Assembly (NCBI RefSeq): GCF_964355755.1
Contig: NC_092672.1
Span: 27,648,501 to 27,712,500 of the forward strand
Direction of reading: 5' to 3'
Source of the DNA: Antedon mediterranea
Taxonomy: Eukaryota > Echinodermata > Crinoidea > Comatulida > Antedonidae
DNA length: 64,000 nucleotides
The position numbers and the translations under genes are program-made. Below the pieces are notes generated by a model. That model was not told the origin of the DNA and did not search any database. It saw only the letters and a program-made list of their open reading frames with translations. This document shows positions 1-64,000 of this stretch, piece after piece (position 1 is the first letter of the stretch; each line of letters begins with the position of its first letter).

Positions 1-2289
1 AGTTGCTTTAACCGTTCTTTATTCTTCGGTAAAGTCTGAAACACAAATAAATTCAATGAAAACACGCACAAGGCAGCACAGCTGCGTGTGCAAACAACCC
101 CGCAAAACAGTATAGCAGATACATACAGTCAAACTACTACTAGTACTACACGAGGGCTAGCTAGGCTAGTCAGGCTTATGGCCAATTAGCCGATCGAAAC
201 ACTTAACTAAATAGCCTAACAAATAATTTTAATATCCGAGTCTAAAACATTAACACAACTTAAAGGTTATAATAACGCCTAATAACGTACGTAGTACTCC
301 CACGTATCACTGTCAGAAATAAGAAAGTTACAGTATCTACTATTAGATAATAAGCGTTATATCTTGCTGACAATTCTGTGTATTAAAGCCCCATTCCTTA
401 CGTTTTTTAGATCTAATTTAAGATCACAAACTATATTTAATGTAAAAATAATACTATATGGTCCTATTGCGATAACTTTTTTCGTCTTTAAACGGTTAAA
501 AATGTGAAAAATAAATCGATTTTAATAATTATAGCGGCCCGCTATAAATCCCAAAATGCATTGCGCGCGAATTGATATTTTTGTTTTTCACCTGTAATTC
601 GCCCACTTTTCGATCGATCGTGAAGCCAAAACAAATGGAAGACTCCTAACTTTTCAGCGAAAATACCGGGTGTTCCCCAATTTGTATCAACGGAGTCTGG
701 CAAAAATAGAAAGACAATTAATGCAGCAACTATACAACGTCAGCCTAGGTATATAGCTAGCGTACGATGTTCGTACGTTACCGATGTTTACCAGCTAGGC
801 CTACAAAACTAAGCCTAGCTAGGCTAGGCCTGAGACCGTCCACGAGAGGTCGATCGCCGCGAGCTACTTAGGTAGTGCATTGTTTCTCACTTTTTATCAT
901 AATTTACCATAAAACGTACATTTAAGACAAGGAATGACATGGTTTAATGTTTTTAAAGTGATATATATGTATTATTTTCCAAAAAACGTCCAAAATTGCA
1001 GGGAAGGGGTCTTTAAATCAAAATAAATATTTACGCCACCAACGTCAAAGTTCGAAATCCGAAACAGTAACAATAAATCCGTTAAATTGGTGATTTTACA
1101 GACGTTTTTCTCGCATATTGTTCGCAAATTTCGCACACTCAATGTTCAATCATTTGGTTTCTATGGAACGCCAAAAGAGCAAAATTAACAGTGTGCGAGA
1201 AACACGCCTGTAAAATCGTTAATTTAAGGATTCATTTGTTCCTTTTTATGTGATTGTTTCATTAAAGTACTCATGAGGCATACTTCTAAGGTGTAACACG
1301 ATAAAGTTAGTTATCAAATTTGGAGTCAAAATACTAGCGAGGGAAACTAGCGCCAGGTTTATTAGTACGTACATGGACCACAATAAATAAAAATCGTTCC
1401 TAGCCTAATAATACAGTAATAGTGTATCATTATTAATATTACACCAATTATTATTATATCAAAATTGATTAAATTATTTTCTACATAGGCGCGCCTCTAT
1501 GTTAGGGCTAAGCATATTAGCTAAAGTTTAATTTTAGGCCTAGTATTACGATTGTCGGACGTAAATCTTTTCACACGCGTTCCAGAATTCTCGCACAATT
1601 TTTTTCTTTGCGGCATGTTATTTGATAGGCATCTATTCACCGCCAGTTATTGAACTTATCCTGGCCATCGCTGTTCACTTTATTTGCGAGAGGTACATGT
1701 ATTGATTCCCTAGAGAATGAAATGTCAAAAATGTCTTTAGCACGCCGCTCAGAGAGAAGTATGTGCGTTGCTGCCGAAAACACGTGCTATAGGAGGGGAA
1801 TCACCATAAGGCCAAATCCTCTCAGGGCAGAATCGTACTGCTACCTGCTAAATAGTAAAGAAGCATTTTCCATCTCTCAGGTCTACCGGATCGAGGCACG
1901 GGGGTGTGACAAAATATTATTTTCACTCTGCTATGTTTGAGAGACATATTAAATTAACACGTTCGAATACCAACAATCATGGCAGTCGATCATTTGATGA
2001 GTGTCGCTATAACAATTATTGTTTATCGAAGTTGAAGACTGTAGTTCAGATTTAAAAAATATGGCGCATACGGATGCACAACTTTTGAACAGATTGGGTA
2101 CTTTTGTAAAATTAAAATTTGACACGATATGACTGAATGAAAAAAAACAATCGTTACACAACATGATGAGTGTACACACGAATCTATTTAGCTAGGCCTA
2201 TTATAAAAATATAAATAATTGATTATTAGGCCTATAATATAGCATAATAGCACGTTAAGATATGCCTCGCACCTTTTTGAAATTGTAAA
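1..2289. other. Gene-poor stretch, no supported coding sequence
   Basis: I see no supported exon or RNA gene here. The longest open frame (1650-1940) has no recognisable domain and no splice context. The only structure I can support is a MITE-like inverted repeat at 1073-1236, listed separately. TAGGCCTA-type motifs recur here and throughout the window as background. Confidence 0.6.
1073..1236. repeat. MITE-like inverted repeat, about 164 bp
   Basis: Imperfect terminal inverted repeats of about 44 bp face each other. The left arm (1073-1115) runs from AATAAATCC through GATTTTACAGACG to TCTCGCA, and the right arm (1193-1236) is its near reverse complement. The short core has no coding potential. 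The target duplication is not clear. Confidence 0.55.
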
Positions 2290-2379
2290 CTATATGTCTC
2301 GGGTGCCTCGCACTTTTGGAAATGATAGAATGATGTATCGCACAAATATTTGGCGTGCCTCGCACACCTCGCACTTTGT

Positions 2380-2745
2380 CAACACTCGAAGCAATCTCGG
2401 AGAGCGGCTATTAGCCATCGACAGACTCTCCCGGTAATTGCGCACCTTGTCTAAATCAGTAGCGTTCTGCAACTACGCTCACTTGTGGAGCAAAATGAGT
2501 TTCTAGAGTAAGCAATGCTCTCGTAGTATAACAATTTTCGTCTGCTTCTCCTAGTTTCATATACATAAACATTTCTTTGGCCCTCAGGTCCTAACGAGTG
2601 TAGTAACATAGGCTTTTTTTCTTTCCACTGGCTCACCTGTCGCCGCAGCCAACATGTAGTTTTCGAAAAGGCCCATGGACCATGGTATGGTAGGTTCTCC
2701 TGGCGTGGGTAGACATGGAACTGGCGTGCTCCTATCCTTGTAGTC
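2380..2745 (-). pseudogene. Degenerate LTR-retrotransposon gag-like fragment
   Basis: Read on the minus strand, pieces in different frames resemble the Ty3/gypsy-type Gag core. They include a stretch like LGPEGQR, then an ETHF-APQ-VAERYRF-like stretch, then RQGAQLPGESVDG. The pieces are separated by at least two frame changes and by stop codons, so this is a dead fragment. No protease, reverse transcriptase or LTR was found beside it. The assignment rests on motif memory and not on a search. Confidence 0.5.
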
Positions 2746-2943
2746 GCCATAATTCATTAAAAATTAGCAAGTTCGTTAATGATCCTCGTCGCCAATTATG
2801 GTAGAGACAACAATGAAATGATGCTAGAAATAACCAGTATGTAATGTTTCAATAACAGCCTTTTATTCTCTATTCCTTTCTCTACTCTTCTCTACCCATG
2901 CGGTCTCCTCTACTGCCCTCATCGGCAAAATATGGGATACCAC

Positions 2944-3420
2944 AGTATATTTGTTAACAAATGAATGTCCTTATTCATAGGATGCTAAATGAGAACTAAA
3001 TGTACAGTATGCGGTCACAAGTATTTATTTTATGTGTAGATTGAAATGTGTCCTCGTGCGTTAACTGGTAAACTTTTCTTATAGACTTTACAGTAATTAT
3101 GTCAGATGAATATTCGCGTGTATTAAAAAAATCGATCATCTCCAGGGGCGAATCTAGATTTTGATAAATAATAATCGTCTAGGGTTTTTTCCTAGACGCC
3201 CGGAGATAGCATCGGAGGCGTTTTGGTCAGTCGATTCTTGTTATATAATTATCTGAATATAGAGGGTTTTATAGATCATATTTAATATACGAAACTGTTT
3301 TTTTTTTTGCGCCATGGCTAAAGCCTGTTTTTTTCTGTCGACGAAACGTTACGACTAGTTGCGTTAAGTTGCGTTGAACTTTCAAATCGTTAAAGTTGAA
3401 GATAAATAACGATGATCGAG
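2944..3420 (+). repeat. Dispersed repeat, copy 1
   Basis: This segment is closely repeated at 29883-30368, and its second half again at 34152-34390. Shared landmarks are AACAAATGAATGTCCTTATT, GGGGCGAATCTAG followed by TTTTGATAAA, CGCCCGGAGATAGCATC, and GTTGCGTTAAGTTGCGTTG. It is non-coding, probably part of an interspersed element, and its class is unknown. Confidence 0.7.
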
Positions 3421-3424
3421 CTAA

Positions 3425-4385
3425 TGATGTATCCAAACCCATACACATACAGTATATATGTGTCAGATAAGGATAGACATTCTCACTTAAAATCTTCATC
3501 ATAGACGGAAAAATATTTAAGAATCTGAATCTTGATGAAAATGGAATCTACATTGACAGAGAAAGTGTAACTGACCTTAGATTTTCGAGGAAATGGACAT
3601 CTATTATTAAATAGAGAAGTAAGAATGTTGGCTTAAAAATAGGCCTACACAAAGGAAAACATAGTAGGCCCTATTTGCAAATAATTAGCATATAACATAG
3701 AGTTTGAAAAAAATAGTATCTGGGCCAGAATGTTAAAATGGTTGAGTTTTGTTGTTCTTATCAGAGTAAAGGCTGACCGGAGCTGCTTCGGCAGATTATT
3801 ATAGACATCCTGTGTGACAGGAAAACCCCAATAGTACACAGAAGGTAGATTTTCAACCCATGTGGGCTTCCTACAATGACATGTGACGGCTGTGAATCCT
3901 GGACTTTAACCAAATCTCATCACTGTACAAAGAACGATGGAAAGACAAATGGGGTCACATTACGTAACAAAATAGACATAGGCCTATGGGACAAAGTGAA
4001 AGAAGTCAAATAACGATGGGCTGGTCATATAGCAAGAAGAGAGGACAACAGATGGACAAAAAGTTGACAGAATGGTAGGCAAAAATCGGCAAAAGAAGAA
4101 GGGGAAGACAAAAACACAGATGGTGGAATGACATAATATGTCATAATATATTATATTATTCAGAAACAAATTGGGTTAGGACAGCACAGAACAGAAAGTA
4201 ATGGCAAAGGCTTGGGTAGGGCTAAATCCGACAGGTGATAATGGTCTCATGAATTCTCCTTTTCTGTTACACTCAATTTTAAAAAGCGTAGCATAAATCT
4301 AAGATCACGCTGGGGTGGTGAAAAAACAAAAACAACCAAGATCTGCTATACGCCACTGATTGAAACATTATTTTACTATTTTTAG
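3425..4385 (+). mobile_element. Non-LTR retrotransposon 3' remnant in the intron before the SRCR exon
   Basis: The plus strand holds broken pieces of the C-terminal tail of a LINE reverse transcriptase: a QRAMER-like stretch, then WAGHIARR and RWTKKLTEW-like pieces, then an RGRQKHRWW-like stretch and RTAQNRKEW-like residues near 4180. Stops and shifts interrupt them, so it is inactive. The same segment recurs at 54647-55659. It abuts the SRCR exon acceptor at 4386. Confidence 0.65.
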
Positions 4386-4507
4386 CTAAGACCTCGAAAA
4401 TACGTCTTGTTGGTGGTAGTTCAGCTAATCAAGGACGCGTAGAAGTTTTGAATGGTAACACATGGCTTTCAATTACCACGTCTTCTTTCACAGAATCAGA
4501 AGCAAAG
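4386..4507 (+). CDS. Exon 1: SRCR domain, first half
   Basis: The acceptor is TTTTTAG and the donor is AAG|GTACTT. After two bases completing a split codon, the frame encodes KTSKIRLVGG, then NQGRVEVLNG, TWLSI and SEAK. This is the usual start of an SRCR domain (I-R-L-V-G-G, G-R-V-E-V). It ends in phase 0 and continues with VICRQLGF in the next exon. Half of this exon is duplicated at 55660-55722. Confidence 0.88.
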
Positions 4508-7500
4508 GTACTTATTTATAATCAATTATCTAAATTATATATAAAAATAAGTTTGACGCCTACACCTCAAATAAACTGTATATTGTAGTAATATAATTAT
4601 TTATATATTTTCATTAATATTAGTTTTCTTATATTTTATTTGTACTTTAAATAATTCCCCCTCTCCCATGCATAATTTCTGGATACGTGCCTGGTTTTGT
4701 TAATAATAAAATCTTAAGAATAAGACCTATTACGTACCTATAATGTTTAAGCACATGTTTAGGCATATACTAATTTTGATACACATGGTTCATTTTGTCT
4801 TCTTTCATTTCTTTTCCTCTTTTTTTTGTTTCTTGATATTGCCCTTGTACGGAAGCCCGTTCGGGCACAAGTTTTAACTATATTTTAAAAGCTGTTATCT
4901 GGCGGCCGCCACTTAATTATCTGGCGGCCGCCACTTAATTATCTGGCGGACATGTACTAATTATTAAGTGGCGGCCTCCAGATAATTAAGTGGCGGCCGC
5001 CAGATAACAGCTTTTAAAATAGTTAACTTGTGGCCCGAACGGGCTTCCGTACCCTTGCATGTATGATACATGCTTTTATTGATAATGTTTAACACATTTT
5101 TAACAGGTAATTTGCAGGCAGCTTGGATTCGTTGACGGCATGATTTCATTTGGGTCCTCGTCGGGTTACACCCGTGCACGGTATGGCCAATCACAGAGTA
5201 CCACGTGCTCTACACATGTGAAATGCTCAGGTTGGGAACCAACGCTTGGTGATTGTAGCGAGCATTACACTTCATCTTATTGTACTCATTCATATGACGT
5301 CAGCGTTAAATGTCATCCTAGAAGACAGCATTTCGGTATTTTTTAAATTACTTTCAGAACAATCCTATTTAAGAAACATTTAATGATGTTATTTTGATGG
5401 AAACTATGTTTTTATCTCTCAGAATGTCACTGCTTGACGACCACTGAATGTTACAGAACAACCGGAAGTTGTCCTGATGGCCAATGTTCTGTGGGATGGA
5501 CCGGAGATTTTTGTCAAATCGGTAAGTGGTGTACACAAACTGTACAATTAAGTTATGAATTGATCAGGGTTTTTTTTTTGGTTTTTTTTTTGGTAGAAAA
5601 GATTAATTGCATTTCAATCAAACAATGACAAGGTCCTAAATCGACACTCTATGTGACAGTGACGCCATTTTTATTTTGTACAGAACTACCAGTATTCACA
5701 AAACCACCTCGGATTGTTTCTAACGACTTAAGACCACTGAATCCAAAAGTAAACTGGGATAAATTTCCTTATGATTATGGGGCTGACGTTGTGGGATGCT
5801 CTGCATACTACATCGATGCATCTCAGATCGGCTACGAGGAACGTGTAATTTGTAACGTTGGAGTATCATCTGCATCTTGTCATATAAACACTCTTCCTGC
5901 TGATAGAAATATTGAAATCGGTGTAGCATGTCGGATAAAAACTGGATCTACGACAACACGAGGACCTCTGTCACCAACGGTGAACTTCACAACTTACACA
6001 GACAGTAAGAATTAGAATAAGTCGTAATCATGAATACGACTATTTTAGCAATCTACGTTTATTGACCTTGCTTGCCTAACATATATTAACATAATAGATT
6101 AGTACCTATGTAGTAGTCAAATTATCCCAGACAAGTAACTGGCGTGGCTCATCCACAGTTAAAGTGTTATGCTGCTAAATACTTCACCAAAATCAAAGCC
6201 ACATCAGCTTATTGGGGAAACTTGCGAAAGGAAGGCATAGCTTATTACGTAATGATATCATTGGTTGTTGAAATAAAAACAATAAATATAACACATTATG
6301 TTCAACAGAAATAAAATAATTCCTATAATTTGTATAAGGATAGTATGCGCATAATTTATATATTAACAATTTGAATTATGTAATATTGTTTACAATTTTA
6401 CATAGCGATGAAAAACTATTGTAAAGTAGGCCTACGGTTTTCTGTACCATTTTAACAGAAAGATTAAGTTTCGACGTTTCGGTTGTTGTACTCAATCTTA
6501 TAGATTAAGTTAGGCCAGTAAAACGTTGAGGCGATTGGCAATTACTAGAAAATATGTTGTCAGGGTGTGTACAAAAAATCTTTGTTGACCTACAGTTAGT
6601 ATTATGCGGATAGAGCAAACAAATTTAAATATTGTTTTGAGCACTGCAACAGTAACCATCTTCGAATTGAATTATTTTTTTAATAGGAAAAGAAATGGAT
6701 TTTGTTGTAATGAATTATAGTCCTCTGATTGAATTGAACAACCCCAATTCAAGTCTCAAGATTGGAGGTTATACAATAGGAGATCATCAAACAAATAACG
6801 TCAATTTTGGTCGTAAATTCAACACTGATACCAGAAACGGTACTAGAGATGAAGAGCTGAACTTAGGCCTAATTGATAATGGTGGTTTGACATTGAATAA
6901 CAACATGTTTCCTTTGCAAAGCACAGTATCCATGATGCGGAAGTTCGATTTTACATCGATACTACTGGAGCTTCCGGCTAACACGACTTCTGAAAATATT
7001 GGCGTGTTCTACACTTGGGCAACAACTGGGGTACTAACTTCTGATATCACAACGTTTAGTATTTCAAAAGAAGGTACAGTAACTATTTCTAATAAAGTCA
7101 ATTTCGCTTTGAATATGTATTTTTGACTAAAGTCTATATTAAAGAAACTGACCGTAGGCTCTAACGATTTTTTTGTGAGAAAGCCACTTTACTAAGTGAA
7201 AAAATTGCTAGTAGGGCCTACAGTATTTATACAGAATGTTGGCAAGATTATTAAAGTTATTTTTAAACCGATTCAATAAAAGTTTGGTTTTATTCTCTCA
7301 ATGAAAGGAAATATATACGTATATTTTCAGAAAAACAAAACTTTCAGAGATTGCTTTTAATACATTTTGATTTACAGCAAAGATTCGATCAAAGAACAAA
7401 ACGATATTAGCAGGTTTTGGAGAAAGACTTGAAGTAGAGGTTGATATAGAAGACAGTGTTGATTTAGATGAACTACTTTGGCACCATAACGGAGGAGATG

Positions 7501-10500
7501 TATTAAGCGACTGGAATGGAAAGACTAGTTTAATTATTGAAAGCGTTCGTACTAAAGATGGCGGTATATACGAATGTTACATAGATGGGGAAAGAGAGCT
7601 GGGATTACAAGCAATAATTCAAGTTTTTATAAGAGGTAACAGAAAAAAAAAATTATTTAATAGGTGACAATTTATTTTAATTTTATTTTTAGTCTATTTC
7701 AAAGAGCTCTCGAGGTAGAAGCATAATATATACACATTTAAATACAACAAAGTTTATAAAGGTTATGAGGCAATAAAAGTCTTCACAACTATAAATTTCA
7801 TTACAAATTAAACTAGAATTTAATTCGTCACTTTGACGAATTATAGGTGATTATTTTTATCATTTTAATGAAATTAACAGTTTTTAAACATGCATGTACG
7901 TTAACATACGATCGTATAAAGTTGATGTACGCCATCCTATGACATGATGCATATACACTTATAGTGCTAAGTTGTACCTATTATGTGTCATATACAATAT
8001 GTACAGTATATACTGTATATCTATATACAGTGTAGCATAGGTGAAATTACGGGATCCACATCATGTTCTAATTTTTTGGTATGATGAAATTATCAAAATA
8101 AACTCGAAGATGACAATTTCGAAAGATAATGAATTGAGCAAATAAATATAAGGATTGGAAGAGAATTTGACACGTAGAAGAGCAATGCGCGCTCTTTGAA
8201 ATGTTTATAACCTTGACCAAAGAAAGTTAAAAACTACTTTTTAACTTCAACTGGCCATATGATAACGTCACAACATCCGATAGGCTTAATTTTTATATGA
8301 ATTCATTTCTACATGTCATCAGCTTTCAAAATAAGTTGTAATCTTCAAGGTCACCTTTAATTCTGAAGAGCTGTAAAATATTCAAATATATATTGAAGGT
8401 ATAATTACCTACGTTATTTAAGTTATGACGTCATCAAAATGAAAACCTGACAACTTTTATGTGAAAGATAAATAATTAAGAAAGCAAATACTGAAATTTG
8501 TGCGAAATTCGAGCACAAATAACCGAGATGCGCTCTGTTGAATGTGATAACCTACACAAAAATATAAAAAATCCCAATTTTTAAATTGAAGTGGCCATTT
8601 GATGACGTCACAACATTTTGTACATCAAATGTGTACATGAATTCATATCTACAACCCAATGGCTTCCCGAATAAGTTAAAAAAATTGGGGTCATCTTGCA
8701 TTCTGAAGAGTTATTTTCATTTAAAAAAAGGCCTATTTTCACCATTTTAAGAACTTTTGTGAAATTAATGTGCGCATTTTGTCATTTTGCTCGTATAGCG
8801 TCATTTTAAGTCTGAATGGACTAAAAAAGGGTAAATTTACTAAGGATTGTGAGTAGAATGTGATTTATTCATCAAATTTTATTTGTTATTCTTTCTAAGA
8901 ATCGCGTGCGCAAAAACGCCAATTTTTGAAAACACGCAAATGGCCTAATTCATGCTCTAAATTGATCAAAACTTAATTTTGAGCTTTTTAAATTTTTAAC
9001 GCGCGATTTCACGCACATGACCTTGAAACGTGGAAGTTTTTATTTACTAATATTTTTACCTTGACCTGAAGTTTACGTGTAGTGAATTTCATTAATATGT
9101 GATAATTAATTATGGAGATATGATTGATAATGTGATTTCATAAAATGGCGTATACATTACGTCACGGATGAGTGATCATGCTGAAAAGCTTATTATGACA
9201 AAGTTAAAGTATTTCAAAGGCATTGTGAAATTTTTGTGATCATTGCCATTCAACTTTTTGAGATAATTGTTACAATTGTTACAGAAAGAAGAATAAAAAC
9301 AACAATAACAACAATGACAACAAAAACAATAAAGATTTCATACAATAACAATAGGTGATCATTTTATTCTAAATGATCACCTAATAATAAAGATTTCATA
9401 CAATAACAATAGGTGATCATTTTATTCTAAATGATCACCTAATAATAAAGATTTCATACAATAACAATAGGTGATCATTTTATTCTAAATGATCACCTAA
9501 TAATAAAGATTTCATACAATAACAATAGGTGATCATTTTATTCTAAATGATCACCTAATAATAAAGATTTCATACAATAACAATAGGTGATCATTTTATT
9601 CTAAATGATCACCTAATAATAAAGATTTCATACAATAACAATAGGTGATCATTTTATTCTAAATGATCACCTAATAATAAAGATTTCATACAATAACAAT
9701 AGGTGATCATTTTATTCTAAATGATCACCTAATAATAAAGATTTCATACAATAACAATAGGTGATCATTTTATTCTAAATGATCACCTAATAATAAAGAT
9801 TTCATACAATAACAATAGGTGATCATTTTATTCTAAATGATCACCTAATAATAAAGATTTCATACAATAACAATAGGTGATCATTTTATTCTAAATGATC
9901 ACCTAATAATAAAGATTTCATACAATAACAATAGGTGATCATTTTATTCTAAATGATCACCTAATAATAAAGATTTCATACAATAACAATAGGTGATCAT
10001 TTTATTCTAAATGATCACCTAATAATAAAGATTTCGTACAATAACAATAGGTCATCATTTTATTCTAAATGATCACCTAATAATAAAGATTTCATACAAT
10101 AACAATAGGTCATCATTTTATTCTAAATGATCACCTACAAAGACGTCATTTGATAAATTTGTATTCATAATATGAACTGTATGTTGTTTTAGATTGCCCA
10201 ACACCCAAATGGGGCGCCGATTGCGACAAAGATTGCCCAGTTTGTTATAATGGAGGAGTATGTCATACAATCAACGGGACATGTTTATGCCCGTCTGGGT
10301 TTATGGGTGATGACTGTAGTGAACGTACGTATCGGGTTTTTTTTTATTTCGAATATTTATTGCTATTAAAAAAAAATTGAATATACAAAATCAGAAAAAG
10401 AGTCATTTTTTTTTGTTTTTAAAGCATGTGGTGACAATAACTGGGGACGTTCCTGTTCAGAAATTTGCAGTAGTTCAAATAGAGGTTGCGACGCCATTTT

Positions 10501-13500
10501 GTTCTGTTTGCCTGAACCATTAGGGTGCTCATGTATGGCTGGGTTCAAAGGGCCGGATTGCAACGAATGTAAGTATAAGGACAAGATAAGTGTTGTTTTT
10601 AGGTGATCATTTAGAATAAAATGATCACCTATTGTTATTGTACAAAATCTTTATTATTATTGGTTATCCGCCTCAAGCGGATAACCTTTGTTATTGTAGT
10701 GTTTCTTTTTTTTTTTTATTGGTTATCCGCCTCAAGCGGATAAGCATTTGTTATTGTAGTGTTACTTTTTTTTTTTTTTTATTATTCTTCTTTCTTTCTC
10801 AGATTTTGTGCACGCGTTTTCTCTTGAACGTGTTAACATAACATTTTGTAACTTGGTCAACATATAGACAATTAACTGAAGATGTACTGCCAAGCTTTTT
10901 GACAATGTCAGATCCGCGTAGCGTAAGTTACGCGCGATTTTCTGAAAATCTTAAATCGGTCATAACTTCGAAACCGATAAATATTTTTTAACGAAATTTT
11001 CAGCCACGTTTTCTTCACATCAATGGCTAACTTTTGGAATGTTTAACAAATTTTTGGAGATTAGAAAGTTTTCGCGTAAATTGCGTTTGAAATATTTTAC
11101 TCTTCTTATTTTGTGCACGCTGTTTCTCTTCAACGTGTAAACATAATATGTTGTAACTTGTTCAGCATTTAGACATTTTACTGAAGTTGTCCAGCCAAGC
11201 TTTCTGACGATGTCAGAGCCGCGTAGCGTAAGTTACGCGTGATTTTCTGAAAATCTTAAATTGGTTATAACTTCGAAACAAATGAATATTTGTTAACGTC
11301 ATTTTCAGCCACGTTTGCTTCTCATCAATAGTTAACTTTTTTAACGCTACCGCAATTTGTAACATTAGAAAGTGCGCGCGTAAATGGCGTTTGAAATTTT
11401 AAAATGCTTCAAATCAATTTCTGATTAAATTAGAGTACGATTCAGGTCATTTTAAGCGTTAAAAAAATTGCCACTGGTGCGCACATTTTTACGCGCGCAC
11501 GGCGCAGGGAACACGTATGAACATTTCTTTTGCACGATTTGTGTTTTTAAATCTTCGGTTAACAATTTTACGTTATTTTATTCACTTTTCAACTTGAAAT
11601 GGCTTTCTACGAGCACGTTAAACATGATAGGTTGCGCACGAAAACGTCAACAAATTGTGAAAATGTTGCAAAATATGTCTACTTTTAAAAATGAAACAGT
11701 TCATCAGAATGCAAGGTTACCCCAATTTTTTATTTTATTTTCTTGCAGTGTATTAATCATAGGTCTAATTTATTATAGTCTTGAATGTTAAAAAGTGTTT
11801 GATAGCTACATTATTTGCATATTAAATGTAATTTTTGAAATAATTATCATCAAACTAACATAAACATATTCAAAGAGTAAAACAATATACATAACGTTTA
11901 TCTTTTTTCTTTACATGTTAATATATAAAACTTGAAAGTATGCACTTTCATAATATGTTACTGTTTAAAATTTGTGAAGATTTCATCATAGTAAAAATTA
12001 TGATTTAAGTTCGATATGTAATAATCAACTTGCATCGAGGGGGTTCACGACATACCGAATGAACGAGGACTCTTTCTTCGGATTTTCTTCAGCAGGTTCT
12101 CATATGGCTCGATGTGTAGTGCAACCGACTTTGGTATCAGAGGTACCGGGATCGAATCCCATCACGGGAAAGCAATTAAATAAAAAGATTTGTTTGGTTA
12201 ATACACTGAAAGGGCAGTTTTAATTTTGAATAGGCTACTTTTTGGAAAAGTCACAACTGAAAAGTACTTGAATGCGCAAGATATGTTTTGTTGCGGGCGG
12301 ATAACCAAACTCGTCCTCAAGTGACGAGTTTAGATCTAGTTATTCTTCTTTCTTTCCGCCACTTTTGTTCGCGACGTTTCTCTTCAACGTGTTAACATAA
12401 CATGTTGTAACTTGGTCAACATTTAGACATTTAACTGAAGTTGTGCAGCCAAGCTTTTGGACGCTGTCAGACACGCGTAGCGTAAGTTACGCGCGATTTT
12501 CTGAAAATCTTAAATCGGTCATAACTTCGAAACCGATAAATATTTTTTAACAAAGTTTTCAGCCACGTTTTCTTCACATCAATGGCTAACTTTTTCGATC
12601 GCTAGTAAATTTTTGGAGACTAGAAAATTTTCGCGTAAATTGCGTTTGAAATTTTAAAATTCTCCAAATTTGTACACGCTGTTTCTCTGCAACGCGTTAA
12701 CATAACATGTTGTAACTTGGTCAACATATTGACATCTAACTGAAATTGTGCAGCCAAGCTTTTGGACGCTGTCAGAGGCGCGTATCGTAAGTTACGCGCG
12801 ATTTTCTGAAAATCTTAAATTGATCATAACTTTGAAAGAGATAAATATTTTTTAACGTAATTTTCAGCCACGTTTGCTTCACATCAATTGTTAACTTTTT
12901 TAACCCTAACGAATTTTGTAACATTCGAAAGTGCGCGCGTAAACGGCGTTTGAAATTTTAAAATGCTTGAAATTAATTTCTGATTAAATTAGAGCACGAT
13001 TCAGGTCATTTTAAGCGTTTAAAAAATTGCCACTGGTGCGCACATTTTTACGCGCGCACGGCGCAGGGAACGCGTATGAGCATTTCTTTTACACGATTTA
13101 TGTTTTTAAATCTTTGGTTAACAATTTTACGTTATTTTATTCACTATTCAACTTGAAATGGCGTTCTACGAGCACGTTAAAAATGACTGGTTGCGCAGAA
13201 AAACGTCAAAAAATTGTGAAAATGTTGCAAAATATGTCTACTTTTAAAAACGATACAGTTCATCAGAATGCAAGGTTACACCTATTTTTTATTTTTATTT
13301 CTTGCAGTTTATGAATCATAGATCTGATTTATAATAATTTTTAATGTTAAAACGTGTTTGCTGGCTACACTATTTGCATATTAAATATAATTTTTGAAAT
13401 TGTTATCATCAAACAAACGATAACATTTTCAAAGAGCAAAACAATAGACATAACTGTTATATTTTTTCTTCACATGTTAATATATAAAACTTGAAAGTAT

Positions 13501-16500
13501 GCTCTTTCATAATATGTCACTGTTTAAAATTTATGAAGATTTCATCATAGTAAAACTTATGATTTAGTTCGATATGTAATAATCAACTTGCATCGAGGGA
13601 GTTCACGACATACCGAACGAACGAGTAATCTTTCTTCGGATTTTCTTCGGCAGGTGCTCATATGGCTCGATGTGTAGTGCAACCGACTTTGGTATCAGAG
13701 GTACCGGGATCGAGTCCCGTCACGGGAAAAAAATTAAATATAAGGATTTATTTGGTTGTTACACTGAAAACGCAGTTTTAATTTCGAATAGGCTACTTTT
13801 TTGGAAAAGCCAAAAACTGAAAAATACTTGAATGCTCAAGATACGTTTTGTTGCGGGCGGATAACCAAACTCGTCCTCAAGTGACGAGTTCAGATCTAGT
13901 TGTTATTCTTCTTTCTGTACACTTTTTGTTCATCAAATATCTCAAAAAGTTGAATAGCAATGATCACAAAAATTTCACAATGTCTTTCAAATACTTTAAC
14001 TTAGCCATAATAAGCTTTTCAGCGTGATCACTCAACCGTGACGTCACGTATACGCGATTTTGTGAAATCACATTATCAATCATATATCCATAATTCATTA
14101 TCACATATTTTTGAAATTCACTACACGTAAACTTCAGGTCAAGGGTAAAAATATTAGCAAGTAAAAACGCGCGCGCACGTAGGGTCATGCGCGTGGAATC
14201 GCGCAGTAAAAATTTAAAAAGCTCAAAATTACGTTTTAATCAATTTAGAGCATGAATTAGGCCAATTGCGTGTTTCAAAAAATTACTGCGCAAAAAAAAT
14301 ATTTTGCGCGCGCGATACTTACAAAGCGTAAAAATTGCAATTTTTTTATACAAATCGCGTTCTACTCACCATCCTTAGTACATTCACCAAATTTGAGTCA
14401 GTTCCGACTTAAAATAACGCTATACGAGCAGGTTAAAAATAACAAAATGCGCAAATTAATTGCATCAAAGTGCTGAAAATGGTGAAAAATAAGGCCTTTT
14501 TAAAATGAATATAACTCTTCAGAATGGCAGGTGACCCCCAATTTTTTTATATTATTCGGGAAGCCATTGGGTTGTAGATACATATTCATGTACACATTAG
14601 ACGTACAAAATGGTATGACGTCATCAAATGGCCACTTCAATTTAAAAATTAGTAATTTTTATCTTTTTGTGTGGGTTATCACATTCAATAGAGCGCATCT
14701 CCGTTATTTGAGCCCGGTTTTCGCCGAAATTTTAGTATGTGCTTGCTCAATTAATTATCTTTCTCAAAAGTTGTCAACATTTTTATTTTGATGACGTCAT
14801 CATGTGTAAAAATTTTAATAACCAAGGTCGTGTAATTTCAGCTACACCATACATTTGAATATGTTATAGCTCTTCAGAATTAAAGGTGACCTTGAAGATT
14901 ATAATTTATTATGAAAGCTGAATAAATGTAGATATGAATTCATATAAAAATTAAGCCCATTGGATGTTGTGATGTTATCATATGGCCAGTTGAAGTTAAA
15001 ACGTTGTTTTTAAATTTCTTTAGTCAAAGTTATACAAATTTCAAAGAGCGCGCATTGCGCTTCTACGTGTCAAATTATCTTCCAATCCTTATATTTATTT
15101 GCTCAATTCATTATCTTTCGAAATTGTCATCTTCGAGTTTATTTTGATAATTCCATCGTACCAAAAAAATTGAACATGATGTGGGTCCCGTAATTTCACC
15201 TATGCTACACTGAATATAGATATACAGTATATACTGTACATATTGTATATGACACATGATAGGCACAACTCAGCACTATAGCGTATATCAGGATGGTATA
15301 CATCAACATTTTCCTATTGTATGTTAACGTACGTGCATGTTTAAAAAATATTAATGTCAGTAAAGCGATAAAAATGATCACCTATAATTCGTCAAAGTGA
15401 CGAATTAAATTCTAGTTTACTTTAGTTTTTCTCTCTCTTCAATTAGAAAGGAAGCAACTTATGGTTTCTCTCTTATTATTCCAAGTGTGTCCATACGGGA
15501 CGTTTGGCGCCGACTGTAAGAGTTTGTGCCACTGCAAGTTTAACGCCTGTGATAGGTCAATGGGATGTATGAATATAACATGCAATGAAGGTTTCAGTGG
15601 ACCACAATGTCAAGGTAAAGATATTTAATACATCTGACGTCATCTACAATTCTGTGACGTCGTAAAACGTCATACAATTTGTGTTTGTTTAATACGGTGA
15701 ATATACACGAATAACCTATATACAGTAGGATGACAAAATGGCTGTTTTGTTGCAGATTATGATTATTCGACACCATGTCCCGATGGTTTCTACGGAAAAT
15801 TGTGCCAGTATAAATGTCACTGTTCTATGACGCCAGGATGTCTGAAGAATGGAACTTGTCTCTTTGGTTGCCAAGAAGGTTGGGGTGGCGAGGACTGTCA
15901 ATTTGGTAACTTATAATATTATCTTGAGTGTGCACCATTGCCATAGGTAATACAGTACATATCTATACCAACATACTCTGTGTTTTGATTGTTTTTAACA
16001 TACATTCAACAGCGAGTAACATCACTTGCCAACAATTTTGCGCAAATTCGGCCTGAAATTTTAAAAACAAATTTGACACTACAGTGCCCCAAATCATAAA
16101 CTCGTATTTAAAAAGAAATGAATATAAACTACAAGGACAGAAAAAAATGAACGCCCTAAAAGAACAATAAGGTAAAACAACAGAATTGAAATTGTTGATA
16201 AGCTTTTCACTGTTTGTATTTGCAGCTATCCCAGCTCTTCTCAATCCTCCACGCATCTTAAGATCTAATTTCCACAGTGTTCATCTTGAATGGGATGAAT
16301 GGGAAGTTCACAAAGACTACGGGCTGGGAAACGTTACCGGGTATCGTCTGTTTTATCGGTATACAACGCCCTCTGAAGGTGTAGTACGATCTGGCGATTA
16401 TACAGAGGGCACAGAACTGGTACTGCGTGAGCTTAATCCTTGCAGACGATACGAGATATTTATTCGAGCGTATAGAACCATATCTGGTGAGCTATTCATT

Positions 16501-19500
16501 GGAAGACCCAGTTCATCAGTATTTTATGACATGGCTTGTAATTGTAAGTAGCAATATAACTTCATACTTTTAAGACAAATACTAAGTAGCCTATCTATTT
16601 ACTCTATCCTCTTCAAGATTAAAACTTGTGATTAGGCCTATCTTGTTTAGATGATGAGTTCCATCCAATACACACACGAGGCATGTTGGCCTACTATACT
16701 TTGACACAATGTTAATCCGAATTAGTTTCTTCAACAGACGGCAGCGTCGGAGTAACGTTAATGGCACATCCAGCAGTTGTCGATATTTACAACAAAACTG
16801 ACAATGTTAACATCTTTGTTTACTCCGGAGCTCTCTCTACAAACATGAGGCTACGACGTACTTGTAGTACTGGTGCAGCTGATGTCATTGGTCGACCTGT
16901 GTCTTGGTTTGACGGAAGTCCGTACCCAGGATCACACGTTTTGCCAACTATGATGTTTCCTGAGAATACAATGATTGAAACAGTTGCCGAGTTTGAATAC
17001 CACGCCCTCATTGCCAAAATTCCAGGAGAATCTTCTTTCGCCAAAAGTGGTGCCTTTTCTGCTGACATTCTAGGGATATGGGCGTTGCCAAGTCAGTCTA
17101 CAATTATCATCTTGGATACAAATGGTAATGTGGTCAATTGCAAACATTTCTCTATTGTAATGTTTTATTAGTAGGCCTACATCTTATAACGTAAGACATA
17201 ATGTTTTAAATGATGACGGGTTTTTTAGTACTAGACCTACGCCATAACAGAAAATGTAAGATATTTGTAATTTTGATTTTGGCCAAAAAGGATCAAATTT
17301 ACAAAATGTGTTATTACTTACTTTAATAAATAAAGGATTGTTGTACGCTGCTTATAAAAACTCCAAATGGAATAAAATAGACGGATATAGTATAGTTTCA
17401 AAGAAAAAAGTCAGGTTTTAGTGAATATTAAATTGCGTTTCCTTCTTCGTTTACTTATTTGTTATCATCTACATTTCAGCCAACGTTAAGCCTGTGGAGA
17501 GAACAGTTGTAGTTGGAACTGGTGATAGAATTATTCTCTCTGTAACCACTGACAGCAATACAACGGGACTAAGATGGCGCTATAATGGTGGTAACGGAAT
17601 CAAAGAATGGAAAGACAAGGGTACAGTGATCATTGAGCATGCGCGAACCAAAGATAGTGGAATTTACGAATGCCACTTTCTAGCGAAACGAAATCAAGGA
17701 AACCATGCAATTATTCAATTAAATGTTAAAGGTAGGTTTTTAATGAAAGTATAAGAAGTTACAATTAAGACTAATGATGTATTTTAAAATCATACTATAA
17801 TTATTGTTAAAGAGTTACTTGGTTGTTTTCATTCCATTATAAGTCATGTTGCATCGTCATTCTAATGATAAATGTTCGGTGTTCTGATACATCTTAATTC
17901 AGTAACTTCTTAGCTGCACATCATGAGTAGTTTAATAACTTAAAATAAACGGTTTTAACATCACTATGTATTTTGTTACAGATTGTCCATTGGGAAAATA
18001 TGGACCTGACTGTGCATTAAATTGTCCAGTATGTTACAACGGAGGGATTTGTGACGCTCAGACGTCATTGTGTGTCTGTCCAAGTGGTTTCACTGGAAAC
18101 GATTGTTCAGAGGGTTTGTTACTTGACAATTATTAGGTGTTGCATGTTTAATTATTTTTTCGTCTCAATATAATATAATAGCCCTAAACGTTTGTCGGTG
18201 CCAACATATTTGTACGTAATTTATAGCAAATGTGTGATGAAAGTGTTTTGCAACATGGTGTAAGCATTTACTTCGTCCATGTTTGCGTGTAGAAGTAGAA
18301 ATCATTTCACACTTCATTCAATTCAATTCTAAACATTCAAAGGATGTTAAATAAAGCTTCATTTGTTTCAATTAGTATGTAATTCTGGATATTGGGGAGA
18401 AGATTGTTCTTTGAATTGTGACAATGAAGATAATGGTTGTAGAGGCAACTTATTCTGTCCTGCTTCACCACTTGGTTGTGCTTGTTTGCCGGGATTTCAT
18501 GGACATGACTGCAATGAAGGTAATAAAGATGGAAATAGTTTTCTTTAGATATTCCTTGAAGCTAAGCAAAAACAACTTAAAGAACCAAACAATAAAATGA
18601 ATCGACAGCATGACCAACATATTTGGATTGTCCAATTGATTTTAAATTTTGGGTCTTTGCTAATTTCATTACGGCCTAAATACACATGGACGGCAAGCTC
18701 TACCGTCCTGCTGCCATTTCACTGTCAGGCTAGCAAGATATTCTTCATCCACTGTATCTGTCAATCTAGCTTAAATATTAATAATATCGTATGGTAATTT
18801 GTAAATATGACAATAATTTATAGATTTTCATTTCAGTATGCAGTGAGGGTTACTACGGAGCAGACTGTAAGCAAGTATGCAATTGTCCAGCAGACAATTG
18901 TGACTCAGTTACAGGGTGCGAGATTGAATCATGTTTCCCGGGATTTCATGGACCTCAATGCCAAGGTAGGCTAAGCTCATCAGTTGAATTGTTCCATGAT
19001 GACTTGTTGTTCGTTGTACTATAAGGAATAAACTTTGCGTATATGCTAAATATTGGAATACTCAAGTGTACTTCACTCTGCTTCCTCTCTAAAGTAAATT
19101 GATGTAGGCTTAAAAGATTGGAGGGTGAGTATAGTGAGAGTTAGGCGCTATCAAACTATCTTGATGGAAGAGGTTGAATACCGTAGACGGGATAGTTTAG
19201 ACTAATAGCTAGCCAGACCTTTTAAGCTTGGGAAATACTATACAATTTTTTTTTTTTGCAGAGCATGTAAACGTATCTTGTACAAATGGTACTTTTGGAC
19301 GTCTTTGTAATCAACATTGCCATTGTCAAAATTCAGATTCCTGTTATAGCAACGGCACATGCGCAGATGGAGTGTGTGACGAAGAATGGGGCGGTTATGA
19401 TTGTCAAATAGGTAACTAACGGTTATTTTAATTTATTATTATTTAATTTTTTTCGATAACATTTTCTTGTGCAACTTGAAATTGTCTGCATTTTTATCTT

Positions 19501-19824
19501 AATTAGCATTACCATACCTCGAACATGGTCCTACATTGTATGTTTCGCCAAACCGTCGAGAGATTACAGTCAGCTGGTTTGATTGGGTATTTGGTCGGGA
19601 TTTCGGAACTGGTCCAGTCGTATCCTATGAAGTATTATACAAGGACTCTATCAACGGGAACTACACAACGACTGGAGTTACAACGACTACTAAGTTTATA
19701 TTGAATAAACTGAAACCAGGAAAACAGTATAACGTTGCTATCAAATGTCTAAAGGATGTTGATGGACAGATGACGTCTGGACCATTAAGTCCAGCAAGTG
19801 CTGTCTCAACCTGTAAATTATCAG
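4386..19824 (+). CDS. Tie-like multidomain receptor or matrix gene: SRCR-EGF-FN3-[Ig1-Ig2-EGF x4-FN3] x2 (partial, 18 exons)
   Basis: Span of a partial gene whose exons are listed individually. Eighteen exons with consensus splice sites join into one frame of about 1267 codons without a stop. Every junction is phase 1 except SRCR exon 1 to 2 (phase 0). The order Ig1-like, Ig2, EGF1, EGF2, EGF3 and the spacing of cysteines match the N-terminal ectodomain of vertebrate Tie2, for example KWGADC, FCLPEPLGCSC and FGADCK in EGF1-3. An extra EGF and an FN3 complete each cassette, and the cassette occurs twice. The signal peptide, membrane segment and tyrosine kinase are not visible, so it could be a receptor truncated by the window or a secreted relative. 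By family it should act at the cell surface or in the matrix; the ligand is unknown. Confidence 0.85.
4843..5056. mobile_element. Palindromic MITE, 206 bp, in the SRCR intron
   Basis: Element 4847-5052 is an almost complete palindrome that starts GTACGGAAGCCCGTTCGGGC and ends with the complement. Each arm contains GGCGGCCGCCACTTAATTATCT, twice on the left and in tandem on the right. It is flanked by direct CCTT repeats (4843-4846 and 5053-5056) that look like a 4-bp target duplication. It is non-coding and lies just upstream of SRCR exon 2. Confidence 0.8.
5107..5335 (+). CDS. Exon 2: SRCR domain, second half
   Basis: The acceptor is TTTTAACAG and the donor G|GTATTT. It encodes VICRQLGF, GYTRARYGQS, CSGWEPTLGDC and a VKC end, which are SRCR landmarks (VCRQLG near the start, C-x-G-x-E-x-x-L-x-x-C, terminal V-x-C). 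Six cysteines suggest a normally folded domain. Phase 0 in and phase 1 out link SRCR to the EGF exon. Confidence 0.9.
5423..5521 (+). CDS. Exon 3: short EGF-like module
   Basis: Acceptor CTCTCAG, donor G|GTAAGT, phase 1 at both ends, 33 codons. The pattern C-x-C, then C-x6-C-x4-C, then GWTGDFC resembles the C-terminal two thirds of the EGF4 modules of the downstream cassettes. It lacks their N-terminal part, so it may be the remnant of an earlier cassette. Confidence 0.85.
5684..6004 (+). CDS. Exon 4: fibronectin type III domain (FN3-1)
   Basis: Acceptor TTTTGTACAG, donor A|GTAAGA, phase 1-1, 321 nt. It opens FTKPPRIVS, has VNWDKF at the B-strand tryptophan, a central YYIDAS stretch, and closes with LSPTVNFTTY. 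It is similar to the FN3 exons at 16226 and 19507 (both 318 nt), including the RGPLSP/SGPLSP ending. Confidence 0.85.
6687..7073 (+). CDS. Exon 5: Tie Ig1-like domain, cassette 1
   Basis: Acceptor TTTTTTAATAG, donor G|GTACAG, phase 1-1, 387 nt. It encodes DFVVMNYSPLIEL near the start and GVFYTWATTG near the end. These match by position the DLILINSLPL and GAYFCEGRVRG regions of vertebrate Tie2 Ig1. The Ig cysteines of Tie2 are absent here. Cassette 2 has an exon of exactly the same length. Confidence 0.75.
7378..7635 (+). CDS. Exon 6: Ig-like domain 2, cassette 1
   Basis: Acceptor TTTACAG, donor G|GTAACA, 258 nt, phase 1-1. It encodes an Ig fold with LLWHHNGGD and the hallmark KDGGIYECY (D-x-G-x-Y-x-C). 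It corresponds to Tie2 Ig2, which has AQPQDAGVYSA at the same place. The first Ig cysteine is not present, as in Tie2 Ig2. Confidence 0.8.
7813..9292 (-). mobile_element. Helitron-like non-autonomous element D (minus strand)
   Basis: On the minus strand it begins TCTTCTTTCTG (9292) and ends with hairpin AATTCGTCA/TGACGAATT, a short spacer and CTAG (7813), followed by T. A 5' TC, a terminal hairpin and a CTRR end fit Helitrons. It is an inverted copy of element C (13907-15415), with near-identical stretches such as AACTCGAAGATGACAATTTC. It has no Rep or helicase coding, so it is non-autonomous. Confidence 0.6.
9325..10136. repeat. 58-bp hairpin minisatellite, about 14 copies
   Basis: The 58-bp unit repeats with almost no divergence; starts at 9383, 9441, 9499 and so on to 10079 are exactly 58 bp apart. 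Each unit carries a perfect 12-bp inverted repeat, AGGTGATCATTT and AAATGATCACCT, around a 6-nt loop. Near identity suggests recent expansion. It sits between Helitron-like element D and the EGF1 exon, and one inverted unit lies beyond EGF2 (about 10602-10660). Confidence 0.95.
10193..10324 (+). CDS. Exon 7: EGF1, cassette 1
   Basis: Acceptor GTTTTAG, donor C|GTACGT, 132 nt, phase 1-1. It encodes CPTPKWGADC, CPVCYNGGVC and CLCPSGFMGDDC, the same layout as Tie2 EGF1 (KWGPEC, NNGVC, CICPPGFMGRTC). It lies only 56 bp after the hairpin minisatellite. Confidence 0.92.
10425..10568 (+). CDS. Exon 8: EGF2, cassette 1
   Basis: Acceptor TTTAAAG, donor T|GTAAGT, 144 nt, phase 1-1. It encodes WGRSCSEIC, GCDAILFCLPEPLGCSC and FKGPDCNE. 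This is a close match to Tie2 EGF2 (FGRTC, FCLPDPYGCSC, WKGLQCNE), and it is the most diagnostic exon for Tie relatedness. It follows EGF1 after a 100-bp intron. Confidence 0.92.
10600..10785. repeat. Inverted minisatellite unit and (GGTTATCCGC) palindromes
   Basis: At 10602-10660 one 58-bp hairpin unit appears in reverse orientation to the array at 9.4-10.1 kb. It is followed by two copies of a palindrome, GGTTATCCGCCTCAAGCGGATAA, with poly-T runs. The segment joins the EGF2 donor to the right-hand Helitron-like tandem. Confidence 0.8.
10786..12339 (+). mobile_element. Helitron-like non-autonomous element A
   Basis: Begins TCTTCTTTCTTTC and ends with hairpin AACTCGTC/GACGAGTT, then TAGATCTAG and a T. 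Inside is a direct duplication of about 315 bp (TGTGCACGC-GTTTCTCTT at 10806 and 11112). A tRNA-like block at 12102-12170 is listed separately. About 1.55 kb, followed by a tandem second copy (B). An open frame at 11468-11791 recurs in B and is an accident of the repeat. Confidence 0.6.
12102..12170 (+). other. tRNA-like sequence inside element A
   Basis: GGCTCGATGTGTAGTGC, CCGACTTTGGTATCAG and GGGATCGAATCCC follow each other with tRNA-like spacing. The last is a good T-arm or B-box. Acceptor pairing is poor, so it is more likely a tRNA-derived (SINE-like) promoter remnant than a functional tRNA. It is repeated in element B. Confidence 0.4.
12344..13899 (+). mobile_element. Helitron-like non-autonomous element B (tandem copy of A)
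   Basis: Same 5' TCTTCTTTCTTTC, same internal order, same hairpin AACTCGTC/GACGAGTT and CAGATCTAG end as element A, directly head-to-tail with it. The copies differ by scattered substitutions. No coding sequence. Confidence 0.6.
13660..13728 (+). other. tRNA-like sequence inside element B
   Basis: Second copy of the tRNA-like block, with GGGATCGAGTCCC as T-arm. The T-stem pairing is kept while the loop differs from copy A at one base. Probably a tRNA-derived promoter remnant. Confidence 0.4.
13907..15415 (+). mobile_element. Helitron-like non-autonomous element C
   Basis: Begins TCTTCTTTCTGTAC and ends with hairpin AATTCGTCA/TGACGAATT, AAATT and CTAG, followed by T. It is the inverted partner of element D across the EGF1-EGF2 exons. 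Its 3' hairpin differs from that of A and B although the 5' end is shared. Confidence 0.6.
15486..15614 (+). CDS. Exon 9: EGF3, cassette 1
   Basis: Acceptor TATTCCAAG, donor G|GTAAAG, 129 nt, phase 1-1. It encodes CPYGTFGADCKSLCHC and GFSGPQCQ, equivalent to Tie2 EGF3 (GFYGPDCKLRCSC, GWQGLQCE). The preceding intron is about 4.9 kb and almost wholly Helitron-like elements. Confidence 0.9.
15756..15905 (+). CDS. Exon 10: EGF4, cassette 1
   Basis: Acceptor GTTGCAG, donor G|GTAACT, 150 nt, phase 1-1. It encodes CPDGFYGKLCQYKCHC, GTCLFGC and GWGGEDCQF. This fourth EGF is not in the vertebrate Tie N-terminal block; here it links EGF3 to FN3. Confidence 0.9.
16226..16543 (+). CDS. Exon 11: fibronectin type III domain (FN3-2), end of cassette 1
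   Basis: Acceptor TTTGCAG, donor T|GTAAGT, 318 nt, phase 1-1. It encodes NPPRILRSN, VHLEWDEWE, GYRLFYRY, LNPCRRYEIFIRAY and GRPSSSVF. The tryptophan, the L-x-P-x-x-x-Y motif and the strand pattern are those of FN3. Confidence 0.9.
16738..17124 (+). CDS. Exon 12: Tie Ig1-like domain, cassette 2
   Basis: Acceptor TTCAACAG, donor G|GTAATG, 387 nt, phase 1-1, exactly the length of exon 5. It encodes GVTLMAHPAVVDI, VNIFVYSG, RPVSWFDGS and KSGAFSADILG. Similarity to exon 5 is weak in sequence but strong in length, phase and position. It has one cysteine and so no internal disulfide. Confidence 0.75.
17480..17731 (+). CDS. Exon 13: Ig-like domain 2, cassette 2
   Basis: Acceptor CATTTCAG, donor G|GTAGGT, 252 nt, phase 1-1. 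LRWRYNGGNG and ARTKDSGIYECHF show the Ig tryptophan and the D-x-G-x-Y-x-C motif. It aligns with exon 6 (WHHNGGD, RTKDGGIYECY). Confidence 0.88.
17982..18113 (+). CDS. Exon 14: EGF1, cassette 2
   Basis: Acceptor TTGTTACAG, donor G|GTTTGT, 132 nt, phase 1-1. It encodes CPLGKYGPDC, CPVCYNGGIC and CVCPSGFTGNDC, near identical in layout to exon 7, including CPVCYNGG. The donor GTTTGT is weaker than its neighbours. Confidence 0.9.
18376..18519 (+). CDS. Exon 15: EGF2, cassette 2
   Basis: Acceptor TCAATTAG, donor G|GTAATA, 144 nt, phase 1-1. It encodes GYWGEDC, LFCPASPLGCACLPGF and DCNE, matching exon 8 and Tie2 EGF2. Confidence 0.92.
18837..18965 (+). CDS. Exon 16: EGF3, cassette 2
   Basis: Acceptor CATTTCAG, donor G|GTAGGC, 129 nt, phase 1-1. 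It encodes GYYGADCKQVCNC and GFHGPQCQ and pairs with exon 9. Confidence 0.9.
19262..19411 (+). CDS. Exon 17: EGF4, cassette 2
   Basis: The acceptor is a long poly-T followed by GCAG, the donor G|GTAACT; 150 nt, phase 1-1. It encodes GTFGRLCNQHCHC, NGTC and EWGGYDCQI and pairs with exon 10. Confidence 0.9.
19507..19824 (+). CDS. Exon 18: fibronectin type III domain (FN3-3), end of cassette 2
   Basis: Acceptor TTAATTAG, donor G|GTAAAA, 318 nt, phase 1-1. It encodes ITVSWFDWVFG, YEVLYKDS, LNKLKPGKQYNVAIKC and SGPLSPAS, a clear FN3. It ends phase 1 with a good donor, so the gene should continue, but I recognise no further exon in the window. Confidence 0.9.
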
Positions 19825-21235
19825 GTAAAATACTACATGTAGACGTGTACTAAGTTAGTTTACTAGACGCATGACAGCCGTTCACAACTGGATATATACG
19901 CATAATAATGGTCATTTATTTGAGAACCACGTTTCTGATTGTATAGTATAGAGAATAGTAATACAGTACATAGATATAACATTCCCATTGTAATTAAAAT
20001 TGCCTTCGTCAGGAAAATAAAATTACATTGACGTTCCTAACAATGTTATGCAAAACAATAAAACAAGGTCTAGCACACAATGTGGAGCTTTCGATTTGCG
20101 TCGAACGATGACCTATGAACTGTTACGTCATAATTCATCATGCGCAGAATAGGACATTTGAACGTGCTTTCTCACTCAATTTTCCAGGAGACGAACAGCG
20201 ACATAATAATTGGTCTAGATTGTCACAAATTGAACGCCTCCTAATAACTAATATAACGTTTACAAGAACGTTTCTTTTTATTTCAGATGTGTAGACAAAA
20301 AGAAGCCAAAATCTTGTTATGTCTTTGAAAACTTTGTTAAGCCCATGTGCCATTAAGTGTTTAATTAATTATAGTAGTAAGTAGCCGTAGCAGGCTAAAT
20401 ATAACAATAATAAGTTTACGATAAAAAATAAATCAGCTCTTTAGAACAATATAACAGAATAATATCTAAATCAGGAGAAAGAAAGTTTTAATTACTGATC
20501 TAGTCGTCTATACTCAACGGAAATAAATTACATAATGCCTATAGGACTAAAGTCACAGATATGTAAAAGTAATTAACGTATTACGTTAGGTTGTTAAATT
20601 ACAGCACTATTGCTTCACTAAACTTAACTATATAGATTAACAAAGTATTTAAAAAACACAAATTTTCAAAACCAGAGAACGTTGTAGTAGTACAATGCTC
20701 ACATTATAATCTTATATAATCTTATAGTTAATAGTATAACGAAAATAATATTATAATATCATTTATAGAATGAAATAAATTTCTCTACATTATCGGCGTT
20801 CTTTTAAAGTATTTTTTACTGATGGCAGGTAACGGTAGTGCCGACAAAGATGTACGCTTTGGGATTAAAATGGAGTGAGTTGTATCACTTGTAATATTGT
20901 ACTTACTAATATTCCATCAGACTGCATCACCCGCCATCCTTAATTTTTCTTGCTGAATTGCGAGCGGGTAAATCACAACGTATTTCAAGTAGTGATTGGG
21001 ATAATATTCGATAACAAAAACACTTGCTAGAACATAGTTTGTAAGTATACCAAATGACACATATTCTTTGGTATACCATACTCAAGCAGCAAATCATTCC
21101 ACTTGCATTGTACAGATGTGTATGTGCAAATGATTTGCATATTAATTGTGTTATAACGAAGAAAATTACAACACGTGATATTCACGGTAATGATAACGAT
21201 AATGATGACAATGATAATGATTATGTTGAATATAA

Positions 21236-21322
21236 GGCTTGGTTCCCACTAGAGACGAAACCCACGGACGTCGGTTGTTTTTCTACGTCCTTGCGTTGCG
21301 ACTCTAGTGTAAACCACGCTTA
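21236..21322. mobile_element. Small MITE, about 87 bp
   Basis: Starts AAGGCTTGGTTCCCACTAGAG and ends with the imperfect complement CTCTAGTGTAAACCACGCTTA. It is related to the inverted repeat at 21421-21581 through the GGTTCCCACTAG and ACGTCCTTGCGTTGCG motifs. Confidence 0.6.
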
Positions 21323-21420
21323 AATGATGTTAATGATATTAGGATGATTGTGGTATGATGACTGATGATTATGACGACGATAAGGATTTGGAATTGGAAT
21401 TTTTTGGCTTTGGTAAAATT

Positions 21421-21581
21421 GAAGCCCGGTTCCCACTAGGGCGCAACGCAAGAACGTAAAGGCAACGCAAGCCTGTTGACTAATGGCAAGCGACAGTTCG
21501 AATAATCCATCGCTTGTGATTGGTCAACTCACGCTGCGTTACGTCCTTGTGTCGCGTCTCTTGTGGGAACAAAGCTTAAAC
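21421..21581. mobile_element. MITE, about 160 bp
   Basis: Terminal inverted repeats AAGCCCGGTTCCCACTAGGG and the complement of CTTGTGGGAACAAAGCTT, with GCAACGCAAGAACGTAA inside. Non-coding; same family as 21236-21322. Confidence 0.7.
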
Positions 21582-23528
21582 ATGGTAGCACTTTTTCGAC
21601 GTTGGTATTGCCTTCACACATCCTTGATTTGCGCTAACAGGCCTATTACTATTATGGTTAGTTCGTTTTTCGAGTGTCCAATTAAGTATAGGTGTCTGTG
21701 AATAGGGATTAGACTTGTCCCAGTTTAGTATTTATAATCTTTGTTATGCTAGTCCAGCCATCGGCGTTTCTATTTTAGTCTGGAAATATTTGTATTTGTG
21801 AGCTCAAGTATTATACGTATGAAACGCCATAAGTGCCAAAATATTTATCTTTTTTGCTAATGCATTCGAAATAACCAAGACTAAATAGTAGAGATGTCTC
21901 TCTCATGTTGTGACGCTTTTACTAAAAATAGGCCTATGGGGAAAATGTCACCCTTTATTATGCTATTATCTCAGTTTTCATATTATTTAAAATATAAATT
22001 TTTTAATACAATTATAATAACGTGAGAGTGCCATTTCCGACCATCTAAGTGTCATATTTTCAAAATCGCCAAAACTCAGTCCCAACCATGGTGGAGGTTG
22101 GATTCACTACAATTGCGCCCCTCCCCTTTTCACAAAATCCTGGATGATTGTGAAGAAATCGGTATTGTTGAAAGAAACCACTTATCTACAGGCATACCAC
22201 GTATTAACAGAGTCGTTTATGTTCTGCAAATCAAAAAACATTTAAGGTATGTTCATTTTGAAACCCGGATTCGATGAGGTAGGTGGAAAACCTCGGTGGC
22301 GACTGGAAAAGGGAGCCCAATCACCACACAAGAGCTGACGAAGTCTTGCTGACAGCTAGAAAAACATGTCTCGAAAAAAAAAAATACTACAAATGCAAAA
22401 AGACAACTGTACAAACAAATAATATTGCATCCATAAATTTAACCTCATTGACGGAGGTAATAAAGGTCTTACAATCAAGGAAGCATGTTTTGCAAAATAG
22501 GATTTAAGAATATGGATCCAGTCCTAGGTTCAACCAGTACTGTTAGTATTCTCACAGCCAAACATCAAAGGTCTAAGGTTACGAGCCCGAGTTACATAAT
22601 TGTACAACTCATAATTATTAGTTTCGTCTGTGATGATGATTTCCTTAAGACTTTGATCATCCCGCTTTTTCACATGTGTAGGGATACCGCTCACTTTCAC
22701 TTATACCTAATCTGGTTTACGTCTACAATACGGAAATTACTTTTAATGTAAATGTTTGTATTATAAAGCCAAACATTTTACCAAAGTTCTGTCAACCATT
22801 GCAATAAACAGGACAATTTACTGTAGTTATATTAACAGGAACAAATCAATACTCTAATGGTCCTACTTAAATTCAATATTGGATAACAATAAGTTTAAGA
22901 TGTACTTCATAAATTCGTGATAAAATAAAGTCAACATTTAATATAGACATAATACCTGTGAGAACACTAAACACTTGATTAGAGCAGCCGGGCGTATAAC
23001 TTTCTAGATTTTGATAATATTGTTCGATTTTGACAACGGGATAGTGCCTCTTTAACAATGTATTCAAATTTAGTGTGAATTTGCAACTAGAGCCGTATAA
23101 ATACACCACGCCCACAGTATAATTTTCAGTAAGAGTTAGGCTGCCGCCGCATCTACAATCAACAATAACAACAGTTAGGCCTATGTGTTTGACAATGCAT
23201 CTTTTTGTGTTTGTTCTCTTACGCCCGTATTCTTAAACCTTACTTTAGTCGTAGTTCGAAGTTCGACTTGGAAAAGTCGTAGTTCGAGCTATTACTTCAA
23301 ATTCGATTCAAAAACGATGTAGTCGAAGTTTGCAGTTCGACTTAATGAAGTCGAGCTTCTAGTCGAGGTTACAACGGCTGGTGCAATACGTCTAGTAAAT
23401 AACCAATCAGACGATCTCACGAAGGGCGACGACCCTGGATATGCCCCTGGATTTACTGAAGCGCAAAATATAAACATTCGCCGCGATAGGCCTAGGATAT
23501 CTTTTTTATGTTTCACCGTGAAATTGAA

Positions 23529-24879
23529 ATGCCGAAAATTTCCGAATTCGAACGATGTACCTTAGTTGCCCTTGTGGAAAAATACAAGGGTACATTAGAA
23601 TGCAAAGAAAATAATTTCAGAATGATAGAAAAAAAGAACGAAGGATGGAGGGCTGTTGAACAAGAATTCAACGACACAGTTGCAGGGTTATCTGAGCATC
23701 GGTCGGCAGCTCAGCTGCGAAAATGCTGGGCTAATATAAAGGCCAAAGCTAAAAAAGAGGTTGCAGTGGCAAATCGCCAAAAAAAAGCAACAGGCGGAGG
23801 TCCACCTCCAGCGGAGCCTTCGGAAGAGGCTATGAAAATTGCTGAAATTATTCCTCAGCAATTTCATTCACTTGGAAACATTTTTGACAGCGATGGTATG
23901 TTATAATTTATACTTGCATGTCCTAACCTAGCTAGGCTATGGCCTAGTTAGGACCTAGCTTTATTATTAGCCCGGGCGTAATTGTATATATTTTAGCTTA
24001 CCTAGGTCTAGGCCTACTGCTACAGCAGTACTAGCCTAGGCCTAGGACAATATAATCAATACTTTAAACTTCATCATTCATCGTCACCAACTATTGTTTA
24101 AATAATGTAACTAAACAAAGAAGGATGAATACATGTTGTATGCAAGATATTTACATTTATTTATGCACCTTATTGTGATGTACATCCAGTCAAGGGTATT
24201 TATTCTATATGCCTACATTCACATTCATATATCATCCATACTGAAGTAAATAACATAAGGAAAAGCCCTGAGTACACCTCCACTTAAAAGTATACAGTAC
24301 CATGTACTGTAATCGTTCACATTCATATATACACATTTAAGTACACTATATAACAGCCATCCCCTGCATTGATAATTTTAGTTGACCTGTACTGTATGCC
24401 AAATATTTACATTCTGCATCTTATCACATAAAGCACAATGTTTTTGAAAGTTAATTAAGTTCTTTAAAAGCAACATCACGACGAACATTGTTAATAGATT
24501 ATTAACATTACTTTTCTTTGTTTATATAGGTACAACAGTGATAATTCCCGTTGATATAGGTCAACAGAAAATTATAATAGAAGATGGGTCTATGGATGAA
24601 GAGATAACTAGCCTAGCTGGTTGCAGTACCATGCCACAAATCTCTAAGTTGACGGAACCTGCAAAAAAAAAGAAAAAAAATGATGAAATGATAAGAGATG
24701 AGCATGTTGTCAATATGCAATTAGTTGAACAACAATTACAGAATGCCAATAATGAGCATGAAAAAAAAATGGAGTTGATGGATAAACAAATGGAGTATGC
24801 ATTGATCGAGCACAACTTCAAGGTGCAATTATTGAAATTAAAATTAAGGAAGGTAGAAGCAAAATTAAATGAATCATAA
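23529..24879 (+). CDS. Harbinger Myb/SANT-like DNA-binding protein (2 exons)
   Basis: Exons 23529-23895 and 24530-24879 (donor G|GTATGT, acceptor TTATATAG|GT) give 238 residues. The N-terminal part has the Myb/SANT-like pattern: FERCTLVALVEKYK, a WRAVEQEFND stretch and RKCWANIKAKAKKE. A proline/glycine linker (GGGPPPAEPS) follows, then a K-rich patch and a C-terminal coiled coil (MQLVEQQLQNANNEHEKKM onward). In this family it binds transposon ends and helps bring the transposase to them. I chose the second in-frame ATG, at 23529, because MPKISEFER matches the usual start; an ATG seven codons upstream (23508) is also possible. Confidence 0.88.
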
Positions 24880-26017
24880 ATTAGTCAACATACACTACAG
24901 TATTGCAATTTATATGTTCTAAATAATAATAATTAAGTTGTAAATAATAATAAAAACAATATATTGTTAATACTGTACTTTATTTAAAAAATTCTTAAAT
25001 AATTAATATAATTATAATTACAAAACTAATTGAAATCATACTTTTGTGAAATCATATTACATAAGTTGTGTATAAATTTAATTAATTAGTATTTATAATT
25101 ATTTGCACAAAATCGATATTTTAAAAAACATGTTTTTGCAACTAGGCCTACCTAGGCCTATTTATAAATATTTAAAGATTTAAAAATAGACTTGAACTAG
25201 TCTAGCCTAGGCCTATTCAGTATTTTATGCATCCTTATTTATTCTTTAATATTAATATATTTATAGATTATAATATAGGAAAGCAGTTTAGTTGCAATAG
25301 AATAAACAAATTCAACCTACACTACCTAGGCCTAGGCTAGGTTAATTATAATTTTATTAAAGTGTATTGTATTTATAAGTAGGGTTAGTCCTACTATTCT
25401 ATTTTGTATGTTATTAATAATTATTAGTATAGTAGGCTAGTTGGCCCATATAGCCTCTACTAGTAGGCCCTCCTAGTAGTATGTTATGTTATTAATTAAT
25501 TATTCATTAGTAGTAACTAGGCTAGGTAGTCTGTAGTAGGCTAGTACTCTAGCTATTGTGCTTTATTTACAGGCCGAACATTTTAACCTCAATAGAGGCT
25601 AGTACACCTCTCTGAGAATATCTACTACTAGGCCTAGACGTAGTCCGGACCTAAGCTATGCATATATCTATCCAGAGTAGTAGAAGGCCTTTTGAGGTAG
25701 TGTGATGCCTAGGTAGGCTAGGCCTCTAGTTAGCATGCTAGCTCTCATGACATGCAAACTGCCTCTTTTGATTACTGGTAACGTTATAATTGTTTTACTG
25801 TACTTACACATAAGAATATGATACTACAGTATAATCTATCCAAAATTTAACTTTTCACGTTGTTCATATCAAAATGTATTGCTATTAAATTACACAATGT
25901 ACAGAGGAGAGTAACATGCATGTGTGCTTCGTTCGTCGTCGACTCCAACACAAGCATGATGATGGAAGAGGGAAATTATGTTACAATGTTTATGACGTAC
26001 CTTGATGACGGGTGTCC

Positions 26018-27058
26018 TTATGTAAAATATTGGTCGATTATAGCTTGTCTGTAGACTCTACCAGCTAATGCATCCTCTACATTTTCATCACCATTAACTT
26101 CTTCATCGATTTCAATATCTACATCATCCCGTATAAATTCTACATTTCTTATAATGGTGATGTTGTGTAGGCAAGCTACAGCAACTATGGTTGTTAGGGT
26201 TGTTTCAAGCTTTAAGCGTAAATAATTTAAACAATTGAATTTACGCTTCCAGTTCCCAAACAACCGCTCAACTGAATTCCTGGTTCTAATTTGGGACCGG
26301 TTGTACCTCTGTTGAGGCCTCCTATCAGGATTGATAACTGGTGTCAGGAGGTACCTCTTGCACCCATAACCAGAATCTCCAAGTAGCACACCGTTGTGTA
26401 CTCGACGTTCAAATTCTTCGCAAATTAAACTATTTTCAAAAATACGAGAGTCGTGCACGGACCCTTGCCATCTAGCCACAATGTCTCTAATCATTAGACG
26501 ATGGTCACCTATAACTTGGACATTTATAGAAAAATATCCCTTTCTGTTCCGAAATAGTTCGGCTTCCTGTCCACCTGGACAAGGTATCCGTACGTGCGTG
26601 CAGTCGATACATCCGATTACATTAGGGAAACCAGCAATCGCCCTAAATCCTTGTTGAACGATATCTCTGCCATCACCCGTTGGAAACACAATCCACCTTC
26701 TATTCTCCTGTGCTAAAGCTCGAGAAACTTTTGCGATTATTCTGGAAAGGGTAGGTTGCGATATGTTTTTTGCATCCCCGTGCATTAACTGAAATGTTCC
26801 AGTAGCAAAATAGCGTAGGGCTACGCAAACCTCTAACAACGGTGGTATTGTTGGGTGACCACCACCTCCTCTTGTATCCTTACGTAAATCAAGAATTCCT
26901 AACAATTCAACAATAATCTCTTTAGAAACCCGATACCTTTGGACGAATTGGGAATCGTCATAATCAAATAGGGGGTTTGAACGATCTCTTATTACTTCAA
27001 TTTCACGATAATTTAAGCGATCATATCGCTGAACACGGGCGTTGAATTGCCTCGCCAT
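26018..27058 (-). CDS. Harbinger (HARBI1-like) DDE transposase
   Basis: 346 residues, single exon, no interruption, normal length for the family. It cuts and rejoins transposon ends. The probable DDE catalytic triad is D152 (IGCIDCTHVRI), D228 (LLGDSGYGC) and E264 (RNSVERLFGNWK), with the conserved WQGSVHDSRIF block at 198-207. The N-terminal region holds the helix-turn-helix-like part (QPTLSRIIAKVSRAL). It starts at ATG 27058, about 430 bp inside the right end, and converges on the Myb-like gene. Confidence 0.95.
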   Translation of the reverse strand: MARQFNARVQRYDRLNYREIEVIRDRSNPLFDYDDSQFVQRYRVSKEIIVELLGILDLRKDTRGGGGHPTIPPLLEVCVALRYFATGTFQLMHGDAKNISQPTLSRIIAKVSRALAQENRRWIVFPTGDGRDIVQQGFRAIAGFPNVIGCIDCTHVRIPCPGGQEAELFRNRKGYFSINVQVIGDHRLMIRDIVARWQGSVHDSRIFENSLICEEFERRVHNGVLLGDSGYGCKRYLLTPVINPDRRPQQRYNRSQIRTRNSVERLFGNWKRKFNCLNYLRLKLETTLTTIVAVACLHNITIIRNVEFIRDDVDIEIDEEVNGDENVEDALAGRVYRQAIIDQYFT

Positions 27059-27487
27059 GGTTATTAAAAATGGCGGATCAAAATAAAGTCCAACTTAACC
27101 AAGTTAAGTCGGACTTCAACATTACAAAAAAAGCCATTTATGACACGGTGTTAAAAAACCCCAATTTGCATTATCAAAATAAATATAAAATAATATTGTA
27201 ATGAGCTAATAAAAAACTAGACATTTCATAATTCAAAATGCAACAAAAGTGATACGTTTATTCACGACACCTTTTTTATAAACATCGTTTAAAAACCATT
27301 TAGTCGACCATTTAGTCTGCCCCATCCAGGACTAAAAAAATCGATCAAAATCCGTCTCGATTTAGTCGAGGTTGGCCTGAATTAGTCGGCGATTTAGTTG
27401 TAGTTCGGTTTATGAATTAAAATGACGTCATTTTTAAAGTTTTAGCTCGAACTACGACTAAAATCCGGTTTAAGAATACGGGCGTTA

Positions 27488-28165
27488 GTCAGTTTGGAAC
27501 AATAACTTGTATATGGCCTTGTCTTGATATCAGTTTCATCTATCTAAGTCAATGTTTTACAGTATATTCCTTATGGCCAGGAATAGATGTGGTTATGTTT
27601 TCACGGTGCGCAATCAAAAATTACGCGGTCTACGCACGATTTAACGAAATCACGTTTGTAATCATATCTTCACATGCATATATCACGATTAAATAAAATT
27701 TGGTACTAATAAATTTCAGGTCATATTTCATCATATGACAATACAATTACGTGCGTAGCGCATATAACACATGCGTTCGCGCGCTTAAAATTGTCAAAAT
27801 TTATTTTCGACGAAATTAGAGTACGTTTCAGGCAATTTTAAGCGTTTACAAAATTGCCATGAGTGCGCAGATTTTTTGCACGCGCATTGCGCGTTAAACC
27901 TTAATATCCACTCTTTTTTTCTGATTTCTGTTTTACAACATTTCTTTAATAATATCATCAAGAATATCCATGTAGGGTTTCTCTTTTTAGCTCTTGGTTT
28001 TCTCCTCTTGCCACCTTTTCTGATAATCTATAAGAGTTCCTTTTCATCTAACACCTCATTTAAAGCAATTGCAGCATCCACTGTAGTATTTTTACTCTGA
28101 TCTACAGCTCACTATGTCGGTCGGTTGGTCGGATGGTTGGTCGGTCGGTTGGTCGGTCGGTAAAC
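27488..28165 (+). repeat. Dispersed repeat related to elements A and B, with a (GGTC/GGTT)n start at its end
   Basis: TATGGCCAGGAAT, GTTTTCACGGTGCGCAAT and TTTTAAGCGTTTACAAAATTGCC recur at 63.1-63.5 kb. The last, with the GCGCAC block, also resembles 11.4 and 12.9 kb. At 28108 TCACTATGTCGGTCGG starts a GGTC-rich array also seen at 62992 and 63645. No coding. Confidence 0.65.
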
Positions 28166-28340
28166 ACTAAGTAAAATTTGAACCTGCGACTGCAGCCATG
28201 TATATGACCTTGTTTTTGTACTAATTGGGATATGGAAGACACTAACATTGTCTGTAGACAACTTGATTATGAAGGAAGTGTGTATACTAAAGAGTCAGGC
28301 AGTCGAACAACGGGACTTGGTGATACCTTTTCAAGGTTAA

Positions 28341-29257
28341 CGCCCGTATTCTTAAACCGGACTTTAGTCATAGTTCGAAGTTCGACTTGAAAAAGTCGTA
28401 GTTCGAGCTATTACTTCAAATTCGATTCAAAAACGAAGTAGTCGAAGTTTGCAGTTCGACTTAATGAAGTCGAGCTTCTAGTCGAGTTGCACACGTCTGG
28501 GTAACAAAGGCTAAATATTGGCCAATGACAAGAGAGTATTTGAGGAACAGACGAAATTTTGCGCATTGATATCACTTTCCATTTTCTTAAAAAACCTTTT
28601 ACGATATAAATGAAAAATAATTTTAATCGTTAATTATTAGAACAAGATCAGTATTAATTTAACAGTCAAGTACTTTTGATTAACAACAAACAAAATCTTC
28701 AAAATATATTTAGGAACCATGGCGGTACGGTAACTTTCATATTTTCTAGGCCTCCAACAAAGTATGATCGCGACGAACCACGCACTTCATAGCGTGACAA
28801 GAAAGCGCTAGGCCCCCTAAACATTCCATCGCGTGGTGAATTGCCGCATCTCCCATTGTCGCTATGGCGTGACGTAGTTTAAGACGGACTTGCGCGAAGA
28901 AAATAATGTAATTTGTATACAGTTGTAAATAAAGATGATTTTCATTATTATAACTTATACCAATGTATATTTAATTAAGCTAATATAAATATAGATATTT
29001 CATTCTTCAATATCTGGCCAATATAACCACCCAATGACTGTTACGTTTTTAATAAACATCGTTTAAAAACCATTTAGTCGACCATTTAGCCTGCCCCCTC
29101 CAGGACTATAAAAATTGATCAAAATCCGTCTTGATTTAGTCGAGGTTGGCCTGATTTAGTCGTTGATTTAGTTGAAGTTCGGTTTATGAATTAAAATGAC
29201 GTCATTTTTTTAGTTTTAGCTCGAACTACGACTAAAGTCCGGTTTAAGAATACGGGC
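28341..29257. mobile_element. Non-autonomous Harbinger derivative, about 0.92 kb
   Basis: Both ends match the 4.26-kb Harbinger: the left 160 bp and the right 190 bp, with CGCCCGTATTCTTAAACC ends. The genes are missing and replaced by unrelated AT-rich sequence. The last base of the right end is changed and the target duplication is not clear. Confidence 0.88.
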
Positions 29258-29559
29258 AATAGTAACGGCTACGGATACTATTGCCAAGGAACTGAAACAC
29301 ATCTTTAAAATTGTTCTGAAAGATACCAGGGGTACTCTTCTTGTGATTATGTTTTAATTACCTGTTCAAGAAAGTTAATTTGCTGTTTTTTGTGTTATTT
29401 GTAATGAACAATAACTTTCAATTGTCAGAGTTGACAGAGGACAATTGAAGCCTACTTTACAACGCATACACACCTATCCAAGGTGGCAAATGCACAAAAG
29501 AAATGTTATTTAATTAACTTTACGTAAGTGCTGCATAGGCAGGGTAGATAGAAAAAATC

Positions 29560-29680
29560 AAAATCAAACAAATTTAAAACTGCTTCAATATAAATTTATT
29601 AATACGACATGCTTCGGGAATAGCCCATCATCAGGTGAAAAGAATTGTAAGAAAGGATAACTTGCATAAAAACAATCACT
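29560..29680 (-). repeat. Possible Penelope-type terminal repeat with hammerhead-like motif
   Basis: On the minus strand, CTGATGA, a GGG/CCC stem, then GAAGC and GTCGTATT follow each other (29601-29636). This is the order of a hammerhead ribozyme core (CUGANGA, stem II, GAAA), but with GAAG in place of GAAA. Such motifs occur in terminal repeats of Penelope-like retroelements. No reverse transcriptase is seen nearby. Confidence 0.35.
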
Positions 29681-29882
29681 GTTGATTGAACGAGTTGTAC
29701 TGTGCATCAGTCTCGTGTCTAAATAAAGTCACAAAATTACATATAAAACAAATCGGCTAATCAAAGATGTTAACATACAGAAGGAATAGTTATAAAAACA
29801 CTCCAAAGCTATAGGGTACACTATAGAAATATTTTCTTATTATAAAGCAGAAAACTTAACATAAACTTCAAGTGTGAATAAT

Positions 29883-30493
29883 TGTTAACAAATGAATGTC
29901 CTTATTCATAGGATGCTAAGTGAGAACTAAATGTACAGTATGCGGTCACAAGTATTTATTTTATGTGTAGATTGTAATTTGTTCTCGTCCGTTAACTGGC
30001 AAACTTTTCTTATAGACTTCAAGGTATCAGATGACTATTCGAATGTATTAAAAAAAATCATATTCAGGAGCGGATCTAGGATTTTGATAAAAAGGGGACC
30101 GATATGGGAAAATAATCGTCTAGGTTTTTTTTTTTCTAAACGCCCGGAGACAGCATCTGAGGCGTTTTGACCGGTCGATTCTTGTTATATAATTATCTGA
30201 ATAGGCCTATAGTGGGTTTTATAGACCATATTTAATATTCGAAACTGTTTTTTTTTGCGCCAATAGCCTAAAGCCTGTTTTTTTCTGTCGTTGAAACGTT
30301 ACGGCTAGTTGCGTTAAGTTGCGTTGAACTTTCACATCGTTAAAGTTGAAGATAAATAACGATGATCGAGTCAGACCGCGAATATTTACACAATTTTACA
30401 TGATCGTTCATTACATAGTTTCTTGTATCTCTCGAGCGTTGCTGGATGGGACACGCGGAAGTATTACAAAAGCAATGCCGGCCACGCGCAGCC
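29883..30493 (+). repeat. Dispersed repeat, copy 2, interrupted by the 30503-34077 insertion
   Basis: Closely matches 2944-3420, and its second part matches 34152-34475 (TTTTGATAAA, CGCCCGGAGA, GACACGCGGAAG, CACGCGCAGCCGG). The insertion element begins ten bases after the last shared motif. Confidence 0.75.
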
Positions 30494-33400
30494 GGCCGGG
30501 CCGCGATTTTTGTTTTCGTACATAAGTTGGGGACCCCTCATGAAACGTCACAAAATAAACATGAATAATTCATCAGTTAAATTTATTGTTTCCGTGTGCA
30601 CCCAAGCGTATAGCAACAAGAAGTGATTACACGCACAACTAAACTGCGATACGATTCTTTTTACAGTAGGCCTAGGATTCTAGGTCAATTCACGTGATTG
30701 CCTTCGCGCACTCTTCTTCACACACACCACTATGCAAAATGTGTCGAGGCTAATCGACAGCTAGGCAAGACATTAAACTAAGTAGTAATTGGACATAGCC
30801 CAAAGAAAGCTTAGACCCACAAGAATAAAAAATGTGTATAATTTGTGTAGGCCTACTGTAATTTTTTAATTCTGCTATTTTATTATCAAACAATATGCAT
30901 GTACTCAAAGGAACTTTAAAAATGCGCGTATATGAACACATGAGATGGGAAGATTAGACCCACGAGAATAAAAAATGTATTTTTGTGTAATGTTTATTGT
31001 TTAATTTTGATGACTTATTACTCGGACTGTGTCATAACTAACACACACACCTCACACACACCATGGAGTAAACTCCATGCACACACCCACACTACTAGAA
31101 TAGAAATGGGTTTAGAGACTAATAATTAGGCCTAATAGTATTAATAGAAACTATAGTTTTAACACGTAATTCTTTAGTAATAAATTATATTAAAAACACC
31201 ATAAACTAAAGGCTGATTATTTCGACAATCCACACAAAACGTCGCTATTCTTTTATGAAATCCCACGCGGCAAACACAGCGGAGATTAGGCCTAGAATCG
31301 TACCGCACTTGTGTAATCACTTCTTGTTGCTATACGCTTGGGTGCACACGGAACAAGAAAATTTAACCGTGTGCACCCAAGCGTATAGCAACACGAAGTG
31401 TGATTACACGACACAACTGCGATACGATTCTAGGCCTATCTCCGCTGTGGTTGCGGCGTGCGATTTCATAAAAGAATAGTGGCGTTTTGTGTGGATTGTC
31501 AAAATAATCAGCCTATAGTTTATGATAGTGTTTTTAATATAATGTATTACTAAAGAATTACGTGTTAAAATTATAGTTTCTATTAATACTATTAAGCCTA
31601 ATTATTAGTCTCTAAAGCCCATGTCTATTCTAGTAGTCTGTGTGGGTGTGACGTAGTGTGTGTTACTGTTAGCTATGACACAGTCCGAGTAATAAGTGAT
31701 CAGCAAAATTAAACAATTACATTATACAAAAATACATTTTTTATTCTCGTGGTTCTAATCTTTCCATCTCATGTGTTCATAATTCAACGCGCATTTTTAA
31801 AGTTCCTTTGAGTACATGCATATTGTTTGATAATAAAATAGCAGAATTAAAAAATTACGGTACACAAATTATACACATTCTTCTAGGGTATTGCTAAACT
31901 GCGCAAACTGCGCAAACACTGCGCAAACAACAAAAAAAGCTGCGCAAACCTCTTTCAAAACAATTATTATTGATTAGAACACAACTAGAACTATATAGGG
32001 AGTCAATTTATGAGAAAAAAAAATTTGAAATTCCTTTAAATTTGCCTTTTTTTGGGTAAAAAACTTCAATTTTTGGAAAAATTACTGATTTCACAGCGCA
32101 AACAACAACAAAAAGCTGTGCAAACCTCCTTCAAACCAATTAATATTTATTAGAACACAACTAGAACTATATAGGGAGACAATTTATGGTAAAACAAATT
32201 TGAAATTCCTTTAAGTTTGCCTTTTTTTTGGGTGAAAAACTTCAATTTTTGGGAAAATTACTGATTTCACTGTGCAAACAACAAAAAAAGCTGCGCAAAC
32301 CTCCTTCAAAACAATTAATATTGATAGAACACAACTAGAACTATATAGGGAGACAATTTATGGTAAAAAAAAATTGAAATTCCTTTAAGTTTGCCTTTTT
32401 TTGGGTGAAAAACTTCAATTTTTGGGAAAATTACTGATTTCACAGCGCAAACAACAAAAAAAGCTGCGCTCAAACCTCCTTTAAATCAATTAATATTGAT
32501 TAAAACACAACTAGAACTATATAGGGAGACAATTTATGGGGGAAAAATTTGAAATTTGCGCAGGTTTTTTTGTTGTTTGCGCTGTGAAATCAGTAATTTT
32601 CTAAAAAATTGAAGTTTTAACCAAAAAAAAGGAAAACATAAAGGAATTTCAAATTTTGTCCCCATAAATTGTCTCCACATAGTTCTAGTTGTGTTCTAAT
32701 AAATATTAATTGGTTTGAAGGAGGTTTGCGCAGCTTTTTTTGTTGTTTGCGCTGTGAAATCAGTAATTTTCCCAAAAATTGAAGTTTTTCACCCAAAAAA
32801 TGGCAAACTTAAAGAAATTTCAAATTTTTTTTCTCATAAATTGTCTCCCTATATAGTTCTAGTTGTGTTCTAATCAATAATAATTGTTTTGAAGGAGGTT
32901 TGCGCAGCTTTTTGTTGTTTGCGCAGTGTTTGCGCAGTTTGCGCAGTTTAGCAATACCCATTCTTCTATGGCCTATGTCTAATTACTACTTAGTTGAATG
33001 TCTTGCCTAGCTGTCGAATAGCCTCGACACATTTTGCATAGGTTGGTGTTTGTGTGAAGAAGAGTGCGCGAAGGCAATCACATGAATTGACTTAGAATCC
33101 TAGGCCTAGAAAGAATCGTATCGCAGTTGTAATCACTTGTTGCTATACGCTTGGGTACACACGGAACCAAAAATTTAACTGATGAATTATTCATGTTTAT
33201 TTTGTGACGTTTCATGAGGGGGTCCCCAACTTATGTACGAAAAAAAAAATCGCAGCCCGGCCGCATTTTTTATTTTCGTAAGTTGTTCCGTGTGCACCCA
33301 AGCGTATAGCAACAAGTGATTATTACAACTGCGATACGATTCTTCCTAGGCCTATGATTCACGTGATTGCCTTGGCGTACTCTTCACACACACACTACCA

Positions 33401-34086
33401 CCATGGAACTATAATATATTATAGTTCCATGCTACCACTATGCAAAATGTGACGAGACTAATCGACAGCTAGGCAAGACACATTCAACTAACTAGTATTG
33501 GTCATTAGCCCAAATAAAGTTTAGACACACGAGAATAAAGAATGTGTATAATTTTGTGTACTGTAATTTTTTAATTCTGTTATTTTATTATCAAACAATA
33601 TGCATGTACTCAAAGGAACTTTAAAAATGCGCGTATATGAACACGAGAATAAATTTTGTGTAATGTAATTGTTTAATTTTGCTGACTTATTACTCGGAGT
33701 ACCTAACACACACACCCACACAGACTACTAGAATAGACACGAGCTTTAGAGACTAATAATTAGGCCTAATAGTATTAATAGAAACTATAATTTTAACACG
33801 TAATTCTTTAGTAATAGATTCTATTAAAAAAAAACAAAAAAACTAAAGACAGATTATTTCGACAATCCACACAAAACGCCGCTATTCTCTTATGAAATCG
33901 CACGCCGCAAACACAGTGGAGAATCGCCTACTAGGCCTAGAATCGTATCGCAGTTGTTCTTGTTGCTATACGCTTGGGTGCACACGGAGCAAGAAAATTT
34001 AACTGATGAATTATTCATGTTTATTTTGTGACGTTTCATGAGGGGGTCCCCAACTTATGTACGAAAAAAAAAATCGCGGCCGGGCC
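30494..34086. mobile_element. Composite TIR element with exact 9-bp target duplication (MULE-like?)
   Basis: The ends GCGATTTTTG (30503) and AAAAATCGC (34077) are flanked by identical 9-mers, GGCCGGGCC (30494-30502 and 34078-34086). The terminal inverted repeats are long, covering CGTACATAAGTTGGGGACCC and AATTCATCAGTTAAATTT. Inside are several partial copies: a head-to-head inversion near 31366, an end-to-end junction ATCGC-AGCCCGGCC-GCATTTT at 33249-33268, and a foldback insertion at 31886-32959. No transposase. The 9-bp duplication fits Mutator-like elements, but the class is not proved. Confidence 0.8.
31877..32968. mobile_element. Foldback-type element, 1074 bp, 9-bp target duplication
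   Basis: Element 31886-32959 starts GGGTATTGCTAAACTGCGCA and ends with the exact complement. The flanks are ATTCTTCTA on both sides (31877-31885, 32960-32968). The arms are made of direct copies of a roughly 185-bp unit (AACAACAAAAAAAGCTGCGC to TTACTGATTTCAC), about four forward on the left and two reversed on the right. Non-coding; nested inside the composite element. Confidence 0.92.
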
Positions 34087-34151
34087 TGCGTGAAAATTGA
34101 AAAGATGTGTTTATGCAAGGGTGTGTAGAAAGCGATGACCTCAAATTGGAC

Positions 34152-34475
34152 GACCCCAACCAGGGGCGGATCTAGAATTTTGATAAAGAGGGGGCCGATA
34201 TGGGAAAAATAATCGTCTAGACGTCCGGAGATAGCATCTGAGGCGTTTTGGCCAGTCGATTCTTGTCATATAATTATCTGAATATAGTGGGTTTTATAGA
34301 CCATAATAGCCTATACGGAACTGTTTTTTTTTTGCGCCTAAAGCCTGTTTTCCCGTCGCGAATTTTTACACAATTTTTACGCGATCGTTAATGGTTTCTT
34401 GGTTCTTTCAACGTTGCTGGGACACATTGACGTGAAGTTTTGCAAAGCCAAGGCCGGTCACGCGCAGCCGGGACC
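34152..34475 (+). repeat. Dispersed repeat, copy 3, with an uninterrupted insertion site
   Basis: Shares GGGGCGGATCTAG, CGTCTAGACG and CACGCGCAGCCGG with copies 1 and 2. At 34461-34490 CGCGCAGCCGGGACC runs straight into GTGTGAAAATTG. The same two flanks border the composite element at 30.5-34.1 kb, so this copy looks like its empty site. Confidence 0.7.
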
Positions 34476-34479
34476 GTGT

Positions 34480-35870
34480 GAAAATTGAAAAAGTTACGGG
34501 TTTTGATGCTTCAACCCAGCCGGCTTAGGACATGTTTTCGCTGATATCTTAATCTAGTTTTTACACTAAAGACAAACATTAAATTGAATTGTTTTAATAT
34601 TAAAATTTAGTTTTACTTACACTTGTTATTTTGAAATATCAGACCTTAAAATAGTACAAAAAACATCGTCACGTTGTAAAAAATCAAGAATTATCAGCGC
34701 GTACGTATTTTTTCACAAACAATGATGACGTAATTTATGAACTATTTGATTTTTTACCGATCGTAACGTTGAAGTTGAAGTCAGTTCAACCATGGATTAA
34801 AGAATAGAAGGATATGCATCGACGGTGACATCAAACGATTTTACAACGCGCTTGCCTATACTAAAGCACTGCTGCCAATCAAACAAACACGCTCATTGAA
34901 CTCCGTGTCTCTAACCTCGGCCCTCTGTAAAACGCTGCGAATCAACTGTTACATTTTTTCAGACCAAAACGTAACCATGTAGAAATCGTATGCGCAGTCT
35001 GAATGTTCTATTGACATGTCTGCATCGATGATTAATTGACAAAAAAAATATATTGCTGAATAATTCTGTTTTAGTTTCATCACAATCGGACTATGAAAAG
35101 TTCACTTTCTTACGACTGGTAATTTTAAGTAGTTGGTAATACAGTATTAATAAAATATGCAATTTTTATATTTGAATTATCATTATTTGCCTGCCATCTT
35201 CTGTCATTAAAAATTGCGTTAATCTATAGAATATTAAATTATGCATTTGACCATGTATGTTGTTAGCGTGGCCGGTGTTCACACATACAACAATCGTGTT
35301 TTTAATATATGGCTAAGCAGTGGTTTCTTCATAAATCTCCTTAATTATCGATGTGATTATATTTAAATTGTAGTGCCTGGTGATTGGCTAGTGGTTATGT
35401 CATCCACATCACATCCAATCACCGGGTCTAATTGAATGAAAACAGCGATCCCTGATCCAGGATTGGCTGGCTATGTATAGTTGCGATTCGTTACCTAGCG
35501 GTCGTTTTGAAAAGTACACGCAGGGCAAACTTAATCACGAACAAACGAAGTACCTATTATTATTCACACAAGAAGTAAGACAACGGTGAGTATATAGATC
35601 ATGATTAGGCATACACGTTGTATCTACTACACTTAAGATTAGCCTAGGCCTACCTAGGCAGTATCAATGTCGGCAAATCATATGGTTTACTAGTAAGCCT
35701 AGAAGGCCTAGGCCTAGTATCCTTGCTGATTTTGTAATTTTACATGTAGGCTGAGACAACAAATAGTTATTGTCTCAGATGTAGGGCTACTACAGGTCAT
35801 AAAATGCTACTTTAATGTCATAAAAACATTAGCGTAGATCAATCACGACAGAAACCTATACTAATTACAA
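34480..35870. other. No recognised gene; possible noncoding first exon near 35.5 kb
   Basis: No coding exon is supported. At about 35440-35586 a GC-richer stretch ends ACAACG|GTGAGTA, a consensus donor, which may be a 5' untranslated exon. A segment at 34770-34830 (CAACCATGGATTAAAGAATA) recurs inverted at 53900-53940. Confidence 0.3.
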
Positions 35871-35999
35871 TTATCCCAGCAAACACATAACGTTATGACA
35901 ACATTCGCGAACGTTATTGTTTGGTTTTCGATAATAACGTTACAAAAGTACATTGTCACAACGTCATTAAAACGTTACATAATGTGAATAAAATTACGT

Positions 36000-38500
36000 T
36001 AATACAAAAACGTTTTCACAACGTTTTATTTACGTAATTGAGAAACGTTTGATTATTGTTGTATAGTAACGTAACATATTCACGTTTTAATAACGTTTAC
36101 ATGTGACAATTATATTACGTTCAGACCTAACGTTTGAAAAATACGTTATAAAAACGTAAAATACAAACTATAAAATAACGTTAACTTAAGATGTAATAAT
36201 AATGTTATAAAAACGTATTATAATAACGTAGTTTTTATGTTATTCATTAACGTAACATTTTGACGTCTTGATAACGTACCAATATAACATTTATACAACG
36301 TTCAAGAGAAACGTTCAGAAATACGTTATACGAACGTAAAATACAAACTATAAACTAACGTTAATTTAAGATGTAATAATAATGTTATAAAAACGTATTA
36401 TAATAACGTAGTTTATATGTTATTCATTAACGTAACATTTTTACGTCTTGATAACGTATCAATATAACATTTATACAACGTTCTAGACAAACGTTCAGAA
36501 ATACGTTATACGAACGTAAAATACAAACTATAATCTAACGTTAATTTAAGATGTAATAATAATGTTATAAAAACGTATTATAATAACGTAGTTGATATGT
36601 TATTCATTAACGTAACATTTTTACGTCTTGATAACGTACCAATATAACATTTATACAACGTTCAAGACAAACGTTCAGAAATACGTTATACGAACGTAAA
36701 ATACAAACTATAAACTAACGTTAACTTAAGATGTAATAATAATGTTATAAAAACGTATTATAATAACATAGTTTATATGTTATTCATTAACGTAACATTT
36801 TTACGTCTTGATAACGTACCAATATAACATTTATACAACGTTCAAGATAAACGTTCAGAAATACGTTATACGAACGTAAAATACAAACTATAAACTAACG
36901 TTAATTTAAGATGTAATAATAATGTTATAAAAACGTATTATAATAACGTAGTTTATATGTTATTCATTAACGTAACATTTTTACGTTTTGATAACGTATC
37001 AATATAACATTTATACAACGTTCTAGACAAACGTTCAGAAATACGTTATACGAACGTAAAATACAAACTATAATCTAACGTTAATTTAAGATGTAATAAT
37101 AATGTTATAAAAACGTATTATAATAACGTAGTTTATATGTTATTCATTAACGTAACATTTTTACGTCTTGATAACGTACCAATATAACATTTATACAACG
37201 TTCAAGACAAACGTTCAGAAATACGTTATACGAACGTAAAATACAAACTATAAACTAACGTTAACTTAAGATGTAATAATAATGTTATAAAAACGTATTG
37301 TAATAACGTAGTTTATATGTTATTCATTAACGTAACATTTTTACGTCTTGATAACGTACCAATATAACATTTATACAACGTTCAAGATAAACGTTCAGAA
37401 ATACGTAATACGAACGTAAAATACAAACTATAAACTAACGTTAATTTAAGATGTAATAATAATGTTATAAAAACGTATTATAATAACGTAGTTTATATGT
37501 TATTCATTAACGTAACATTTTTACGTTTTGATAACGTATCAATATAACATTTATACAACGTTCTAGACAAACGTTCAGAAATACGTTATACGAACGTAAA
37601 ATACAAACTATAAACTAACGTTAATTTAAGATGTAATAATAATGTTATAAAAACGTATTATAATAACGTAGTTTATATGTTATTCATTAACGTAACATTT
37701 TTACGACTTGATAACGTATCAATATAACATTTATACAACGTTCAAGACAAACGTTCAGAAATACGTTATACGAACGTAAAAAACAAACTATAAACTAACG
37801 TTAATTTAAGATGTAACAATAATGTTATAAAAACGTTTTTTAATAACTTAGTTTTAATGTTATTTATTAACGTAACGTTTTAACGTCTTAATAACGTACA
37901 AGTATAACACTTATACAACGTTTAAGACAAACTTTGTGAAATACGTTGTACAAATGTAAAATGCAAACTATAACATAACGTTAATTTAAGATGTAATAAT
38001 AATGTTATAAAAACGTATTATAATAACGTATATTTTATGTTACTTATTAACATAACATTTTAAAGTCTTGATTAACTCCAAATATAACATTTATACAACG
38101 TTCAAAGCAAACGTTCGGCAAACACGTTGTAAAAACGTAAAGTACAAACTATAAAATAACGTTATTTTAAGATGTAATAATAATGTTATAAAAACGTATT
38201 ATAATAACGTATATTTTATGTTACTTATTAACATAACATTTTAAAGTCTTGATTAACTCCAAATATAACATTTATACAACGTTCAAAGCAAACGTTCGGC
38301 AAACACGTTGTAAAAACGTAAAGTACAAACTATAAAATAACGTTAATTTAAGATGTAATAATAATGTTATAAAAACGTATTATAATAACGTAGTTTTTAT
38401 GTTATTTATTAACGTATCATTTTAACGTCTTGATAACGTACCAATGTAACATTTATAAAACATTCAAGACAAACGTTCAGATAATTTTAGATGTAATGCA
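36000..38500 (+). repeat. 180-bp ACGTT-rich tandem array, about 13 copies
   Basis: The unit is exactly 180 bp over most of the array (AAGATGTAATAATAATGTTA recurs at the same offset every 180 bases), with divergence increasing to the right of 37800. Nearly every 10-15 bases contain AACGTT, ACGTTA or TAACGT, so the unit is itself built of short palindromes. Confidence 0.95.
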
Positions 38501-38599
38501 AATGTATAATATTATCATCACGTAGTATTTATGTTATTTAGTAACGTAACATATTGTGTTTTGATTATTATATTAGATTAGTATTTTTTATATTAAATA

Positions 38600-39091
38600 A
38601 TGTTTTTGAACACATTTACGGCCGGCATCTTGTTGGTTCCCCCTCCTGTTGGAATCACTTTTTAGTCTGGAGTACGCCCTCTCTGGATAATTTAACGGGT
38701 TTGTTGATCGCGCCCTCAATTTAAGAGTTATTTTGAACAACAATCTTAATAACAATTACTTAAATTTTACGCTATTAGAAGCGCAAACAAATGACTATTT
38801 TTTATAAATGTCTCCTTCAATCTGTGCGCGCGTCTTAAAAAAAACAAACTTACATTAAATTAGGTTTTTTACTATATTTAGGCCTATTTATATTTTTATA
38901 GAATAATTTGTGTTTATAAACTATGTATTTTATTTCCGAACAAAAATTTATATAAATATAGGCCTAGGCCTACTAATACTACTAGCCTAGTTAGGCCCAG
39001 CCCCCCCCCCCCCACACCCTAAAAATCCCCTTCCCATAAAAGAAAGAAGAATAAAACAGATCTGTCATGCCTACCCTAGTAGGCCTCTTAT

Positions 39092-39129
<38 letters not shown>

Positions 39130-41040
39130 GATTTTTATAGCGCACATACCACTCCAGAGTGCTCAAGGCGCATAAAATAATAATTATCATAATTATATGA
39201 TTGTATTGCAACCACGTCTTTAGAAAAAAAAACAATTTGTATCCAAATCTAATTTGATACGAAAACATCCTTCCACATTCCAAGAAAAAAAACTAGCTCC
39301 TACTACTAGCTATTCTATACAGTACAATTTCTACAATACAACATCAATCAAATTTCCCTCCGCAAAAGAGGCCTACACTTTTTGAGACTCGTCAACTTAT
39401 TGTTTAAGAATGGAGATATTTTTTGCTCCGTCGATAAATATTTTCCCGTCGAAGTAATTCTTAGTTCATTACTAGGTAGTATAAGTATAGGCTTTGATAA
39501 ATTATTTAATACAAATAAAAAAGTAGAACCACCATAAATTTTTTCCGCTATAGTAGGCCTAAATGGCATGGTCTAACTTAACCTTCTACCTACTAGGGAA
39601 CGTAGGTTGGCCGAGGCACTCTACTTGACTTGCTAGGCCCCCCACACTACAAGTCCTAGGCCTACCCGTTAGGCCAATTTCTATCTCGGAGTGGTGATAA
39701 GGATACGCAGCTAAAGTGAATTTCCTCCGCTACACTGAACCACGAGCTAAGCCTACATATTTACCGAGACTCGTCAATTTATTTTTTATGGCATCAATGC
39801 TACATATTTTGCCCATTGGTAATACATTTTATGGTACTAAAAGTACTTATTAATTTAATTAATTATGTCTATACTTTATTTATTTAGATATTTAGTTTTC
39901 GTTTCTTGTTGAATAAACTACAAATAAATAAAGCTATTGTATTTCTAAAGGTTCCTTTAGCAAAATGGAATCACCTTTCCTATAGTATAAGAATACAAAA
40001 ATATTTATGATCTGGCTATCTAAACGATGTAGTCTGTGGGTTTAAAGAATACTCGAGCGGAAGAATAGAACACACAATAACCATATCTATTACCAGTAAA
40101 ACAGCGTCCTCTCATATTATTTCGCGTAGGTTTCAAATAACGGGGAAAAAAAGTCAAATAATATCTAATTAATGACTAATAATTACATTACATTTAATAT
40201 TTAATAGCATAAGTGTGTTCCACTCATAAAAGAGTATTTAATTCCAAAATGTTAATACAGTATATCGGAAAGTTAGATTTTTTATTAGTAATAGATATTT
40301 AGTATTATTTGGATAAAATAAAACTGTAAAACATCATTAAAAAACCATCGCGGAAAAATACTTAACCAATTTCAATTTTGTTCAAATTTGGTACAATGAT
40401 TTTATATGTATTTATTTATCTTTAGTATAAAAATTGGGCACTTTACTAGAATTTAAGATGATTTGGACATTTTTAATTTTTCAAAATATGATGCCTATGG
40501 TTCTATAATACATTTACAACATTTTTTTACTAAAAGTGCGCCTAAGTTAATTTAAAAAAAAACTTGACACTAGTATTTTTCTTTTACATTATAACATTTG
40601 TGTAGTACATATAAATAATACAAATAAAAAAAAAGTAGGCGTGCCTATGATATTTTCTTGGGTTTGACAGTAATTTTCATTGGTGAAACGTTGGCTGCTA
40701 GTTAAATTTTCTTAATCAAAAGATCAATTATTGTTCATTTTGGTATATTAGTGGAGAGTGAGATCAAAGCAGTCGTGAATTAAAATTTCCATAATTTCAT
40801 ATTATTACATTCGCCATTTACATCGCATTATAAATAGTATTTTATAGTGGATTTAGAATAGCTAACATCATGTGTGTAGTTTAAACCATGGAGGTATAAA
40901 CTAACTACACTATATCAGCAGATAATGCAAAGATTGGAATTAATTGTAAGTCCCCCGTGCATTTGGCAATAACAACAGGAAACAACATATCATTGCATAT
41001 TTACTTTAAAATCTTATCTAAATGTCTAATAAAGGAAATA
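38600..41040. other. No gene seen; simple repeats
   Basis: A C-run lies at 39001-39014, an (ATT)n tract at 39090-39128, and there is a LINE/SINE-type tail beside it. The open frames at 39071-39569 are not supported as genes. Confidence 0.5.
39088..39185 (-). mobile_element. Retroposon 3' tail with (ATT)n
   Basis: Minus strand: GCGCCTTGAGCACTCTGGAGTG, then GCGCTATAAAAATC and (TTA)n. The TATAGCGC and GAGC-CTC pattern followed by a short microsatellite is typical of CR1/L2-like LINE or SINE tails in marine invertebrates. Confidence 0.5.
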
Positions 41041-44000
41041 ATATTGATCAAAGTATTTAACTACACTCAACAAACAATCGAATTCTATAAAGCAAAATTG
41101 TTTATCAAAATTAGGATGAATACAATTACATAATTAGTCATCAGTGTAGCTCATTTCCTTTAACAAACGTTGGTTCTTAGAACAGTGTATTTTTCACTTT
41201 TTCATTAAATTGTGTATTCAAAATAAGTATACACTCATTAAAGAGCGTTATTAAACACAAACGATTGTATTGTATTTAAAAATTTGAAATAAATTTCTAA
41301 ATAAAACTCACTTCACTTTCCAAATCCTGAGTTTGAGAATGCAAATTGAAAAAAAAGGAAGATTAGGCCTATAGGGGGCCTATTGGTAAATTGAAAGCAT
41401 GAAATGTTCCTTAAATTAAATCCTCCGAATTAATTTGTATGGCGTAATTATGATTAGTTTATTTCTAAATTCTGAAGAATGCGTTCTTATTGAACATAAT
41501 ATGGTGCGGCTTGCTAGACTCCCAACTTGTACCGATCATATTACAAGAAGGTAGTCATTAATTTCCATGGTAACTGGTCTTAAATGTATAGGATAAGGTC
41601 AACTCCATCAATTCATTAATAATATAAAGAAACAGAATCGTACGTCCAGTTATGATAGTTAATGATTACAGTTTATATTATACAGTTTCATTATTTATTC
41701 GGTCTATTTCAGTATATACATATACAAATTTGGGAGACCAGGGTCAACCTTAGTGAACCTAATCACTGTAGCTGAGCCGGTTATTTTAAAAACTATTGTA
41801 TCTTTAGAAACTAAAGTTTCACATATAAAATATACTAACAAATGGTAGGATAGTCTAGTCATAGTATTTAAACTTTTTAAGCGCAATAATGCTGAATAGG
41901 GCTTACAATGTCATCAACATGAAATATTACTTAATAATAAATGTTTAAACGTTTGCAGAATTATTCTGTTGAATTAATTATTAGTATAGTACTAGTACAG
42001 TAGGTATATTATTAATTAGGTGAATCTAGTACTTATTTGTGACTTTTATGAATAATATAACCAATGATCTCAGGGAATCGGTTAACCATGAAGGAAATAA
42101 TATTGATCAAAGTATTTAAATCTACTCTCAACAAACAATCGAATTCTATAAAGCAAAATTGTTTATCTAAATTAGGATGAATACAATTACATAAGTAGTC
42201 ATCAGTGTAGCTCATTTCCTTTAACAAACGTTGGTTCTTAGAACAGTGTATTTTTCACTTTTTCATTAAATTGTGTATTCAAAATAAGTATACACTCATT
42301 AAAGAGCGTTATTAAACACAAACTATTGTATTGTATTTAAAAATTTGAAAGTTAACATTTAAAAAGTATAATACACGGCCGATGTACATAATATTTAATC
42401 CGAGTTCTACACTGTAACTTGTGCAGATATCCTATTACAAGAGGGTATGTCGTTAATTACCATGGTAACTTATATAAATCAACCTTCTAGAATGGAATTT
42501 AAAGTATAGGTCAACATTAACCGCTTGGCAAACAGATCTTAAATTAAAAACCATTTAAAGACAAAACAGTATTGACCGATATATATGTTTGTTTTTGTTC
42601 TTTCTGATTACAATTTTATTACCAACTATCATACTTTTCTGCTTAACTGTGTTTTTATATTATTATATAGCTACATTTATTCATTCATATTTTGTATTTC
42701 ACCTAATGTTATCACATTTATTTCCGCCCTTTAGATACAATCTATAATTTCAAAATATAATCCTGTGTTCTTATTTTGTTGTGTTTTGTATAATGTAATT
42801 AATTTGTAATTAAACTATCCCCTGCTATTACTTCATCAATAACGATTGCACGGGACCATATTAATTATTATATAAAGACGGGAAAGGCACAAGAATTACA
42901 GTTTTTATGGCCGTTTGACTACAAAATAGCCGGCTGAGAGACCCATATTTCTAAATAAAACTCACTTCACTTTCCAAATCCTGAGTTTGAGAATGCAAAT
43001 TGAAAAAAAGGAAGATTAGGCCTATTGAGGGGGCCTATTGGTAAATCGAAAGCATGAAATGTTCCTTAAATTAAATCCTCCGAATTAATTTGTATGGCGT
43101 AATTATGCTTAGTTTATTTCTAAATTCTGAAGAATACGTTCTTATTGAACATAATATGGTGCGGCTTGCTAGACTCCCAACTTGTACCGATCATATTACA
43201 AGAAGGTAGTCATTAATTTCCATGGTAACTGGTCTTAAATGTATAGAATAAGGTCAACTCCATCAATTCATTAATATAAAGAAACAGAATCGTACGTCCA
43301 GTTATGATAGTTAATTATTACAGTTTATTTTATACAGTTTCATTATTTATTCGGTCTATTTCAGTATATACATATACAAATTTGGGAGACCAGTCAACCT
43401 AAGTGAACCTAATCACTGTAGCTGAGCCGGTTATTTTAAAAACTATTGTATCTTTAGAAACTAAAGTTTCACATATAAAATATACTAACAAATGGTAGGA
43501 TAGTCTAGTCATAGTATTTAAACTTTTTAAGCGCAATAATGCTGAATAGGGCTTACAATGTCATCAACATGAAATATTACTTAATAACATGTTAATAATA
43601 ATATGTTTAAACGTTTGCAGAATTATTCTGTTGAATTAATTATTAGTATAGTACTAGTAGGTATATTATTAATTAGGTGAATCTAGTGCTTATTTGTGAC
43701 TTTTATGAATAATATAACCAATGATCTCAGGGAATCGGTTAACCATGAAGGAAATAATATTGATCAAAGTATTTAAATCTACTCTCAACAAACAATCGAA
43801 TTCTATAAAGCAAAATTGTTTATCTAAATTAGGATGAATACAATTACATAATTAGTCATCAGTGTAGCTCATTTCCTTTAACAAACGTTGGTTCTTAGAA
43901 CAGTGTATTTTTCACTTTTTCATTAAATTGTGTATTCAAAATAAGTATAAACTCATTAAAGAGCGTTATTAAACACAAACGATTGTATTGTATTTAAAAA

Positions 44001-46140
44001 TTTGAAAGTTAACATTTAAAAAGTATAATACACGGCCGATGTACATAACATTTAATCCGAGTTCTACACTGTAACTTGTGCAGATATCCTATTACAAGAG
44101 GGTAAGTCGTTAATTACCATGGTAACTTATATAAATCAACCTTCTAGAATGGAATTTAAAGTATAGGTCAACATTAACCGCTTGGCAAACAGATCTTAAA
44201 TTAAAAACCATTTAAAGACAAAACAGTATTGACCGATATATATGTTTGTTACGTTTTTGTTCTTTCTGATTACAATTTTATTACCAACTATCATACTTTT
44301 CTGCTTAACTGTGTTTTTATATTATTATATAGCTACATTTATTCATTCATATTTTGTATTTCACTTAATATGTTATCACATTTATTTCCGCCCTTTAGAT
44401 ACAATCTTTAATTTCAAAATGTAATCCTGTGTTCTTATTTTGTTGTGTTTTGTATAATGTAATTAATGTGTAATTAAACTACCCCCTGCTATTACTTCAT
44501 CAATAACGATTCACGGGACCATATTTATTAGTATAAAGACGGGAAAGGCATAAGAATTACAGTTTTTATGGCCGTTTGACTACAAAATAGCTGGCTGAGA
44601 GACCCATATTTTTAAATAAAACTCACTTCACTTTCCAAATCCTGAGTTTGAGAATGCAAATTGAAAAAAAGGAAGACAGGAAAGCTGACAACCAATAAGT
44701 TGTCAATGTATTTTAAGCAAATGAGTGGGCCTATTGGTAAATTGAAAGCATGAAATGTCCCTTAAATTAAATCCTCCGAATTAATTTGTATGGTGTAATT
44801 ATGCTTAGTTTATTTCTAAATTCTGAAGAATACGTTCTTATTGAACATAATGGTGCGGCTTGCTAGACTCCCAACTTGTACCGATCATATTACAAGAAGG
44901 TATTCGTTAATTTCCATGGTAACTGGTCTTAAATGTATAGAAGGTCAACTCCATCAATTCATCATATAAAGAAACAGAATCGTACGTCCAGTTATGATAG
45001 TTAATTATTACAGTTTATATTATACAGTTTCATTATTTATTCGGTCTATTTCAGTATATACATATACAAATTTGAGAGACCAGGGTCAACCTAAGTGAAC
45101 CTAATCACTGTAGCTGAGCCGGTTATTTTAAAAACTATTGTATCTTTAGAAACTAAAGTTTCACATATAAAATACACTAAAGTAACAAAGATGGTAGGAT
45201 AGTCTAGTCATAGTATTTAAACTTAAGCGCAATAATGCTGAATAGGGCTTACAATGTCATCAACATGAAATATTACTTAATAATAATATGTTTAAATGTT
45301 TGCAGAATTATTCTGTTGAATTAATTAGTAGTATAGTAGGTATAAATATTATTAATTAGGTGAATCTAGTACTTATTTGTGACTTTTATGAATAATATAA
45401 CCAATGATCTCAGGGAATCGGTTAACCATGAAGGAAATTATATTGATCAAAGTATTTAAATCTACACTCAACAAACAATCGAATTCTATAAAGCAAAATT
45501 GTTTATCTAAATTAGGATGAATACAATTACATAATTAGTCATCAGTGTAGCTCATTTCCTTGGTTCTTAGAACAGTGTATTTTTCATCTTGAAAATAGTT
45601 CCATTGATAATTCCGTATGATAATTCAGAAATGTTGATCTCACTTTTTCATTAAATTGTGTATTCAAAATAAATAAAATTATAAAACAAAACATAGTCAT
45701 TGTCATACACTCATTAAACACAAACGATTAAAAATTTGAATGTTAACATTTAAAAAGTATACGGCCGATGCGGTGTACATTATAATATTTAACTCGAGAT
45801 CTACTCTGCAACTTGTACTATCCTATTACAAGAGGGTACGTCGTTAATTACCATGGTAACTTAATGGAAGTTAATTTATAGGTCAACATTAACGCATTGG
45901 CAAACAGATCTTAAAATACAATTTAAAAACTTTAAAGACAAAACAGTATTGACCGATATATATATGTTTGTTTTTGTTCCTTCTGATTACATTTTTATTA
46001 CCAACTATCATAATTCTCTGCTTAACTGTGTTTTTATTTAATATACAGCTACATTTATTCATTCATATTTTGTATTTCACCTTATAATTTGACTTGTATG
46101 ACACATATGTCACATATCAAATTTATTTCCGTTCTTTAGA
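41040..46140 (+). repeat. 1.66-kb tandem repeat, about 3.3 copies
   Basis: Landmark GATCAAAGTATTTAA recurs at about 41044, 42103, 43759 and 45443, and landmark CACTTCACTTTCCAAATCCT at about 41308, 42962 and 44626. The full period is about 1660 bp. The first copy lacks a block of about 600 bp (GTTAACATTTAAAAAGTA to AGACCCATAT), so it is shorter. The last copy is more diverged and has small insertions. No conserved open frame. Confidence 0.93.
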
Positions 46141-46149
46141 TAAAAAGTT

Positions 46150-47636
46150 TGCAAATGTAACGAGGTTGAAATGAATATCACTTTGTTTGAGTATGTCCAA
46201 ACTACAAAGAAATTAGTCACTGCTTTTTGAAAAATGAGAAAAGTTTATATTTTTACTAATGAATAACAAAAATAAAAAAGTAATCAATAACCTGGTATAA
46301 TTTGCCCTTTTCGCTTATAAAAAGAAAACTAACTATTATGCTTTTACTGCTACTTACATTTAATTTTATATAGGCCTATTCTTTTATATTATGGTACTTG
46401 GGCCAGTGGCCTACTGTTGAATAATGTATAGTAACCTGTTGATCAGCTTATTGCTAATGTCGGTAACTTGATCATACATTACAAGAATGTAAGGTCGTTA
46501 ATTTCCAGAAAGCCAACAATTAGTAATACAATTAGTAATAATAATGATAATATATTCGCTTAAAACTTGAAAATATTAATAATACTGATAATAAATTGAT
46601 AATAACATTAACTCCATCATATAGGTTAAGTATTGTTCGATATGTAAGATTACCTTGTTTTTACTAATTTCATTTTACTTGTATAATTCGCTTCTTAGTT
46701 AAGACTTAAATGTTATTTTTTGATACTTTTCTTTTTGTTTTTACATTGCCTTGTAAATGAACGCACCGTCTTATAAACGTGTGCCGCTGATACAAAAGCG
46801 TTCGTTCAATAAATTTATCTTTATCTTTATCTTACAGAATAAAGTATAAGGTCAACGTTATTAACTTGTACAAGTAAATCTAAAGATAAAAGCTCTTTAT
46901 GGGATGTTCTATCCAATAAATAAGTAAATTTAAACTTACGAATAAAAAGAAATTCAATTATTAGGCTCTAGGAATGGTGATAAATATCTATATGTAGCGA
47001 TATTCTAAAAGCAGTATTGTTATCTTATTGTATTTAAGTTCATATTTACTTAGTAGCTTGTATATCCCCAATGATAGTTTGATTTTACACATTCCACACT
47101 CTGAATTAATTAAGATTGTACCTCCTTTATTTATCTAGGTTTCCATAACAACTGGTCAATTTTGTGGGTTTTGTGGTGGGGAATAAGAAAGTTTTATAGC
47201 CTGTGTTATCATGGAATACTGTGAAATTGGATATATGAGTCAGATCTGTGTAGTTAGTATTGAGTTTTAAAAGTAAGCAGTTGTGTTATAATTAAAAAAA
47301 GCATTTTCTATTGGAATTCTGTGTTTCATCGATTTTGTAGCTGAAATTGAGAACCTGGGTTTAAGTTATTATTGTTATTATTTTGTGAAGAGCTACATAT
47401 AGAGTATAGACTAAAGTTTTACATAATATAAAATCTACTAACAAAGGGTTATGATAATCATAAATGAAGCGCAATAATGCTAAATAGGGAATGCTAAAAT
47501 AGGGCTAAATAGTCTACAATAACTTACTGGGTTGATCAAACCATGGATCTATAAAGTATAGGTTCAAACTATCGAAGTCTAGTCAATTTGTTTTAGAGCT
47601 ACAAACATTATTTGTTCAAAATAAATAATTGTATTC
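46150..47636. other. No gene seen; LINE-like tail at 46.7-46.85 kb
   Basis: At 46735-46845 a plus-strand tail CATTGCCTTGTAAATGAACG, AATAAA and (TTTATC)n looks like a LINE 3' end. The rest is AT-rich without recognisable coding sequence. Confidence 0.45.
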
Positions 47637-47890
47637 GTGGAGGTGAAACGTCGCCATTTAAAAAGCTTGCTTGAGTCATCGGCACTGCGCCTTCTTTACA
47701 TATCAGGGTATCAACCAATCACAGACGGAGCTCAGAATATTAAATTCGACACGGCGCGGGATTTAAATTCTAAATACAATACATACGTGTCACTTGCATT
47801 CTGCTGCGGAAAAAGAGAAGCTCGTTCAAAAAATCAAGTAAACTATCCTAATTATTATCAACAACAACTTCTACAAGCCAATATATTTGC
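47637..47890 (+). other. Possible promoter-proximal exon inside the 17-kb element
   Basis: A GC-richer stretch with CAACAACAACTTCTACAAGCC ends in TTTGCG|GTGAGTT, a strong donor. The overlapping open frame (123 codons) shows no known domain and runs through the donor. A similar GTGAGTTATT donor occurs at 49393. Noncoding leader is my best guess. Confidence 0.25.
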
Positions 47891-48529
47891 GGTGAGTTAT
47901 TGTTTCATTAATCGTTATATATTGAGGCTTTTTAATTTTTGGTTAATCGACGATGCTTTGTATCTTTTCCTACAGAAAACAATGCAATGTAGGTTGCTTA
48001 TAGCATAGAGATATTATAGTGTATAATAGATAATAGATATTATAATACAGTATCTCTATGTTACCAGATATTAAAAAATCCGTGAATATTTATTTAACAT
48101 AACATGGTTTATTTATTGTTTGGAATACATTATCAATAAATAATACAATTTTGCGATGTTACATTTATACTACCTTTTTAGAAAACCAAATCTAATTAGG
48201 CTTACTACTAGGCCTAGCCTAGACCTGGTTATAAACTGTTACAGTTTTACAGTGATCACATTTGACATTTAATTACCGTACTTATTAAACTATTTAGTAT
48301 TTACAAAGGATGGGCCTATAGACTAGGTTTCGTTTATATTATCATTACTTACTAATGTTATAAAGTTGTAAATTAACTTAATAGTTATAAATGGTCATGA
48401 TGATGGAGTGAGATCCATTAAATATAACATGCATATGTTTTTTTGCTAAATGAATAGTACAGTAGTTTCTAAACCATGTAAATTGTTCACTGTTAGCACG
48501 ACCTTAATGACAAGCTTTGATCAGAGCCA

Positions 48530-49181
48530 TAAAGAGTTACGACATTGAAAATTAGAAGCCATTTTTGTGTCAAAGAATTCGCACGCTGAGGGCGCGTGCG
48601 TCTCTTTTGTATAGCGTTTTCCTCCTGTAGTTCATGCATTATTTTTAGATTTTTTTGTCTATGAAATAACGCTTATATTCCGTTTTTATTTTAGTAATTA
48701 ATTTTATTAATGGTATTAATTTGGTAACATATATATATTGGGTCTATAATAACAATAATTATATTTGTAATAATTTGCCTTTATTTTAATATTGTTCATA
48801 CCCTATTCAATATATTAACAAATATATCCATGACACTTTATTATTTTTTTAAGTCATCAAAGCATGAATTATGAATTGAAAATATTACATAATTGTTATT
48901 AATAGGACGTAGTTATGGGATGTTTCGTTCCAAAATCAATCAATCGAACTTTATAATGTACTAGCGCACGCGCGCGCAATATTCTTTGCCGCAAGTACTT
49001 CTGTACGCTGTGCACATCGATATTTCAACGTAAAATGTGCAATTACATTTTTTAAATATAAGAAAAAGTTTAAAGTATTTTCTTGCTCCTATACTTTACA
49101 TGCATTAACGGAGACAAGTTTGACATAAAATTGATCTACATATCACGTGACTACAGTATAATCCAATGTCGTAACTCTTTA
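48530..49181. mobile_element. TIR element of 648 bp with TA target duplication
   Basis: AAGAGTTACGACATTG at 48532 and its complement ending at 49179 are each followed outward by TA (48530-48531, 49180-49181). This fits a Tc1/mariner-type MITE. No transposase. Confidence 0.75.
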
Positions 49182-50050
49182 TATATCTGGCTTTGGCTAG
49201 ATTAATTCGGCACCCGATAAATTCATCATTAAAAACATTCTTGAAATATGAAATAACTCAAGACCTTTACTAATTTGAAAAGGTAACTATGACTCTATCA
49301 ACATTTTTTTATACAGATTTTAGAAGACTGCATAGCCTAAAATAACTCAAAACCAAATCATCATCAACTTCTATTTTATAGACACATTTTCGGTGAGTTA
49401 TTTTTATTTATCATTCACAAAATTGCACTTGTTTGTTGTTTTAAATGTGCTACAGTACTAACTTAACATGCTGACAATTTACTGGTTTTTTGTGCTAAAA
49501 CATTATGCCATTTTTATGTTATATGATTTATTCAGTTTAAAATGAGTCCGGACTCCCTTTTGTAGATGAATATTTAAAAATAAAAAAGTCAACTTGCCAA
49601 CTCTTCCATGCATTTCCTTAATTAAACAATCAAATGTATTTCTCCATTTAAATAAGATTTCAATTTGTTTAATTTAAATATTAATTTAAACATTTCAGTT
49701 AAAAGTATTTTTACAACAATTTAATATTTTGTTTTCTCTTTTTACCCCCAAAATAAGTAGTTAGGCCTAACAGTAGAAATTTATTTTTTTTTTACATGGA
49801 TATACCCAGTGGGTCGTACAGTACATGATTCAATCACTTTTATGTTAGTTCGGTGGGGTTTGCTATGTTTTTTGGGAGGTTTGCGGGGTTTAGCAAAACC
49901 CATACTGTCAATGTTTTCTCTTTCTCATCTTGGGAATACTTTTGGAAAAAATGGAACCAAAAAGTAATTAAGTTAAGCGTTTAAAAGAAAATCAATTTAA
50001 ACAAAGACTTATGTTAAATTAATAATGTGTTATTTTTAATTTAATTATAG

Positions 50051-51530
50051 ATGATAGTGAAAGTGATGACAGCATGGCTCAAGAGTCGGTAACAATACAT
50101 AGTAAGTCATAGTTGCTCTATTTTAAACATTATTACAGTACTTGCGAAATAATGTTGTCAAGTATACAGTAGTAGTTGCTAATATTTATACTTTGTTTTT
50201 TGGCAAGTTATAGACCAGGGGGCTAACAGGTATATTCTCACAGACTATGCCTATTGAAATATTTTTTTTATTATTGTAGCAAATGACAAGATAGAAGAAA
50301 TAACGGAAACATCGGTCGCTTCTCTGTAGGACTCTATGATTGGTAATATACCCCTTTTTTAAGTAGCCGTTAACAATTTGTATTTGAAGTTCAATTTTTC
50401 TTTCTTTTCTTTTCTTTTATTCAATTTTTTTCACACACAAGTTATGTGAAACAATGATAACAGGTATCATAGTAATAAACAATAAGGTAATCAAACTAAT
50501 TTGAAAAAAATATATTGGGATACTTGTACTTAAAAAAAAAACAAAGAAGTGTGAAAAGAGGTCAAATAAGACAAATAATACTAGACGCTTAAAACCAAAT
50601 GTGCTCATGCACATTAGTACTTATGTGTTCGGCGCGCGCATAATGTAAAAGTACTGAACTTTCTAAATTATAAGTCGTTTATTTACTAACAACAATTTAT
50701 GTCATAATGGCATTAATGTTTACTGCTAATACAGAATGTTAAAGTTTTAAATGTGTGCATTGTGACTAATAACTCTCATTCAAATTGTTCATCTTTAGAA
50801 TCGTGTATGCGAGCTCACCCACAAACGATTGAAGCAATGTGAGATAGAGATTGCTGAAACACTGAAGCACGCTCCCAACAGACCAGGTGGCTCAAGATAC
50901 AAGGTAAGAATACATTTAATTTGATTTATCATTTATTTATTTTTTACCATGGCGAAATAACTTATTCCTCCATGCTTTTACGTATCACTCATATTGTAAT
51001 GATGAAGTTTACTATAGTCCGCATCAGTTTAAAGACTAAATAGTTTACAAACTAAAAGATACTAGTCATTATTGTTCAGTTTCACCAAGTGGTATATAAA
51101 GCAATAAAACACATTCGTACAATCGCACTCAAACGAATAATTAATGTAAAGTTACGGGATACAAATGTTGGAATAAAGTAAATTACAACTAACGTTTGGT
51201 ACTAATATACTGATAGGGCTTGGTATTTAGACCCAACAACACTATCCAATACGAAATAAACATAACAACTACATACTGTAATGTAAATTTAATAGGGAAT
51301 GTGCAACCACATAAAAAACACCAAATAGTCAATAGCCAAAATCATTTATAATTTAAACGTGGGGAAAATTCGATTAGAATGACAATAAATTAATTTTGTA
51401 AACTAGTAACACTTACAATTTTTTTTTAAAGATTTGCTGCTAAGAGATCATTTTATTTACCTAGTTTTACAATTTGTTATCTTTTCAGGAACGGAATGTG
51501 CCAGACAGCAGAGAGGAGGACGACTTATAG
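50051..51530 (+). other. Exon-like segments, unknown gene
   Basis: Four stretches have consensus splice sites: 50051-50101 (acidic, DDSESDDSMAQES), 50280 onward (reaches a stop after about 16 codons), 50799-50903 (35 open codons, VCELTHKRLKQCEIEI and APNRPGGSRYK) and 51489-51530 (14 codons ending EEDDL-stop). The last two join in frame through AAG|GTAAGA and TTTTCAG|GAA. The first two do not join in frame to them. I do not recognise the protein; it could be the tail of a gene carried by the large element. Confidence 0.3.
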
Positions 51531-51889
51531 GCAAATTTGGTCATTCCCGTTTAAGAACAATGTTTCTCATTATCGATCTCCGTATCATCGAGAACGGGTA
51601 ATTACTGCTGGTTCTCGTTACTGATCAAAAATAGCGAAAGCTCTCTAATAATAATCAAGTTCCTACCTCTTAAGCTATTTGCAATACTGTATGTCTTTTT
51701 TTTAATCAGATAATAGAATAAATCAAAAACAATATTTCATTTTAAATTGCTTGTTTTTATGTCTTATACAGTACTAACTACATGTTTTAACAAATACCGA
51801 GCTATGTAACGCGTATATCTGCAGAACACTATATATAATATGTGGTAACGTTAGCCAAATCGTTGTATATAACTAAGTATTACATTTTC

Positions 51890-53090
51890 AGGACGTCAAA
51901 TATGGACGTTATAAATACGTCGTCAGTGGTAAAAAGTTTATGATGTAACATTATCAAACTACGATTTGAAAATGTATCTGGTACGTTATAAATGAACGTT
52001 ACTAGTTCGTATGTGCGAAAGTCATAATTACGCCTTACATACGTTATTTAAAAACATTGAGAACGTTAAAAACACGTAGCAAATACGTCATTTACAAACG
52101 TAGAAGGCACGTTCCTAACACGTTATTTGTGAACATTTTTAGGACGTTATAAAAACGCGTTGCATACGTTATGTATGAATGTTATTTTGGACGTTAAAAA
52201 CATGTTGCAAACACGTCATTTACAAACATTACATAAAACGTTAAAAAAACGTCTAGGACACGTTTTTTATCAACGTTATTGCAGAAGTTGTATATACGTT
52301 TTGAATACGTTATTTATGAACATTATTGATGACGTTCAAAAGACGTTATAAACACGTTATTTTGAATGTTATTTTGGACGTTATAAAGTCGTATAAAAAG
52401 GTCAACAATTCTTCGTTCGTGCAACGTTATTGTAGAAGTTATAAATACGTATTTAACACGTTATTTCTGAACATTATTGAGGACGTTCAAAAAACGTTAT
52501 AAACACGTTATTTTGAACGTTATTTTGGACGTTAAAAAGTCGTATAAAAAGGTCGACATTTTCTCGTTCGTGCAACGTTATTGTAGAAGTTATAAATACG
52601 TATTTAACACGTTATTTCTGAACATTATTGAGGACGTTCAAAAAACGTTATAAACACGTTATTTTGAACGTTATTTTGGACGTTAAAAAGTCGTATAAAA
52701 AGGTCGACATTTTCTCGTTCGTGCAACGTTATTGTAGAAGTTATAAATACGTATTTAACACGTTATTTCTGAACATTATTGAGGACGTTCAAAAAACGTT
52801 ATAAACACGTTATTTTGAACGTTATTTTGGACGTTAAAAAGTCGTATAAAAAGGTCGACATTTTCTCGTTCGTGCAACGTTATTGTAGAAGTTATAAATA
52901 CGTATTTAACACGTTATTTCTGAACATTATTGAGGACGTTCAAAAAACGTTATAAACACGTTATTTTGAACGTTATTTTGGACGTTATAAAGTCGTATAA
53001 AAAGGTCGACATTTTTGCGTTCGTACAACGTTATTAGAAAACGTTTTTATAACCAAAAAATAACGTAATTATAACGTTACCAAAACGTAA
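51890..53090 (+). repeat. ACGTT-rich array, 151-bp unit, about 5 copies plus degenerate flank
   Basis: From about 52360 to 53020 the unit GGACGTTAAAAAGTCGTATA to TAAACACGTTATTTTGAACG repeats every 151 bp with near identity. The flanking 400 bp are similar but degenerate. It lies just inside the right inverted end of the 17-kb candidate. Confidence 0.93.
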
Positions 53091-53336
53091 AATTGTTTGC
53101 TGGGATAGCATCTACAATTCTAAGCCAATAACAATATAGTATTTTATCTGGTATATTGATGAAGTAAGCCTACACTAGGGTCTTCACAATAACGTACAAT
53201 GTAATTTAATAACTGTTTTCAATAAACATTATACTCAGTGGCGTGAGGCAGAGGCCAGCAAGGTTAAATGTCGTTGCACATGTGCAGTAAACAATATATT
53301 AGGCACGCGACCGTTTCGTTGTTACCATGCGGTTAA

Positions 53337-53859
53337 TTAAAGATGTATTGTCCCTTTGACTAATTCTAAAAAAATAAAAAATAAAAGATTTCGAAAAAAG
53401 GTGGCTCATTTTGAAGTATCATAATAATTATTAACTTTCACCAAAAATTTTTCGAAAAAAAAAAAAAATTACTTTGACTTCCAGTCAAGGTGAAGTTTTC
53501 GATCAAAACATATCCCATAATGAAACGCGCTTGTTTGGCTACTCTGTATGCATAATCATAAAACTTCCTTATGATCTGTGTGAAAATACCTTCTCAACCG
53601 TGACGAGTTGTAAACAATCCTAATTAGCATATGCATAATGCGTACTCATGGTTTGAAATCTTTGTTTACTTTCGCTCGCGACGATTTTCCAGATAAAATG
53701 TAATCAAACTAATTTACCTGTTAATTACGTAAACTTGTTGTTTTTAGCTCGAATTTTCGACTTAAAGTGAATAACTTTAATATTACTTTGATATGGCCAC
53801 TTTAAATTTAAAATATTTTGACCTTCATTTTTGTGTTTCAAGGGACAATACATCTTTAA
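53337..53859. mobile_element. TIR element of 515 bp with TTAA target duplication
   Basis: AGATGTATTGTCCCTTTGA (53341) and the complement of TCAAGGGACAATACATCT (to 53855) are inverted ends, flanked by TTAA on both sides (53337-53340, 53856-53859). The TTAA site suggests a piggyBac- or Kolobok-type MITE. No transposase. Confidence 0.85.
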
Positions 53860-54154
53860 ACTGTAACATTGTGGGCGGTCCGCGCTTGATCTCACGTTGA
53901 TGCATACTATCCTTCTATTCTTTAATCCATGGTTCAACTTTAAAAAAATTTTTAACGATTTTTAATGTTGATTTGTACCCCCTTTTCCTGTAAAATCGTT
54001 GATAAAATCGTATGTAAATGGGTGGATAATATATATATGATTTCTTTTTCTATGTTTTTGTAACTATTATTTTATGTTTATTGCCGAAATGAATAAAATA
54101 AATAAAAAATATATATATATATTACAAAAGGGGAAAACCGGGGCCGACCCGCCC

Positions 54155-54196
54155 GCGATTTTTTTTTTCGTACATAAGTTGGGGACCCCCTCCCCT
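54155..54196 (+). repeat. Truncated end of the GCGATTTT family
   Basis: GCGATTTTTTTTTTCGTAC, then ATAAGTTGGGGACCCC, as in the ends at 30503 and 57683. It breaks into CCCTAAATCCGCCCCTG, which is the dispersed repeat in reverse. It is preceded by an (AT)n and AATAAA-type tail at 54085-54125. Confidence 0.6.
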
Positions 54197-54646
54197 AAAT
54201 CCGCCCCTGCCAACGACCCGGGCGACCTCGAATTGGACGACCTAGAATTGGACAACCCATCATTCTAAAGATTCTGAACAGATATGGAACGCCAAGAGTG
54301 CATCATTAAAACTGCATTCGACTCGATTAGCACACGAAATATCATAAACATGGCAAACCAGGTCAAAACGACCCCTTTTTCAGCGGTGGGTAAGGTTTGA
54401 CTGTATACAATGCATGTGTGAAATGTAAAGCTTTTACATAGATCTGGCAACATAAAATGTAGTCATATTGTTGGCCGACATCTTGGGGCAAACATACCTT
54501 GATTTGATTTTATTTGATTTTATTATTTGGGTTAACGATGACCAATCCACTGAGCAACCCAGCCTAGGAAATTCTTTCACTGATATCTTAATCTAGGCTT
54601 TACACTAAAGTCAAACATTACATTAAATTGTTTTTATATTAAAATT

Positions 54647-55659
54647 AATGTATCCAAACCCATACACATACAGTAAATAGGTGTCAGACAAGAAGAGACA
54701 TTATCACCTAAAATCTTCAGCATAGAATCTGAATCTTGAGGAAAATGGAATCAACATTTTTTATTTCAACAATATTTTATGAGGGTGGTCCATCCAGCAT
54801 TGACAGAGAAAGTGGAATTGACCTTAGATTTGCGGATGCTCTGACAACTACATCAGTCGAGGATATGGAAATCTATCTAATAAATAGAGAAAGTAAGAAT
54901 ATTGGCTTAAAAATAGGCCTACACAAAGGAAAAACATAGTAGGCCCTATTTACAAATAATTATAACATAGAGATTGAAAATGACAAGTATCTGCGCCAGA
55001 CAGTTAAAATGGTTGAGATGAAGTTCTTATCAGAGTAAAGGCTGGCCGGAGCTGCTTTGGCAGACATCCTGTGTGACAGGAAAACCGCAATAGTACACAG
55101 AAGGCGGATTTTCAACCCATGTGTGCTTCCTACAATGACATGTGAAGGTTGTGAATCCTGGACTTCAACTAAGTTTAGAGAACAAAATCTCATCACTGTA
55201 CAAAGAGCGATGGAAAGACAAATGGGGTCACAGTATGTAACAAAATAAACATAGGACTAAGGGACAAAGTAAAAGAAGCCAAATGGTGATGGGCTGGTCA
55301 TATAGCAAGAAGAGAGGACAACAGATGGACCAACAATTGACAGAATGGTAGGCGAAAATCGGCAAAACAAGAAGGGGAAGACAAAAACACAGATGGTTGA
55401 ATGACATATCTTATTTAGAAACTAATTGGGCTAGGACAGCACAGAACCGAAAGGAATGGCAAAGACTTGGTCTAAATCCGACAGGTGATAATGGTCTCAT
55501 GAATTCTCCGTTTCTGTTACAACCAATTTTAAATAGCGTAGCATAAATCTAAGATCACGTTGAGGTGGTGAAAAAAGACAAAAACAAAAATAACCAAAAC
55601 TGGCGTCTCAAGATCTGCTATACGCCACTGATTGAAACATTTATATTTTACTATTTTTA
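54647..55659 (+). mobile_element. Second copy of the LINE 3' remnant
   Basis: Matches 3425-4385 along its length from ATCCAAACCCATACACATAC to TATACGCCACTGATTGAAAC. Reverse-transcriptase tail pieces are better preserved here (RRIFNPCVLPTMTC, VQRAMERQMG, then WAGHIARR in another frame), but stops remain. It continues without a break into half an SRCR exon. Confidence 0.7.
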
Positions 55660-55722
55660 GCTAAGACCTCGAAAATACGTCTTGTTGGTAGTAGTTTAGC
55701 TAATCAAGGACGCGTAGAAGTT
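55660..55722 (+). pseudogene. Orphan half of SRCR exon 1
   Basis: Starts CTAAGACCTCGAAAATACG and keeps the TTTTTAG acceptor. It matches 4386-4448 with three substitutions, then diverges after CGCGTAGAAGTT into an in-frame stop. No second SRCR half or donor follows. It is a duplicated piece of the Tie-like gene's first visible exon. Confidence 0.85.
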
Positions 55723-55729
55723 AGATAAT

Positions 55730-56860
55730 GGTGGATTTACTGCAAAAGGCTGGCAAATGTTTTATTAAATGGTTTACTATAACTGTAAACCGTTTTTCAG
55801 TTTTTATTGTGATGATTTAATTTCCGATTTTTCTATGTTTTTTTTTTGTACTGACGTATTATTGACATTTTACTATAAATAAAATATATGTTGTAACCTA
55901 AATTAAAATGTCTTGAATGTTGATATTTATTTATAATTATATTGTTTGAAGATGTACGTTTAAAAAGCAATCTACTGTATGAATGTTATAGATTCATTAT
56001 TAAATGTGAATTTTAAAATCTAAATACCATCACAACCAGCAATAAAAAGTGTTTCTAAAGGTGAGCAAAAAGTCAAAAGATAAAAGAAACAGACAATTCG
56101 GAAAATGCATTGTACATTCGATACTGTGTAAATAATTTGTCTTTTATTTCAGTCACATTTGATAATTGCTCAAGAGATGAAACAATACGTATCACTGACT
56201 TAGTATTTTTTTTTATTTGTCATATATACTGTGATAATGAAACATTTTTTGGACTTAATAATTTTTGTTATTTTTGGCAATGAATATTCTGAATAAAAAG
56301 GTATAAGAATGATGGATTTTATAAGTTATAAGATTAAGCCCGAACATTTCTTTATTTGCATTACTTTAAGTAATCATGGATATTTAATAGTATATGTTTA
56401 GAATTATCGAAAGTGAAATGACATTGTACACTTTTTTATTGCATTATTTCATTTGTTCTGTGTGTTTTTAGAGAATTGATAATACACTTTCTTTTATATT
56501 TTCTCTCTTTAATATTTTTCCATCTTTTTAGATTTCATTAAGAGCCAAATATGTTAATATACAAATACTGTAGTATGAAACTTGGAATGTCTAATGCTAG
56601 GCCATGCAAACTTTAGCGTTCGGATTTAGACCACGGTAGCAGATCAGTTAGAGACAGTGCACTTTACGGGTGAATTATCCATTGCACAATGCGCGGGCCT
56701 ATTGTTGATCAATAGTGTCAATTTTCAACGAAATGCTGACCTTAAAAAGATAACAATTAGAAATAAAAAAAGCTTAAAAATCTGTGCTCTGCGAGTAGCA
56801 CAGATCTTAAAATATGCATCCTCCATGTACATGTATTGAAATTTGGTTAACTCAGCCTTA
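55730..56860. other. No gene seen
   Basis: AT-rich sequence without supported coding. A short hairpin, ATCTGTGCT/AGCACAGAT, sits near 56780. Confidence 0.5.
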
Positions 56861-57148
56861 AAGGACAACATGACCGAGAACCATATTTTAACAACGTATT
56901 AGCGATGTACATTATGATTTCAGAACAATCGCGAGATTTAGGATATCGCCACACGCGCTCGCCGTACAGACGTCGCCGTAAATTGCTGTTACGTCACAAG
57001 TGCATGGCAAAATCTACCTCATGAGTTTTTGCCATGCACTTGTGAGTGTAGAGCGAGTGCACGCTACGATATCGTAAATCTCGCGATTGTTCTGAAATTA
57101 TATGTACACCCCAATACGTTGTTAAATATGGTTCGATGACGTTGTCTA
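56861..57148. mobile_element. MITE-like inverted repeat, about 290 bp
   Basis: Arms of about 85 bp, sharing AACAACGTATT, TTTCAGAACAATCGCGAGAT and GATATCG, face each other. An inner palindrome is CAAGTGCATGGCAAAA with its complement. Non-coding. Confidence 0.75.
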
Positions 57149-57673
57149 TTAAGTGCTATAGTATGGGCGTGTTGCATTATACTGCAAGATATTTAATTGT
57201 TGCTAGGCGTTATACGGCAATAACATCGACTGCTTGTTCACTGAGCAACCACACCCTGTTCTGTTTTATCATGTCGTAGATAGCTTTCACTTTATTCACA
57301 TATTAATTATATTTAAACAAATCAGCGATTGGACTAGAGACGTCACCACTCCTTACATCCTGAATGCGCGCGCATGTAGTTTATCAAAATAATAACAGGC
57401 ATTCTTATGTTTTTAATGTCTTTACTTTATATTTCTAACTACCTACGTATTGCTGATGTTTGTCTGCTTGTTTATATTCTCAGCACAGTGAAGTTTAACG
57501 TTTGAAATACTCATGATTCTCAAAGTCAGGTTACAATAACGCTTATTCCAGGGTGCGTCTAGAGTCTCTGGGTGCGCCTTCTTCCTCACTTTAGACCTCC
57601 TATACATAGGCTGTGCTAATGTATGTTTCACATTGTTTTTAATGTAACAAATGTTTTACTTGTTTAAGTTATG

Positions 57674-58758
57674 GGACCGGCCGCGATTTTTTTTTTCGTA
57701 CATAAGTAGGGGACCCCTCATGAAACGTCACAAAATAAACATGAATAATTCATCAGTTAAATTTGTTGTTCCGTGTGCACCCAAGCGTATAGCAACAAGA
57801 AGTGATTACACAACTGCGATACGATACTTTCTACAGTAGGCCTAGGATTCTAAGTCAATTCACGTGATTGCCTTCGCGCACTCTTCTTCACACAAAATGT
57901 GTCGAGTCGAGGCTAATCGACAGCTAGGCAAGACATTAAACTAAGTAGTAATTCATTGGACATAGCCCAAAGAAAGCTTAGACCCACAAGAATAAAGAAT
58001 GTGTATAATTTGTGTACTGTATTTTTTTTAATTCTGCTATTTTATTATCAAATAATATGCATGTACTCAAGGGAACTTAAAAAATGCGCGTATATGAACA
58101 CATGAGATGGGAAGATTAGACCCACGAGAATAAAAAATGTATTTTTGTGTAATGTTTATTGTTTAATTTTGCTGACTTATAGTACTCGGATTGTGTCATA
58201 CCAACACACACCCACACAGCTACTACTAGAATAGACATGGGTTTAGAGACTAATAATTAGGCCTAATACAGACATTAAGTATCCCGGACAATTGAAAACA
58301 AAGAAAGACATGAAACAACTTAAAGAACTAGCCAATGAAAGATCAGACTGGAAGAAACTAGTAAAAGAGATTTACGGAGCAGCCCAAGCGGAAATGTCGG
58401 CAGACTTTTCAGCGGAAAGGCAGTAATAATAATAATATAATAGTATTAATAGAAACTATAATTTTAACACGTAATTCTTTAGTAATAAATTATATTAAAA
58501 ACACCACAAACTAAAGGCTGATTATTTCGACAATCCACACAAAACGCCGCTATTCTTCTATGAAATCGCACGCCGCAACAACAGCGGAGATAGGCCTAGA
58601 ATCGTTCCGCACTTGCTTGTGTAATCACTTCTTGTTGCTATACGCTTGGGTGCACACGGAACAAGAAAATTTAACTGATGAATTATTCATGTTTATTTTG
58701 TGACGTTTCATGAGGGGGTCCCCAACTTATGTACGAAAAAAAAAATCGCGGACCGGCC
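57674..58758. mobile_element. GCGATTTT-family TIR element with 9-bp target duplication
   Basis: Element 57683-58749 has the same ends as the 30503-34077 composite and is flanked by GGACCGGCC on both sides (57674-57682, 58750-58758). Without the nested LINE piece it is about 890 bp, probably the unit length of the family. Non-coding. Confidence 0.88.
58262..58440 (+). mobile_element. 5'-truncated LINE insertion with (TAA)n tail
   Basis: About 57 open codons encode a LINE ORF2 C-terminus (LKELANERSDWKKLVKEIYG, AEMSADFSAERQ, stop), followed directly by (TAA)n. It interrupts the element at 57683-58749: the other copies read straight through CCTAATAGTATTAATAG at this place. The flanking AATA may be the target duplication. 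Confidence 0.75.
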
Positions 58759-59215
58759 TACTATTATTTTCATTTGTGGCTTGCGTCGAATTTAACAATA
58801 ACAGTGATGCAATTCAAGTTTTAAGTATATATATTTTTAAATATGTTTGTTTTAATTTAGTTAATTCTATACATTATAATAAACATTTATTTTGCAAGGT
58901 TATATTACATATTAGTGACATCAGTTTGTCGCCAACACGTTTTATTAATATGCAGATACCATGCAAAATGGTCGGATTTGGTTCTGAACGTGAAGGAATG
59001 AACTTGCACTTTAAAAAGGACAAGCAAATCGTCAATGGTATTAGTTAAATATATAATCAATGCACCATGGTGAATAAGCAGTAGTGAGTATGTTTCTATA
59101 TTAATTTAAACAAGGTTTCCATTATATTTTCGTCGCATTATATAGTCTGTATTTAATTGCTCTTGTTTATGTTTGTCCACCAGTCGGCGTTTATATTGTC
59201 TAGATTGTAGTATTA

Positions 59216-60815
59216 TAAGTAGTATACGAAGTCACGATAGTCAACGCACAGTTTGAAATTCCGTTGCTCCTCCATCGATGGCTGCCAAACATCAAGAACC
59301 CATTGTATGTCTTTGCTGTTGTAACAGACAAACACGTCATACCGAATATTTTCTCCGTTGATGGGAGGAGGTCATTAGTTGCAAATTCGCTGGTATTGTT
59401 TACGAAGGCGCCGTCGTTGGTTCCAAAGCCAACATTGAAATAAATAAAATTCATTGAATATTAACATAATGCAACATAATTCATAAAATAATTGCATCTG
59501 GCTTCTGCTTTTAGTATATTAACTTACTTACAATTAAATGATCTTTAGCAATATATTTGATTTGAAGATTGAAAAAAAAGAAAAACGTACAGTTTAAAAA
59601 TTTATAAAATGCTACATTTAATATTATTATTATTATTATTTATTCAGACAAAAGATACATTTTACAAAATATAATACAAATCAACAAATTAAACAAACAC
59701 AACGCAAATGAAATATAAAATCATAGTCACTAGCTGACAGGAAAGCACAAAAGCAGCCTAAGCCACTGTCACCAATTAGGTATGTACCTCCAACCAATGA
59801 ATAATTATTACAAATAATTTATATAATATAGATGATGATAAAGTTAATATCTTAAAAGAATAACTTAATTATATTAAGCCTATAGCTTATATGCTAAATT
59901 AAATTATAAATAAACAACTATAAAATAAAATATGTTTTAACTGATAATAATAAATTGAGTGCAAAGTACTTTAATATGATTAAATAGGTCTATATTAAAG
60001 GGGAGTACCGGGTTTAAAATGAATAGTTTGTCTCTTGAACGGTAAAAGTTTCAATTTATATAAGCGCCCAGTGAAGCATGCCTGGCATCGTCACGTGATA
60101 ATCAGATACAGTATACAATACCAAACTGGTCGGGTCGAGTATACACCGTCTATAATCACAACATGAACGATGTACAGTATTTGATTGAAGGTCGACTCGA
60201 CCTACCGGAATGGTATAGCTAATATAGCTCGAATGAGAGAGTTGGAATATTTGTAAACATAAGTATTGCTAATTATAACTAGTCTATAGTAAAACCCAGA
60301 ATTCCCCTTTAAAAGTCTGTTGAAAAAAAAACTAACTAATCAGATATCGATATTTAACTTTTTGTTTTTTTGCGTATACATAATAGCAGGCATTTATAAT
60401 ACCTTACCTTATTAGAATCTGTAGCGGTAAAAGACTGCACACACAATTACAACAATAAGCCCAGCCGAAACAGATGGAATTGTATATTTAAAGATTTTTT
60501 TCAAATTTGCTGCAGTTTAGTTCATCCGGATTAAAGTCCATTATTTGCTTGTATTCTTTTTCTTGATAAGGGATACATTTTGTGGTGTTGATGTTTTGAA
60601 GTGTAACATTCGTTTTCCCAATCCATTTTCTAAACCACACTAAATCACAGTTACACAAATAATTGTTGTACGCCAAATTTAGAAGCTGTAATTGAGTCCG
60701 ATTTTGGAGTCCAACATCCTCTGTGATTGTAGTCAGCAAGTTGTTATCTAGAGTCATTCGTTGTAATTACGATGAACCTTTAAATACGAATAGTGGTATA
60801 CTGGTAATCTTCCTT
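59216..60815 (-). pseudogene. Toll-like receptor pseudogene (LRR-LRRCT-TM and partial TIR, split by an insertion)
   Basis: Minus strand, in order: LRR (ITSIPLFVFKGSS, stop, LQRMTLDNN), LRRCT (CNCDLVWFRKWI with two further cysteines, 60500-60670), a frame change in an A7 run near 60490, a membrane segment (SVSAGLIVVIVCAVFYRYR, about 60410-60475), then about 1 kb of unrelated sequence. A TIR start follows at 59341 (YDVFVCYNSKDIQWVLD and FKLCVDYRDF, TIR box 1 and region). The TIR stops after about 40 residues. It is clearly dead: one in-frame stop, one shift, an insertion and a truncated TIR. Confidence 0.8.
59600..59800 (-). mobile_element. Retroposon 3' tail inserted in the Toll-like pseudogene
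   Basis: Minus strand: GGTGACAGTGGCTTAGGCTG, TTTGTCTGAATAAA, then (TAA)n. AATAAA and a microsatellite tail mark the 3' end of a LINE or SINE. It lies between the TM and TIR pieces. Confidence 0.5.
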
Positions 60816-60944
60816 TTTATCCAATTATTTAAATGTTTTATATATTATAATGTTATATTTATGTATTTGTTTTTTAATTGTTGGATAAATAAAGAAAGAA
60901 ATGATAATGATATGACTCATTTCCTTATCCATACACTATTCCAG

Positions 60945-61102
60945 TGATTACAGCACCCTATTGAAACGGAATGACTGCAGGTGTCCAGGTAACATCATCG
61001 CCCACCTATAGTCCAGATATTGTTGTAAACTTTGGAGTAAATGCACATCGTCGGCCACTGGTAAAACGGATGTTACGTGTGGATTTTCTTTAACATTTCT
61101 TG
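60945..61102 (+). pseudogene. LRRCT-like exon with in-frame stop
   Basis: Acceptor TATTCCAG, donor CTTG|GTGAGT. One frame reads KRNDCRCPGN, a stop, then KCTSSATGKTDVTCGF, a C-x-C and C-C spacing that resembles an LRR C-terminal cap. It ends phase 1, matching the HYR exon downstream. Assignment is tentative. Confidence 0.4.
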
Positions 61103-61231
61103 GTGAGTGTATTATTATTGTCATCACCATAGTGGTACATTATTATTATTATTGTTACACATCATCATCAACCTCATCTTTAACAATTTCTTTTTTATAA
61201 TCTTTCTTTTTAAAAATATTATAATTATCAG

Positions 61232-61489
61232 ATGCTGGTGATCCCTAACTACCCAAATTGTCCAGCTGGACCTTTAGTGTTAATACAAGTGACTCTAATA
61301 TGACTGAGGCAACGTGGAATGCACCCATGCCAACTGATGCATCTTCTGTCACTATATCGGAGGCCAGACAGACTGAACCAGCTGAGACATCACCGGCTAA
61401 CTTTCCAATAGGAGAGACTAATCTCACATATACAGCTACTGATGGAAGTGGTAACACCGGATTTTGCATTATAACAATTCAATTAATTG
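61232..61489 (+). pseudogene. HYR-domain exon with frameshift
   Basis: Acceptor ATTATCAG, donor ATTG|GTAGGT. The frame reads WTFSVNTSDSNMTEATWNAP, then FPIGETNLTYTATDGSGNTG and a C-x-I-T-I end, a typical HYR (hyalin repeat) domain. The first 30 bases (DAGDP, then stop) are out of frame by one base, which also hides the NCP motif. Phase 1 at both ends, as in HYR genes. Probably a decayed exon of an LRR-HYR gene. Confidence 0.65.
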
Positions 61490-61499
61490 GTAGGTAAAA

Positions 61500-62360
61500 T
61501 TGATATTTTGAGGTAGCTAACTACCTATCTCAGACGTACTGCGAAGCGTAGATTTGATAAAATTAGTTCTCACTATTACGATATTGTTCCATATTTCTCT
61601 CTTAGGAAAATAAAACGAAATGATGGGTTTCATCGGCGTCGGCGGTAAAGTTATTTCCGGACGCATTATTTATTCCTCGATTTCAAACAAAAGGTCATAA
61701 ACTTGCTTACCAAACTTTTGATCAGAAATGAAAGAAAGATTACTGTCAGCACTTACAATGTACTTGAACAATGTATTCTCGTGTTAATTTCTCTGTATTC
61801 TTTAGCTAAGGTGGTATATGTATATACAAATTAATCATGCTTGATTTAGTTTGCTTTTTGTGTAAGAAAAGAAAACAAGAACGAAGAGATATATTTAGAA
61901 GCCTGAAGGTGAGCTGAGTCTGAGCTTAGAAGCTTACGTTGAACCTTAAAGCTAGCTGATGCCTAGAGTTTAGAGGCTTAACTAGAGAGCTATAATGTAG
62001 CTTACTCTAGTAGAATTCACAGGCATGTTGATAAGCACTGTATTTATAATATTCTTTTACTTTATATAGTATTAATGGTCTCAATCAATTGAGCTATTCC
62101 ACTATCCTTACGAACATTTCTTATAAATGTAGGCCTATATTAAATCTTATTACATGTCAATTTGATACATTCCATTGTATGATAGAGAGGACTGGTATTA
62201 CTGTGATTTCACTACATTTACGTTGTGTTACTTTAGTAAATCGGACAAAAGGATCAGACATTGGGATTCCTAATAAATCAGTTTGAACCAGATAAAGTTG
62301 ATTAACTAGAAAAAACTAAAATTGAGATGCCATTTGGAAGTAGTTCAAATGGTTGAACAT
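61500..62360. other. No gene seen
   Basis: A run of GCTTA/AGCTTA-like short repeats lies at 61900-62010. The open frame at 62089-62286 is unsupported. Confidence 0.5.
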
Positions 62361-62715
62361 ATTGTTCGTATTGAATTGCGTGACTTCTATTGTACGAATA
62401 TTTCTATAACTTTATCGTCTTTATTTACAGTATATTATGGTAAAAGCCCATTAGGCAAATTCCTGTCAACTGTTTGTAATCAATAGAAACAAATTATTGT
62501 AACAGTTCGTTGAACTTTACATATTCATATATATGTACATATTGTTCGTATTGAATTGCGTGACTTCTTTGTACGAATATCTCTATAAGTTTATCGTCTT
62601 TATTTACAGTATATTATGGTAAAAGCCCATTAGGCACATTCATGTCAACTGTTTGTAATCAATAGAAACAAATTATTGTAATAGTTAGTGGAACTTTACA
62701 TATTCATACATGTAT
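62361..62715 (+). repeat. 180-bp direct duplication
   Basis: ATTGTTCGTATTGAATTGCG starts at 62361 and again at 62541. The two copies differ at a few positions (AGGCAAATTCC versus AGGCACATTCA). Non-coding, adjacent, so recent. Confidence 0.92.
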
Positions 62716-62967
62716 ATGTACTTTTTGTACGTTACACGTTTTGTACTTTGTGTACGTTGCACGTTTTATTCTCGGTGTTGGCTCTCCACATACGACCATT
62801 TGCTCGGTGTCATAGGAATGTTTGGTAATACTAACATTTCCTTCTATCATGTAGGTAGGTAATGGGTTAGGTTATGGTATAACATATCTTCCTATGATAC
62901 CGGAGCAATATAGCTACAGAACCAACTATCCGACGATGATTAACGTGTAAGCTACACCTAACTTTTT

Positions 62968-63500
62968 AGTCGCGTGGAAGCGACTCTATAGTTCACTATG
63001 TCGGTCGGTCGGTCTGTCTGTCTGTCTGTCGGTCTGTCTGTCTGTCTGTCGGTCCGGTATCACTATGCGTTTTATCGCTTTATGACCTTATCTTGATATC
63101 AGTTTACTCTAGCTAAGTCAATTTTTCACAGAATATTCCTTATGGCCAGGAATCGATGTGGTTATGTTTTCACGGTGCGCAATAAAAAATTACGCGGTCT
63201 ACGCACGATTTAACGAAATCACGTTTGTAATTATTATCTTAACAACCATGAATCACAATTAAATAAAATTTGGTACTCATAAATTTCAGGGCATAAATCA
63301 TCATATGGCAATACAATTACGTGCGTAGCGCATGTAACGCATGCGTACGCGCGCTTAAAATTTTAAAAATTTATTTTCGATGAAATAAGAGTACGTTTCA
63401 GGCAATTTTAAGCGTTTACAAAATTGCCATGAGTGCGCAGATTTTTGCGCGCGCACTGCGCGTTAAATGTTATTGCGCACTCTTTTTGCCCGATTTCTGT
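62968..63500 (+). repeat. Helitron-like boundary, (CTGT/CGGT)n array and dispersed repeat
   Basis: Hairpin AGTCGC/GCGACT then CTATAG ends one unit. TCACTATGTCGGTCGG (62992) starts the next, followed by a (CTGTCTGTCGGT)n tract to 63056. The 63080-63500 part matches 27.5-27.9 kb (GTTTTCACGGTGCGCAAT, TTTTAAGCGTTTACAAAATT). Confidence 0.65.
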
Positions 63501-63644
63501 TTTCTTGACTTACTTTTCAACTCGAAATTACGTTATACGAGCACGTCAAAAGTGACAGGCTACGCACGTGTAAATTAAAAAAATATAAATGTTTTTAAAC
63601 ATTTCAACATTTTTAAACATGTTCAGTAATTTCGGTCAGTATAG

Positions 63645-63715
63645 TTCACTATGTCGGTCGGTCCGTCTGTCTGTCGGTCTGTCTGTCGGTCTGTTTGTCT
63701 GTCGGTCCGGTATCA
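63645..63715 (+). repeat. (CTGT/CGGT)n array, second copy
   Basis: TCACTATGTCGGTCGG, the same tract and GGTCCGGTATCACTATGC as at 62992-63070. It begins a further unit that runs to the end of the window. I see nothing coding between here and 64000. Confidence 0.75.
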
Positions 63716-64000
63716 CTATGCATTGTAGCACGCGACTTAATGGCTGTTGGCCTTGTTCTGGAATCAGTTGCAGGAATAATTTAAAGATTTTTATTTGTGC
63801 TATTCAGATTTTACTGCAGAAAATCCACAATGTTAGCTTTAGTTAATTAATCCATATTGCTTCTTGTTTAACTAGTAGTCCCAGTACCTTTGATTTAATT
63901 TCATTATTGGAAATCACACCCAAATTAAAAGTAACATAATTCAATGCACTCTCGATGGGTTTTAAAGGTAAGCATATTGCACATTATCTGGATTTCTTTT

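Follow-up and report, generated by a model that had tools for sequence, protein, structure and literature searches.

An SRCR-Capped Gene with Two Tie-Like Blocks and Its Predicted Tie-Headed Relatives in the Crinoid Antedon mediterranea

Structure of the Gene

The window (the whole stretch of 64,000 nucleotides analysed here) carries on its forward strand a predicted gene with two consecutive copies of the module series Ig1-Ig2-EGF1-EGF2-EGF3-EGF4-FN3. The original prediction had read these copies from 14 exons at 6687-19824. Re-derivation of the exons recovered the same start and end exactly, with the given places correct, and the module order was borne out, with seven exons in each block and a joined reading frame without a stop. 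Each of the 14 exons is preceded by AG and followed by GT, has a length divisible by 3, and lies in intron phase 1. The exon lengths are 387, 258, 132, 144, 129, 150, and 318 nt in block 1, and 387, 252, 132, 144, 129, 150, and 318 nt in block 2, equal in six of the seven pairs.

In-frame exons for SRCR, EGF, and FN3-sized modules, missing from the original prediction, were found to precede the blocks at 4386-6004; these exons and the two blocks appear to form one gene. The 18-exon series from SRCR_a to FN3_2 (suffixes _1 and _2 denote the blocks) is repeated in order in an upstream tandem copy (copy A), located at -31.3 to -15.3 kb relative to the window, about 30 kb upstream of the window gene. 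The features in the window are the following:

4386..4507, + strand: SRCR domain, first half (SRCR_a exon); AG/GT borders; 72% identical in copy A
5107..5335, + strand: SRCR_b exon, the second half of the SRCR domain; above the Pfam cut-off for SRCR (E 7e-10); identity to copy A 83%
5423..5521, + strand: EGF0 exon; phase 1-1; identity to copy A 72%; sole Pfam match weak (EGF_STAB1-2, E 0.03)
5684..6004, + strand: FN3_0 exon, FN3-sized; phase 1-1; 64-66% identical in copy A
6687..7073, + strand: block 1 Ig1 exon; phase 1-1, 387 nt; besides copy A, 16 matches elsewhere in the genome; low-confidence model weakly Ig-like
7378..7635, + strand: block 1 Ig2 exon; Pfam Ig_3 E 4e-5, below cut-off; end aligns with Tie2 Ig2
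10193..10324, + strand: block 1 EGF1 exon; Pfam EGF_2 E 6e-7, over cut-off; aligns with Tie2 EGF1
10425..10568, + strand: block 1 EGF2 exon; FCLPEPLGCSC against Tie2 FCLPDPYGCSC; at least 97 genome matches at E<=0.01
15486..15614, + strand: block 1 EGF3 exon; aligns with Tie2 EGF3
15756..15905, + strand: block 1 EGF4 exon; without an aligned counterpart in Tie
16226..16543, + strand: block 1 FN3 exon; Pfam fn3 E 0.0015, below cut-off
16738..17124, + strand: block 2 Ig1 exon; 387 nt, phase 1-1; besides copy A, 15 matches elsewhere in the genome; no Pfam match
17480..17731, + strand: block 2 Ig2 exon; Pfam V-set E 3e-5, below cut-off; end aligns with Tie2 Ig2
17982..18113, + strand: block 2 EGF1 exon; Tie2 alignment
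18376..18519, + strand: block 2 EGF2 exon; Tie2 alignment
18837..18965, + strand: block 2 EGF3 exon; Tie2 alignment
19262..19411, + strand: block 2 EGF4 exon; AG/GT borders, phase 1
19507..19824, + strand: block 2 FN3 exon; Pfam fn3 E 9e-7, above cut-off
20287..20294, + strand: putative last exon, Asp-Val-stop; acceptor TTTATTTCAG; copy A has GTA for GTG
23183..29374, + strand: third tandem copy, a relic; a Harbinger-type element truncates its signal-peptide-like start, and another insert interrupts its SRCR exon

Pfam cut-offs were thus passed by EGF1_1 and FN3_2 among the block exons, while sub-cut-off matches were obtained to Ig in both Ig2 exons and to fn3 in FN3_1; Ig1 gave no credible Pfam match. 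FN3_0 did not match fn3 in Pfam even at a limit of E 1, so that its label rests on position and length only, and no genome match was obtained for it outside the pair formed by copy A and the window gene.

A further SRCR exon was found upstream of the window, at about -5780 (Pfam SRCR, 52.1 bits; within the 36 kb upstream). The SRCR domains score 52.1 and 39.5 bits against a Pfam cut-off of 26.1, which places them in the SRCR superfamily. A candidate signal-peptide exon at about -7790 reads MYFTLHIFVFALLVSWETIS, followed by GTGAGT; it was chosen by hydropathy, donor site, and homology to copy A, and the DNA around this exon and the upstream SRCR exon is homologous to the same place in copy A. 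At the 3' end, the putative last exon holds only two residues of coding sequence. A scan of acceptor sites showed that an alternative acceptor before 20188 leads to the same stop, and an AATAAA/ATTAAA hexamer lies beyond it at 20427. Conservation of the last exon in copy A is weak evidence, because the introns there are about 95% identical.

Sequences coding for a transmembrane (TM) or catalytic part were sought with relatives' sequences and a hydrophobicity scan. Using relatives' TM, juxtamembrane, and tyrosine phosphatase (PTP) exons, their tyrosine-motif tail, and the Tie2 kinase as tblastn queries, no TM, PTP, or kinase match at E<0.05 was obtained in 100 kb, comprising the window and the 36 kb before it; the best match, a juxtamembrane piece at E 0.069, lies inside a transposon region. 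A scan for phase-1 TM exons at 19.8-23.3 kb (3.5 kb downstream) yielded none that was convincing, and among 150 listed of 153 genomic PTP matches, none lies near the window locus (C3:27.6 Mb). A remote alternative 3' exon may carry a TM segment.

Tandem Copies of the Gene

Divergence between copy A and the window gene differs along their length. From the first SRCR to Ig2_1, dS is 0.41 and dN/dS 0.37 (571 aligned codons), and from EGF1_1 onward dS is 0.053 and dN/dS 0.15 (783 codons). Both ratios are as for constrained coding sequence and, on these comparisons, both copies look to be under constraint. Between 15.4 and 22.4 kb, the copies align without a break, introns included, at 95-97%, and before about 10.1 kb, the alignment is limited to exons and short flanks. 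By exon, dS is 0.37-0.65 in five of the six exons that precede Ig2_1, 0.135 in Ig2_1, 0.175 in EGF1_1, and 0-0.08 afterwards. The 3' half of the copies looks recently homogenised. The step between the halves is not clean, as EGF0 in the 5' half has a dS of 0.05; for this exon alone dN exceeds dS (0.144 vs 0.052, 32 codons). Positive selection was considered for the diverged 5' half and found unsupported, since dN/dS over this half is 0.37 and the introns diverge as well.

The Harbinger-type element in the relic third copy includes a DDE_Tnp_4 transposase at 26021-27094 (minus strand) and a Myb/SANT protein at 23496-23903.

Kinship of the Blocks to Tie

Searches against known structures revealed a Tie-specific kinship of the segment Ig2-EGF1-EGF2-EGF3 in both blocks, with Tie2 structures matched at E 6.3e-41 for block 1 and 3e-36 for block 2; the alignment spans the end of Ig2 and EGF1-3 in each block. 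The best non-Tie matches were far weaker (2e-5 and 1.2e-4, respectively). The likeness of FCLPEPLGCSC in EGF2 to FCLPDPYGCSC of Tie2, pointed out in the original prediction, was confirmed in this alignment. The wider claim that the first five modules follow Tie2 held for Ig2 to EGF3; for Ig1, a profile of 10 sequences found no PDB match at E<=10. AlphaFold models of the two Ig1 exons were of low confidence (mean pLDDT 61.5 and 62.0), and Foldseek searches with these low-confidence models listed matches that were nearly all Ig domains, with query TM scores of 0.26-0.51 and none at E<=0.001.

The description of the blocks as a Tie receptor ectodomain was not upheld. In each block, EGF3 is followed by EGF4 and a single FN3, where Tie has Ig3 and several FN3 domains, giving four EGFs without Ig3; TM and kinase exons were not found for the predicted gene in the 100-kb tblastn search and the 3.5-kb scan, and in phylogenetic trees the blocks fall outside the group formed by human Tie2 and the Tie kinase gene of this genome.

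That canonical Tie kinase gene was located at C6:15.079-15.108 Mb and consists of Ig2, EGF1-3, Ig3, and FN3 exons, a TM exon (by hydropathy), and a kinase in eight pieces with 37-78% identity to human Tie2. Pfam cut-offs were passed by its Ig3 and by two of three tested FN3 exons; Ig2 fell just under the cut-off, and one FN3 exon gave no match. Three joined kinase exons scored 151 bits against Tie2, compared with 88 for the next kinase, CSF1R, and in the tree the EGF/Ig2 part and human Tie2 form a group with 94-95% bootstrap, to which the window blocks do not belong. The presence of a separate canonical Tie kinase gene indicates that the window gene belongs to a paralogous family and is not a Tie receptor. 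Two single-exon kinases at C6:20.65 and C6:1.74 Mb, which were the best Tie2-kinase matches, were rejected as Tie, because frizzled- and kringle-like exons, as read by eye, adjoin them; we take these kinases to be ROR/MuSK-like.

A Large Family with Tie-Type Heads

The EGF2 exon of block 1 has at least 97 genome matches at E<=0.01 (of 102 candidates scored), which form 21 clusters at 60-kb linkage. Genes of the family were traced by tblastn and by reading candidate exons, with predicted splicing; because the search was made exon by exon, the counts are lower bounds. PTP exons were taken as matches to PF00102, with 150 listed of 153, and occur within 25 kb in 9 of the 21 clusters. For 29 of the 97 EGF2 exons, the same strand carries a listed PTP exon no more than 15 kb further downstream, so that the majority (68/97) have no listed PTP exon that near. 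For 14 of the 97 it lies upstream, as is expected inside tandem arrays, though this figure is still a caution, and for one of the 97 on the opposite strand. Counted from the phosphatase side, 76 of the 150 listed PTP matches have a Tie-like EGF2 exon no more than 15 kb upstream of them on the same strand. The following genes were read:

C6:30.439-30.460 Mb: two Tie blocks, further FN3s, TM, two PTP domains
C6:30.484-30.505 Mb: six SRCR matches, Ig2, EGF1-3, FN3, TM candidate, juxtamembrane, PTP, PTP
C6:30.472-30.480 Mb: four SRCR matches, one block, FN3s; the one SRCR tested passes Pfam
C3:13.143-13.163 Mb: two blocks, FN3, TM, tail with tyrosine motifs (IFYLNV) and proline-rich KPPVPKKP
C5:7.86-7.88 Mb and C8:15.77 Mb: single blocks, then FN3-like exons

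In the gene at C6:30.439-30.460 Mb, four of five tested pieces of the PTP region pass the Pfam cut-off and the fifth has no match; the motif HCSAGVGRTG reads across a splice site, and the closest structures to the joined pieces are those of PTPRS/LAR. The gene at C6:30.484-30.505 Mb was read apart from a 1-kb gap, with no match for Ig1, EGF4, and the block's own FN3; HCSDGVGRTG reads across a splice site, and both exons tested in Pfam, one SRCR and one PTP, pass. SRCR-capped, Tie-headed genes are thus present in the C6:30.4-30.5 Mb cluster, one of them read through to TM, PTP, PTP. In the gene at C3:13.143-13.163 Mb, the last three modules of the second block were read by eye; the tail gave no Pfam match, and its tyrosine motifs are presumably ITIM-like.

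As read from these sequences, the Tie-type head appears to be used on different bodies: one Tie kinase, many PTP receptors (some of them SRCR-capped), and at least one receptor whose short tail bears tyrosine motifs. The window gene has the Ig1-Ig2-EGF1-4-FN3 block of this Tie-headed phosphatase family, and its TM and PTP parts were not found in the 100 kb searched.

Origin of the Gene and of Its Two Blocks

The nearest match of the block 1 Ig1 lies at C6:30.476 (E 1.1e-6), and that of the block 2 Ig1 at C3:13.143 (1.2e-5). For SRCR_b, the nearest match outside the copy A/window pair is at C11:3.92 Mb (2.5e-5), on par with C6:30.477 (2.8e-5), and the best EGF2 matches, at C6:1.04 and C6:19.6, sit in clusters without a listed PTP exon. 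Given the match pattern of SRCR_b, FN3_0, and EGF2, descent of the window gene from an SRCR-capped, Tie-headed membrane gene, through loss of the C-terminal FN3-TM-cytoplasmic end, is plausible at most.

The original prediction also described the blocks as duplicated in tandem. Two blocks do lie in one predicted gene; their origin by internal duplication was not established. Whole-block maximum-likelihood trees were built under LG+G4 from 9 rows, sampling six of the 21 clusters with a single gene each; two Tie rows, a member at C6:26 Mb, and copy A block 1 were dropped from the 9-row tree, and copy A block 2 was never included in the whole-block trees. The two blocks of the C6:30.44 gene are united at 100%, and gene conversion between the blocks of one gene could mimic a recent doubling of this kind. 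A single doubling event common to all three two-block genes tested was rejected (AU 1.8e-12), and independent doubling in all three was marginal (AU 0.034).

A simple internal tandem duplication in an ancestor of the window gene, followed by divergence, would account for the identical module order and near-equal exon lengths of the blocks; monophyly of the two blocks was not rejected (AU 0.25), and a tree of Ig2-EGF1-3 gave supports of only 15-36 around them. Against this, the whole-block trees place the two blocks apart, with supports of 80 (9 rows) and 83 (13 rows), 38 EGF2 exons at other loci outrank the block 2 EGF2 as matches of the block 1 EGF2 (rows 41-42 of 97), and in the genome search the two Ig1 exons do not find each other at E<=1, yet each finds 15-16 exons elsewhere. 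Internal duplication is a possible, if somewhat improbable, origin. These similarity ranks and tree results suggest that an end-to-end joining of two diverged blocks is at least as likely.

Interpretation of the Window Gene

The predicted protein of about 1,400 aa would have the order signal peptide-SRCR-SRCR-EGF-FN3-sized-[Ig1-Ig2-EGF1-4-FN3]x2-short tail-stop. With a predicted signal peptide, a stop after FN3_2, and no TM or catalytic match in the 100 kb searched, it reads as secreted. The gene is thus best explained, with a probability of about 0.6 and on predicted splicing, as coding for a secreted, SRCR-capped, two-headed binding protein of the Tie-headed family. In such a course of events, an SRCR-capped, Tie-headed membrane relative would have lost its FN3-TM-cytoplasmic end, leaving a soluble protein that, judged by its anatomy, may act as a decoy or a recognition factor. 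Its two Tie-type heads and SRCR cap would bind ligands or surfaces, and would either keep ligand from the membrane relatives or bridge targets to them. By analogy with Tie2, the ligands might be angiopoietin-like or other fibrinogen-domain proteins.

A matrix or adhesion role fits this anatomy as well as a decoy does. A secreted extracellular-matrix or adhesion glycoprotein, in which the repeated heads provide length and multivalency instead of a decoy or immune function, would be in keeping with the EGF, FN3, Ig, and SRCR modules and with a catalytic or membrane part not having been found. The receptor-type kin and the SRCR caps lean, from what is known of these families, towards recognition, yet nothing in this is decisive, and such a glycoprotein is regarded as the main alternative, though a rather unlikely one. 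A much smaller probability attaches to a Tie-like membrane receptor, with TM and kinase and a duplicated ectodomain block, as the title of the original prediction implied. The Tie-specific character of Ig2-EGF1-3 in both blocks speaks for such a receptor, but a kinase or TM exon was found neither in either tandem copy nor in the 44 kb downstream, the canonical Tie kinase gene sits elsewhere (C6:15.08), and the blocks have four EGFs each and no Ig3. Least probable of all is a division into two neighbouring genes between FN3_1 and Ig1_2. An ATTAAA hexamer does occur in intron 11/12, which joins these exons, but this intron has GT/AG ends, is in phase 1, and contains no AATAAA; its 194 bp leave little space for a separate promoter and signal-peptide exon. 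Moreover, copy A keeps the exon order, and two other predicted genes likewise have two blocks in succession.

Comparison with Known Systems

Tie receptors are usually seen as one small, vertebrate-centred pair; vertebrate Tie2 is counteracted by a distinct phosphatase, VE-PTP. The Tie-type head in this crinoid reads as a multigene module on phosphatases, a kinase, and apparently secreted proteins, which bears on the ancestral ligand of the head. Enzymes with opposing actions may here respond to one and the same class of ligand. We tentatively propose, as an idea that may well prove wrong, that the head became detached from the kinase and turned into a general recognition module on PTPs, a short-tailed receptor, and doubled, SRCR-capped secreted proteins. 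If so, the secreted doubled forms may oppose or feed the membrane forms, and a kinase, a phosphatase, and a soluble competitor with one type of head would constitute an innate recognition system built from the Tie ectodomain.

In the parts of the literature consulted, the sea urchin orthologue of vertebrate Tie2 is given as SpTie1/2, which encodes a receptor tyrosine kinase and whose expression is placed in coelomocytes and the axial organ (PMC12113024), and a Tie-2-like protein is reported from starfish coelomocytes (PMC13409769). Among the open-licence titles and abstract beginnings listed, none dealt with Tie-headed phosphatases or Tie expansions.

Compared with Tie1/Tie2 (human Tie2, PDB 2gy5/4k0v), the window blocks have the same Ig2-EGF1-EGF2-EGF3 order and sequence, whereas the window gene differs in its four EGFs, absence of Ig3, and one FN3 per block, in its two blocks, and in its SRCR cap, with no TM or kinase found. 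Receptor tyrosine phosphatases offer a second comparison, as PTP domains stand behind Tie-type heads in several relatives of the window gene, whereas this gene itself is without the FN3 array, TM, and PTP. To our knowledge, the textbook heads of these phosphatases are Ig/FN3, MAM, CA, or short, and not Tie-type. The third comparison is with invertebrate SRCR mosaic proteins. The portion consulted of a survey of SRCR proteins, which in the sea urchin are expanded and include some with EGF-like domains, mentions no Tie-type block, and "Tie" is absent as a whole word from its main text (PMC10855680). The association of SRCR with EGF modules described there is the same as that in the window gene.

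Repeats and Coding Traces Around the Window Gene

By-eye inspection of the window gene revealed several repeats within its introns. In the intron 5′ of EGF1_1, the EGF1 exon of the first Tie-like block, a palindromic ~60-bp unit (ggtgatcattttattctaaatgatcacc) is repeated in tandem across window 9340-10137. Inverted copies of one repeat (7950-9100 and 14000-15330) lie in the introns flanking EGF1_1 and EGF2_1, the latter being the EGF2 exon of the same block; the corresponding introns of the adjacent upstream copy (tandem copy A) are far shorter. Two diverged direct copies of a ~1.5-kb intronic repeat occupy 10840-13900; both copies include a tRNA-like sequence (gatcgaatccc or gatcgagtccc). Downstream of the gene lies a PIF/Harbinger-type element, and two further coding traces occur in the window:

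23222-27484, PIF/Harbinger-type element, containing:
23496-23903, plus strand, Myb/SANT protein
26021-27094, minus strand, DDE transposase
60494-60766, minus strand, leucine-rich-repeat-like stretch (LRR_8, E 0.01, under the Pfam cut-off)
61249-61494, plus strand, HYR-domain exon (Pfam E 8e-9)

A smaller insert (~28338-29258) has ends that, by eye, resemble the terminal sequences of the element. The last two traces (60494-61494) are probably parts of neighboring genes.

Tie-like Genes Elsewhere in the Genome

Exons encoding tyrosine-phosphatase (PTP) domains were found to adjoin Tie-like EGF2 exons in large gene arrays on two contigs; parts of these arrays are loci L011-L014, L017, L019, L020, and L023-L025:

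C5: 7.66-8.07, 12.0-12.1, and 25.2-25.3 Mb
C6: 7.2, 26.0-26.4, and 30.4-30.5 Mb

Among the best 150 of 153 PTP exon matches, 76 have a Tie-like EGF2 exon no more than 15 kb upstream. At C6:26.104-26.124 Mb (L011, L012), units with one Tie-like block recur with a period of ~7.7 kb and identical tblastn scores, and no PTP piece was found at E<0.5 in the 20 kb examined.

Genes with two Tie-like blocks are clustered at C3:13.143-13.236 Mb (L015, L016, L018), on the same contig as the window. The one gene examined in this cluster has a predicted transmembrane exon, followed by a cytoplasmic tail that contains several tyrosine motifs, ends in a proline-rich stretch, and resembles an immune-type signaling tail.
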